A DNA stretch of 64,000 nt from Maylandia zebra (Eukaryota > Chordata > Actinopteri > Cichliformes > Cichlidae), in the NCBI RefSeq assembly GCF_041146795.1, contig NC_135168.1:14002131-14066130 (forward strand), in the 5' to 3' direction. A program made the translations under genes and the position numbers. Of this stretch, positions 1-64,000 are shown piece after piece (the stretch's first letter is position 1; each line of letters opens with the position of its first letter). Below the pieces are notes generated by a model. The model did no database searches and was not told the origin of the DNA. It was given only the letters and a program-made list of their open reading frames with translations.

Positions 1-133
1 TAAATGATTCCTTGTAAACTTCTTCAGTCACAAACAAACAGGAAGTGATGTCACATGTGTTCCTGTCCACACAGCAGAATGAGTCTATTGCTGACAGTGA
101 TGTACAAACAGAGTGAGCATTTCTGAGGCCCAA

Positions 134-139
134 AATAAA
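134..139 (+). promoter_or_regulatory. Candidate polyadenylation signal of the upstream NLR gene
   Basis: AATAAA. The equivalent site in the right copy (57916-57921) lies about 280 nt after the NLR stop codon, so this one probably ends the neighbouring gene outside the window. Confidence 0.4.
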
Positions 140-280
140 CTGAGTAGTTCACTGAATGAACAATGGACTGTGAGCTCAGTTCCTTCATCATTAGTATGGA
201 TTATATATGTATATGTATTATATTAGTATCATATATATCAGGTGCTGCTGCTTTCAGTCATTGTGCAAATGTGCTGTTTG

Positions 281-390
281 TAAGCTTGTAAAGCTGCAGT
301 CAGCTGAGACTGAAGAAGTCACCTGATCAGTGAGCAAACGTTTCTGAAAACGTCCAGATGAACAGAATCAACCTTTTGGGATCAGCCAGC
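281..390 (+). mobile_element. Penelope-like terminal repeat relic with hammerhead-like core
   Basis: The segment is the same family as the reverse complement of 20011-20115. It has a CTGATCA core, then CAAACGTTT, a short loop, AAAACGTC and CCAGATGAACAG. CGTTT and AAAACG can pair as hammerhead helix III, followed by a GTC cleavage-type triplet. The core is degenerate (CTGATCA instead of CTGATGA), so catalytic activity is unlikely. The assignment rests on the linked GIY-YIG remnants at 20011-20560 and 63432-64000. Confidence 0.55.
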
Positions 391-3300
391 AATGCAGCAT
401 CATTGTTGTTCAGCTTCAGAGGTTTGCAGGAATGAACTGATGACCAGAAACAGCTGCAAAGTCCAAGAAAATACCAGCTGGAGTTCAGCTGCATTTGAAG
501 AAGTCAAAGAAAAGTAAGGATGGCAAAGGGCGACGTTTTCTTCCAAAGAGCTGCAAACATGGTCGACGCCTCATTAGAAGAATCATCTGGACATTTGTGA
601 GGAACTCTAACCAAGAAAGCAACGTCACACAGATCCAACAGACAGTTTCCATGACTGCAAGTGTTGAGTGGAAAAATGCTACATTGCATTATTGCATCCT
701 CTCACCACAGGAGGCGCTGTTGGCACCACTGATTGCTGATCAGCTGTTCTCTGATGATCTGATTGATACTGTGAATAACGGGACTCACTGAACTCTGTGA
801 CACAGTGAAGATTACAGAGTTTAACTTCACCCTTTAAGACTGACCACAGAACCAAGTCCGCCAGAGCTTTTGTTATATTTTTACATGCTGTGGAGCCATT
901 TGTGGGAGCATTTCAAGTTGCTATACATCAATACAACTGTTATAGCCCTAATTTTAATAATATGTGTGCATTAAGTCCATAGTAACTACATAAACTGCAA
1001 AAAAAACCTCTGCTCATCCATCTCTGTGTGTATCAGGATACATTTGGTTCATAATACACAGAAAAATCAGAGTTATTACCTGTAATAAATGTGAAAGATT
1101 CCTGCAGTGATAACCAGGCAGGACTGAAACACATCCAAGCTGTCACCACGGTAACAGCACCGCCCATCCACAGGTGAGGGGAGGAGCAAAAAGAGGGACT
1201 TTGACCATTTTATACTAAAAACACTCAACTAATGTTTCTAATATGAAACAAATAAGCCCACATTAATGTGAGCGTTTATTAAATAATAATAATGATGATT
1301 TCCTCCTGATCTCATTTCCACAGCAGAGAAAACTGTGGTGTATATTGAGGTGGAGGGTGTGGTCTGTGGCTCAGGTGTAGAGTGAGGGTGGGGTGCACCA
1401 CAGCAGCATGCTGGGACTGCTGAGGGTGGAGGAGGGAGTGATGATGACATCAGAGCTGCAGCACAGAGACCAGTGAACACACAGTCTGTTCATCTTTGCA
1501 TAGATACAATATACAGCACAATATTGAATGACAGACACGCTGTGGGAGCTTCCACAGATACACTGACGTCAGCATCCAGAGTCCTCCTGCTGCTCCCCCC
1601 TCAGAGCCCCGTGATCAGCACCAACACATTCAGTTAGATGACAGAGTCCAGCTGCAGCTAGAATCAGCTCCCCTCTGTGAACAACAGCACAGCGTCAGTG
1701 TTTCACACTCAGTGAAAGGAGGAAACAGCAGAAGAACACCATGTGTGCTACGTTTCCCAGGACACACTACAAACTGCACAAATACAGAGCAGCACGTGGA
1801 AGGACCTGGAGCTGCATTTACAGAGCTGCAGACAGCGTGATGTCCTGTATGGACAGGTGGAAGGAAGCAAGTCCTCAGCTGGAACACTCGTGTTTGTCCA
1901 CAGACAGGAAACACAGCAGGAAACTTCCTCACAGAAGTGCAGCTCATGGATAACACACTTCCTGTCAGTCAGAATGAGGCTGCAGCCAAACACAGAAAGG
2001 TGTTTTTGTCCAGATGAGCCCAGAGAAGAAACACGAGTGTTCACAGACATCAGAAGCTCAGAGAGGTGAAACATGAGGTTGGAGTCCTCGTCAGCATCCA
2101 GAAGAGCTGCTGTGAAACCCTGAGTACTCATGACAGACTCTGATGGCACAAACACATCATGATTCAAACAGAAAGACAAACATGGAGCTCCTGATCCTCC
2201 TGCATGAGAACAAGCTGACATGAGCGCTGTGTCTGAGAGTGTCTCCCTGTCACAGTGACAATAACACAGCTGCTGCTCACAGTCATTAAACTGACCTGAG
2301 GTCAGCTGTGCTCCTTACATATGAACCATGTGACCTCACATCAGTGCTGTGGATGACTGTAGTCATAGAAGAGTAGAGCTGTAGCAGGTGGTGTGAGGAG
2401 GAGGTGGTGTATTCTAGTTAACGCAGTACTGAAACACTCCAGCAGAGGGCGCTGTTAAGTCCTTATTGTAACACAGTTACTGTGTGCAGTTAGACTTCAT
2501 ACATAATCTGCACTTATTTCCATCAGACATGCTGTCAGGAAATGATTGGTTTCTATTGATTCTACTTCCTGTTGACTCGTTTGATGACAGTGAAACAATC
2601 ACAGCTGATTGTGTGATGATGTAAACTGTCACTGTTACATTCAGTGTGTGTGACATAATGTTAGTGCAGGCTGATAACAGCCTGGTTCTGTTAGAAACAC
2701 ATGAACGTGTCCATAGATCAGTGTGTGTTTAACATGAGAGCTTCAGCCCTGCTGATGTGTTAAATAAAGACATGCAGGAAAACTGATGAGACTCTGAAAT
2801 AACTCTTTATATTTATAATGTAACTCTGCATCAAAAGAACAACAAAGGATCCCAGACAGGTTTCTGTGAACAAAGACCATTCTGATGTTTCTGTGTTTCT
2901 AACACTTTGACATTATTAGTAAACAGACTGCAGTGAGCAGCATTTATAAAGAGCTTCTATATAAAGATATGACAGCTGTTTGACAAGTTTATCACTCTGT
3001 GTTTGGACCTGATCAGTCCAGCTGTTTACTTGAAACATGTTCATTTACCTGTTCTGTTATATTCATGTTCTTGTCTCTGTTGAAAACACATTTTAATGTC
3101 CCTCAGATTTTTCTCCCAGATGAATAAATATAAAAATGACACAAACTGACTGCAGCTACTTTTTGTCCTTTCTGTCAAAAACCTTCATGTGACTCATGAG
3201 AGACACGTTTCAGCTGTTTGTGACAGATCAGAGGCCAACAAGTCATTTATAACACTTTCCATCATTGTTTAAAGTTCTCAGTGTTTCTGTGTTGCTGCGT

Positions 3301-4645
3301 ATAGGATCTCCCAGCATCATCACTGTGCTGTCCAATCATTGTGTGCGAGGTTACCCTTATAGTGCGATGTGTGTTTGCACAAAGAGAAGCATGTGTGTCA
3401 AATATAAATAAGCACAGAACAGAAACAGCTGCTCGTTTCTTCTGTTTAGAGTCAAGTTAGTGTTTTGTGTCTTTGTTTGAGGCCTGATGTCGAGCAGAGG
3501 TGTGTGTAACTGCACTGCTCTGTTATATGTGTGAAGTGTGTGCTTCTCTTCAGCATCATCTTTGTCACTGCTGATTCCTTTGTGTCATCATGTGTTGAGA
3601 AGAGAGAACAGTTATAACGGAGGAGCAAAAGGAAGCCCTGAAATCTGCATCAACAAGGAAGTGTTGGCTCACCAGTGATCCCAGCAGAGCCACTGGTTTG
3701 GCTCCAGTTGTTCTAGATTCAATGATGTTGTTGCTACAGATACATGTCAGCATCTTTATTGAATTTAATATGAAGCAGAAATGGTGTCATTAGGAGAAGA
3801 AGAGGAGAACAAGTCCGGCGAGGAGGCAGCAGCTCTTAAAGATGAAACAGCAGCTCAGCCCTGAGCTCAGAGAGCTGCACATGAAAAAGCTCCTCAAGCA
3901 GATCCTGTCAGAGGTTTGTCATCAACAGGAGGAACTGTTCACATCATAGGATGAAGATGCTGTCAGCTGGATGAAGAAGGTTATTTAATGCAAACGTTCA
4001 CACTGAAGTCAAATTGTTGTCGTGTTGAACAGATTCATGTACTGATCGTCTCCAGAATGTTAGAAGAGCTTCAATGAATCATTAGAAACAACTTACAGCT
4101 GCACAGCTGTGTCAAACACATCTGTGTGTCATTGTGGGATTGTTGTGTTTCTACATGTGACACACGTCTAAAACATGCACACAATCTGAACACAAACAGG
4201 GACTCATGTGTTCCCACAGCCAGATGCTGAGAGCCATTTCCTTGTAGTCCTGTGTCTACATACATGAACCATTAGATGTTATTGGAATGATTGTCAGCTC
4301 TGATAGTTTCATGTGTGTTTAGCTGGACGCTGTTTGATCCTCGACATGTTTAAAGGTGTCCAGTCCTGAGACACTGGGGCTGGAAACAGCTGTGATGTCA
4401 TTGGACTGTCACACAGACAGAAGTGCATGAAGTGAGCAGCCGAGGAGCCGCTGATGTTTTGGATTCAACAGCATTTGAAAGGTCGACACAGACACATTTG
4501 CACACAGAAAGCTGAATCTGTCATATGCCACAGTGAACTCACTGTTCAGTGTTTTTCAGGAAGCTTCTTAACTGCCTCTGCTGCCAAACAAGCAGCTGAT
4601 GTCCTTGAGAAGAAGCTGAAGAAGTCTTCAACAACAAATACAGGA

Positions 4646-7235
4646 AGTGGACTTTCAAATACTAGATTCACTTTAGACTCACAGAGAAATGACTCAACCA
4701 GCTGTGTTTGACTATATGAAAGGTCAGTGTGTGTCTGCACACAGACTGTTGTGTTGGACTGTTATTCAGTTGTCTGCTGAATGTTTTCAAATGTCTGCAT
4801 CTCAGCTGTGATGAGGCTGGGGGTCATGGGAGGCCACCGTAGCAGCCTCTTCAACATCATGACATCATCATAAATGCTGCTGGACTGTCTGATGGGCTGA
4901 CGGTGAAAAAGCCGTCGGGAAGGAAACAGAAGACATTTCAGAGGCTGCAGCAGATTTCTTTGATTCGGGGCCTTTTTCAGCTTTATTGGACAGAGCAGTG
5001 AAGATAAGTGACAGCAAAGCAGAGAGAAAGGGGGCGTGGCCCGGGTCAAAGCCAGGCCAGCTGCTCTCCACCTCGTGGCACATGGTCACCTGCTCATCCT
5101 AGTGAGCTCCACCAGCAGCCCTTTCACACACTTTACACTGTCAAACACTGTGTGTGGACCTCAGCTAACAACAGGCTACATTTAAGTCTGGACTACATGC
5201 TTTTATATTGTTTTTATTCCATCAGCAGCTCAACATCATGAGCAGCTTTGACATAAAGACATCAAACTCAAGCTGACTTTAAACTACTTTTAATACAGGG
5301 GCTCAAAAACAACAACATCTTTATTATATATCAGGACACAAAGTCATTTCATCTCAAAGGGAAACAGCTTTATTTGGAATAACCAGCACTATCAACTGGT
5401 TTGGGATCTCCACCAGTTTCATGTCTTTGCAGCTTCTCCAACAAAGTTCCTGTAAAATCAGCATGTTTGTCTTTATTGGTTTGATAGTGATTGATTATTC
5501 AGTCCCAATCTGCTGTCATCTAAAGAACAAAATGATGTTTCTATGAGTCACAAAGCTCCAGATGTTGTCGGCTTCACAAAGAAAACAAAGAACTTAAACA
5601 CAAAGTGTTTGGAGCCAAAATGTTCCCAAGCTGCTCTTTTTGAAATGGCAGAGGTACAGTGGTGTCTAACAGCACACTGTGGAAGGCAAACATGTTATTG
5701 TTGGATGAAACTTCATGAATCCTTTGTAGATTTGAGCTGTTGGAGCCTTTCTTTTCTCTTCAGGTGTACAGATGCTGAGGAGGCAGGTGAAGCAGGTGGA
5801 GCTGTTGTGATGCTGGCAGAGGGTGTGTCTTAGTAACTCTGTGAGGCAGAACTGGATCCAACATTGTGGATGTGTTGATGTTGGAGCCATTAAGAGTCTC
5901 TGGCCACACTGTAGGATTTCCCTTTGATCCACTGTGGGGGCATTTTGGAGTCTGTCAGTGAAACTCTTCATGTTTGTGTTTGACTCCAGTTTATAGAAAC
6001 AGAGAAATGTGTCATGCTTTTGTTCGGCCTCCACAAATACACACATTTGTTCATTGGTTGGACTTTTTGGAAGGAGACACATTGAAAGCCATGTTAATAA
6101 GATCTTGTTGTTTCCTGTGGATCCGACACAGAGAGTGGACTTCAGACAGAAAGCGTGGAAGAGATTTTAGAGGCCGTGTGTGGCAACAGGAAGTTTCTGT
6201 GTGTTTGCTGATCTTACATGTGGAAAACAACACGTGATGTTTGTGAAGTTCTACAATGATCATTGTTCTCACAGCATTTTGAGTGGGAACAGTTCAAACT
6301 GGGAGTAGTGGGAGTTATTTACTGATTGAAACAAGCTGAATGTTTCTGTGACGATGAAGATCAGCAGCTCAGCTGATCAATGAACTGACATCTATCAGTC
6401 GTTTCATGAGATGAAGTCATCAGCAGACATTTGTTCTGACTGTGTGATGAATGTCAGAACGTCAGGGCTCTGCTTTAGTCACTGCTTGATGATCATTGGC
6501 TCATTGTTGAATCCAGGGCCCAGTCTGACCTCTGACCTTTGCTGCAGGTCTTCTGTGTTATCTCCACTTTCATGTCTGATCTTCTGCTGTATCGTCCAAA
6601 ATAAACATCTGGATCATTTCCAACACTTCAGCAGATCTTTAGTTTGGGCAGTGCAGCACAGAATAACACATATTGTACTATACTGCCCACTTCCTGATCT
6701 TATTGGATCTGTGTGTGAGGTTGGTGAAGGAAACACATGTTTACTGAGTGAGTCGCTGCCATTAGGAACTAGTTTTTATATCACAGCCTGGAAATCACAC
6801 AGGACCATTTCTGCAAGTGAAAAGTCGTCATTGGAGGAAAATGATTGTGTAGTTTGTGCGACTGAAGAATTGTCCCAACTACATGTGCTGCTGACCCTTG
6901 ACCTTTTCTTTAGGTGCACAGAGGAGTCTGTGGGAACATCCAGAACTGAGGCATCTTGTGTACAAACGTGTTCAGACCAGATGTCAAATGATGTCAGATG
7001 TCATCCGTGAATGGATGCAACTGTGGATCGTTCCAATAAAATGAGGCAGTTTTGTAAGTACAAGCCCACTACAACCCATCATCAACATTTTAAATTACAT
7101 TATACATCTTCACTGATATAAAGCACCACTATTTTAACCTGATTCACTTTTTCCACCCTAACAGTTCATTCCTCAAATCAAACAAGATATTTGACCCTAA
7201 AAAAATGCATCAACAAATAATTTTGTAATAAAATA
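4646..7235. other. Intergenic, no recognisable gene
   Basis: Unique DNA after the duplication breakpoint. Several open frames exist (the longest is at 6411-7010, plus strand), but none has a recognisable domain, a coding-like composition or a supporting exon structure. Two pyrimidine-rich acceptor-like sites (near 5760 and 6913) precede similar GTGYACAGA starts, which suggests a small internal duplication rather than exons. Confidence 0.5.
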
Positions 7236-7241
7236 TTTATT
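7236..7241 (-). promoter_or_regulatory. Candidate polyadenylation signal for the 7277-7794 gene
   Basis: AATAAA on the minus strand (tttatt on plus), 36 nt beyond the TAA stop of the possible terminal exon 7475-7277. Confidence 0.35.
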
Positions 7242-7276
7242 CTTCAACTTTTACAAGTGAAATCAAACAAGTGTGT

Positions 7277-7794
7277 TTAAGAGTGAAACCAGAGTGGAAG
7301 CTGCTCATATAGAGTCCAACCCAGGCTAAAGTAAGCTGAGTAGAGCAGCACCATCAAAGTGTCGGCTCTCTGAACACGGTGCAAGATCGCCATCTGCAGG
7401 ACAAAACTAGTTTTTCTCGCCCTCCTCGTCAACATCAAGATGATGTCATCGTACAGCAACTGATTCCCTGTCCGTCTGGAACAAAGCATTTACATTAAAA
7501 AGACATTTACAGAAAATACAAACACCAACAACACATCTCATCATCACATGATATTTTATTATTTATTATATTATATATTTTTATTGTACCATCAACATCA
7601 ACAAATACCAGCATATTTTCTTTGAGATTGAGTAGAGTGGACCTTTCCCTTGGTTCACTTCCTGCTCGCAGCATCAGCTGACCTCTGACTTCCTGGTTAA
7701 GGTCTCTCAGCGTTGACTGGAATATCAAATCGGACTCACACCATGTTCTTGTAATGTGGTCATGTCTGTCAGCTGTTTGAAGAGCATCTCTGGC
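7277..7794 (-). CDS. Possible 3' end of a minus-strand gene, three phase-matched exons
   Basis: Three minus-strand blocks have consistent splicing: 7794-7740 (acceptor with a long pyrimidine tract ending TTTAG, donor GTGAGT), 7716-7643 (acceptor ATTCCAG, donor GTCCAC) and 7475-7277 (acceptor GTTCCAG, TAA stop). Their phases fit (1+54, 72+2, 1+198 nt) and an AATAAA follows the stop by 36 nt. The joined peptide is about 108 residues, beginning near PEMLFKQLTDM and ending LPLWFHS; it has no domain that I recognise. I found no exon upstream. It could be the end of a real gene, a decayed fragment or chance. No function is proposed. Confidence 0.33.
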
Positions 7795-9652
7795 CTAAAC
7801 ACAATAGGAAGAACAACAACACGGCAAAAAAAACCAACACATTTCCATATTAGATGAAGGGCACCGTAACTGGAAATGGTAACATTCATCTGATGCTGCT
7901 TTGGATTTATCTTCTGTTTTAGATCAACTTTGATCACTTCGAGCCATCTTAAGTCCGTTTGTTCTTCTCACTCACTAACGTCTCGTATGATTTCAGATCC
8001 CTGCTGTTCCCCAGCTGCCCTGTAGGTGGCCTCAGTGTGTCTCACACCATTTACAGATGATTACAGGTCGTTTACAGTTCAAACAGGTCCAACATAAGAA
8101 ATATGCAGAAAATATCCTGCTATAACAGTTTGGGTCAAAGTGCAGATGTTCCAGATGTTCTGAGTCTGTCTGTGTTTCATGTTAACATGTAGATGTTGGA
8201 CCAAAGTGAAGCTTTTTGATGTGACAGCAGGAATGTGAAGTGTAACTCTGAGCTGTAGGAAATGAAACTAAACGGACTTTTTCTCCTTTATTTATAGGAA
8301 AGTGTAGGAGAGCAACAGATGAACAAGCGTTACTGTAACAGGAAACATCAGAGGACCTTTATGTTCATCATCATCACTGTTTCCTTGTTCTGTCACAAAC
8401 ACACACTTCCTGCTCTCTCTCTGATGGATCTGATTGGCTGTTTCATTCACAGGAGGTCAGGGCGTCACACAAACAGCTTTAACTGCACAACGACACACTT
8501 TAAATCATCTGCAGACAAACCTGTGTGTTTGATTTATGAAGAAATAATAAAGACGTGTGTACAGCTGTCCATGAAGCAGCTTCTCACACAAACTCTGACA
8601 CTTCAGCCACTTTAATTCCTGCAAAGCTGCGTAATAAAGAGCTGTGACTGCTATGAGCTGCTGATGATGATGACTGCATGAAGCTCTCAGCTGAAGCTTC
8701 TTTCATTTATTTTAATGTTAATGTCGCCTTTTTAAGTCTGTGTGAGGATTTTAATGACACACATTAAAGGAGCTTCTTTGATTAAAACCAAATTCATGTT
8801 GATTTTCAGCCTGAAATGATAAAAACTTTAATAATTCTGTTTATAATCATCAACCTGGAGACTAATGAAAAGTATAATAGTGAAAAAAAGCCTTTATTAT
8901 TTGAGTAATGCCTGAATCTGCTCAGAGACAACACAGAGGTGTTGATGACAGTTTGACATTAACTGAATTAAAAACAAAGTGCTCTTATTGAGTGAAGAGT
9001 TTCAGAGCAGAGAGTTTTGGCTCACAGCTTTTAGCGTCTACACAAAGAGACGATTACGCACTTGATCTGAGAACATCTCCACCTCCTACAAACAAACTCT
9101 CCTACGAGCAGCTGTCACAACCACAACAGGCAGAAGACTGGATCCTGCTGCAGGTTAATGATTGATCTAAAGGCAGCTGACCTTTGAGCAGGAACTTGTG
9201 AGTCTTTTATTGTGTTTAATGCTCACAGTGCTGAAGCCTGCAGACACACCCACATCATATTATTTGTTCTCAGGGTTGTTCGGCGTGGTGGAGTGGGAAC
9301 AGAAACTTTCTGCAGGTTAATTATTGATCAAACTAAAGTCATATTAAGGAGCTACTGGCACGGAGTCAGAGCAGAGCTCAGAAATCTGAAATATATCAAA
9401 GTATATTAAAGTTAGAGTTTAGAGAACACTGTTTGGTTAGCTGCCTCAAAGGCAGATGACTCTCAATATCACAAGATCAGGTGAAATTTCAGACCAAGGG
9501 AAAATCACTGGGATTATCTGTGAAGAGGCAGAAAAGCATAGACCTCGTCTACCTTATAGACATTTTGAAAAGGTAAGAGTGAATCTGTCTTCATTCATCT
9601 ACATGGAAACATAAAACCAAAAAACAAACCACTACAACAAAATCACACCCAG
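7795..9652. other. Intergenic, nothing recognised
   Basis: AT-rich sequence without convincing exons, TIRs or repeats. A short block around 9171-9250 resembles the repeated upstream motif found at 10985-11200. Confidence 0.5.
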
Positions 9653-10857
9653 TAGGGCTGGGCGATATAAACAATAAACGACAGAATCGATTAAATTTGG
9701 TCAACGATAGAGATTTTGACTATACCGCTCTATCGCGACAGCGCATGTGATGATGTCATCAAACTGCACCTGTTTTGGTCGAAAGCATCGCAGTGGTTAA
9801 AACCATTATCCTCTGCAATTATGCTGGGTGACAGTCACAGCAAAGAGATGAAGCACTTTTGAAACGCGGGGAAAGCCAAAAACTGCGCTTCCTCCACTTC
9901 CGTAACATTGATTCAATAATGTTGAATTCTCTGCAGCTGCTCTATTCCCATGTTGTGGCAGTATATTAATAACTAGCCTCGTGTTGTGGATGAATGATCT
10001 CAGTTGTTCTCGTGACTGAAGTTTGGCCCGTGTACAGCATCCTGCTATGCGACTGCATTTGTCCCTGACCACCAGAATCACTCACGTTAACTTTTATCGA
10101 GTGGAAAAAGAGTTGGGGTTCATCCTCCAGCTTCACTGTGCTAATGTTATGCTAACATAGCTGTGTCGCTAGCAATCACGTAGCACAACATTATATACCA
10201 GGTAGTCCAACTTCAGTAACCCTGCAAACGCCACTGCTGTTTAGTTTTCTGTCTTCATTTATGTTGGAAGTGATAGCAGAGCTGTTTGAATTAGTTTCAA
10301 AAATCTCAGTCAGAACATGGTATGAAATGTTTAGGTGTAAACTAGCGCGCTAACTTCCTGTTAACTTCTAACTCCGTTAAATTTAATAAATTCTGTTTTC
10401 ATGGATATTAAACTTAATTGTTACATCTGCTAAAGCAGCAACGCTGATGATTTTATTAAAGATGAAAGAATTTAGACCGTTTTTAACTCTCAGTGTTTGT
10501 TTGACTTTGGGACCTGAAGCGGACGGAGTTTTGGACCCAGATTACTCCGTGAAGCTCCTCACTACGGCAGCCGTAATGCTCTGACGATCCATCAAGCAGT
10601 GCGGCTTACCAAAGTTGTGCTAAAACATTTTTAACAGATTTCTGCAGCCAAAATCGGTTCGAGGTCACGAAGCACAACCAGAATTCATACATAAGGCACA
10701 CTCTTGATTTTTGAGAAAATTAAAGGATTGTAAGTCTGCCTTATAGTGTGGAAAATACGTTATACAGAAGAAAAGAATATATCGCGATATATATCGTTAC
10801 CGCACATGCTTCAAATTATACCGCGATATGGATTTTAGGCCATATTGCCCAGCCCTA
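9653..10857. mobile_element. Non-autonomous DNA transposon with TAGGGCTGGGC TIRs
   Basis: The left end reads TAGGGCTGGGCGATAT and the right end is its near-perfect inverse (ATATTGCCCAGCCCTA). The flanking 8-mers ACACCCAG and ACTCCCAA match at six of eight positions, which fits a decayed hAT-type target duplication. The 1205-bp interior has no transposase frame; a 91-codon minus-strand frame looks spurious. The sequence near the right end (ATATCGCGATATATATCG) is palindromic. Family is inferred from TIR style and duplication length only. Confidence 0.65.
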
Positions 10858-10984
10858 ACTCCCAATTTATTTACAACATTTGAAACATACAGTGTAGCTC
10901 CGTCAAAACACTCCAAGGCCAAGTGAAAGTGCTGAGAGGGAAAAGATCATGATTAATGATTTATTTAAACTCATAACTGGGTGC

Positions 10985-11235
10985 AGCAGCTGAGCTTTGA
11001 CCTGTGAGCTGCAGCTTAAGCTTCTTTTATGGTTCAGTGTTTAATGTGTAAACTGTTTATCACTGCAGAGACGCCTACAGGCTATCTACTGTTCAAAAGT
11101 GAATTGTTATACACAGTGCAGCAGCTGACCGTTGACCTGTGAGCTTCAGCCTCTTTGCTGGTGTGAAGTGTTTAATGTGACGCAGCCTGCAGACACAGAC
11201 GACTGCTGACGGAGAAGAAGCAGAGGATTTTCTCT
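10985..11235 (+). promoter_or_regulatory. Repeated upstream module and likely start region of the NLR leader exon
   Basis: Two imperfect tandem copies of a module (GCAGCTGA...TTGACCTGTGAGC, then CTTTT..TGGT and GTGTTTAATGTG) lie at about 10985-11070 and 11120-11200. A weaker third copy is at 9171-9250. The sequence then runs into the purine-rich leader-like DNA interrupted by the hAT element at 11244. No clear TATA box is visible. A promoter role is inferred from position alone. Confidence 0.3.
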
Positions 11236-11243
11236 GTTTCTAC

Positions 11244-12631
11244 TAGAGATGGCACGATACCACTTTTTTATGTCCGATACCGATACCGATATCATAAATT
11301 TGGATATCTGCCGATACCGATATGAATCCGATATAGTGTTTTTTAATCAACAAAACTGTTTTTTTAAATATCTTGCTGCATTTTGTATAAGTTCATACTC
11401 AAGTTTAAAACAACAACTACACTAAAGCTATTCTGTTATACCTGTATGCAAAAAAAAAAATTTCATAGTTCAGCAATACTGATCAATCTAATAAACTTAG
11501 ACCTACACCATCCTCCCTATTCTGGTATTTTAAAGAGTACTTAGCATAAATATTAAGCAGCCTAACTAATAGGGTTCCAACTCCCAGCAACAACAAAAAT
11601 AAATAAATAAAAAATAGGGAACCAACCCTCACGCTCCACCTCATGATGCTTAATCGACGTAACCAACCTTAATTTGATGCAGTGTGAAAAAAAAATGCAC
11701 AGAAATCAATTATTTTTCAAGAAATATTAAATAGATTCAACATCTTTCTTCAACAAAATTGCAGACTGCACAGATGGTACCTTCCCAAAGGAAAAAGTAC
11801 TATAGCTTACTAGGGTATATATATTAGACTTAATAGTTACTATATACAGTAATGGACTTCTATTTATTTTGCATCAAATTAAAACTTTGGGTGTCAGATA
11901 ATTATTTATTAAAAGCTAGACATTTTAAATGAGAATAAGAAAGAAAAGTATGTCTTTGTGCCCCCTTTTCCCTGTTAATGCCCTATCAGCCCCCCTGGCT
12001 AAACTTTGCTAGATCCGCCCCTGCACAGTTACCAGCGTCAGCTACGTAGAAAAAGATCCTCGAGTAGAAAGTAATAATAAATAAATTCTAACAACAGCTG
12101 ATCAAGCTTAAACATGCTGCTGTTGTTCAGCCGCTGGTTTCCTCTTTCTGGTGCAAAGTGGGCCAAAAACAAACCAGAGAGACGGACTCGCGACAGAAAA
12201 GCCGATCAGCTGATCGTTAAGCAGTTTCATGATTGAAGTAGCAGCAAGAAGAGGCAGTCGCTCCATATATCGTTTGTTAAGCTTAATGCAGGAATGCTTT
12301 ACAAACATTCAGAGATGGACTTACACACTTGCTTTACTTCTCTCGGGATAACTTTGTCGGAGATGAAATGCCGGGTTGCTAGCGAAGCTCCACATGCTAT
12401 CCAGACCACCAACAGGTCCCGCATGCCACAGCCGCTCTATCACGTGATGCATACTGCTCCGACGTGCTAACGTTCTGAGGCGAGTTACGGCGTGTTGCAA
12501 GTTTTGTGAGGTGCTTTCGTGATATTTAATGGATCGGATTACATTTTTTATTTTTCTCCGATATCCGATCCAGTAATTTAGGTCAGTATCGGACCGATAC
12601 CGATACGTAATATCGGATCGGTCCATCTCTA
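11244..12631. mobile_element. 1388-bp hAT element, copy 1, in the NLR leader exon
   Basis: The ends are TAGAGATGG and CCATCTCTA, flanked by a perfect 8-bp target duplication GTTTCTAC (11236-11243 and 12632-12639), which is diagnostic for hAT. Copy 2 at 21172-22559 has the same length and nearly the same sequence, but is inverted. Subterminal ends are rich in CCGATA/TATCGG repeats, as in transposase-binding regions. It encodes no transposase: its 101- and 66-codon frames run through terminal and internal non-coding sequence. The near identity of the copies implies very recent movement driven in trans. Confidence 0.95.
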
Positions 12632-12639
12632 GTTTCTAC

Positions 12640-12699
12640 ACAGACCTGGTCCAGACAGCAGAGAGCTGCAGAGTGAAGACGTTCATTGGAAGAAGCTGA
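12640..12699 (+). other. 3' part of NLR leader (5' UTR) exon
   Basis: Purine-rich sequence from the target duplication to GAAGAAGCTGA, followed by a consensus donor GTAAGT at 12700. The upstream half of the exon is probably the GAGAAGAAGCAGAGG sequence before 11236, so the hAT insertion splits the leader exon. It is joined to the exon starting at 15780. Its identification relies on its position and the consensus donor. Confidence 0.5.
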
Positions 12700-13532
12700 G
12701 TAAGTTCAACGTCCTCTTTGAATCCTGGATCAGGAAGTGAATATTTGGTGTTTAAATAAGGTTTCTGTCTTTGACTCAGTCTGCTGTCACTTTTTAGAGA
12801 GAAAAGGAGATTTTAGATTAACTGGTGTTCCTGCTGCTCCAGCATTAAAGCACAGTATAGGTGACTGCGCTGATGCCTGTTTATAATTTCACCAAAGCTA
12901 ATAAACTGTTGGCTAAATTTTCTTGTTTTCAGATGTAAACAGAGGTGAGAGGAGCAGATAATAAGGATTAAATATTATGCTGAATAACTAAATTCTGCTA
13001 GTCTGTGACGTAACTCCCAGCAGCATCGCCTCATTTCTTTGACCTTGACCTAGCTAAGCTAACTCATGTTAGCTTAGCTAGCAGAGCAGCTATCTCTGCT
13101 GTCTGTCATGTGACCGAGTCAAGTGTGTGTAGTAGACTTGTTAGCATAGCTAGCAGGCTGAAAGAAGCTAGCAAACTGTGTGAACACTTTGTAAGAGGTG
13201 AGCAGTGAAGGATAAGGAGCTCCTCCAAATGCTGATAATGCACTTAACCTGAATTTACTGCTTGTTACATTATATGTGATGTTCAGTCAAAAACAATTAC
13301 TTAAATTAACATTATTATTAGTAGTAGTATTAGTATTAGTATTTGTTTATTATTCATGACATGGCTCCCTACTGTAGTGGTTTGAACAACTGATCTGTGG
13401 TTATTGTGTCCCTGCAAATTCAACAATGCGCCTCAATGCAAAGCATCAAACAAATATTTTTATTATCAAGTCCTACTGGATGAATCACTGTAGCTCTGAC
13501 AGTGAAGCACACTCATTTTTATTGGTAGTCAC
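12700..13532 (+). other. Intron sequence of the NLR gene
   Basis: No exon found. Around 13050-13090 there is a short inverted repeat built from GCTAGCTAAGCTAAC and its complement. Confidence 0.5.
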
Positions 13533-13540
13533 CTTGTAAG

Positions 13541-14836
13541 CAATGTTCCCTCTAAGCTGCGCACTGTTGGCACGGTCTCTGCACAGAGAAAATCTGTATT
13601 GAGCACACAAAAAGAATTCTAACCTGAATTGAAATTAAAGTAAATATGTGCCGGTGTTTTAGCAAAGCGGCTGATGTGGAGTGAAGCCACGTTAATGACA
13701 ACGTGTACAACCATTGGAGATGTGAGCAGGACAGACGGAACAACTGACAGGAAAAGTGTGGACTTTATACCAGTTTTTAAATTGTGTTGATCGACCACGT
13801 AAAACCAGAGTTATGATAAAATATCTGCAATGTTTGGTTTTCTTCCTGAATACTGTCGTTGTTTATATTTACTGCAGGAAGAAACGGTAAAAACTGCGTT
13901 TTATAAGGAAAACGCTCGAAAGCCTGTGAGCAAAAACAATACCAACCCCCAGCCTTTCCTATTGGTCGAAAAATGTACCATGTCGACCAATCAAAACATG
14001 GCATTTAGTTGTTAAGAAACGGAGTGACGGCGGTGTTTTGAGATGTGAGAGATTTGAGACGTTTAGAGCAAATCTTGTGTGGTTAGTGTGTAGTTAGTGT
14101 GTAGTGTAGTCAATAGTGTTGTTGTGTGTGTCAGAACAATGAGGCGACTGCTGAGTGTTACAGGTGTTACAGCAGTGACACATCTGCTGCTGTCAGGCCT
14201 GCAGGTATCAGGCTGCTGTTCTCCTTCATCTCATAGTGGACAGAAATTATTTTTTGGAGCGGCACAAATAATTTGTGTGGCATCAGATTTGATGCAGAAC
14301 AGCTGATTGTTCTGTAAATAGTTTGAAATGTTTATTTTTAAAAAAACACCTTGGCTGTAGTTTTTTGCAGTAAACAGCTGCAAAAAACTCTGTTTGCAAA
14401 ACTCAGTTACTTTTTTGAAGAAGTAACTATATAATTAACTGCCCAACATTGGTCATTATTTACTGTATGTTGCAGACAGAGTTACAGACTCTCTCCCAGA
14501 CCACAGACTCATAATACAAGTCAGAGCTTTATTTAAAGAAAGTTGTGTTTTCAAAATTGAAGTTCAAGTTATTTTTCCTTCCAATAGTGTTAACATGCTA
14601 CAGGTCATGAACAAGATTTTCTTTTTTAACTTTCATTGTAAGTGGGCTAAAGCAGTTAATTAAAAGTAGTTTAACAGAAATGTAAACGCTGTAAATTGAT
14701 TATTTTAATAAACATGTAACTTGGATGGATTCGACGCTGGCGTGACCACAGTGCACACGTCTAATGTCGCTCACAGTGGATCGCTCAGGGAGGTTGTGTG
14801 TTCGCTCAGACAAGTGAAACATTAGAGGGAACATTG
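13541..14836. mobile_element. hAT-type element with CAATGTTCCCTCTAA TIRs
   Basis: The left end CAATGTTCCCTCTAA is the exact inverse of the right end TTAGAGGGAACATTG, and both sides carry the 8-bp target duplication CTTGTAAG (13533-13540, 14837-14844). The 1296-bp interior has no transposase frame, so it is non-autonomous. A truncated relative with the same left end lies at 28293-28410. Confidence 0.93.
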
Positions 14837-15141
14837 CTTGTAAGTGCAAGCTTTAAACTCTCATGGATGAGTAAAACTCATTAGAAACACTGGCGAGCAG
14901 TGAGTGAATAACAGGTCTGACAGCAGCAGCAGGGACGGTGCTGTCATAGTTTAACGTGGAGTCTGTCTGCACTCAAACAGTGAAGAGCAAAGAAAAGAAC
15001 TTTAATGGTTCTGGGTCCCTTTGACCAAGCACTTTGCATTTTTTGTATTATGGTTTATGGTTCTGGTTCATTTACAGTCTTATTTATGCTTCTTTGAGTT
15101 TCTTATACTTCCTGTTTAGTTCCTTGATCATTAGATTCCCT

Positions 15142-15202
15142 CTGTGTCTCTGTGTGTCTCTGTGTGTGTTTGTGTGTGTTTGTGTGTGTTTGTGTTTGTG
15201 TG
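15142..15202. repeat. TG-rich microsatellite
   Basis: Imperfect TGTGTG/TGTCTC simple repeat. It creates open frames on both strands that should not be taken for genes. Confidence 0.85.
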
Positions 15203-15384
15203 AGGCCTGGTGCTCCATTCTATATTTCCTCAGCCTGTCATGTCTCTCTTGTCTCCTCTTTCCCTCGCTCACTCTCGTCTGCCTTTCCTCCACTCCTCTG
15301 TCAAGCTCACGTGTCAGTGTTGTGTTCCTTTGCTGTTTTATTGTGAAAGTCTTGCATTCTTTCTTCAGTGTGTTTCATTTTTCC

Positions 15385-15482
15385 TGTGAAGGTTCTCAGT
15401 CATCCAGGTCATCATAGTTTAAGGAGCTTGGAAAGAAAAGCATCTGGACTTCTGTAAGTTGCTTGAAGATGTTTCGCCGTTA
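15385..15482 (-). mobile_element. Penelope-like terminal repeat relic
   Basis: Contains TTCTCAGTCATCCAGGTCAT, AAAGCATCTGGACTTCT and CTTGAAGATGTTTCGCC in the same order as the Penelope fragment at 63432-63530. Only the terminal repeat part is present. Confidence 0.6.
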
Positions 15483-15779
15483 TATTCGGATCCTACCCTG
15501 TCTGCATTACGCAGCCAGTTCAAGACCAACATTTTTCTAGTTTCCCAAACAGTGAATCAGTGTGTGTCAGTGAATGCATCGTGTGTGCTTCAGGCTCCAT
15601 CTAGTGGACTGATAGCAGAGCAGCTGATGGCAGCTTCCTCTGCCTCACACTGCTGTCTGACTGCATCCAGCTGACACTGAGATGAAGCAGGAAAGAAGCA
15701 GCTGATATTTGGACAGCACACATGATGAAAGGAGGATTTCAGCTGATGTGCACATGAATGATTTGTGTTTCCTCTGCAG

Positions 15780-15900
15780 GTAGAAAGTGTGTGTGAGCTG
15801 AATTGAGCAGCATGGATCAGTGTGAGGACAGAGAGGAGGGAGTCCCTCCCTCTAAAAGCACTCTGTGTGGGGAACATGAGAGTCAGACCAAAGCTCAGAG
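15780..15900 (+). CDS. NLR exon 2 with start codon (CDS from 15812)
   Basis: Acceptor CCTCTGCAG before 15780, 32 nt of 5' UTR, ATG at 15812, 29 codons plus 2 nt, then donor GTGAG. The protein starts [13 protein letters not shown], the conserved opening of fish NLRC3-like proteins, which decides the start. Confidence 0.92.
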
Positions 15901-18900
15901 GTGAGATGACCATCTCTAACTGTCCATGACTCTTCTCCATGTCACAGCTCAGCACTCACATCACTGCTGCATCATTATTCACAGGAACCAGCCTGGACCT
16001 CCACCCAGCTCTGTGTCCCGTGAAAGTAACTCAGTCAAAGATGTCATTAAGAGATTTGAGCAAAGACAGTCAGCTGAGAAAAGGTAAGCTAACACCAATA
16101 ATATCAGCTGATATGTGATGAGAATTTTACTGAAGATTTATAACTTTTTCAGGATCCATCAGAGACTCAAACCTGGACCTCGACCCAGCTCTGTGTCCTT
16201 ACAGAGTGACCGGTCTAAAGGTCATCCCATTGATTTTAAAGTCCAGCCTGTGTCTGCTGCAGAGAGGTGAGCTGTTAGTAACAAGAACTCTCTGATTTAA
16301 ATGATTTGATGTTTCCTGGTTTCTAAAATGCATCTCTGTAGGAGAGCAGTGTCTCAAAGGACACACAGGCTCAGCTGTAACTGTCATTTCATCTGGTTTA
16401 AGACACATTTGGACCCTCACAGTCACGTCTCCATCCCGCTTTTATTAATTAACTTCCTGTTGCTTACAGATGACAGGAACACAAAGTGTTTGTGCCACGT
16501 GATGCTACAGGAATTGTTTAAATGTCCATGATGGTTTTTCACAGGAACCAGCCTGGACCTCCACCCAGCTCTGTGTCCTTACAGAGTGACTGGTCTAAAG
16601 ATCTTCCCATTCATTTTAAAGTCCAGCCTGTGTCTGCTGCAGAGAGGTGAGCTGTTAGTAACATGAACTCTTTGATTAAACTGCTTGATGTTGTTGGATA
16701 TAAACTACAAACACGTCGTTCCCTCAGTCCCATTTAAACTGTCTTTTAAAACAAGCCTTTGGTTTCTAAACAACTGAAAACCCACTTCAGCAAACAGGAA
16801 GTGATCAGAGCGTCCGTCCACTTCCTGTCAGGCCCTGCAAACATTTCATATTGAAGAAAAGTAGTTGACATCTCACATTTTTACTCCGCCACATTCAACC
16901 ATTTTGACATTTTACAGCATGAAACTCTTGTCACATGACTCCTGTTATGTTATAGAGTCATGTGACCACCAGGGAGGGATTTGTATGGATGAAACACATT
17001 CAAATCAATCTGATTCATCAATGGAAACATTTTTGGTGTAAATGCAGCAACACTGAAAACGCTGAAGATAAAAACACAACAGATGAAATATGAACAAATC
17101 GAGGCTTTGAATACACGTGTGTGTGTTTGAGACACAGAGATAAATGGATTGTGTGTCTGTCCTATTGCTGCGTGAGGGTTTTATTGTAGATTTTGTGCGT
17201 GTACACTTTTGACCACGAAGGTGTTGAAAGGGCGTAAAACAGTTGGAGGCACCAGAGTGAACACTAGTGCTGTCAGTAGATTAAAAATGACTAATTAATG
17301 ACACAATCTTCTGTCATTAATCCTGATTAATCACAATTACTTGATCAATAGCTGCAGTTACATTTTTCAACTTTATATTTAAGCCTGTAACAGACGTTTA
17401 CACCATATAATGAAGTCAATGCAGAATAAACACAAAGAATGTTAAACGCTTCAATTCAAAGAGACTTTGAATAGTTTTCAGTCTTTAACTCAGCTTCTCT
17501 GCTGTAAATACAACTTTGTAACAAACATATATACTAAAAGCTAAGTGTGCACTAATATATAATAATATATAATCTATGTTACTGCTGTTAATGAAAATGT
17601 TTAATCAGACTCATCACAGGGTTACTGTGGATTCATTTGGATTAATCACCATTAAACATCATTTTTAATGTAAACGAATCAAAGTTCATTTCATGAGCAA
17701 ACAGACTCGAGAGAAAAGGGCAAATTTACACACTTAACATGTTTATTGAACATGTAAACATTGATTAACCTCCTGAATGAGCCGACCCCCCCAGGGACAG
17801 TCCTGCATGCTAATGATGGGCTCTGCTCTGTACCTGCAGGATTCTGTCAGCCACAAACTCCTCAGCTGATCCTGAATCTGAGCCCATCTGTCAAACAATC
17901 ATTTTCTTCACAGGTCTGTGGAGGTGGCACTGATCCTGCAGCAGTCTAACACTCTCTGTCACTCTTCTTCAAGTCTTTGACACGAGGAACCAAAACTATG
18001 TCATTAACAACACTAACAGGTCTGCAGTTTGTCCACTTGGCAGTTGTGTCATCAGTGCTTTGCATTGTTGTGATATTTTAAGCTGGAAGTGCTTCGGTGA
18101 AAAGAAAATTCCTTCTGTCACGATGTGCAGAATCCTTCATGTTGGTCGGCTGGTCCGTCTTGTTATTTTTTTAATACTCAAACTTTCCATCGGGAGGTCA
18201 GTGTGTGTTTGTCATCTTCCATATTGAGCTGATTGGTTCAGCTGCCGTCACTAACAGATGTGCTGCACATCTGCACATGTGTTGAAGTGCGTTGATAGAA
18301 ACATTTCAGGGATTTTGAGTCGTTCTGCTCTCCAGATGTGTCGTGTTAAAGGTTTTTATCATGTTAATCATGATAACAGATGAACCCCTAACCCTAACCC
18401 TACATGTTAATTTTGACAGCACTGCTAAATCCTTTTTAATGTTCTTCTGTCAGATCATTGATTAGACTCGACTCCAAACACGAAACTCAGAAAACTCAAA
18501 TGAAAACTCAAATCAAAGCAATGAGAAAAGGACTTCTTGTGTTAGAATGAAAACATATGGAAGTGGTCAGGTTTCAAACACTCGATGAATCTACTGCACA
18601 GTTACATTCAGGGACCTTTGGCCTCCTGAGAGCATTAGTTGATGGTTCATCACAGTTTTCTCAAAGTTTCCTCTGAGCTTCTGCAGCATCATCACTTCCA
18701 TCACTGATGAAAGAAAGTTCATAGAAAACAGAAAATATATCTTCAGAATCTGAGAGTCTAAAACTTGACGGACTTGATTCAGATGAAGTTATTTGAGCAG
18801 AAACTCCTGGATCTTTATCCTGTGTTGATCTAATCCTTCATGGTTCCTCCACAGAGTGGAGCAGCAGAGCTCAGAGGGTCCCAGTGGTCAGTCTGCCCAG

Positions 18901-21900
18901 CAGCATCAAACACAGCTGGACTCCATATTTATGGTCTGTACATGTACAACAACTACTTTATTATTAATAATAATGCATTTATTTATAGGTCCCTTTCAGA
19001 ACACCGAGGACTCTGTGGACTAAATGACCAAAAGAAACAAACTTTGAAATCAGACGGTGCAAATGTGATCACAGGGAAACGTTTTAAACATCGAGGCTTT
19101 AAACAGAAACCAAAGTGAAACAGTTTGTAGTCGAGATCAGTGGGAATGAAGCTGAATAACTGTTTCTTCAATAACTTTGAGCTCTTAAAAAAGAAAAACT
19201 AGCTGAAAGTCTGGCTGCTCTTATGAAAAGTACAGAGAAATTATGGGTCGCTCAACACTTGTGCACAATATAGGAGTTTAAATAAATCTGAAGAATAACT
19301 CAAAATCCTACAATCATACTGAGAAAATCATCTACAGCTAACTATCCAAGTGGATTTGTTTAAGACAGCTCCATCTGCTGGTGGCCCTCTGCAGGTGCAT
19401 GAAAGGGGCGTGTTTATAGTGAAAGTAGTAGAGAAAGTAAACCCCACGGGAAGGAGGAGGACTCTCAGCGGCTTCCAGCTCATATTCAGACATTTGACTT
19501 CTCACTGAAAGCAGCAAGTTTGAGTGTCTGTACCTTAGTTAGAAGAGATAACATGTCAGTAGTAATTAGAGTTGATTGAGCAATGCTGTCCTTGTAATGT
19601 AGTTTATGATTTTTATGGACAAGTCCAGTTTTTCTGTAGAGCCTCTCAAGTTGGTGACAGCAGCAGTGGAAGTTCACGTGTAAACCAGAGCAGCAAATCA
19701 GGTCCAAATGTGTTGTTCACAGTGAGTGGGATCATCATTGGCTGCTATGTTAACCTCCTGCAGCAGGATGTCTTTGGTCAGAGAATGGATAGATCACTAA
19801 GTCATTGTTGAGTTTAAGGAGACAGTAGACAGTTGGAGGAGGTTCAGCCAGTTGACACACAGTAGATAAAATAACTGAAGGCAGGAGCAGACACCTGTAT
19901 GACTTTCCACCTCTCACATAGATTATTTCCCTGGGCAGCGCCACAGGGCTGGTAGATGTAGACAAAGCTGGAGGAGAGGATTGATTCATCTGAGAAAAGT
20001 CACAGAGTTGTGTCTTGATGCTCAATCATCCAGGTACGTAAATCCCAAAAAGCTTGATTCTGTTCATCTGGATGTTTTCAGTGGGAGAAACGTTTCATCA
20101 TCATCAGGTGACTTCTTCAGTCTCAGCTGACTGCAGGTTTCAATCTCATAAACAGGACATTTGTATGACTGAAACCAGCCCACTGAAGGAACAATGGGCT
20201 GGGAGGTCAGTTCATTGATCATTGGTACGCATATTGTCAGGACCATTGATCAATGGTTGTTGATCAATGGTCATGAGTCCAGTTCACAGAGAGCTGGGGA
20301 ATGGCTGCAATCACAGCATGTAAGATGGTGACAGTTGTACCCTTAGGCCCCTCCTCCATTCAGAGATGGTCTTTCCTTTTCACATAAATGGCCTCCTTGA
20401 CTCCGCCCTCAAACCAGCGTTCACATTTACTCAGGACCTTCTTGATGTGAAGTTCTTCTGCTTCGCTGGCTGCTGTGTCTGTGGGGATTGTGTTTGTTCT
20501 GTGTTGTTGTGTCCTGATGACGCCCAGTTTGTGCCCCAGTGGATGATGAGAGTCAAACCTTAAATACTGATCTGTATGTGTAAACAGAGTGAACCTTTAA
20601 GACCAGTTGTCTGTACGATCAACTCAGTCACCTGAAACATCTCCAAGTTTCTGGCTTTGATCATCAACCTGTTGGTAGTTCAGCTCTGAACACCAGTGAA
20701 ATGTTTCTCCCACTGAAATCGCTGCATTCATATGAACAGCATCAACGCTTTGGGATCATGGAGTTGTGGACAAAGTCTCAGTTAATCAGATAAAGTCAAA
20801 CCTATAATTGGTAAAGAGGTCGTGGATGATATGCCCCTTGATCGTAAAGAAGTGGATGTTGTGTGGACTAAAGTTCAGAGTGGTGGGTCATTCATAAAGT
20901 ATTCTGTTCCAGCTGCTGGAGGACAACATCATCACTTTTGTGAAGAACGAGCTGAAGAAGATCCAGAAGGCTCTGAATCCAAATAAGCCCCAGTGCTTGG
21001 AGTTTCAGAGGGAGGATGATGAGCAGAGGAGAAACAGCAGAGAGGCGTTTGTGAAGATCACAGTGGACTTCCTGAGGAGAATGAAGCAGGAGGAGCTGGC
21101 TGACCGTCTGCAGAGACGTAAGAGGATTTATCTAAAGATTTAAGCTGCTGGATAAATGAGAGACTTGTGACTAGAGATGGACCGATCCGATATTACGTAT
21201 CGGTATCGGTCCGATACTGACCTAAATTACTGGATCGGATATCGGAGAAAAATAAAAAATGTAATCCGATCCATTAAATATCACGAAAGCACCTCACAAA
21301 ACTTGCAACACGCCGTAACTCGCCTCAGAACGTTAGCACGTCGGAGCAGTATGCATCACGTGATAGAGCGGCTGTGGCATGCGGGACCTGTCGGTGGTCT
21401 GGATAGCATGTGGAGCTTCGCTAGCAACCCGGCATTTCATCTCCGACAAAGTTATCCCGAGAGAAGTAAAGCAAGTGTGTAAGTCCATCTCTGAATGTTT
21501 GTAAAGCATTCCTGCATTAAGCTTAACAAACGATATATGGAGCGACTGCCTCTTCTTGCTGCTACTTCAATCATGAAACTGCTTAACGATCAGCTGATCG
21601 GCTTTTCTGTCGCGAGTCCGTCTCTCTGGTTTGTTTTTGGCCCACTTTGCACCAGAAAGAGGAAACCAGCGGCTGAACAACAGCAGCATGTTTAAGCTTG
21701 ATCAGCTGTTGTTAGAATTTATTTATTATTACTTTCTACTCGAGGATCTTTTTCTACGTAGCTGACGCTGGTAACTGTGCAGGGGCGGATCTAGCAAAGT
21801 TTAGCCAGGGGGGCTGATAGGGCATTAACAGGGAAAAGGGGGCACAAAGACATACTTTTCTTTCTTATTCTCATTTAAAATGTCTAGCTTTTAATAAATA

Positions 21901-24900
21901 ATTATCTGACACCCAAAGTTTTAATTTGATGCAAAATAAATAGAAGTCCATTACTGTATATAGTAACTATTAAGTCTAATATATATACCCTAGTAAGCTA
22001 TAGTACTTTTTCCTTTGGGAAGGTACCATCTGTGCAGTCTGCAATTTTGTTGAAGAAAGATGTTGAATCTATTTAATATTTCTTGAAAAATAATTGATTT
22101 CTGTGCATTTTTTTTTCACACTGCATCAAATTAAGGTTGGTTACGTCGATTAAGCATCATGAGGTGGAGCGTGAGGGGTGGTTCCCTATTTTTTATTTAT
22201 TTATTTTTGTTGTTGCTGGGAGTTGGAACCCTATTAGTTAGGCTGCTTAATATTTATGCTAAGTACTCTTTAAAATACCAGAATAGGGAGGATGGTGTAG
22301 GTCTAAGTTTATTAGATTGATCAGTATTGCTGAACTATGAAATATTTTTTTTTGCATACAGGTATAACAGAATAGCTTTAGTGTAGTTGTTGTTTTAAAC
22401 TTGAGTATGAACTTATACAAAATGCAGCAAGATATTTAAAAAAACAGTTTTGTTGATTAAAAAACACTATATCGGATTCATATCGGTATCGGCAGATATC
22501 CAAATTTATGATATCGGTATCGGTATCGGACATAAAAAAGTGGTATCGTGCCATCTCTACTTGTGACACCAGTGTGTTCAGTCATTTCTCAGTGGGTCAG
22601 AAATTGTCATCAGCATTTTGTAAAATATGATTGTTAAAGTTGTATTTTTATTATTATTATTCAGAACTTCCAGCTGCTGTTTGTCATCGTAACCTTAAGT
22701 CTAAGCTGAAGAAGAAGTTCCAGTGTGTGTTTGAGGGCATCGCTAAAGCAGGAAACCCAACCCTCCTGAATCAGATCTACACAGAGCTCTACATCACAGA
22801 GGGAGGGACTGCAGAGGTCAATGATGAACATGAGGTCAGACAGATTGAAACAGCATCCAGGAAACCAGACAGACCAGAAACAACCATCAGACAAGAAGAC
22901 ATCTTTAAAGCCTCACCTGGAAGAGATGAACCAATCAGAACAGTGCTGACAAAGGGAGTGGCTGGCATTGGGAAAACAGTCTTAACACAGAAATACAGCC
23001 TGGACTGGGCTGAAGACAAAGCCAACCAGGACATCCAGTTCATATTTCCATTCACTTTCAGAGAGCTGAATGTGCTGAAAGAGGAAAAGTTCAGCTTGGT
23101 GGGACTTGTTCATCACTTCTTTACTGAAACCAAAGAAGCAGGAATCTGCAGCTTTGAAGACTTCCAGGTTGTGTTCATCTTTGATGGTCTGGATGAGTGT
23201 CGACTTCCTCTGGACTTCCACAAAACTACAATCCTAACTGACCCTAGAAAGTCCACCTCAGTGGATGTGCTGCTGATAAACCTCATCAGGGGGAAACTGC
23301 TTCCCTCTGCTCGCCTCTGGATAACCACACGACCTGCAGCAGCCAATCAGATCCCTCCTGACTGTGTTGGCATGGTGACAGAGGTCAGAGGGTTCACTGA
23401 CCCACAGAAGGAGGAGTACTTCAGGAAGAGATTCAGAGATGAGGAGCAGGCCAGCAGCATCATCTCCCACATCAAGACATCACGAAGCCTCCACATCATG
23501 TGTCACATCCCAGTCTTCTGCTGGATCACTGCTACAGTTCTGGAGGATGTGCTGGAAACCAGAGAGGGAGGACAGCTGCCCAAGACCCTGACTGAGATGT
23601 ACATCCACTTCCTGGTGGTTCAGGCCAAAGTGAAGAAGGTCAAGTATGATGGAGGAGCTGAGACAGATCCACACTGGAGTCCAGAGAGCAGGAAGATGAT
23701 GGAGTCTCTGGGAAAACTGGCTTTTGATCAGCTGCAGAAAGGAAACCTGATCTTCTATGAATCAGACCTGACAGAGTGTGGCATCGATATCAGAGCAGCC
23801 TCAGTGTACTCAGGAGTGTTCACACAGATCTTTAAAGAGGAGAGAGGACTGTACCAGGACAAGGTGTTCTGCTTCATCCATCTGAGTGTTCAGGAGTTTC
23901 TGGCTGCTCTTCATGTCCATCTGACCTTCATCAACTCTGGACTCAATCTGCTGGAACAACAACAAACAACCTCCAAGAAATCTAAATTATTTAACAAACC
24001 AAACCTACAATCTCTCCACCAGTGTGCTGTGAACAAGGCCTTGCAGAGTCCAAATGGACACCTGGACTTGTTCCTCCGCTTCCTCCTGGGTCTTTCACTG
24101 CAGACCAATCAGACTCTCCTACGAGGTCTGCTGACACAGACAGGAAGTAGCTCACAGACCAATAAGAAAACAGTCCAGTACATCAAGAAGAAGCTCAGTG
24201 AGAATCTGTCTGCAGAGAAAAGCATCAATCTGTTCCACTGTCTGAATGAACTGAATGATCGTTCTCTAGTGGAGGAGATCCAACAGTCCCTGAGATCAGG
24301 AAGTCTCTCCACAGATAAACTGTCTCCTGCTCAGTGGTCAGCTCTGGTCTTCATCTTACTGTCATCAGAAGAAGATCTGGATGTGCTTGACCTGAAGAAA
24401 TACTCTGCTTCAGAGGAGGCTCTTCTGAGGCTGCTGCCAGTGGTCAAAGCCTCCAACAAAGCTCTGTGAGTACATTTGTACTCATGTCTTTACTTTTAAC
24501 ATCCAACTGTGTCAGTAATTTATTTCACCAGGTTTTCTGTCTTTGTATGAATTTGTAAAGTTTTGGGATTTCTCCAATACAACTGTGACCTCTTTGATGC
24601 CTCCAGAACTCGAGACGCTGGATTCACCATAAACTCTGATCATCACTGCTGCTGTTATGTTATCAGTCTTTGTTTAAACACTTAGGCTGCATGTGCCTGA
24701 TGTTGTGATACTTTATATTCACATGCATGCTCCTAGATACATTTCTACTGCAGGTCTATTTTAGTCACAAATGTTGGTGAAACACTTGCTTTTACATGCA
24801 TGGTGGGTCCTGCATTAAAGAAAGCATTTGAATTACTCAGTGAATCCTGGCAGCCAGAGAAACATCCTTAGTTCCACTTTAAACTAAACTCTGCTTCGGT

Positions 24901-27900
24901 CTTCCACAGTGTGTTTGTTGTTTCTTTGTTGTTGTTGGCCTGCTCTCTCCTCTCACTCCAATCTGGTTGCAGCAGATGTTTGTCCCTCCCTGAACCTGCA
25001 GACTTGGGTGCAGCACCTCAGTTCATCTTCAGTCTGAAACCAGCTGTTGTAGCTATATCCCCTCAAGCACACCTTCCCTGGTCATCTCTGCTGTGGTTGC
25101 TATAAAATTTAATCTTGATTTTAAAAAAAGAACAAAAAAAGTAAACTAAAGTCAGACTTGATGGTGGTTCACTCCTTGGGCAAGAAGACCGAGGAGTGAG
25201 CCACACTTGGTCAAAGCTTGGCCATTCAAGCTCACTGTTTTCCCCTTGTTGGTTGATGATAGTATTTTTTTTACCTGACTTATAGTCATCATTGTCTTCA
25301 AATTAACTCACACACTGCTGACTGCTGTAGCTTACCTGGCTGAGCAGGTGACCCATGCACTGAAGGTTAGAGTCGTGACTCCAGGGCCTGGTTTGAGTCT
25401 GCCCAAGACCATTTCCTGTGTTATTCTCCTCACTTCTCCCTCCCTTCCTGTCTTCTTTGCCCTATACAGTGAAGACAAAAGGCCTCAAGTTGTGAAAACT
25501 CTTCCCCTTCATCACCTTCAATCTCTCTCATCTAAAATCTCCAGTATTCTCCGAGTAGAGAATCTTTTCACAATCTTGAATGATAAGGATCCAAGTGGGT
25601 AAAGTTATTTATTTGTTGTGTTCCTATTTGCAGCTGGGATAGATTAAGAAAAACTATCGGCTGCCAAAATTACATCCAGTTTAGAAGACAAACATTGAGT
25701 GAAGTGTTTGTTTCATCATCCTTCACAACTCATCAACCAGGTGTCACAAACTGCAGCAGGACAGTACAAAGCATGTCATACTGGATGGCTGCAACAACCA
25801 GAGTTTTACCTACCTTTGGTATTTCTTGACAGCATGAGTGTAATATTTACTGAACAGAGTCGTCTTCTGTAATCTTTTCAGATTCAGATTCAGAACACTG
25901 TATTTATTTTCAAGGGGCAATTAGGATACTGAGCTTTCCAACCGTACATACAATACACAAACATCACATTGGGGAGACGGGTCAGGCTAGGTAGCTGGCC
26001 GGTCGGCCGCTAGAGCAGCGACCCGGAACCGAACGGCGGAAAATGCACAACATCAGGAAAGATGAGGAGAAAAAAGAACTCCTCCCAGACTGAGCTCCAA
26101 CAGGGAGATCAGTTTGAGAACAGACAAAAAATGACCTTAGCGCAGAGCACATGAAAACTCTTAATGCGCCATAGAAACACATGACGAGCAACAGGGATGG
26201 GTAAAAGGTGAGAGACAGCCGGTGTAGACAGCGCATCCGGGCCTGCAGCATTTGCGCTGGTCCCCTCGACCCACCGTCTGCACCGGGAGGGGATAAGCAT
26301 GCTTAGGATGGGAAGGAAAGTCTAAACACCGTCTGTTATCAGGGTGAGATTTGTTATGTTCAGCTCCAGCCTTGAGACCACAGCTCGCGCCGGTATGTTA
26401 GCCGCATGAAATGATGGTGGCTTTCTTTGGTGCGAACAACTGCATGTCAATTTGACAGCTGATCTAACAGTCCGTCACTCGTCTCTCAATCTCCCGTTGG
26501 AGAGCCACGAGCTTCTCCGAGAGGTTATCGGTTTTGCGCTCAAAGAGCAAAGTCTGAGAACTCACGACCACCATGAGCTTCTTCAAGATCTTATCCGTGC
26601 TGCGTTCAATGAGCCCATTTTGAGAAGTCACGACCCGTCCCATTGTTTCAGCCACAGCGGGCAGCCTTGTGGGGGTTTGAACAGCTGATTCCGCTTTCTT
26701 TAATCTTCAATAAGCCAGGGCCAAGCCAGCTCAGATCAGCAAGAACCCTTTGCTGCTGTGAATGTCCGTGCTGCTATATTTCAGGATCAGGCTCTAAATG
26801 TACAAATGGATCTGAGAAGATTTCCAATCATGTTTCTACTAGATTTACAGTTTGTTTTCATGTCTTCTGACTCAGAAGGTGGATCAGGTGGAGCTTACAA
26901 GGAGTAAGTGCTGCTATAGAAGAAGAGTTGTGTTTTAATGAAGCTATTTAGTTAACCAATAATTGTATTGCATGCTGGCATTAAAAATGTTTCATTTGAC
27001 TGATTTAATTGTTTGTTTGTTTTCTTCCAGACTGAGTGGCTGTAACCTCTCAGAGAGAAGCTGTGATGCTCTGTCCTCAGTTCTCAACTCCCAGTCCTCT
27101 AGTCTGAAAGAGCTGGACCTGAGTAACAATGACCTGCGGGATTCAGGGGTGAAACTTCTGTCTGCTGCACTGCAGAGTCCACATTGTACACTGGAAACTC
27201 TCAGGTCAGGATCCAAACATATCATTAAATGATATTATTGTACAAACAACCAAGCTTTATAGAATTGGCAGGTGAACTTTTCTTTATCTTTGGATTGCTT
27301 AGGAGATTCTTAATTACTGTCTGAACATTTTTTACAGTCACATATTTTGTTTTAATGGTCAAACAGAATTATTGTTCAGTTCAATGAGCAGGTAGCTGTG
27401 AGATTCATAATAATGAGGTATATTTGTATTAAAGATGACTAAACTTGAACAGTAGCTGTGAGTTACTTTGTTTACTCATGTGTGCTGATGTTGTGAGTAA
27501 TTTAAAGCTGAAGTAAACTTGTAATGAGTTTAATAGAGTTTCTGAAGTAAGTGTACTTGGAGACATTTATGTGTTTACTAAAGTCCAGGAGCAGGAGGCT
27601 GTGTGTAGCATAGAGGAACCCAGACCTCAGCTTTGTCTCCTGGTTTCTGTTGCTGCTGTTACAGTTTCCCCTCATCGTTCCTTCAACAGTCTCCTCACTG
27701 TAACAAATCAAAGTGTTACTGTATAGAGTCACGTCTGAATGTTGCCATGTGCTATTAAAACTGAAAGCGATGTTTCATACACCCACGTGGTTCAGTCACA
27801 CAGTAACTGATGGTAAATAATGTTTGTGTTGAGCACATCGTACAGGTCAGCTGCTCCACACAGATCTCAGGTTTACATGCTGGAACAGTTTGTGATCATG

Positions 27901-30900
27901 AAGGATAAACCTCACTTCCTCTTTGTTTCATACAGATGTGACATGAACAGTAACACATTCATGAAATCCTTTTAGGAACACAAACACTATTGTAGCTGGA
28001 GAATATATTTGAATGTAGGATAATGTAGGGGATCAGAAACAACAGTAATAACTAACCACCACCTCACCATTTGGGTTGGTAGCTGCATGTTGATTGATGA
28101 AGTCATTTTCTTCTTCCTCCATTTCTACCTTATTAACATCAGATTAAAAGCTGCACAGAGACAGGCCCTGGACATGTTTAGCCTAGCTTAGTACAAGGAC
28201 TGGACATGGGGGAAACGGCTCTCATCACTGGATCAAAACATGAAAACAAATCTGAAGTAAAGTTTTGTTGAAGTGAACTGTGGTGGTGCCCAATGTTCCC
28301 TCTAAGCTGCGCTCGTGCAACTGCGCGCTGCTGGCACGTCTCTGCACACAGAAAATCTGTGTTGCACACAAGAAAAAAATCAAATCTCAATTGAAATTAA
28401 AATTAAATCTTCAACAATTCTGTTTTGCAGTGTGAGTCAGTGACTGGCAGCTCCCATATGGGATTAGAACGATGCCAATATGCTCATGTTTTTACTATGT
28501 TTGTCTTGAAGATGTAAGAAGATCACATGGTGCTTTTTATTATTGTGTTGGTTTGTTTCCTGTCTCTTGGATGGAGCCCAGCTGTGCGTGGCCCCTGGGC
28601 CTGTGGTCAGAGTGTGTGCTGGATAATCCGGCCCAGGATGAGGCCAAACTGACATGGGATGAAATGTCTGTCACATAATTGAGCTTAGTGTAGTTTCATT
28701 TCTGCACAATTTAAAAACAACCAAAACTTTGTTCTGTCTTTTCTATGTTATACTGTAGACTTTCTTTGATACTGTGTCCAAAAGGAGCAGCTTTTACTTT
28801 GAAGGGGAGCCGTCTCTGTTTCCTCTTCAGGTTGGATGATGGAAGCAAATGAGTGTGTGATGTTCTTTCAGTGTTGCACTTTGTAGACGCTCCCTGAGCA
28901 CTGGTCTCACAGCCAGCTGCACATAGAGACCAGTGTTGTTAGTCCAGGTCAGAAGATGACTTGATGGAATGAAAATGAGCTTGTAGTTTGTCTGCTTTAA
29001 TAATGTGACTGGAAAAAGGTGTTGGACTTCAAATATGTCCATTTCTTTCACACTTCACCTTTAAAAGTGAAGCCTTGTTGTTCCTGGAAGGAAAAACACG
29101 ACTTTTTCAAGTCTTTGTCCTGTTTTTATGATAAATGTACGACTTTAATGTGAAACATTCAGAGTTTTTTCTTTTGTTGTGTTTGTTTGAAGCTGCTTCC
29201 TGTTGGCTTCAGCTGTTTGGAGTTTCCATTTTCTAAACTTCTACATTCTGAACCTTCTTCAGCTATGAACAGATGATGAAACACTGAATGATTTCAAGCT
29301 CACACTTTGTCTAATAAACTTACATCTTTCATTTTTTATTCAGATTGAAGGACTGTGATTTGTCAGAGATCAGCTGTGATTATCTGGCAGCAGCGCTGAA
29401 GTCCAACCCCTCGTATCCCAGAGTGCTGGACCTGAGTGGAACCTACAACAACCTGCAGGATTCAGGAGTGAAGCAGCTGTGTGTTCTTCTGGAGAATCCA
29501 CGATGTCGATTTGAAACTCTGAGGTCAGTCACATGTTTTAGTTGTGCTGAGATGAATATGATGTGAAAGTTGTGCTGACACTGTGGATCAGTAGGCCCAC
29601 ACACCTCTATACAGGAAGTCTGGTTCTACTCTTTGTAGAACTTCTGATCCCTGATCCTCTGAGTCTGACTCAGTAGATAATGCAGAGTTCTGAGCTGATG
29701 TGGGTGAGAGGACTCAGGCAGCCTGACAGAGTTGATGTCCAGGTCTTCCCTGCTTGTCCTGATATACATAAACACGAGTATCCTTGCAGGTCAGATCTCA
29801 TCAGTCACACCTGTTAGTGCAGCTCTCCTCTAGATTGTAGTGCTTGTTAAACTAGGATGATTTTAGGAGCCTGGACCGCAGATCTAAGGGAAGATATGAC
29901 TTGGAAAGACTAAACCAACCTATTAGAGGTGTTTGCCCTAACATAGATAAATACTCAGATTTACACCTTTAGTGTCTCACAAAGGGTTAAAAAGTGAATG
30001 TGCACAGAGAGGTTGGTGGTGAGACGGGCACTTCCAGCACTGTAGATGTGATCCAGCTCAGTGTTCATGGAAATAATCCGGAGAGCAGGATTCCTTGATG
30101 AATGTTACATCTTCTTAAAGTTATAATCCACAGGGAAAACTGTGAAACTGTCGATCTGATATCTACTCAGCCAATCGGGTGTTTACATGCCCTTCACTGA
30201 TCTCCAGCCCCACCTTATTATCAGTTTCTCTCTCTTTTACATCTGAATTATCTTCACTTCACATTTCAGTCAGTTCAGATTTCATTAGCACGTTCACTTT
30301 AGCATAATCCATTTTAATCCAAACACCTTTCTCTTTAAACTCTGTTTGTCAGTCACAGTATATCCAGTACAATCCTCTTTTTCACTGCGTCACACACATT
30401 CAGAGATCAGAGTGTCCTGTGTGTGCTCTCATTCACTCACACTCACTCTCATATGGCTGAAGTCTGTTTGTACACAGGCTAATCTGGGACTCTCCACCAT
30501 TTGACCCTAGAAATAAAGAAGCTTCTTGGATGAGAGGTGAAAGGCGAAACGTCTTCAAAAAACTTAAAGAAGTCCAGATGCCTTTTTTTCTAAGCTCTTT
30601 AGATAACTGCGAACCTTCACAAACACCTCATCAGTGGGACTCTCAGAGCTACCAGCCCTTTGCTACAATCACAAAGCTCTTCATTGAAATCAATGATATC
30701 AAAGCTGTAATCAAATGAGTCCAAGTCTTCTGCTGATTCAGCATCACATTCATCTTTGCTCCTTGTTCTGCATCCCCACCATGGACTTCATTCCTTTCCA
30801 AGCCAGCCTTGAGTGTCCTTTATTCAGCTCATCCTCTGCTTTACTTTTACACCTGATTTTAGCTGCTTTTCTTCTCTCCCTCATAACAAGACAGCTTCTT

Positions 30901-33900
30901 CTGCCTGAGAACATGTTGGAGTGATTTACTAATCCAGGGCTGATTTTTGGGGAAAATAGTTTTCGTTTTCAAAGTAATCTCCATTTTTCCCAGAAAGAAA
31001 TGTAAGTAGAAATCGATGATCTAAGTGTGAACACGAGCCTTTAAAAAGGCTCTACTGAGGCTGCTGCCAGTGGTCAAAGCCTCCAACAAAGCTCTGTAAG
31101 TACATATGTGATCATAGCTTTAGCTTTTAAATGTTTATTCTAGTTAACACAGATCAGGTGGAACAACTGAAATAAAATATCAAAAATATTAAGTGGTCAT
31201 CGGTACTCAGTTTGTTCAATACTGAATACAATGGAGCACAAATTGTCCACATTTCTGAAATATTTCTGGGTGTAACTGTCACCAAAGTGCAATTTAGACC
31301 TGGCCTGTGGTTGTTATCTAAGTGATAATCATCAATTCTACTAAAACAAATACAAAATAAAGAAGTTTGACACATTCTGTTGATATCAAAAGCACACTGA
31401 ACAATTCAGTGTTGTTTTACTGCTGTTGTCTCTTCACTTCTTCTCCTCTGATTCTCTCCACATGTTGCTCTGCATCAGTGCTCAGTTTCCTGACAAAACA
31501 AGATGAAATATTGCTAAATATAATAGTATCTCATTACACTTCAACATAAGTGTTTTATTTTTGTAATTGTTTATCTGTTATTTTTCAGACTGAGTAACTG
31601 TGACCTGTCAGAGAGAAGCTGTGAAGCTCTGGCCTCAGGTCTCAGCTCTCAGACCTCTAATCTGAGACAGCTGGACCTGAGTAACATTAACCTGAAGGAT
31701 TCAGGCGTGAAGCTTCTGTCTGAAGGACTGAAGAGTCCACACTGTACACTGGAAACTCTCAGGTGAGATCAAGCATTTTTCTTTCATCAACTGACAGAAT
31801 TAGCAGATTAATAATAAGGCAGTCCTCTAATAAGAGGAGAAGTGGAGGTGTTTTGAAGGGCAACGTACTCTTATGTTAACAAGACAGGAAGTAGTTCCTG
31901 GGAACTGCTTCCTTTGTTATTGTCTAAGTAGAAAATATGATGGTGAAACAGTGATGAGTTTGCAGAGGTGGATCCACACAACACAACAATGCTGTTGCGT
32001 GCTGGAAGCAGACTTCTCACAGATTCTGAGGCTGCAGGTTTCATCACTGTCCAACCAAAATTCACTGAACCAGCAGTAAATGAACGTCCAAAACTACGCT
32101 TCATGTTTAAAAAACAGATGATCAGGGGGATTTGTGTTTACATCTTTTTTGTGTGATCTGTTCACCTGCTGTTTCAGCTGTTTGGTGGTTGTTGAGATGG
32201 TTTTGTGAACTTTTAGCTGAGATTCTGACGTTTCTGTAGATACCACACATGTCTAATTACTTTGTACAGCATGAATGGCCATAACGAGGTTTTTAACAGT
32301 AAGAAAAGTTGTAAAACTTCAGAAAATATAGTTAAAAGTCCAAAACCTTCTACGTCTGGTGGCTTGTGGTAAGGAGCAGATCAAACGAGTAAAGAATTAC
32401 GTTATAATTATAAATGGCTTCAACAGCACATTCAGGTCTGTGAGACTCATTCAGACACTGAGCCGTGGCTCTGTGCTACATGCACATATTTCTGCATCTC
32501 TGCCATTCAGACACACTTTATATATAGTTTATTTTATGTAGTATTCAATACTGAACTGTACATTTAGTCTTTTTAAAGGCAGCAAGTTTTATTCAGTGTT
32601 TTCATAAAAGCCTTATTTCTATCCATTTACTGCTATTAGGAAGAACACGTGAGGTTTAAGACCTGGACCAGTTTGAAACCTTTTGTCCTCCACAGTGGAA
32701 AATGGGTGGAAATAAAAATGGGTCTCACTTTAGCCAGCTCCTAATTTTATCAGTTCTACTCTCAGCGTCTCCTGTATATCTCCTGTATAAATGTTGCACT
32801 CAGCTTTGTGGTCTCCAATATCACTGAAATGCAGCCAGATGCTGCTCATTTTGCCTTTTCACTCTTTCCTGACACGCTTGCATTTCAGTACAGCTCCCAT
32901 TTCTCTGTGTACTGGTCTCTACCACCACCCTTGCTGTCTATGGGACATGTCTTCTTTCACATAATGGTATGATCCCAGTCTGTCTCTTAAAGTGTTTGGC
33001 CACATGGTTTGCTCATCAGAATAAAACCTCAGCCGTGCTCACATTGATTATCAGCAAGCCTGAAAATTCATCAATATTTGACATATGAAATTATCTCAAG
33101 GGCTGAATTTGGCCCACGGGCCATATGTTTGACACCCCTGGTTTACACAGTTTGGTATTCAATGTACAAGTGAGCTAGCTCTCAGCTAACTAGCAGACAA
33201 GCTAACTGCTGGGACTGCGTCTTTCTAACAAGAGCGTCAGACACTCAGACTGGTTTCCTTTGTGGATGATGATGTGTTCTCACACTGATCCTTCATGCTG
33301 ATGCTGCCATCCACCCACTGCTCCTGGATTCCTCATCATCATCTCCATCAGCCCTCACAATACTCCACCTTCTTCAGCTTCATGTTCAGCAGCCTGGATG
33401 GACAGTAATTCTTTCCATGGGTTATGGTGGGACATTGAGAGCTGAAGTCAAACAGCAGTGAGAATGAAAGACTGATTCATTTCTATTTAGTCTTGTGATG
33501 TGCAGCTTTGTTCAGAGCATTAAGGCCCAGCAAAGATCACTGAGGTCATAGAGTCCTGATGAAACCTGTGTGCTTATAGAAACTGAGACCAGATGAACCA
33601 GAATAGAAGGACATTAAAATGAAGTGTCAGCTACACAAAGGCAAAGCTATTCAGTTGTTGCTGTGAGTTATTTAAATGGAGGATGGAGTCAGACTTTAAT
33701 CTAGTTTTTTACAAAGTTCCCTCAGCGTCCAGAGCCACCAACATACCTTTGATCAACAGCAAGTGAACATTTATAAATGTGTGTTTCCAGAACAGGAAGC
33801 AGCAGAACTATTGTTCTGTTATCAGGCAGCAGCACAAACGCTCATCAGCTCATTTACTGTGCAGGACTTTGAGTGTGTGTTTGTGCTGGATTTCCTTTGG

Positions 33901-35787
33901 AGAATCTCAGTCAGAAACAAGACAAAGAAAAACTCTTTCAACAGTCCAGGTTGAGTTGACAACATGAACTGCATTTATCTCAATTTTAAATACACGTAGA
34001 CATTGAGGGCTAACAGGAGGGACTATGTGCTTACCTGCTGCTCTCTGGCAGGTAGCTCCATGCCCTCCTGGGTTTTAATTGCACCTTAGAACACACATGC
34101 ATCAACACTACAATGAGCAGGTGGAGGGAGGTTTGGAGTCTTCTCTCACCCCCGTTCTCTGCGGCCTGCTGGAGCGGGGGGGCTAGGAGGAGTTGGCTGT
34201 CCGGCTGCGGTCTGGGGTGTGGGGCCTCCCTGCTGCTGCGGAGTCGGGTCGGTCTGCCTCTCCCCACCGCAGGGAAAAGGGTAACACCACCTGGGTCTGG
34301 GTGCAGTTCCCCCCTCCAGGGGCGGGGGCACCTAGACCCGGTTGGTAGAGTACGCTTGGGGAGTGTGATCGTGTGTACAGCGTCTCTTTATGTCTGTCTC
34401 CACGTCGGTTGAGTGTGAAGTGCACATGAGAGCATGAGGGTGGGAATGGATGTTTGTGTCTGTGTGTGCCTGTATGTCTGTGTCTATATGTCAGGTTGGG
34501 TATCAGACGCCACCTCTCTGGGGACATCTCGGGCCCTCCAAGGTTTGGAGGCCTATCTCCACCCACCACCACTTCCCCTGCCGGTGGCGGACTCCCTCAG
34601 GTGTCGGTGCGTTGGTGGTTCTTTGTATCTGGGGGTGGGCGTCCGGGTACATACCGGTTCACTCCTTGGCGGCCACTTATTGGGGCTCGCTCGGGCCATT
34701 TCGGAGGTGGGGTGCCCCCGGCCTCTCGGCCTGGGGCTCGGTCACTCAGGCACAGCTGGCTGCCGGCGGAGCTCACGGGCGCGTCACTGCAACTCCCCCT
34801 GGCTTCTGCTCCGCGGCTGCTGAATGAGCCCTCATCTGGGACTCTCCTCAGCTCTTTCTGGGACAGTGGCGCAGCTGCCCCACTGTTGGTCTTCCTTGGT
34901 CTCTTGTGTTCTGGGGGCCTCTGGATGTCTGGAGTTTTGATCTCCTCCATACCTGCTTCATACCATAGAGGACAGGGCTGTGGCCCCCCCACACTCCCTA
35001 GCAGATCATTACATGGAGAAACCTTTGGAATGCAAGCATGCTGATCCACACAGGTATGCACACAGGTGTACACACGGGTATTCACAGACGCGGACTACAG
35101 CTTTCTTGGCTGCTGCCTAAAAGCACACTGTGCGCTGTCTGTCTTGAGTGTTGCACAATATCGTTTATTATTTAGTAACTATAAAAAGAAAAAAAAAAAT
35201 TCAGTGTGCAGAAACAGATCAGGTGCTTTCTAACAGCAGTGTTCCCTTTAACACAGCAGCAGTTCAAATATTTCTGTCAGTCTGAGCTGAAACATGAATC
35301 TAATCTAATCTAATCAGGACACTGAGAAATACATCATGTTAAATATACCTGCAGGCTTCCAGCTGTGCACTTTGTCCCTGTCAGCTGTGATTGCCATGGC
35401 AACCTTGGTGTTGTGCGCGATGCAGGGACGTGTTCAAAGGCAGATGTTAGATTTGTATTGTTGATTGTCATTTATGCTTAGAAATATTTAACCATAGATG
35501 CTTAGAGGTGTATAATCAATCAATCAATTGTGTAGTGATAAGTTGTGTGATCTTTAACAGGCTACAGAGGCTTGGTGTGCATTCCATCCTGGGAGCATGA
35601 GAGAGGTCATACCTTCTCTTATTGTTTTATGGTAGGATTAACCTAGCTACGTCTGTTCTAGTCTAAGTGCTCTTTGTTTAGATGAACTGCAGGACTTCCT
35701 CACCATGTTATCTAGGATGAACCATCTAGGGGGAGGGGGAGGCTACCCTCTTCCTGACCAAGGATGTTTGACCCTTTGATCAGCAGT

Positions 35788-35841
<54 letters not shown>

Positions 35842-38800
35842 GGTACTCTTTGTGTATGTAGACGTTATATGTTAATGAACCTATGCATATTCATGTAACC
35901 TCAATAAAAGGACAGTGTATGGGAGGACGGACGAGAGCTACTGGGGTCAAGCGAAGGAACGGCGTTTGTCTGGTTCTCTCCCGTGCACGAGTACCATGAA
36001 GAAGTTTGCCTACTTGCGTCTTGCTTAGCAGTGTAATTATATTGTCTTAACGTTCCAGCGAATAGGTTTATGCTACAAACCTAACAGCAGACGTCTGGCA
36101 GCAGCATCATATTTGATGCACTATCTGTACTGAGTGTGCTGACTTTATTTCAAATGTCCCACTGCTGTGCAACATGAATCACATGTTCTGCACCTTTCTG
36201 TAACTCCCAGGTAACCATGGTTACACAGCTACAGTATATTCAGAGCCAGTGAGCACTTTCACAATAATCATGATTTTAAAAACTGTGATTAAAATAATTG
36301 CTGACGTTAATCAGTTAATGAGTTAACGAGATAATAACAGGTTAAGTTGCCCTAATAATTAGACTTTGGTGACAAACTGATGTGATCTCCATGTTTCCTT
36401 TGTTGGACTGTGGGCGAGTGTCAGAACTGAATGTACTGAGTAACATGTAGAGTTTAAACATGTGTCAGTTCCAGTTTTAGAGCTCTAAAGTGCAGCTATC
36501 ATGTTAGGAATATGTTAGGAATAGACAGGAACACTGAGCACACTGAGGTCAAATCTTTATTTTACCACTCGCTGCATTCTTGATGTTCATGAATTCAGCA
36601 GCTTCATGATTGTCTGCAGCATTAATCTCATATTTCCATTAAAAGTGTTGAATTTGACTGTTTGATGTTCTTTATGATCTCTGGCACCAGTTCATCTGTA
36701 GGCTGAGCTCAGTCCATCCAGTTAGTGAAATGATGTTTAAAGGTCTCCTTGTTCTGTGAGCGTGCACAGATCCTGAAGCAGAAAGCCTGGGTTACAGAGA
36801 AATGATCATCACTGTGATGATGCTCATCATCTCTGACTGGGATTTGAGGTTTTGTCAAAGCAGCAAAGAAAGCCTGGCTATGTTGGACTGGGTGTGGAAG
36901 CAGCTCCCAGTTTGAGTTCAGGAGACAGACACCCTCTCTACTTTGAAGATCAGCTTCAAACTTTCCTTTTTAATAAAGCTTATAGTTCGAGCTGGATCAG
37001 GTGACCCTGAACCATCCCTTAGTTATGCTGCTATAGGCTCAGGCTGTTGGTGGACTTCCCATGATGCTCTGCTTTCTTCTCCCCTCTTTTCACTCCTGAT
37101 GCTTTTATATGTCACTACTGCATGTCCTTAACTTTTGTCTCTCTGTTTAGTTCTTGTCTCTCTGAGCTCATCTCTTCTCTTTCCCCTCACCCTGCAACCA
37201 GTCATGGTAGATGCTCCTCCTGGAGCCTGTTTTCACTGGGAGGATCTTTGTGTCAAAGGGAGTTCTTCTTCCCACCATCACCAAGTGCTGCTCACAGTGG
37301 AGGCGGTTACCTTACACTGTTAAACAGCTTCAGATGACTGTTGTTGTCTGTTGGGTATTGTCACTTATAAATAAAGTTACAATGGATGGATAGATGTTAT
37401 TGTGACAAAGAGAAAACAACTGTTGTCAGATAGATTGTTGTTTTGTGTGTCTGCAGTCTGTCAGGCTGTCTGATCACAGAGGAAGGCTGTACTTCTCTGG
37501 CCTCAGCTCTGACCTCCAACCCCTCCCATCTGAGACAGCTGGACCTGAGCTACAATCATCCAGGTCCCTCAGGAATGAAGCTGCTGTCGGCTGGACTGAA
37601 GGATCCAGGCTGGAGACTGGACACTCTCAGGTATGGAGAGAAAATCTGATAGAGGAAGAGCTGGAAACATTTCCTGTGTCTTTCACTCACTTCCTGTTTG
37701 TTTCCTGCAGATGACACATGAACAATCACACATGCAGGAATATTTTCAGGGACAGACACACTAGTCTAGCTGGATAGTACATGGATATTTATGTAGGGGT
37801 CTCCAAGGAGTCTGGTTGCAGGAACATTAATGATAACTGATATGTTGAGAGTTTCATTAAAAGTAGACCTACAGTTAGGTCCGTAAATATTTGGACAGAG
37901 ACAACATTTTGTAACTTTAGATACACTTTATTAGGTCACAGGTGTACTATACCTGAGATAGTGGCCACTGTGTACTTAATAAGGTGTCAGCCATGTGTAT
38001 GTTTCCCATGCTGTATGTCCACAGTCACAGTGACAGTCAGTGACACTGACAGAAGGATGAAACAAGGCTGAATAGGCTGAACAGCTGAATTCACAATAAA
38101 TTTGTTCTCAAGTGGGTTAGGTGCACATTTTTCTGTTATTGTTCTCAAACAACAGAATGAGAATGAAATATTGATTCTAACAGGGCCCATAAAGGGCTTT
38201 TATTTTTTATTTTTTTTATTTTTAACATTAAATATGAAAAATAAATAAACAAATTAAGAATTAATAAGAAAATAAATCAATCTGTAATACATAAATAAAA
38301 TAATAATAAGATATTTTTAGTCAGTGAACTTGTGTGTATCTTTCAGTCTTCTATATCTGCTGTATTTAGATTGAAATGTCTGTATTAACAGTTCTATAAC
38401 CTTCTTCTGAACATGAATGGAACACTGTAGAAAATGAACTGTTCTTCTGAACATGGCTTCTCTTGCCTACTCCTTGCTGCTAGAGACCTGGCAGCGTTTC
38501 CTCTCGCATAGCCGAGCCAGATTTGGCCTGAGGGAGGAAGCAGTTGCGACCCTCAGTATGTCTTGAAGATGATCATCCGTAAGTCTGGACCTGTACTTGG
38601 ACTTATTGAAGGTCAAAGTGGAGAAGAGCTTTTGGCACAAGTATGTGCTACCAAAAAGGCACATGGTCCGCTTGAACATTCGGGAAAGCCGAGGGAAACT
38701 AGGGCTCAAGTCTCTCAAAAATTGTCCAAGCTTGTCTGCTTTTCCACTCACCTCCCTGAACTTTGCTTTGAGTTCAGAGTTGCACTGCAGCTCAATGAGC

Positions 38801-41488
38801 TCCATTTGAAGCACAGAAGGGGCATCTTGCACATCGAAGGAGAAGGGGTCCGCAAAAATGTGAAAGGTGGCTCTGTGTGTCTTGAAGTCAGCAAATCTGT
38901 GATCAAATTCCTCCTGTAGCCTCAAAATGACATCAACATACTCGTCAGCACTGAATGGTGTGCCTGCATCCACGAGTGCCTTGCATGCTGGGAAATGGCA
39001 AAGGTTTGTCTGAGAGAGCTGAGCTTTCCAGAGCGCCAGTTTTGTGGAGAATGCTCTCACGTTGTCATAGGCAGCACTGACAAGTTGCCCCTGGCCTTGT
39101 AACGTCTTGTTCAGTACATTAAGCTCATGTGTCATATCAACAAGAAAAGCTGAGTCCATGAGCCATTTGGGATCAGTTAGCACAGGAACACTAACTCCAT
39201 CCTTCTCCATGAAGGCTTCACTTCTGCTCTCAACTCAAAAAGTCTCTTTAATACATTTCCCCTGCTGAGCCAACGTACCTCAGTGAAGTCGAGCACATCC
39301 CCATATTCTGACTCCATTTCCTCTAAAAAAGCACAGAACCTTCGGTGCTTTAAGCCCCTGGATCTGATTTGGTTGATGCATTTCACAACAATAGACATCA
39401 CATTGTCAAACTTCAGGCATTTGCTGCAAAGGACCTGCTGATGGATGATGCAGTGCAGAGCAATGGCCTCCTCCACGCCTTCCTCTTCCAGTTTGTTTTG
39501 TGCCACCAGTCCATGTTTCCTCCCTGTCATTGATGGCGCTCCATCTGTTGTTATTCCAACAAACCTCTTCCATGGCAAACCAACATTCTCAATGGCATCA
39601 CACAGCTTGTAAATATCTGCTGAGCGGTGGTCTGGCCATGCATTGGAATTACTGTGAGCAGCTCCTCCATCACTTCAAAACTGTCATCAACACCACGGAC
39701 ATACATTGGGAGCTGGGCAGTGTCGGTGATGTCTGTGGTCTCATCAAGAGCGACTGAGTATACACTGAAACATTTGGCTTTCTCACACAGTTGGTCATAA
39801 ATGTCACTTGACAGGTCAGAAATGCGATCTGCTGCGGTGTTGGCAGAAAGGCTGATGTTGCTAAACTGACCTTTCTTTCCCGGACAGACTATATTTGCAG
39901 CCTGCAATATGCACTTTTAGACAAATGCACCTTCTGTGAATGGCTTCCCTGCTTTAGCAATCATCTCACTAACCACGTGGCTCCGACTGCTGCATTATTC
40001 TCTTTGGTTGCTTTCTTGGAGAAATCTTGCTGCCTCAGTAGATCTGTTTTAAGACTGGCAACCCGGTTCGCTCTCTCGTCTCCCTGGTATTTTGCATCCA
40101 GCTCAGCATGTCTAGTTGTGTAATGACGTTTCAAATTGTATTCCTTGTGCAGCGCAACTTTCTCTGTGCAAATAAGACAGGTCGGGGTGCCCCTGTGCTC
40201 AACAAAGAAATATTGCATTTCCCACTTTTCCTGAAATTGTCGGTGCTCATCACCAACCTTTCTCTTCACCGCAGGCTTTGAAAAAGACATGTTTGGGGCT
40301 ATGTGACATTTATAATTCTACTTGGTGTCACTGTCGCATTGAAGTTTCAATCAAGCGTTTAGCCGACGGACGGGGAACGTCTCAACGCGTAGAGAACGTC
40401 ATTTCTGCTTCTTTTTCTTGCAACCGTAGCACGGCGATCGGCAGATAAAAAGCCGGTAGCAGTCTCCTTTGTTTTTACGCTCGATGTTCATGTCTTTCAT
40501 GACGACACGAACACCGTGGCGTTTGCAGATGGTAGAAAGTGCAGGGATAGCGAGCGCAAAAAAGGCGACTGCTCACGGCGCCGGGCTGTTGTTACAGGAG
40601 AAAGAAGCGGAAATGACACCGTGACATATAACAAATAACATCAGCTGTTTCTGATGTTAGTTGTTTTGACTGCTTTTACATTATATTGAAATATATGTAA
40701 TGTTCATGTTTGCTGCAATGCAAACGCAGTGATGCAAATAAAAACATGGAGCCACAAATTACGGTGCGACCCTATAATTAGTCCGGGTTACCGGGGACTG
40801 TTGTTGCCGATGAACAGGTGTCGCTATGTGACTGCAGACTAAATTGGGCTGCATTGAGTTCATGACTTTTCTTTTATCCCGCCGCCTACGCATCACTGTG
40901 AGAGTTAATATGAGATCTCTCTCTGTGGAAAAATAACTTTAAATCCCACTGACGTGTGTATAAATCTATATACGTATAACGTCCCGCTGGGCAGCAACTT
41001 AAAAAACAACTTTTTTTGAAGTGTTGTGAACGCAGCGCGCTGGGGCGAATGTCGGCGTTTGCCCAATAGAAAGGAGGAAGCCAGACAGGCACAGGAAAGA
41101 AAGAAACACTCCAGGGCAACGCTGCTGGAACTTTGACTCATTGAGAAATGTTTCCCTGCTTGCATCAAGCCCGGCTGGTGTCCCATGAGATCCATATCCC
41201 ACCCTGATTGGTGGGTTAATTCAGCTCCGCCCACAACACTGTGAAGTGTCATACATTATCAAACTAACATTACATTTTCATATTAAGGTGGGGCCAAAAA
41301 CTATCGTCCTGCGGGCCGCAATTGGCCCGCGGGCTGCGAGTTTGAGACCCCTGGTGTAGGAGGACACCTACTCTGTGTCTGGTTAAGTATAAGAGCCCTT
41401 TGTTAGGGGGACCGCTGGACTCTTAGCACCAGCTTTGGGGTCACAGGGTCACATCTGGAACACACACACACACACAGACACAGACACA

Positions 41489-41533
<45 letters not shown>

Positions 41534-44500
41534 ACACACACACAGACACACACACACACGCGCACACAGACACACACACAGACACACACAGACACAGACA
41601 CACACACAGACACACACAGACACAGACACACACAGACACACACACACACAGACACACACACACACAGACACACACACACGCGCACACAGACACACACACA
41701 CGCACACACAGACGCACACATACACACACACACATACACACACACACGCACACACACAGACACACACACACACACACACATACGGGTCTATGTGGTATGG
41801 CGGGACTATACTACGTCAATCCGCCCGGTGGTGGTTTAAGTGGACTACCCTTTTGAAAGGACTTAGAGCCAAGGGAGCGAGGTTAAAGTGTTCGAAAAAA
41901 TCTGAAAAAAATTTGGGTCACTTCAGACCTCATACACTCCCTATAGAAGTCTAGATACACTGATACACACCAACCAGACTCTATTGTGTTTTCTGGAGAC
42001 ATTGTCCACTTGACAATAATGTGTTTTATGAGGTCCAAAAAAAGCAATATTGGGTCTTTAAAGGGACAATGATGTAATATTTAAATAGCTCATCATTACC
42101 ATGAATACACATCTGACAGGACACAGGATTACTGGAACATCATTTTATTAGTGTTCTTGGATCTGAACATTAATTTTAACCATAAATAAAAAAAGAAATC
42201 TATGGACAAAAATGCCCACGCTTCCCACAGAAATATAAAAATATAGAAAACAGAAAAATTAAAAACATTTAAAATGAATTTTAATAGTTTAAAGGTAAAT
42301 ATTAAGGGGAGAAAATATGCATTTATAATTTTTTATTTTAAATATAACCCGTCAAAAAAACCCCTAAATAAATTAAATGTAAAAATTATGAAATACAAAC
42401 TACTTCTGTATTTAACAAGAACTTTTTTTTCTTTAAACAGAACATCAGTGTTAACAACAATTGGCAATCTGACCAAGATGTAAAACCACAGCTCTCTAAA
42501 CAGTTATTTTAGTTCATTTTTTTCTGCCTTTTTGCAGTTAATCCTCTGTTTCTTACAAAATCTCGTATGTTTTGAACTGTTCTTCCTGCCAACACCGGAT
42601 CTTCTACCAATTTGCAATGACTGCATTCATTTTTGGTGGCTAGTTTCCCTTCGTTTATGTGGTCTTTAAAATGCCTCATCACTGCAGCAACCTCAGCCTT
42701 GGACCACATGTGTTTGGGAGCTCTTCGGGAATTGTGGGATTGAGCAGCATTTTTCTCTGGAAGATATATAAAGTAGTAGTAGTTAAAACAAACAAAAAAC
42801 CAAACAAAAAAAACAAAAAACATTTGGTGGTTAAAAGAATGGATGCTACCCTGTACTAACTTCTGAAATGTGTTGCTACCATCAATATCAAAACGAGCTA
42901 AAATTCTCTTTGAAAATTTATCAAATTTCTAAAATGAGACATTTAGTGTTCCGCTGTGAATAAAAGACTGAATAAAAAGTTGAATAAAAGTCTCTTGATG
43001 CATGCTCAATCATCCAGGTAAGTAAATCCCAAAACGTTGATTCTGTTAATCTGGACGTAGCGTTTTCAGTGGGAGAAACATTTTGTCACTCATCCAAGTG
43101 ACTTTTTGCCACCACTCTGCAGTTTGCCATATGTTGCAAAGTGATGAAACAATAATAAGCTTCGAGAACCAACTGCACCCCTTACCTTCAGAGGGAGCAG
43201 CAGTCTCACTTGCTGCAGGCATTGTGAGTGGTCCTTCATCTGCTGATTACACAATTTGATTAAGTTTTAATATTTGTAACAAACATTTTATCCACAGAAA
43301 CCAAGCTAGTGGTAACTTACCACAATCTACAGTGTCTTGGAGCTGCGCTGTGTTTGTGGAATCAGCTACTGCATGTACAGGCTCACTGGTGCCACACGCC
43401 AACATTGTGAGTGCTGTGTCATCATCATCTGATTCACTCTCACTGTCCTTTGTTTCAGCATCACTTAATGCAATTTCATCTGAGAAATTGTGGGAAAACC
43501 CCCCCAAAAAACCAAACACAAACCCCCCAAAAACCTCACATTAACAACGAGATATGACAAAATACAGAACAAATACTGGAAATTATAGTACATAGTTTTA
43601 CTATTTAAGGCCACCACTCTGCAGTTTGCCAAATGTTGCAAAGTGATGAAACAATAGACTTCAAGAACCTTAAATCATGGACATTTAACAGAATGGTCTG
43701 TGCTTTTAGGTTTTAATTCTGTTGATAAAGCATAATATTCAACTACTGCCCTAATATTTGCTCCTTTCAATACAAACCTATTTTGATCTCATCCAGTGAT
43801 TTCCCCTGGATCTGGGAAAGTTGTCCTTTTTCCAGTGTTAAAAGCAGTTTGGAAATCTTGGCCAGCTGTGTTGTGGGAACTGGTAATCTGTAGAATTCGC
43901 GGTGAACGCGGATATCATGACCCAGGAAATCTGCAACCTGATCAAGTTCGTTGTTTTTCAAATTAAGGACTTGTGAGAGTGTGGCAACATGTTTTCTGAG
44001 CTGTGTCGATCTTAGATACTCAGGCTGCTTTGCTCCACACTGGTGTGCATGAACACGCAAGGAGTCCATTCCTCTGTAATGACTCATTGATCGGGGTCTT
44101 GCAAAGAGGTAGATATTAGTGGCACAAATACCACAGTCAGGCCTCCTACTAACCAGTAGTGACAGAGCATCCAGCATGCTTGGTGTTAGCAGAACTGGAA
44201 CATTTCTGTCCCTTTTTCCCATTATTTCTATTCTACAGAAATAGTTACAGAGTCTCTGTTCCATTTCTGAGAGCCCCATGGCAACATCTGTGTGGAGTGC
44301 TGTTTTGTCTCTTTCAAGAAAACTTTTGAGGCGCATCTTTGAAACCTCTCCAGAACGTCTTCGGTTGAACACAATGATTTGTGAGAGTGTAACTTGTGCA
44401 AGTTGGGCATAATTCTGAGCTGTGGCTTCGTTCTCCAAGCTGCAAAAGGCACTTTCTGCAGATTTTTGAAGGTAGTGATGGAGAATCCGAACATCTTCTG

Positions 44501-47500
44501 TAAAGGGCAATGTTGATGGCTTGTTAAACTTTGCCTCACTCAATGTGTTCAAGGCACGGTGAGACACCATCTCAGACCATTTGGAGACATACAACTTCTT
44601 GAACGCATCAGTGGACTTGATTAGGGCTTCATCCTCTGTCATGAGGGCACGACAATGGATAATGTCAGACATTTTATGCAGTGTATGTCCCAGTTTCAGC
44701 GCAAGGCTTGGAGTTTTGTATGACAGTGTCTCTTCATCAAAACCTGAAACTTTCTTTACTGCTTGCACAACTCTCTGGAAATTAGCAGGCTTAATAGCTT
44801 CTTCCATGTTATGCACTGAGAATTCTGTGCGCAGACACAACAACAAACGTCCCGCTTCACGAAGCTTCTGTCGTATATAATCATACTTTGTAGGGTCTTG
44901 TCCATGTTTATTGTAGAGGGACTGGGCAAACTGAATAACAGTAAAGTCATTTCGCACAGCTGAGGCAATCTCATCTTGTTTCATAACAGCAAGAACCTTC
45001 CAGACTCCACTTGACACCTGCGGATAACACTGAGACTCCAGAGTTAAAGCCAGGCCGAGTACTTTGGTTCTTCCAGGTTCTTTATCCGTGTCATCTTTTG
45101 GTTTGTTAGGACATCTGCGGACATGTCTCCAAAGATCCTTGCGAACATACATCCCTTGACAATAAAAGCAATGAGCAAACTTTCCCTCTACTGCTTTAAT
45201 CTTGGGTCTTCTCTTCACTTTCAGTGGTCCCACTCCACCATGCAAAACTGCAGCATTATGCTTAAAATTTCCCTTATTTCTCAATTTCTCTAACAGACTT
45301 TTACGCTCGTTTGAGTCTCTAGGCAGGGAAAATGCATGCACAACATCAGGAGCCGTTTTGTGCGTTTTCAGGTGGCGGGAAATTTTAGCTTGTGGTTTGC
45401 CACAAAAATAGCAGTAATTTCTTTTACTTAAAGTCATTTTTTCTGATTCAGTTTCGCAAAGCTCACTTTTATCTTGTGGCTTGTCCTTTGTCAAGTTGTG
45501 GATTAAATTCATTGAATCTGATTGTTCATGCGCTTTGGAGATGTCATCTTGGCATAGCAGACCTTTTGATGTGCTTGGCAATAATGAGATGTCTTCATCT
45601 GAATCTTCATCATATGACTCTGAATCTGGCACATATTCTTCTTCTGATATGCTGTGGTTGCCATCATCATCGCTTGATATTTGATCCAGAACTGAATGTG
45701 GCAATCCATCCTCCCCTGAATATTCAGAAATTTCTTCTTTCTGGAATGTAAGAACAAAAGTTTTTTTAATTGATCAATACTTTAGACAGGTAAAAAATAA
45801 ACTGAAAAAAAGTCAAGCCAAATATGAATGGGATACACACCTGTGTTGACTGGTGGCAATTCTGATTTGCCAATTTTGCAAGGCAAGATTTGTGCCAGAC
45901 CCCTAAACAAACTGAAACACATTTTGATAGACTTAATTTAGCTTTGCAGTTCTATTTAAGTGAAGTAGTTTTTTGTCAAAGCATTGCAGTAATGTCAAAT
46001 GCTGAAAAAAAAAAAAAAAAAAAAAAAAAAAACTGTTCACATTAAGGATATTTTAATGACTACACATACACTGCTAATCCCCCTCCCCCCCCCCCAAAAA
46101 AAAGGACATCCCAGATGTGAATGAAGGAATTATTCTTATTAAATACTTTGTTCTTTAGGTAGTTGAGTGGCATGAAAGTGTGTAGTTGAATGTGTGTGGC
46201 CTCCAGATGCCTGTACGACTTCCCTACAATGCCTGGGCATGCTCGGGATGAGGTGGCGGATGGTCTCCTGAAGGATCTCCTCCAAGACCTGGACTAAAGC
46301 ATCTGCCAACCCCTGGACAGTTTGTGGTGGATGGAGTGAGACATGATGTCCCAGATGTGCTCAATTGGATTCAGGTCTGGGGAACAGGCGGGCCAGTCCA
46401 TAGCATCAATGCCTTTGTCATGGAGGAACTGCTGACATACTCCAGCCACATGAGGCCCAGTGTCGTCTCGCATTAGGTGGACCCCAGGGCCAAATGCACC
46501 AGCATGTGGTCTCACAAAGGGTCCGAGGACCTCATCTTGTTACCCAATGACAGTCAGGCTCTCTGGCAGGCACAGAAATGCCACCCCTCACCATTACTGA
46601 CCCACTGCCAATATGATCATGCTGGAGGATGTTGCAGGCAGCAGAACATTCCCCACGGCATCTCCAGACTGTCACGTGCTCAGTTTGAACCTCCTTTCAG
46701 CTGTGAGGAGCATAGGGTGCCCGTGCTGAAGTTGCCAAACTTTGTGTTTTCTGGCAAATGCCAAACATCCTGCATGGTGTTGGACTGCAAGCTCAATCCC
46801 CACCTGTGGATGCTGGACCCTCAAGCCACCCTCATGAAGTCAGTTTCTGACCATTTGAGCAGACAGATGCACATTTGTGGCCTGTTTGAGGTCATTTTGC
46901 AGGGCTCCTCTTGTTCCTCCTTGCACAAAGGTGGAGGTAGCGGTCCTGCTGCTGGGTTGTTGCCCTCCTATGGCCTACTCCACATCCAGGTAGCACCTCC
47001 ATGCTCTGGACACTACACTAACAGACACAGCAAACCTTCTTGCCACAGCTCACATTGATGTGCTACGCTAGATGAGCTGCACTACCTGAGCCCCTTGTGT
47101 GGGTTGTAGACTGTCTCATGCTACCACTAAAATGAAATCACCGCCAGCATTCAAAAGTGACCATAACATCAGCCAGAAAGCATAGGTGCTGAGAAGTGGT
47201 CTGTGGTCACCACCTGCAGAACCAGTCCTTTATTATGGTGAATTGACTATAATTTCCACTTGTTGTCTACTCTATTTGCAAAACAGCATGTGAAACTGGT
47301 TGTCAGTGTTACTTCCTAAGTGAACAGTTTGATTTCACAGAAGTGTGACTGACTTGGAGTAACATCGCATTGTTTAAGTGTTCCCTTTATTATTTTGAGC
47401 AGTTTATGTTATGGAATGGGGAATTGAGGACAATCCCAAGTATACCATTTTTACAAGGTCCTGCACCAATGAGGTAATACTGCATTTCTTTAATTAGACG

Positions 47501-50500
47501 TGACCACCCATTAATTAAAAAGGGAGCAGTGTTCATTTCAGCACGTCTTAACTTGTTGAACTCTATTAATGCTTTTTACTATACACTGTACCTATTCACT
47601 AAATGTCTCACCTTTGCACTTAAAGCCAAGCCACTTGAGGGAGGAAACCGGTCCCACACACTGAATGCACTTGTCCAAAGATGATATTGTTGTGCACACC
47701 AGACGATGATTGTGACACTGTTAGCAAAATATTGCAACATTTATTTGTTTTAGACAGTTGGAAAGGTGTGTTTTCAATTCAGTTGCAGATATCAACTAAT
47801 AAACTTCGTCCATGTAAATCACATCACACCCAGGTGACTGCCAAACACACACACACACACAGCATCCATAAAGAATGATGATAGATTAAATTATTAGTTC
47901 ATTAAGTGGTACACTGGATTATATTTACCCTTTCAGGCTCTGGATGTTTCAGGTCCAGATCATTGTTTGGAAAGCTGTTTGGTTGCGGCTTTAGGCAGCT
48001 CACAGTCTTCTGAATCTGGCTGGTCTCAGTCTTCGTGTGTAACAGATAGAGAATGAAGACAAAAGAACAGTAATCTGACAGTTACTAAAAATGCATCACT
48101 CAAGAGGATGAATAGACCATTTCACTATCGGCAAATAGCGTAAGGTACACATCGTGCATGAGAAACATTCATTAAAATCTGTCCTAGGTCAATGTTACCT
48201 CTTCAAAATCTTGCACTGAAGAAGAATGCATGGCTTCTGAGCCTTGCTGAGGCATTTCTTCATCAAGATCCTGCAACAAAGAAAAGATGGCACAAAGATT
48301 AGACCAAGTGCTCTTCTTGCAACTGTACTGGGCAGGCCTGTGCTTCTGTTTTTAATTTGCATGTGTGTGTGTGTGGGGGGGGGCTTTCCACTCAAGAAAT
48401 GTTTTCTTCTGAAAAAAATACTGGCTACAATAATTAACAACTGATTCCTTTGCAATCATCCATCCTCTTCCACTTATCCTTATCAGGATTGTGGGGTAGC
48501 AGTTTTGGGGCCTATACCAGCTACCATAGGGCAGTACAACCTGGACAGATCACCAGTCTAACATGGAAGGACAAGCATTTGCATTCACACCAAAGGGCAG
48601 TTTTGAATCACCAGTTAACCTAACCCCATAAGCTACATCTTTGGACTGTGGGAAGAAGCCAGAGTACACAGCCAGAGAGAGCCCATGCACTAAAGCAGTA
48701 AAAAGTGCCTAAAAGAAGTTAAGAAGTTGTATAGTACTATCTATCTTAATGTTCAAGCCTGAGTTTCAAAAAATTTCAACATAGAAACAAAGCACATGCA
48801 GTCAGTTCTGCATGCTGTAGGTCAAACTGTCAAGACATACGAGAAGACCCCTCCTAAAACCAGAGTGATGTCACCATGAAGCAAACTTTGACGGAGTCCC
48901 CCAATAACAGTGTGGTCCTCCTAAGTCACATTTGGGTGGTTAACACACACACACACTCAGATGTTATCCAGACTTGCACTTTGAAACAATGAAAAGGACC
49001 TACAAGCCACGGTCCATGTAAATCACATCACACCCAGGTGACAGCCAAACACACACACACACAGCATCCATAAAGAATGATGATAGATTAAATTATTAGT
49101 TCATTAAGTGGTACACTGGATTATATTTACCCTTTCAGGCTCTGGATGTTTCAGGTCCAGATCATTGTTTGGAAAGCTGTTTGGTTGCGGCTTTAGGCAG
49201 CTCACAGTCTTCTGAATCTGGCTGGTCTCAGTCTTCGTGTGTAACAGATAGAGAATGAAGACAAAAGAACAGTAATCTGACAGTTACTAAAAATGCATCA
49301 CTCAAGAGGATGAATAGACCATTTCACTATCGGCAAATAGCGTAAGGTACACATCGTGCATGAGAAACATTCATTAAAATCTGTCCTAGGTCAATGTTAC
49401 CTCTTCAAAATCTTGCACTGAAGAAGAATGCATGGCTTCTGAGCCTTGCTGAGGCATTTCTTCATCAAGATCCTGCAACAAAGAAAAGATGGCACAAAGA
49501 TTAGACCAAGTGCTCTTCTTGCAACTGTACTGGGCAGGCCTGTGCTTCTGTTTTTAATTTGCATGTGTGTGTGTGTGGGGGGGGGGCTTTCCACTCAAGA
49601 AATGTTTTCTTCTGAAAAAAATACTGGCTACAATAGTTAACAACTGATTCCTTTGCAATCATCCATCCTCTTCCACTTATCCTTATCAGGATTGTGGGGT
49701 AGCAGTTTTGGGGCCTATACCAGCTACCATAGGGCAGTACAACCTGGACAGATCACCAGTCTAACATGGAAGGACAAGCATTTGCATTCACACCAAAGGG
49801 CAGTTTTGAATCACCAGTTAACCTAACCCCATAAGCTACATCTTTGGACTGTGGGAAGAAGCCAGAGTACACAGCCAGAGAGAGCCCATGCACTAAAGCA
49901 GTAAAAAGTGCCTAAAACAAGTTAAGAAGTTGTATAGTACTATCCATCTTAATGTTCAAGCCTGAGTTTCAAAAAATTTCAACATAGAAACAAAGCACAT
50001 GCAGTCAGTTCTGCATGCTGTAGGTCAAACTGTCAAGACATACGAGAAGACCCCTCCTAAAACCAGAGTGATGTCACCATGAAGCAAACTTTGACGGAGT
50101 CCCCCAATAACAGTGTGGTCCTCCTAAGTCACATTTGGGTGGTTAACACACACACACACACACTCAGATGTTATCCAGACTTGCACTTTGAAACAATGAA
50201 AAGGACCTACAAGCCACGGTCCATGTAAATCACATCACACCCAGGTGACAGCCAAACACACACACACACAGCATCCATAAAGAATGATGATAGATTAAAT
50301 TATTAGTTCATTAAGTGGTACACTGGATTATATTTACCCTTTCAGGCTCTGGATGTTTCAGGTCCAGATCATTGTTTGGAAAGCTGTTTGGTTGCGGCTT
50401 TAGGCAGCTCACAGTCTTCTGAATCTGGCTGGTCTCAGTCTTCGTGTGTAACAGATAGAGAATGAAGACAAAAGAACAGTAATCTGACAGTTACTAAAAA

Positions 50501-53500
50501 TGCATCACTCAAGAGGATGAATAAACCATTTCACTATCGGCAAATAGCGTAAGGTACACATCGTGCATGAGAAACATTCATTAAAATCTGTCCTAGGTCA
50601 ATGTTACCTCTTCAAAATCTTGCACTGAAGAAGAATGCATGGCTTCTGAGCCTTGCTGAGGCATTTCTTCATCAAGATCCTGCAACAAAGAAAAGATGGC
50701 ACAAAGATTAGACCAAGTGCTCTTCTTGCAACTGTACTGGGCAGGCCTGTGCTTCTGTTTTTAATTTGCATGTGTGTGTGTGTGTGTGTGTGTGTGGGGG
50801 GGGGCTTTCCACTCAAGAAATGTTTTCTTCTGAAAAAAATACTGGCTACAATAATTAACAACTGATTCCTTTGCAATCATCCATCCTCTTCCACTTATCC
50901 TTATCAGGATTGTGGGGTAGCAGTTTTGGGGCCTATACCAGCTACCATAGGGCAGTACAACCTGGACAGATCACCAGTCTAACATGGAAGGACAAGCATT
51001 TGCATTCACACCAAAGGGCAGTTTTGAATCACCAGTTAACCTAACCCCATAAGCTACATCTTTGGACTGTGGGAAGAAGCCAGAGTACACAGCCAGAGAG
51101 AGCCCATGCACTAAAGCAGTATATAGTGCCTAAAACAAGTTAAGAAGTTGTATAGTACTATCTATCTTAATGTTCAAGCCTGAGTTTCAAACCACATAGA
51201 AACAAAGCACATGCAGTCAGTTCTGCATGCTGTAGGTCAAACTGTCAAGACATACGAGAAGACCCCTCCTAAAACCAGAGTGATGTCACCATGAAGCAAA
51301 CTTTGACGGAGTCCCCCAATAACAGTGTGGTCCTCCTAAGTCACATTTGGGTGGTTAACACACACACACACACACACACTCAGATGTTATCCAGACTTGC
51401 ACTTTGAAACAATGAAAAGGACCTACAAGCCACGGTCCATGTAAATCACATCACACCCAGGTGACTGCCAAACACACACACACACAGCATCCATAAAGAA
51501 TGATGATAGATTAAATTATTAGTTCATTAAGTGGTACACTGGATTATATTTACCCTTTCAGGCTCTGGATGTTTCAGGTCCAGATCATTGTTTGGAAAGC
51601 TGTTTGGTTGTGGCTTTAGGCAGCTCACAGTCTTCTGAATCTGGCTGGTCTCAGTCTTCGTGTGTAACAGATAGAGAATGAAGACAAAAGAACAGTAATC
51701 TGACAGTTACTAAAAATGCATCACTCAAGAGGATGAATAGACCATTTCACTATCGGCAAATAGCGTAAGGTACACATCGTGCATGAGAAACATTCATTAA
51801 AATCTGTCCTAGGTCAATGTTACCTCTTCAAAATCTTGCACTGAAGAAGAATGCATGGCTTCTGAGCCTTGCTGAGGCATTTCTTCATCAAGATCCTGCA
51901 ACAAAGAAAAGATGGCACAAAGATTAGACCAAGTGCTCTTCTTGCAACTGTACTGGGCAGGCCTGTGCTTCTGTTTTTAATTTGCATGTGTGTGTGTGTG
52001 TGTGTGTGGGGGGGGGGCTTTCCACTCAAGAAATGTTTTCTTCTGAAAAAAATACTGGCTACAATAATTAACAACTGATTCCTTTGCAATCATCCATCCT
52101 CTTCCACTTATCCTTATCAGGATTGTGGGGTAGCAGTTTTGGGGCCTATACCAGCTACCATAGGGCAGTACAACCTGGACAGATCACCAGTCTAACATGG
52201 AAGGACAAGCATTTGCATTCACACCAAAGGGCAGTTTTGAATCACCAGTTAACCTAACCCCATAAGCTACATCTTTGGACTGTGGGAAGAAGCCAGAGTA
52301 CACAGCCAGAGAGAGCCCATGCACTAAAGCAGTATATAGTGCCTAAAACAAGTTAAGAAGTTGTATAGTACTATCTATCTTAATGTTCAAGCCTGAGTTT
52401 CAAAAAATTTCCACATAGAAACAAAGCACATGCAGTCAGTTCTGCATGCTGTAGGTCAAACTGTCAAGACATACGAGAAGACCCCTCCTAAAACCAGAGT
52501 GATGTCACCATGAAGCAAACTTTGACGGAGTCCCCCAATAACAGTGTGGTCCTCCTAAGTCACATTTGGGTGGTTAACACACACACACACACACACACAC
52601 TCAGATGTTATCCAGACTTGCACTTTGAAACAATGAAAAGGACCTACAAGCCACGGTCCATGTAAATCACATCACACCCAGGTGACTGCCAAACACACAC
52701 ACACACACAGCATCCATAAAGAATGATGATAGATTAAATTATTAGTTCATTAAGTGGTACACTGGATTATATTTACCCTTTCAGGCTCTGGATGTTTCAG
52801 GTCCAGATCATTGTTTGGAAAGCTGTTTGGTTGCGGCTTTAGGCAGCTCACAGTCTTCTGAATCTGGCTGGTCTCCGTCTTCGTGTGTAACAGATAGAAA
52901 ATGAATATACAGTGCATTTTTGAAGAGGATTTTGAAACATTAAATAAACTGTATGAGAAAGATAAGTTTCAAGCTATTGTCTTTACAATATTCACTGTCA
53001 TGTATAGAGAATTTAAGGCCCTATGATTAAGAGACAAATAGTCAGTGTGATTTCTTTATTTTTTAAGCCATTGCTAAAGGAGTAAAACAATCACCTGTAG
53101 CAGCAACGAACTGTCACTAGGGCCCATTTATCTTCGAGGGACAAAATTTAAAATGAATCTAACTAAAGAGGCTACACAGCAAAATCTCCAGTGTTAAATT
53201 AACACTAGAGAGTGTCTATATGGGTCCACACAACACTGTTGAGTGTTGAATTAACACTTTTGACAGTGTTATATGTTTAAAAGTAACCTAGTCAGTTTTG
53301 AAGATTAACAAAGACTAACACTGAGCAGTGCTGATTTTCTAACACTGGAATATTTCTAACATTTTGAGTTATTTTCCAGTGTTAGAAAATCAGCACTGCT
53401 CAGTGTTAGCCATTGTTAATCTTCAAAACTGACTAGGTTACTTTTAAACATATAACACTGTCAAAAGTGTTAATTTAACACTCAACAGTGTTGTATTTAA

Positions 53501-56132
53501 CACTCAGAGGTGTGGACCCTTATAGACACTCTCCAGTGTTAATTTAACACTGGAGATTTTGCTGTGTAGAATCACATTAAACATCAATCACTGTTAAAAT
53601 TTAGAAACCGAAAGCCATTTTTTATTTCTGCATACCTGCTGATATTTTTTTAGTGCTTTTAGAGGGCTTTGATGTGGCAGCCATCACAATTGCCTGTTTT
53701 CCATTAGTACCTACCCCTGTTTTTCCAGTAGGTTATAGTACCATGTAGTTTTTCAGTAACTACTGCACCAAGGTTCCAAGTGATCCAAAGTGATCAGAAA
53801 ATTTGACATAGACTGAATGCCACCAGGTGGCTGGTCAATGGTGTCACTCGATAAGTTATGAGTGCGCCTCCTTCGTGAAAATCCAAGCCATCATTTTTGA
53901 AACTCTGAAATGTTTGAAATAGCGACCAAAATTAACAGCGTGATCCCTGAATTGAACACTAAAGTATAGACTGAGCAGCAGGCATTTTGTCACCTTGACG
54001 TCCATGCTTGCTGTGGCATTTATATCACTGGATGCTCGGCTGCATTGCTATAGTTACCCCAGGCACAGTAGGTGATACTCAATTTCAGTGAAAAACTAGA
54101 TGCCGTAAGTCACGTTAAGCCAATTTGAGTAGGTACAAATGTAAAAATGGCTTAGGGTATGCAATTTATCAGTTCCAAAAAGTACAATTGTAGAAATACC
54201 TTGCATCTCCAGAGCCAATCCGAGTCACCATAATTATAGTCTATTTCTTCACCTGGACTTATGTCTCTGCTTGCAAATAAGCATAGATGGGGCTTTCCAT
54301 TGATATTTAATATTTTCATCTTAGCACTTGGACTGATGTGGTTGTCGTTGACAAGTCTGCCTAATGACCCATCTTCTTGAGATGCATCCACACTGTGGGG
54401 TTAGGCAAAAAAGTATTAGCTTAACTAGTTAGGAAGCTTTTTTTTCATAAATCAAAAGCAATGTGTAATTTAATCTTAATCAAACTACACTGATATAATA
54501 CGCACCACCAGAGTTTTCCATCAAACTTGAATTCAAACATGAACACCTTCAGGCTGTCATGATAAACTCTGTGTCTCCGCTCACATTCTTCTTTTGTTAT
54601 GAGTTTACCTCTGTATTCCAAAAGAAAGTCTCCTTTTTGGAATGGAACAGTCGTGAAAATGCCCCGACCTGAATTGCAGAGGCATACCAAGTGAGTGACA
54701 AAAGACAAAGTGACAAACTCCAAATCTAATCCAAACTAAAGACCAACTTACCTTTGAAGGCATTTATGTAGTGGATATCAAGTCCCAGTTTGTCCCTTCC
54801 AGCAGAAACATGACAGACTGCATCCTCCCGTGGAGGAATGCGTCTCCTTCGCATGTTCTCCTGTACGTTTTGATTGGCTGTATTACCAAAGCATATAAAG
54901 TATTACGATTATCGTCATCATTGTCATCATCATCAGTAGTAGCAGAACTAGCAGTAGTGTAGTTTACAGCATAAACACAGCTGACTTATTCATAGTGCTA
55001 ATTTATGCCTTCTTTTAAAATGTTAAAGGCCTAGTACTCAAAATGGCGACATGTGACATTTCTGTAATGGCGACTGCAGAGAGTGATACAAGTACTGAGA
55101 AAGCTTAGGCATCAAAACTGTAAGAAGTTTTTTCTTCAGGCATATAAATAAATACACGACTAAATACACTTATACCCTTGCTTTTATTTTAGGGCTGTCA
55201 GCAGAATGGACAGACATTGGACAAACTGCCCGAAATTAGCTAACAGCGACATCAGGGATTTTGACTCAGACTGCGCTGGTTTAATTGTTAATCGCGTTAG
55301 TCGCGATGTCGGCATTAACACGTTTAAGCCACAATAATGCTTTAACACCGAGTAAATCCTAACACGGGTTAGCCCGCTTTATCGCGTTGACGCGGTTAGT
55401 CGTCAGCCCTATTTTATTTACTCAATGACAAACGCTGGGGCCGTTTTACTTCTTCAAAGACTCACTAACAGTCCATAAAGCATAAATTAAACCAGTTTAA
55501 TATAGGCCTGTGCACCTATAATTTCATATAGTATTAAAGTCATGGTGCATTTTACATTAAAAAAGGCTTACCTTTGTGTTTTTAATCCGTCTTCGTATTG
55601 CCGTCGACATACACTTGTTAAAGGGCACGCGCGCGAAAGTTGTGGCGCCGTTTCCTGTAGGTACCGCCTATATATATAGCCTACCAATCACAATGACTTC
55701 CGGCCGTGTGTATTGAAAATGTGTATTAAATTGCAGTACCTACACACATCCACTCTAACTCGAAACGTCGCTGTGCAATACACTGGAATACACAAAAATC
55801 AGGTGAGGGGTATAGGTGGACTTTTAAGAAAATCAGAAAATCTTTTAATTATAGTTTAATAAATGAATTTACACTACAGTTTAAGCAAATACAGGTCAAA
55901 AGATAAATAATGACCTCATAAGAAGTAGAAAAAATTATTATTTAGACACTTAAAAATGCATTTACAAGTCATGTTTTAGGGGGACACATGAATACACAGC
56001 AAAAAGTCGAAATGTCCCCGGAGCCCAGGTACAGCGCAGGTCAAATGTCAATCCATACCACATAGATGCACTCACACACACAGACACACACACAGACACA
56101 CACACACACACACACACACAGACACACACACA

Positions 56133-56181
<49 letters not shown>

Positions 56182-57636
56182 TGCACAGACTGGTACTCTT
56201 TGTTCATACCTGTGTAAGACGTCATAATGAACTTGTGCATATTCATGTAAGCTCAATAAAGAGCAGTGTTACGAGGGAGCAGACGAGAGCGACTGAGGTC
56301 AAGTGAAGGAACGGCGCTGTCACAGTTCTCTCCCTCATCAATTGTCTGGTTCCAGCGGTGGGTCTGTGCTAGACGACCCATCACCAGCTTTTTCCACTGG
56401 TTACCAGTACGTGGTAGAATCCACTTCCAGATCTGGTTGTCTTTAAATCTGTGAATGGATTGGCTCCATCTTATCTCTCTTTAACAAAAGAATCCAAGTG
56501 GAGCCCTCAGGTCTGCAGATAAGCAGCTTCTGACCAGAACTAGACGTAAAAACAGAGGTGAGCTTTATCGATGGCTGCAGCCAAACTCTGGAACAGTCGC
56601 CCTTCACATCAGGTCGTCACCAACACTGGACATTTTTAAAAGCCGGTTGGAAACACATTTGTACTCTGTAGCTTTCAATCCTGACCAGTCTTTATAGTCA
56701 TTACTGTGTATGTTTCCTATTTTCTCTCTACTCTGTGCAGCACTTTGGCTCAAGCTGTTTTTAAATGTGCTGATAAATAAATGTAGATTTCTTTGAATAA
56801 AACAGTGGAGCCGAGCTTTGAGCTCAGTGTGTAACAGTGTGTGTGTGAGAGCCATGTAATGTCCATGTGTGCATGCTGACTGTGCTGCTCTGACCCCCCT
56901 CCTCCTTTCAGGGTGGAGCCTGCTGGAGTCCGATGGTTGAGACCAGGTCTGAGGAAGTGTAAGTGTGTTTTTAATGGGATTCATGAAAACAAAGCAGCAC
57001 ACATTCAACCATCTTCATCATGTCAGGAGTCATCATCAAAGTGTCAATCAATGAACAGATGATGGATCAATAACTGCAGCTGGATTGTGTTTGTTCTCTC
57101 CATCAGATTCCTGTCAACTCACAATCGACACAAACACAGTGAACACAGAGCTCCAACTGTCTGACAACAACAGGAAGGTGACACATGTGGAGGAGGTTCA
57201 GTCATATCCTGATCATCCAGACAGATTTGATGTTCCTCAGCTGCTGTGTAGAAATGGTCTGACTGGTCGCTGTTACTGGGAGGTCGAGTGGAGAGGAGGC
57301 GTTTGTATATCAGTGAGTTACAGAAGCATCAGAAGGAAAGGAGGCAGAGACTGTTGGTTTGGATTCAATGATCAGTCCTGGAGTCTGTTCTGCTCTGATG
57401 ATGGTCCTTATTATGTCAGGCACAATAACAGACTAACATCCATCTCCTCCTCCTCCTCCTCCTCTGTCTCTAACAGAGCAGCAGTGTATGTGGACTGTCC
57501 TGCTGGCACTCTGTCCTTCTACAGAGTCTCCTCTGACACTCTGATCCACCTCCACACCTTCAACACCACATTCACTCAAACTCTTTATCCTGGGTTTAGG
57601 TTCTTGTCTCCTGGTTCCTCAGTGTCCCTGTGCTGA
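15812..57636 (+). CDS. NLRC3-like (NLR-C, FISNA-NACHT-LRR-B30.2) immune receptor gene
   Basis: Thirteen coding exons join to 3768 nt (1255 codons plus stop) with GT-AG borders and matching phases: 15812-15900, 15985-16083, 16153-16266, 16545-16646, 18855-18933, 20913-21117, 22665-24465, 27031-27204, 29344-29523, 31589-31762, 37457-37630, 56912-56958, 57107-57636. The start [10 protein letters not shown] is the usual fish NLR-C N-terminus and lies 32 nt inside its exon. Residues 30-160 are short proline-rich repeat exons, about 160-300 FISNA-like, and the NACHT follows with Walker A GVAGIGKT (about 327-334) and Walker B FIFDGLDE (about 398-407). Four LRR exons cover about 831-1064, and PRY-SPRY about 1080-1255. 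It is expected to be a cytosolic ATP-binding innate immune receptor or regulator; ligand unknown. No broken frame was seen. Oddities are hAT insertions in the leader and an intron, a remnant of another NACHT exon between LRR exons 2 and 3, and a 19.3-kb intron containing another gene. Transcript evidence would be needed to exclude alternative exon use. Confidence 0.93.
15985..16083 (+). CDS. NLR N-terminal repeat exon 3
   Basis: 99 nt, in phase with both neighbours. Encodes [19 protein letters not shown] and a charged tail. Belongs to the short repeated exon type between the start exon and FISNA. Confidence 0.9.
16153..16266 (+). CDS. NLR N-terminal repeat exon 4
   Basis: 114 nt, encoding [19 protein letters not shown] and a tail ending VQPVSAAER. 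Nearly duplicates the next exon, including intron edges. Confidence 0.9.
16545..16646 (+). CDS. NLR N-terminal repeat exon 5
   Basis: 102 nt, encoding [19 protein letters not shown] and the same VQPVSAAER tail as exon 4. The donor GTGAGCTGTTAGTAAC is also shared with exon 4, showing recent exon duplication. Confidence 0.9.
17267..18422. mobile_element. Candidate non-autonomous element with GTGCTGTCA ends
   Basis: GTGCTGTCA at the left and TGACAGCAC at the right face each other 1156 bp apart, and both ends continue into ATTAAT/TTAATCATG-rich sequence typical of a common fish TIR family (compare 55191-55410). No clear target duplication or coding frame. It lies wholly in the intron before exon 18855-18933. 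Confidence 0.4.
18855..18933 (+). CDS. NLR exon 6
   Basis: 79 nt after acceptor CCTCCACAG, encoding [16 protein letters not shown] and ending LDSIFM at a codon boundary before donor GTCTGT. This is the usual glutamine-rich linker before the FISNA part in fish NLR-C genes. Confidence 0.88.
20011..20560 (-). mobile_element. Penelope-like element 3' remnant with GIY-YIG tail
   Basis: On the minus strand the sequence encodes [14 protein letters not shown], then a frame break, then [18 protein letters not shown] and a stop. This is the C-terminal part of the GIY-YIG endonuclease typical of Penelope-like retroelements; the Glu in VKEAIYV is in the expected position. It is followed by the terminal repeat with CTGATGA, GAAAC, CGTTT/AAAACA pairing and a TC cleavage-type dinucleotide, a hammerhead-like core. 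The copy is short and mutated, so inactive as a transposon. Confidence 0.72.
20913..21117 (+). CDS. NLR exon 7, start of FISNA region
   Basis: 205 nt from acceptor TGTTCCAG to donor GTAAGA. Encodes [19 protein letters not shown] and ends LADRLQR, the helical segment that precedes FISNA in fish NLRC3-like proteins. The hAT copy 2 inserted only 55 bp beyond the donor. Confidence 0.92.
21172..22559. mobile_element. 1388-bp hAT element, copy 2, in NLR intron
   Basis: Inverted twin of 11244-12631, with the same length and only a few base differences. Perfect 8-bp target duplication CTTGTGAC at 21164-21171 and 22560-22567. It starts 55 bp after one NLR donor and ends 105 bp before the next acceptor. 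No transposase is encoded. An internal GGGGCGGATCTAGC segment resembles the end of another DNA element and may be a nested relic. Confidence 0.95.
22665..24465 (+). CDS. NLR large exon: FISNA and NACHT
   Basis: 1801 nt, phase 1 in and 2 out, open throughout. The first residues [18 protein letters not shown] and [10 protein letters not shown] are the FISNA signature. Walker [13 protein letters not shown], Walker B FIFDGLDE and the winged-helix/HD2 part ending VKASNKAL follow. All NTPase core motifs appear intact. Donor GTGAGT. Confidence 0.96.
24466..25317 (+). other. NLR intron, no feature
   Basis: Non-coding; nothing recognised before the SINE at 25318. Confidence 0.6.
25318..25500 (+). mobile_element. 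tRNA-derived SINE
   Basis: The head has an A-box-like TGGCTGAGCAGG and a B-box-like GGTTTGAGTCT about 50 nt apart. It is followed by a pyrimidine-rich body (TCTCCTCACTTCTCCCTCCC) and a tail similar to common teleost SINEs. Degenerate copy within the intron. Confidence 0.5.
25880..26700 (-). mobile_element. CpG-rich insertion with a short coiled-coil frame
   Basis: This block is richer in CpG than the surrounding intron, and its minus strand is open from 26655 to 26464. That frame encodes a heptad-like peptide ([20 protein letters not shown] and [19 protein letters not shown]). It resembles the N-terminal coiled coil found in open reading frame 1 of some retroelements, but I cannot name a family. 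Left part near 25880 reads as a 3' end. Probably an intronic retroelement fragment. Confidence 0.3.
27031..27204 (+). CDS. NLR LRR exon 1
   Basis: 174 nt, encoding [19 protein letters not shown] and [20 protein letters not shown], two ribonuclease-inhibitor-type leucine-rich repeats. Acceptor CTTCCAG, donor GTCAGG. Confidence 0.95.
28293..28410. mobile_element. Truncated relative of the 13541 hAT element
   Basis: Begins CAATGTTCCCTCTAAGCTGC and continues with GCACGTCTCTGCACA and AATTGAAATTAAA in the same order as the left end of 13541-14836. No right end was found. Confidence 0.65.
29344..29523 (+). CDS. NLR LRR exon 2
   Basis: 180 nt, two residues longer than the other LRR exons. Encodes [38 protein letters not shown] and ends CRFETLR before donor GTCAGT. 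Confidence 0.93.
30470..30640 (+). mobile_element. Penelope-like terminal repeat relic
   Basis: Contains GGGACTCTCCACCATTTGAC, GAAGCTTCTTGGATGAGAGG, GAAACGTCTTC and AAGAAGTCCAGATGC. This is the inverse of the order at 63470-63580. GGATGAGAGG...GAAAC is the degenerate hammerhead-like core of this family. Confidence 0.6.
31047..31095 (+). pseudogene. Remnant of the 3' end of an NLR NACHT exon
   Basis: GAGGCTGCTGCCAGTGGTCA and the following AAAGCCTCCAACAAAGCTCT repeat the last 49 nt of the NACHT exon (24417-24465). The resemblance continues into the intron: GTAAGTACATATGTG here against GTGAGTACATTTGTA there. It sits between LRR exons 2 and 3. The rest of that NACHT exon is absent. This looks like a join between two NLR genes by unequal crossover or deletion. 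Confidence 0.88.
31589..31762 (+). CDS. NLR LRR exon 3
   Basis: 174 nt, encoding [20 protein letters not shown] and [20 protein letters not shown], ending TLR. Its upstream intron carries the remnant of another gene's NACHT exon, so this exon may derive from a second NLR locus. Confidence 0.94.
31763..34009 (+). other. NLR intron, mostly unrecognised
   Basis: No exon found. A hAT Charlie-type end lies at 33099-33140. Small open frames here look random. Confidence 0.5.
33099..33140. mobile_element. hAT (Charlie-type) TIR relic
   Basis: The reverse complement starts CAGGGGTGTCAAACATATGG and continues CCCGTGGGCC, the classic terminal sequence of Charlie-like hAT elements. The partner end was not found. 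Confidence 0.6.
34010..35090. repeat. GC-rich interspersed-repeat candidate
   Basis: An abrupt GC-rich island in an AT-rich intron. Several long frames overlap on both strands (for example 34454-35044 plus and 34597-35085 minus), a by-product of few AT-rich stop codons. No protein domain is recognisable. It may be the 5' or 3' UTR of a retroelement. Confidence 0.4.
35445..36086 (+). mobile_element. Solo LTR with 5-bp target duplication
   Basis: Starts TGTTAG and ends CTAACA, and is flanked by GCAGA on both sides (35440-35444, 36087-36091). The 642-bp sequence contains a (CA)n tract at about 35790-35840, a CAATAAAAGG motif near 35902 and a U5-like tail. No internal coding region remains, so it arose by LTR-LTR recombination. 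A diverged relative of the part after the CA tract is at 56180-56345. The superfamily cannot be decided from the LTR alone. Confidence 0.88.
36920..37395 (+). mobile_element. LINE 3' tail
   Basis: The start encodes the typical reverse-transcriptase C-terminal tail ([11 protein letters not shown]-like reading across CTTTCCTTTTTAATAAAGC). It continues with a widespread fish 3' UTR (GGATCAGGTGACCCTGAACC, TTATGCTGCTATAGG) and ends in ATGGATGG units near 37385. 5'-truncated, as usual for LINEs. Confidence 0.55.
37457..37630 (+). CDS. NLR LRR exon 4
   Basis: 174 nt, encoding [40 protein letters not shown] and ending LDTLR. Acceptor GTCTGCAG, donor GTATGG. Last LRR exon before the 19.3-kb intron. 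Confidence 0.95.
37870..37918. mobile_element. Tc1-type TIR fragment
   Basis: ACAGTTAGGTCCGTAAATAT and TTGGACAGAGACAACATTTT form the known end of a widespread teleost Tc1/mariner family. The next 60 bp (TACACTTTATTAGGTCACAG) resemble another element end. Both are isolated ends. Confidence 0.6.
38467..40290 (-). pseudogene. GTF2IRD2-like hAT (Charlie8-type) transposase, broken
   Basis: Four consecutive minus-strand blocks make up one hAT transposase: 40290-39961 ([15 protein letters not shown] and a BED-like finger C-x2-C with H/H at [15 protein letters not shown] and HYTTRH), 39907-39551 ([20 protein letters not shown]), 39578-39177 ([16 protein letters not shown]) and 39210-38467 (C-terminal part). 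The catalytic-type Asp motifs ALDETTD and TTDGAPSM are visible. At least one in-frame stop (near 39917) and frameshifts near 39600 and 39200 break the frame. The family is the source of the fused hAT part of GTF2IRD2 in mammals. Its 5' element end is at 41297-41353; the 3' end was not identified. It lies within the large NLR intron, antisense to the host gene. Confidence 0.9.
41297..41353 (-). mobile_element. hAT Charlie-type TIR, 5' end of the GTF2IRD2-like element
   Basis: Reverse complement starts CAGGGGTCTCAAACTCGCAG and continues with GCCCGCGGGCCAATTGCGG. The orientation fits the transposase at 38467-40290, about 1 kb inside. Confidence 0.7.
41459..41780. repeat. CA/CAGA microsatellite
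   Basis: About 320 bp of (CA)n interrupted by CAGA and CGCGCA units. It produces spurious Cys/Val and Thr/His frames in all phases. Confidence 0.97.
42144..42149 (-). promoter_or_regulatory. Candidate polyadenylation signal of the SET-recombinase gene
   Basis: AATAAA on the minus strand, about 360 nt downstream of the stop at 42509. Confidence 0.35.
42509..42756 (-). CDS. SET-recombinase last exon (basic C-terminal domain)
   Basis: Acceptor TATCTTCCAG; 81 codons and TAA. Encodes [18 protein letters not shown], then C-x2-C at ECSHCK, then [13 protein letters not shown] and a lysine-rich end. The WS-x-E-V start is Myb/SANT-like, which fits a DNA-binding role next to a recombinase. Confidence 0.82.
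42509..54854 (-). CDS. SET domain - zinc finger - Crypton-type tyrosine recombinase fusion gene
   Basis: Minus-strand exons join without stop to 3852 nt (1283 codons plus stop): 54854-54752, 54668-54506, 54392-54200, five 102-nt exons (ending 52777, 51554, 50338, 49131, 47929) alternating with four 72-nt exons, 47717-47612, 45902-45841, 45740-43778, 43479-43321, 43242-43186, 42756-42509. All borders are GT-AG and every phase matches. Residues about 10-153 are a SET domain like KMT5A. About 154-419 are nine alternating linker segments, 420-475 a Cys/His zinc-binding region, 476-1129 an acidic stretch, two C2H2-type fingers (near 585 and 666) and a tyrosine recombinase (Arg near 935, Arg near 1055, LGH near 1081, Tyr near 1092), then an acidic tail and a basic C-terminal exon. 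Nuclear DNA strand exchange and lysine methylation are inferred from the family. The gene sits antisense in the NLR intron. Whether the SET exons are spliced to the rest is inferred from phase only; two adjacent genes remain possible. Confidence 0.78.
42999..43108 (-). mobile_element. Penelope-like terminal repeat relic in an intron
   Basis: Minus strand reads GTCACTTGGATGAGTGACAA, then TGTTTCTCCCACTGAAAACG and a GTCCAGATTAACAGAATCAA end. Same family as 20011-20115. It lies between the last two exons of the SET-recombinase gene. Confidence 0.62.
43108..43170. repeat. 63-bp direct repeat, copy 1
   Basis: GCCACCACTCTGCAGTTTGC and the following TGTTGCAAAGTGATGAAACA recur at 43610-43669. The two copies bracket the exons 43186-43242 and 43321-43479, suggesting an intragenic duplication or insertion. 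Confidence 0.8.
43186..43242 (-). CDS. SET-recombinase small exon
   Basis: 57 nt, phase 1-1, encoding [19 protein letters not shown]. Acceptor GTGTAATCAG, donor GTAAGG. Confidence 0.7.
43321..43479 (-). CDS. SET-recombinase acidic exon
   Basis: 159 nt, phase 1-1, beginning [20 protein letters not shown]. Acceptor CAATTTCTCAG, donor GTAAGT. A disordered acidic linker between recombinase and C-terminal domain. Confidence 0.72.
43610..43669. repeat. Direct repeat, copy 2
   Basis: Partner of 43108-43170. Confidence 0.8.
43778..45740 (-). CDS. SET-recombinase large exon: zinc fingers and tyrosine recombinase
   Basis: 1963 nt, phase 0 in and 1 out, fully open. Acceptor ACATTCCAG, then [12 protein letters not shown] and a Ser/Asp/Glu-rich segment. 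Finger one is [18 protein letters not shown], finger two [20 protein letters not shown]. The recombinase part shows [10 protein letters not shown] (box I Arg), [11 protein letters not shown] (box II Arg; the usual His of HxxR is replaced by Thr) and [12 protein letters not shown] (His and nucleophile-position Tyr). This pattern, with N-terminal fingers, fits a Crypton-type YR. No frame break, so purifying selection or recent arrival is implied. The true acceptor extends the frame 12 codons beyond the first TTG/PHSVL. Confidence 0.88.
45841..45902 (-). CDS. SET-recombinase zinc region, second exon
   Basis: 62 nt, completing [16 protein letters not shown], which supplies the H-x2-C and a further Cys of the zinc-binding region. 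Acceptor GTTTGTTTAG, donor GTGTGT. Confidence 0.68.
46120..47406 (-). mobile_element. Degenerate Tc1-like transposon
   Basis: The minus strand encodes Tc1/mariner transposase motifs: [15 protein letters not shown], then [17 protein letters not shown] with the catalytic Glu (46515-46294). The right end carries the fish Tc1 terminal sequence AAGTGTTCCCTTTATTATTT. Other parts of the transposase are frame-broken. The left end is approximate. It is inserted in an intron of the SET-recombinase gene. A long plus-strand frame (46477-47058) is antisense to it and not a gene. Confidence 0.8.
47612..47717 (-). CDS. SET-recombinase zinc region, first exon
   Basis: 106 nt after acceptor TTTTGCTAACAG, donor GTGAGA. 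Encodes CHNHRLVC, then DKCIQCVGP and [10 protein letters not shown]. With the next exon it gives C-x2-C, C and H-x2-C spacing reminiscent of C1 or PHD-like zinc folds, although the second CxxC is incomplete. Confidence 0.65.
47929..48030 (-). CDS. Linker exon A, unit 1 (last in the transcript)
   Basis: 102 nt, [17 protein letters not shown] then [13 protein letters not shown], phase 0-0, acceptor ACACACGAAG, donor GTAAAT. Confidence 0.68.
48199..48270 (-). CDS. Linker exon B, unit 1
   Basis: 72 nt, [18 protein letters not shown] and VQDFEE, phase 0-0, acceptor CTTTGTTGCAG, donor GTAACA. Acidic and low complexity. Confidence 0.68.
49131..49232 (-). CDS. Linker exon A, unit 2
   Basis: Same 34-codon exon as 47929-48030, one repeat unit upstream in the gene. 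Confidence 0.68.
49401..49472 (-). CDS. Linker exon B, unit 2
   Basis: Same 24-codon exon as 48199-48270. Confidence 0.68.
50338..50439 (-). CDS. Linker exon A, unit 3
   Basis: Identical splice signals and frame to the other A exons. Confidence 0.68.
50608..50679 (-). CDS. Linker exon B, unit 3
   Basis: Identical splice signals and frame to the other B exons. Confidence 0.68.
51554..51655 (-). CDS. Linker exon A, unit 4
   Basis: Same exon with one base change (the KPQP codons read as CCACAACCA, synonymous). Confidence 0.68.
51824..51895 (-). CDS. Linker exon B, unit 4
   Basis: Identical frame to the other B exons; first B exon in the transcript. Confidence 0.68.
52777..52878 (-). CDS. Linker exon A, partial unit 5 (first in the transcript)
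   Basis: Starts ACGGAGACC (TET) instead of ACTGAGACC, a synonymous change that marks it as the founder-side copy. Its phase 0 acceptor matches the phase 0 donor of the last SET exon (54200). Confidence 0.66.
53172..53569. mobile_element. Fold-back MITE, TA-flanked
   Basis: The two halves of this roughly 398-bp block are near-complete inverse copies around a short centre at about 53365. Ends read CACAGCAAAATCTCCAGTGT and the inverse, flanked by TA on both sides, as in Tc1/mariner-derived MITEs. The TTAACACT motif recurs throughout. It lies in an intron of the SET-recombinase gene and could form a long RNA hairpin. Confidence 0.92.
53692..54152. mobile_element. Possible MITE with GTACCTAC ends
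   Basis: TTTCCATTAGTACCTACC at the left faces GTAGGTACAAATGTAAAAAT at the right, an imperfect inverse pair about 450 bp apart. No clear target duplication. Confidence 0.3.
54200..54392 (-). CDS. SET exon 3 (catalytic C-terminal half)
   Basis: 193 nt, encoding [20 protein letters not shown], then [20 protein letters not shown] and [19 protein letters not shown] replaces the canonical NHS motif; the catalytic-type Tyr context EEIDYNYGD is present. Donor GTATTT, phase 0 out. No Cys-rich post-SET follows. Confidence 0.88.
54506..54668 (-). CDS. SET exon 2
   Basis: 163 nt, encoding [37 protein letters not shown] and [10 protein letters not shown]. Contains the GxG cofactor-binding motif and EYRG of SET domains. 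Acceptor GCAATTCAG, donor GTGCGT. Confidence 0.9.
54752..54877 (-). CDS. SET exon 1 with likely start codon (CDS from 54854)
   Basis: 126 nt after acceptor GGTAATACAG. ATG at 54854-54852 opens [19 protein letters not shown] and leads in frame to [12 protein letters not shown], matching the pre-SET stretch of KMT5A-like proteins. The upstream leader exon cannot be joined in this frame, so this ATG is the most upstream usable start. Confidence 0.72.
55191..55410. mobile_element. Short non-autonomous element with GGGCTGTCAG ends
   Basis: AGGGCTGTCAGCAG at the left and CGTCAGCCCT at the right are inverse ends, and TATTTTA flanks both sides. The interior is full of TTAATCGCGTTAGTCGCG-type motifs. 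Inserted in the first intron of the SET-recombinase gene. Confidence 0.6.
55572..55650 (-). other. Leader exon of the SET-recombinase gene
   Basis: A CpG-rich segment ending AAAAACACAAAG before donor GTAAGC. It contains an ATG ([13 protein letters not shown]), but that frame does not continue into SET exon 1, so it would be a short upstream frame. The 5' limit is approximate, set from the TATA box. Confidence 0.45.
55664..55695 (-). promoter_or_regulatory. Candidate core promoter of the SET-recombinase gene
   Basis: On the minus strand an inverted CCAAT box (ATTGG) is followed by TATATATATA (about 55670-55679) about 25-30 bp before the CpG-rich leader exon. Confidence 0.4.
56067..56345 (+). 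mobile_element. CA/CAGA microsatellite and diverged LTR fragment
   Basis: The microsatellite (about 56070-56180) runs into sequence colinear with the 3' part of the solo LTR at 35445-36086. Shared words are GGTACTCTTTGT, TGCATATTCATGTAA, CTCAATAAA, ACGAGAGC and GAAGGAACGGCG. It is a decayed relative without recognisable 5' end. Confidence 0.75.
56380..56810 (+). mobile_element. LINE 3' end (reverse transcriptase tail and 3' UTR)
   Basis: Encodes [15 protein letters not shown] near 56390-56440, then in shifted frames the RTRRKTRGEL- and KLWNS-like words, the conserved C-terminal tail of L2/CR1-type reverse transcriptases. It ends with the typical TTTTTAAATGTGCTGATAAA 3' UTR. Frame-broken and 5'-truncated. 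Confidence 0.7.
56912..56958 (+). CDS. NLR exon before PRY-SPRY
   Basis: 47 nt ([15 protein letters not shown]), the conserved short hinge exon that joins LRRs to B30.2 in fish NLR-C genes. Acceptor CCTTTCAG, donor GTAAGT. Confidence 0.93.
57107..57636 (+). CDS. NLR terminal exon: PRY-SPRY (B30.2)
   Basis: Starts [19 protein letters not shown] (PRY), then [12 protein letters not shown] and later [14 protein letters not shown] (SPRY), and ends at TGA 57634-57636. A serine run (TCC)n is at about 57440-57465. The B30.2 domain in fish NLRs is thought to bind ligands and is often variable. Confidence 0.96.
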
Positions 57637-57915
57637 GTGGAGTGTAAAGAGTGTCTTCTGTTACAGAAACACTCTGACTGTTGAACAGATAGTTCAGTCT
57701 GTACATGTCTGTCTCTTTCACTCACAAACACGTTTTCAGATTCATGGATTCAATCAGTTGATGTTTGAAACTCTTCTAAATGATTCCTTGTAAACTTCTT
57801 CCTCTTCAGTCACAAACAAACAGGAAGTGATGTCACATGTGTTCCTGTCCACACAGCAGAATGAGTCTATTGCTGACAGTGATGTACAAACAGAGTGAGC
57901 ATTTCTGAGGCCCAA

Positions 57916-57921
57916 AATAAA
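57916..57921 (+). promoter_or_regulatory. Candidate NLR polyadenylation signal
   Basis: AATAAA about 280 nt after the NLR stop codon. Confidence 0.5.
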
Positions 57922-58062
57922 CTGAGTAGTTCACTGAATGAACAATGGACTGTGAGCTCAGTTCCTTCATCATTAGTATGGATTATATATGTATATGTAT
58001 TATATTAGTATCATATATATCAGGTGCTGCTGCTTTCAGTCATTGTGCAAATGTGCTGTTTG

Positions 58063-58172
58063 TAAGCTTGTAAAGCTGCAGTCAGCTGAGACTGAAGAAG
58101 TCACCTGATCAGTGAGCAAACGTTTCTGAAAACGTCCAGATGAACAGAATCAACCTTTTGGGATCAGCCAGC
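58063..58172 (+). mobile_element. Penelope-like terminal repeat relic (duplicate of 281-390)
   Basis: Identical in sequence to the left-copy relic; carried by the segmental duplication. Confidence 0.55.
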
Positions 58173-61100
58173 AATGCAGCATCATTGTTGTTCAGCTTCA
58201 GAGGTTTGCAGGAATGAACTGATGACCAGAAACAGCTGCAAAGTCCAAGAAAATACCAGCTGGAGTTCAGCTGCATTTGAAGAAGTCAAAGAAAAGTAAG
58301 GATGGCAAAGGGCGACGTTTTCTTCCAAAGAGCTGCAAACATGGTCGACGCCTCATTAGAAGAATCATCTGGACATTTGTGAGGAACTCTAACCAAGAAA
58401 GCAACGTCACACAGATCCAACAGACAGTTTCCATGACTGCAAGTGTTGAGTGGAAAAATGCTACATTGCATTATTGCATCCTCTCACCACAGGAGGCGCT
58501 GTTGGCACCACTGATTGCTGATCAGCTGTTCTCTGATGATCTGATTGATACTGTGAATAACGGGACTCACTGAACTCTGTGACACAGTGAAGATTACAGA
58601 GTTTAACTTCACCCTTTAAGACTGACCACAGAACCAAGTCCGCCAGAGCTTTTGTTATATTTTTACATGCTGTGGAGCCATTTGTGGGAGCATTTCAAGT
58701 TGCTATACATCAATACAACTGTTATAGCCCTAATTTTAATAATATGTATGCATTAAGTCCATAGTAACTACATAAACTGCAAAAAAAACCTCTGCTCATC
58801 CATCTCTGTGTGTATCAGGATACATTTGGTTCATAATACACAGAAAAATCAGAGTTATTACCTGTAATAAATGTGAAAGATTCCTGCAGTGATAACCAGG
58901 CAGGACTGAAACACATCCAAGCTGTCACCACGGTAACAGCACCGCCCATCCACAGGTGAGGGGAGGAGCAAAAAGAGGGACTTTGACCATTTTATACTAA
59001 AAACACTCAACTAATGTTTCTAATATGAAACAAATAGGCCCACATTAATGTGAGCGTTTATTAAATAATAATAATGATGATTTCCTCCTGATCTCATTTC
59101 CACAGCAGAGAAAACTGTGGTGTATATTGAGGTGGAGGGTGTGGTCTGTGGCTCAGGTGTAGAGTGAGGGTGGGGTGCACCACAGCAGCATGCTGGGACT
59201 GCTGAGGGTGGAGGAGGGAGTGATGATGACATCAGAGCTGCAGCACAGAGACCAGTGAACACACAGTCTGTTCATCTTTGCATAGATACAATATACAGCA
59301 CAATATTGAATGACAGACACGCTGTGGGAGCTTCCACAGATACACTGACGTCAGCATCCAGAGTCCTCCTGCTGCTCCCCCCTCAGAGCCCCGTGATCAG
59401 CACCAACACATTCAGTTAGATGACAGAGTCCAGCTGCAGCTAGAATCAGCTCCCCTCTGTGAACAACAGCACAGCGTCAGTGTTTCACACTCAGTGAAAG
59501 GAGGAAACAGCAGAAGAACACCATGTGTGCTACGTTTCCCAGGACACACTACAAACTGCACAAATACAGAGCAGCACGTGGAAGGACCTGGAGCTGCATT
59601 TACAGAGCTGCAGACAGCGTGATGTCCTGTATGGACAGGTGGAAGGAACCAAGTCCTCAGCTGGAACACTCGTGTTTGTCCACAGACAGGAAACACAGCA
59701 GGAAACTTCCTCACAGAAGTGCAGCTCATGGATAACACACTTCCTGTCAGTCAGAATGAGGCTGCAGCCAAACACAGAAAGGTGTTTTTGTCCAGATGAG
59801 CCCAGAGAAGAAACACGAGTGTTCACAGACATCAGAAGCTCAGAGAGGTGAAACATGAGGTTGGAGTCCTCGTCAGCATCCAGAAGAGCTGCTGTGAAAC
59901 CCTGAGTACTCATGACAGACTCTGATGGCACAAACACATCATGATTCAAACAGAAAGACAAACATGGAGCTCCTGATCCTCCTGCATGAGAACAAGCTGA
60001 CATGAGCGCTGTGTCTGAGAGTGTCTCCCTGTCACAGTGACAATAACACAGCTGCTGCTCACAGTCATTAAACTGACCTGAGGTCAGCTGTGCTCCTTAC
60101 ATATGAACCATGTGACCTCACATCAGTGCTGTGGATGACTGTAGTCATAGAAGAGTAGAGCTGTAGCAGGTGGTGTGAGGAGGAGGTGGTGTATTCTAGT
60201 TAACGCAGTACTGAAACACTCCAGCAGAGGGCGCTGTTAAGTCCTTATTGTAACACAGTTACTGTGTGCAGTTAGACTTCATACATAATCTGCACTTATT
60301 TCCATCAGACATGCTGTCAGTAAATGATTGGTTTCTATTGATTCTACTTCCTGTTGACTCGTTTGATGACAGTGAAACAATCACAGCTGATTGTGTGATG
60401 ATGTAAACTGTCACTGTTACATTCAGTGTGTGTGACATAATGTTAGTGCAGGCTGATAACAGCCTGGTTCTGTTAGAAACACATGAACGTGTCCATAGAT
60501 CAGTGTGTGTTTAACATGAGAGCTTCAGCCCTGCTGATGTGTTAAATAAAGACATGCAGGAAAACTGATGAGACTCTGAAATAACTCTTTATATTTATAA
60601 TGTAACTCTGCATCAAAAGAACAACAAAGGATCCCAGACAGGTTTCTGTGAACAAAGACCATTCTGATGTTTCTGTGTTTCTAACACTTTGACATTATTA
60701 GTAAACAGACTGCAGTGAGCAGCATTTATAAAGAGCTTCTATATAAAGATATGACAGCTGTTTGACAAGTTTATCACTCTGTGTTTGGACCTGATCAGTC
60801 CAGCTGTTTACTTGAAACATGTTCATTTACCTGTTCTGTTATATTCATGTTCTTGTCTCTGTTGAAAACACATTTTAATGTCCCTCAGATTTTTCTCCCA
60901 GATGAATAAATATAAAAATGACACAAACTGACTGCAGCTACTTTTTGTCCTTTCTGTCAAAAACCTTCATGTGACTCATGAGAGACACGTTTCAGCTGTT
61001 TGTGACAGATCAGAGGCCAACAAGTCATTTATAACACTTTCCATCATTGTTTAAAGTTCTCAGTGTTTCTGTGTTGCTGCGTATAGGATCTCCCAGCATC

Positions 61101-62427
61101 ATCACTGTGCTGTCCAATCATTGTGTGCGAGGTTACCCTTATAGTGCGATGTGTGTTTGCACAAAGAGAAGCATGTGTGTCAAATATAAATAAGCACAGA
61201 ACAGAAACAGCTGCTCGTTTCTTCTGTTTAGAGTCAAGTTAGTGTTTTGTGTCTTTGTTTGAGGCCTGATGTCGAGCAGAGGTGTGTGTAACTGCACTGC
61301 TCTGTTATATGTGTGAAGTGTGTGCTTCTCTTCAGCATCATCTTTGTCACTGCTGATTCCTTTGTGTCATCATGTGTTGAGAAGAGAGAACAGTTATAAC
61401 GGAGGAGCAAAAGGAAGCCCTGAAATCTGCATCAACAAGGAAGTGTTGGCTCACCAGTGATCCCAGCAGAGCCACTGGTTTGGCTCCAGTTGTTCTAGAT
61501 TCAATGATGTTGTTGCTACAGATACATGTCAGCATCTTTATTGAATTTAATATGAAGCAGAAATGGTGTCATTAGGAGAAGAAGAGGAGAACAAGTCCGG
61601 CGAGGAGGCAGCAGCTCTTAAAGATGAAACAGCAGCTCAGCCCTGAGCTCAGAGAGCTGCACATGAAAAAGCTCCTCAAGCAGATCCTGTCAGAGGTTTG
61701 TCATCAACAGGAGGAACTGTTCACATCATAGGATGAAGATGCTGTCAGCTGGATGAAGAAGGTTATTTAATGCAAACGTTCACACTGAAGTCAAATTGTT
61801 GTCGTGTTGAACAGATTCATGTACTGATCGTCTCCAGAATGTTAGAAGAGCTTCAATGAATCATTAGAAACAACTTACAGCTGCACAGCTGTGTCAAACA
61901 CATCTGTGTGTCATTGTGGGATTGTTGTGTCTCTACATGTGACACACGTCTAAAACATGCACACAATCTGAACACAAACAGGGACTCATGTGTTCCCACA
62001 GCCAGATGCTGAGAGCCATTTCCTTGTAGTCCTGTGTCTACATACATGAACCATTAGATGTTATTGGAATGATTGTCAGCTCTGATAGTTTCATGTGTGT
62101 TTAGCTGGACGCTGTTTGATCCTCGACATGTTTAAAGGTGTCCAGTCCTGAGACACTGGGGCTGGAAACAGCTGTGATGTCATTGGACTGTCACACAGAC
62201 AGAAGTGCATGAAGTGAGCAGCCGAGGAGCCGCTGATGTTTTGGATTCAACAGCATTTGAAAGGTCGACACAGACACATTTGCACACAGAAAGCTGAATC
62301 TGTCATATGCCACAGTGAACTCACTGTTCAGTGTTTTTCAGGAAGCTTCTTAACTGCCTCTGCTGCCAAACAAGCAGCTGATGTCCTTGAGAAGAAGCTG
62401 AAGAAGTCTTCAACAACAAATACAGGA

Positions 62428-63284
62428 TACCAAAATACCAAAAAGTTCTACTTTGGTTTCATCTGACCACATGACATTCTCCCAATCCTCTGCTGTATCA
62501 TCCATGTGCTCTCTGGCAAACTTCAGACGGGCCTGGACATGCACTGGCTTCAGCAGCGGAACACGTCTGGCACTGCGGGATTTGATTCCCTGCCGTTGTA
62601 GTGTGTTACTGATGGTGACCTTTGTTACTTTGGTCCCAGCTCTCTGCAGGTCATTCACCAGGTCCCCCCGTGTGGTTCTGGGATCTTTGCTCACCGTTCT
62701 CATGATCATTTTGACCCCACGGGATGAGATCTTGCGTGGAGCCCCAGATCGTGGGAGATTATCAGTGGTCTTGTATGTCTTCCATTTTCTGATGATTGCT
62801 CCCACAGTTGATTTCTTCACACCAAGCTGCTTGCCTATTGTAGATTCACTCTTCCCAGTCTGGTGCAGGTCTACAATACTTTTCCTGGTGTCCTTCGAGA
62901 GCTCTTTGGTCTTGGCCATGGCGGAGTTTGGAGTCTGACTGTTTGAGGCTGTGGACAGGTGTCTTTTATACAGATGATGAGTTCAAACAGGTGCCATTCA
63001 TACAGGTAACGAGTGGGGGACAGAAAAGCTTCTTACAGAAGACGTTACAGGTCTGTGAGAGCCAGAGATTTTCCATGTTTGAGGTGACCAAATACTTATT
63101 TTCCACCCTGATTTACGAATAAATTCTTTACAAATCATACCATGTGAATTCATGGATTTTTTTTTCACATTCTGTCTCTCACAGTTGAAGTGTACCTCTG
63201 GTGCAAATTACTGACCTCTGTCATCATTTTAAGTGGGGGAACTTGCACAATCGGTGGCTGACTAAATACTTTTTTGCCCCACTG
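62428..63284 (-). mobile_element. Truncated Tc1-like transposon, 5' half
   Basis: On the minus strand it begins with the terminal sequence CAGTGGGGCAAAAAAGTATT at 63284. The transposase starts at 62919 ([20 protein letters not shown]) with the paired helix-turn-helix regions and reaches the first catalytic Asp in [11 protein letters not shown] before stopping at the duplication edge. About 160 of the usual 340 residues remain, so it is inactive. A plus-strand frame over the same region is antisense. Confidence 0.93.
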
Positions 63285-63288
63285 TATA

Positions 63289-63350
<62 letters not shown>
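63285..63350. repeat. TA microsatellite
   Basis: (TATA)n of about 65 bp at the Tc1 end, followed by ACAGTGGGGCTCG, which resembles a second Tc1-type end. Confidence 0.95.
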
Positions 63351-63351
<1 letters not shown>

Positions 63352-63431
63352 TGGGGCTCGTTTGTTTTTTCATTAATAACTTTACATTATCACAGAGAAC
63401 AAGAAGGCGCTTTGTTTGTCACATTCACCTT

Positions 63432-64000
63432 ATGTCTGTGAAGGTTCTCAGTCATCCAGGTCATCGTAGTCAAAGGAGCTTGCAAAGAAAAGCGTCTGGA
63501 CTTCTTTAAGTTACTTGAAGACGTTTCACCTCTCATCCGAGAAGCTTCTTCAGTTCTAAGGTCAAATGGTGGAGAGTCCCAGATATAAACCTAGTGGGAG
63601 TTTCCCCCCACAGAGGGACAAAAGGACCCCCTGATGATCCTGTAATCGCCTGAGCCAAGGTGGGAAACTGGGTGTGGGTCCCAATCAGCCAGAGTTTCGG
63701 GTGAGTTCATTGTGAAACCTGGCCCCACCTTATCATGCGAATTCCTGAGGTCAGATGGCCCAGGATGTGAGTGGGCATTAAGGCGTCTGGGAAGGATCTC
63801 AAAACTGGATTATAGATGGCAGAGAGTTGGTGTCGTAAACCCCGCCTCTGTTCAAAGATGGTCGCTCACAGTGGACATAGATGCTTCTTTCACTCCTCTT
63901 TCAAACCATCTGTCCTCTCTGTCCAAAATGTGAACATTAGCATCCTCGAAAGAGTGACCTTTATCCTTAAGATGCAGATGGACTGCTGAGTCTTGTCCTG
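63432..64000 (-). mobile_element. Penelope-like element 3' part, runs off the window
   Basis: The minus strand from 64000 encodes QDSAVHLHLKDKGHSFEDAN, then EDRWFERGVKEA, after which a one-base deletion shifts the frame of the canonical IYV segment. These are GIY-YIG endonuclease motifs of Penelope-like elements. The 3' non-coding part and terminal repeat (GAAGCTTCTCGGATGAGAGG, GAAACGTCTTC, CCAGACGC) follow. The upstream reverse transcriptase would lie beyond 64000. Confidence 0.85.

Follow-up and report, generated by a model that had tools for sequence, protein, structure and literature searches.

A probable Crypton-like transposon with a SET domain, inserted in a (CA)n microsatellite of the cichlid Maylandia zebra

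Does a gene that joins a SET domain to a tyrosine recombinase (YR) in a fish genome belong to its host or to a mobile element? The question arises in the window, a stretch of 64,000 nt of Maylandia zebra NC_135168.1 from whose first letter all coordinates are counted. The gene runs antisense to the two exons on either side of it, FISNA-NACHT (22631-24469, plus strand) and PRY-SPRY (57055-57636, plus strand), as would be expected for an intron of an NLR gene, the location given in the preliminary description.

Eleven GT-AG exons on the minus strand, from an ATG at 55610 to a TAA at 42509, join in phase to give 1069 codons plus stop with 0 internal stops, which bears out the original proposal of an intact, in-phase SET-YR fusion. 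Four tandem exon pairs (1.2 kb repeats, 48.2-51.9 kb), all in phase 0, would each contribute 58 codons more, and a gene model with all four would have 1301 codons. The 1283 codons first claimed fall inside the range 1069-1301, but that exact figure was not reproduced. The order of domains is SET (KMT5A-like), C1-like finger, two zinc-finger motifs, YR and C-terminal domain, distributed as follows.

55572..55610, minus strand: exon 1, ATG start; first 13 residues identical in database protein P0002
54752..54860, minus strand: exon 2, basic N-terminus and start of the SET module (gene model)
54506..54668, minus strand: exon 3, SET (gene model, Pfam, PDB matches)
54200..54392, minus strand: exon 4, SET (gene model, Pfam, PDB matches)
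52777..52878, minus strand: exon 5, linker (TETSQ exon; gene model)
47929..51895, minus strand: four tandem exon pairs in 1.2 kb tandem repeats; repeated exons used in database protein P0001
about 51895-51824, 50679-50608, 49472-49401 and 48270-48199, minus strand: DLDEEM exons of the tandem pairs
about 51655-51554, 50439-50338, 49232-49131 and 48030-47929, minus strand: TETSQ exons of the tandem pairs
47612..47717, minus strand: exon 6, first half of the C1/PHD-like finger (C1 profile PF00130 in relatives)
45841..45911, minus strand: exon 7, second half of the C1/PHD-like finger (gene model)
43778..45740, minus strand: exon 8, acidic stretch, two CxxC..H(x)nH/C motifs, YR (conserved YR residues; PF00589 in relatives)
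43321..43479, minus strand: exon 9, acidic linker (gene model)
43186..43242, minus strand: exon 10 (gene model)
42509..42756, minus strand: exon 11, C-terminal domain, stop TAA; domain also in homologues

The exon at 45911-45841 completes a CxxC..CxxC..HxxC finger, and 14 of the 26 sequences in the alignment match the C1 profile PF00130 (E up to 0.1). The predicted proteins LOC120720108 (Simochromis) and LOC113026373 (Astatotilapia) are 99% identical with nearly the same exon joins; compared with the product of the window gene, the latter is 4 residues longer after exon 1 and lacks one residue near exon 10. A Pfam search of the window gene returned no reverse transcriptase or DDE domain, which leaves the YR as its only recombination enzyme.

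Homologue searches, each giving the best 120 matches, place SET and YR in one predicted protein in 210 of the 235 homologues listed (many are isoforms of one gene), with SET preceding YR in 209 of these 210; the matches listed come from ray-finned fishes and one frog, and the C-terminal domain recurs among them. No relative of the SET-YR protein was found in the viral contigs scanned. Of 45 large YR matches in the genome, 35 are preceded on their own strand by a SET match no more than 25 kb away, where chance would place about 0.001 per YR match; the remaining 10 have none within that distance. SET and YR are therefore not unrelated neighbours, and chance neighbourhood is ruled out. SET and YR could still be two separate genes of one element with little fusion transcript, as might be read from the 25 of 120 listed models that lack SET, 24 of which have YR; the in-phase joins throughout and the predominance of listed predicted homologues holding both domains make such an arrangement improbable.

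The SET part of the fused protein is recognized by Pfam in the window gene (PF00856, E = 6.6e-18) and its best PDB matches are KMT5A/SETD8 entries (1.4e-26), in agreement with its initial description as KMT5A-like. To our knowledge this host methyltransferase has no YR. While its entries are the closest solved structures, the element SET differs from it in the NHS motif, which reads ND[DEN]H in 79 of the 120 homologues listed, and in one aromatic residue (Y to F). If the two positions have the roles that we presume for them in KMT5A-type SET domains, the changes favour a SET that is a passenger or a protein-binding module without methyltransferase activity; given the changed NHS motif, methylation may be lost or altered. 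Against this, Y[ND]YG is kept in 185 of the 235 homologues listed, and comparison of the SET exons of two subfamilies (dN 0.24, dS 1.95) indicates that SET is under strong purifying selection, although a binding role could also be selected. We consider an inactive SET a serious possibility, only a little short of an even one.

The window YR was recognized by motif, with Pfam support from relatives only. Among homologues R67 is conserved in 118/118, K116 in 117/118, R189 in 117/118, H215 in 116/118 and Y224 in 115/118, whereas the first H of HxxR is T (pattern STxLRK in 108 of the 120 homologues listed). Because T replaces H in the R-H-R-Y tetrad, the element is classed as Crypton-like, not as Crypton; the Crypton-type recombinase of the preliminary description stands to that extent, with R-K-R-H-Y conserved. 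Full activity of the YR is not certain, given the same replacement. With E up to 10, PF00589 matches four of eight YR segments, the best of them at 5.4e-4; the segment from the window itself gives no match at that threshold. A YR profile run against solved structures gave three matches, taken as chance (best E = 0.0037, a histidine kinase), and did not recover known recombinases, an outcome that counts against easy assignment of the YR. DUF3504 is absent from the Pfam matches of the eight segments with E up to 10 (HMMER filters drop most matches above 0.1). This domain is the domesticated Crypton YR of KCTD1, ZMYM and QRICH1 and has lost most catalytic residues, whereas the element YR keeps most of them.

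The gene sits in a unit wider than the 42509..55695 originally given. The gene itself was real, but the earlier account had recognized neither where the element ends nor its microsatellite target nor the empty sites; spacer to spacer, the element and its flanks read as follows.

41781..56072, minus strand: whole element, 14,292 bp (ends common to the copies read; empty paralogues of its own site)
41788..41800, plus strand: 3' terminal arm CTATGTGGTATGG, read at the element end
41781-41787: 7-bp spacer TACGGGT, 3' side, between arm and (CA)n
56053..56065, minus strand: 5' terminal arm CTATGTGGTATGG (shared 5' ends)
56066-56072: 7-bp spacer AGTGCAT, 5' side, between arm and (CA)n
41460..41780, no strand: (CA)n tract with interruptions, 3' side, half of the target microsatellite that the element has split (a single continuous CA tract where the site is empty, paralogues L068-L074)
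56073..56180, no strand: (CA)n tract with interruptions, 5' side, other half of the split target (junction reading; empty paralogues)

The termini are thus 13-bp inverted arms, CTATGTGGTATGG at both ends. Taken together with the 10 bases inward of it, the 3' arm matches 28 places in the genome (≤2 mismatches), against 0 for a reversed control. Because the genome searches score only part of their candidates, the copy numbers given are minimum values. No fewer than 14 YR copies of full length have 99-100% amino acid identity, 13 of the 14 without a stop, and near-identical SET halves number at least about 20 and are dispersed. All 19 SET parts compared with the window are stop-free, over the sequence aligned to the window and not over insertions. 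Three copies at distant places (L022, L026 and L027) have 0 substitutions, gaps aside, across about 1.49 kb. A deletion of the YR exon has identical breakpoints in three copies (L025, L029 and the upstream copy of L014); L014 contains head-to-tail copies, with two arms facing across (TG)n at their junction, and L028 has lost its 5' end.

All junctions read lie at (TG)n, 18 of 18 on the 5' side and 24 of 24 on the 3' side, and the 7-bp spacer between arm and tract is nearly fixed in sequence across copies. The same two observations, TG on both sides of every junction and the near-fixed spacer, could mean that (TG)n is part of the element and that integration is random. The empty sites refute that reading for both target families, and we hold it very improbable. 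Every empty paralogue of the window's own site that was read (7/7, L068-L074) has a pre-existing (CA)n as one continuous tract; with the eight of eight read for a second target repeat, a TG/CA tract, in some cases interrupted, stands at the insertion point in 15 of 15. Among the empty tracts, those of paralogues L070 and L071 resemble the interrupted tract of the window, and by coordinates the left flank of the window site lies 65-389 bp from a right-flank match in 26 of 38 cases. The element entered a pre-existing (CA)n. At L029/L033 the two flanks derive from different sequences. Further subfamilies in the genome are multi-copy, including subfamilies at 60% and 48%; a search for the 5' end of the 60% subfamily did not locate it, seven copies being alike over the whole 1.25 kb query and four of them unbroken when followed 1 kb further upstream. 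The evidence for TG targeting thus comes from a single subfamily.

The preliminary description had also suggested a domesticated regulator. A host gene that merely resembles a transposon gene would be expected to keep its frame intact and its SET under purifying selection, as here, and other host genes derived from YRs are known (PMC3212892). The suggestion does not survive the shared ends found in other genomic copies, which the earlier account had proposed to look for: about 20 near-identical copies scattered through the genome, all ending in (TG)n in the same way, together with empty paralogous sites and long stretches free of substitutions at distant places, leave it the least probable of the readings weighed here. 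The element is very probably a Crypton-like DNA transposon that is autonomous, uses a tyrosine recombinase and has been active recently in this cichlid.

For such a transposon we envisage that the YR would bind the two arms, which face each other over a (TG)n core once the ends meet. A circle would be cut out or copied, and strand exchange would take place inside the TG repeats. Any TG microsatellite could then serve as a matching core in any register, leaving TG on both sides, so that no longer specific sequence would be needed for integration. The KMT5A-like SET might methylate a lysine on a histone or other protein near the bound ends, and this methylation might open or mark target chromatin, or protect the element. 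We advance tentatively, while leaning against it, the broader reading of a vertebrate-wide class of mobile DNA in which an active histone methyltransferase, fused to the element's own recombinase, prepares or protects chromatin at microsatellites at each jump, the dinucleotide repeat acting as a register-free crossover core.

Among published elements, CryptonV and CryptonA come closest. CryptonV comprises YR-encoding DNA transposons of which some families insert specifically into microsatellites (Kapitonov and Jurka 2012, as cited in PMC8869645); both properties are shared with the element, but the source report concerns, by its title, cnidarians. CryptonA of medaka and other animals is, like the element, a YR DNA transposon present in a fish and has non-autonomous derivatives (Kojima and Jurka 2011, PMC3212892). 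Section 8 of that paper describes animal Cryptons as lacking a C-terminal domain and as having no terminal repeats found, whereas the element has 13-bp inverted arms and, besides a C-terminal domain, SET and a finger; nowhere does the paper use the word methyltransferase. No SET-bearing Crypton was found in the literature searched, which did not extend to Repbase entries. Endogenous nimaviruses of crustaceans, as PMC10871703 outlines them, resemble the element in simple-repeat targeting and in a YR with a zinc finger (C2H2 motif), but target the telomere repeat (TAACC)n and are large viral genomes. SETMAR/Metnase likewise fuses SET to a transposase-type enzyme; in the accounts consulted it is a domesticated mariner-type fusion of anthropoid primates, whereas the fusion described here is mobile and multi-copy. 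If correct, our reading would make the element a natural mobile counterpart of SETMAR, with a chromatin-modifying type of enzyme and a recombinase in one chain, that selection has maintained and that has spread recently. It would also offer a way of testing whether transposons are able to write chromatin at their target or donor sites. The family affects the annotation of fish genes. A simple mechanism of safe-site targeting, in which two arms flank a core of TG repeats, is suggested by its ends, spacers and empty sites and is relevant to work on site-specific integration.

In fish gene catalogues, many proteins of the family are entered as products of uncharacterised genes, and a few carry the names of host genes.

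As read from sequence, the SET-YR unit (YR, tyrosine recombinase) is a transposon, and its main parts in the window are the following.

41781-56072, minus strand: the SET-YR element, 14,292 bp
55610-42509, minus strand: its gene, from ATG to TAA, 11 exons with GT-AG borders and in-phase joins, 1069 residues
48.2-52.9 kb: tandem repeats of 1.2 kb, every one with an in-phase exon pair
53172-53569: a long palindrome of about 400 bp in an element intron

A search of the 962 Mb genome with the SET family returns at least 83 matches, many equal in score and about 20 in the window's subfamily; the zinc-finger-YR protein returns at least 84, of which 14 cover the full query at 99-100% identity (13 of the 14 without a stop). 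The members of the other YR subfamilies, at 60% (6 copies), 55% (3), 48% (4) and 47% (3 and 2), have open frames and, within each subfamily, score alike or nearly so. Pairing was counted over 45 YR rows [the top 44 by score and the full-length row C16:6039763; 39 lower rows, mostly fragments, were omitted]. In 35 of the 45 a same-strand SET match lies no more than 25 kb upstream, in 3 there is one downstream, and in none of the 45 is SET found solely on the opposite strand. Open YR copies of the two 47% subfamilies at C2:3064087, C6:44415195, C10:34493162, C18:36544939 and C21:521001 have no SET match within 25 kb upstream; either SET has been lost or its exons are split. Aligned to the window over exons 1-4, another 19 copies show no stop in any SET frame (insertions relative to the window were left unread); exon 1 is absent in the L028 copy and L022 has a 12-base gap. 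The copies at L022, L026 and L027 have zero substitutions over about 1.49 kb against the window, gaps aside; identity of this degree between distant loci means that the element has spread recently. In the 60% subfamily (L003, L064-L067), seven copies are 96-100% alike across an upstream query of 1.25 kb; in the four followed beyond it the similarity continues for another 1 kb and takes in a GC-rich stretch, so the element may be much larger there.

The copies of the fusion gene recognized in the preliminary description do share their ends: homology breaks off at two common points, at which 18 5′ and 24 3′ junctions were read, partly non-independent sites given the near-identical flanks of L013 and L031 and of L017 and L024. 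At the 5′ end a (TG)n tract is followed by a 7-base spacer and the arm CTATGTGGTATGG. The spacer is AGTGCGT in 16 of 18, AGTGCAT in the window and TGTGCGT in L017; in L024 two other bases separate tract and spacer, and L028 lacks the 5′ end. All 24 3′ junctions (from 28 pattern-found places) read CCATACCACATAG, then ACCCGT[A/G] (A in 20, G in 4), then (TG)n of at least 7 units. The 3′ pattern, with up to 2 mismatches, has 28 matches in the genome versus 0 in the reversed control. The two arms are inverted repeats. At L014 two neighbouring copies meet, the first with its 3′ end and the second with its 5′ end, over unbroken (TG)n. The upstream L014 copy, L025 and L029 share a single deletion of the YR exon whose breakpoints are identical (window 43612 and 46945), as expected of non-autonomous derivatives that would be moved in trans.

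Several copies occupy the same spot in the same kinds of repeat. For one target repeat, a joined-flank search (55 rows; 40 of 1176 candidates scored) finds at least 33 places with both flanks close (in 17 the flanks form a single alignment, in 16 a pair separated by 41-385 bases), and also two filled places. Eight of the 33 places were read and all eight hold a TG tract, interspersed with other bases in L060 and L063, at the position holding the element in the filled sites L017/L034, L024/L050 and L027/L043. The element's site in the window is likewise known in its empty form, since dozens of paralogues of its flanks are found on that chromosome (66 rows; 40 of 1236 candidates scored). Of 38 right-flank matches, 26 have the left flank at a distance of 65-389 bp (two with a partial left flank); the remaining 12, including the window's own, have no close left-flank match among the matches listed. 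All seven empty paralogues read have GTCACATCTGGAA-(CA)n-CTATGCACAGACTGG, some interrupted, and in the window the element lies within the (CA)n tract with zero flank bases lost. The 49 kb of the window outside the element contain a single perfect (TG) or (CA) tract of at least 7 units; because such tracts make up 0.1% of these bases, chance placement is ruled out as an explanation of the location. At L029/L033 the two flanks come from two different sequences.

What the DNA shows directly is the splicing signals, the domains, the arms, the insertion into TG, the number of copies and the derivatives; beyond these, we propose that the YR would bring both arms together, that the arm-(TG)n-arm junction would then make a circle, or its copy, and that crossover would fall inside the TG core, for which any (TG)n, in any register, could supply matching strands. 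Some CryptonV families are stated to insert specifically into microsatellites (Kojima 2022, PMC8869645, citing a Repbase report on cnidarians), and the present element likewise enters (TG)n/(CA)n. The animal Cryptons described in 2011 are reported to be without a C-terminal domain, and terminal repeats were not found (PMC3212892), whereas the present element has a C-terminal domain (CT) and inverted arms. YRs specific for simple repeats are also reported from nimaviruses (PMC10871703). The element is most likely CryptonV-like, a candidate assignment; no SET-bearing Crypton or YR element was found among the matches listed from the literature searched, a body outside which lie Repbase and most subscription journals.

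The protein consists of a basic N-terminus, SET, a variable linker, a C1/PHD-like finger, an acidic stretch, two zinc-finger-like motifs, YR, an acidic linker and CT, the last with a CxxC motif. Four extra tandem exon pairs can extend the linker, and pair number varies among predicted proteins. Every one of the 21 retrieved loci (at 19 distinct places) that include that part matches the intronic palindrome, which is probably a nested MITE. Pfam detects the SET domain of the window's protein, and the C1 profile matches 14 of 26 alignment members (E up to 0.1). Among 8 YR segments from relatives, 4 match Phage_integrase (PF00589), the best at E 5.4e-4; the window's own segment does not match. 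Residues R67, K116, R189, H215 and Y224 are each kept in 115-118 of 118 YR segments, and T replaces the first H of the HxxR motif (STxLRK) in 108 of the best 120 of 356 homologues, a pattern compatible with an active YR in which one residue has changed. Searched against solved structures, the YR profile did not recover known recombinases.

Among solved structures the SET domain comes closest to KMT5A/SETD8 (1.4e-26). YNYG is kept, the NHS motif is ND[DEN]H in 79 of the best 120 of 356 homologues, and one aromatic residue is F. The selection looked for among copies is present: between the window and the 60% subfamily the SET exons have dN 0.24 and dS 1.95 (117 codons), and therefore selection has held the SET sequence during spread of the element lineages; in the comparison with the 48% subfamily, dS is saturated. 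It seems reasonably probable that SET has a methyltransferase role of some kind, in which its targets would be chromatin or proteins at the bound DNA; a role as passenger or binding module is quite possible.

The order SET-C1-ZF-YR-CT occurs in 67 of the best 120 of the 356 homologues, and SET is absent in 25 of these 120. Pooled with a second search (eel member as query; best 120 of 339 matches), the matches listed comprise 235 proteins, many of them isoforms of one gene, with SET and YR together in 210 and SET leading in 209, so that the join proposed in the preliminary description recurs in other fish. The predicted fusion is thus old and common. All species named among the matches listed belong to the ray-finned fishes (cichlids, other percomorphs, carps and relatives, catfishes, elephantfishes, shad, eel), apart from a single frog, Ranitomeya. 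The top matches, at 99% identity, are proteins predicted for Simochromis and Astatotilapia, which suggests an African cichlid or a close relation as the source of the window. The frog SET-ZF-YR-CT protein (P0124, Ranitomeya variabilis LOC143784261) has the YR motifs and 59% identity to the eel member over 69% of that member, which would reflect either horizontal transfer or an unexpectedly wide spread. P0025 (Vanacampus) and P0026 (Parambassis), named as NCK2a and PAK1 isoforms, match the element protein and carry its SET domain; they are either merged models of element and host gene or exonised copies.

The ends of the window repeat each other at 99% (1-718 versus 57777-58500), and a single chromosome (C2, about 5.1-14.2 Mb) carries about 40 paralogues of the sequence flanking the element. 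Together with the window's FISNA-NACHT and PRY-SPRY exons, these suggest a very large, young NLR array on C2. A hAT transposase remnant (PF05699) lies at window 38467-39234.
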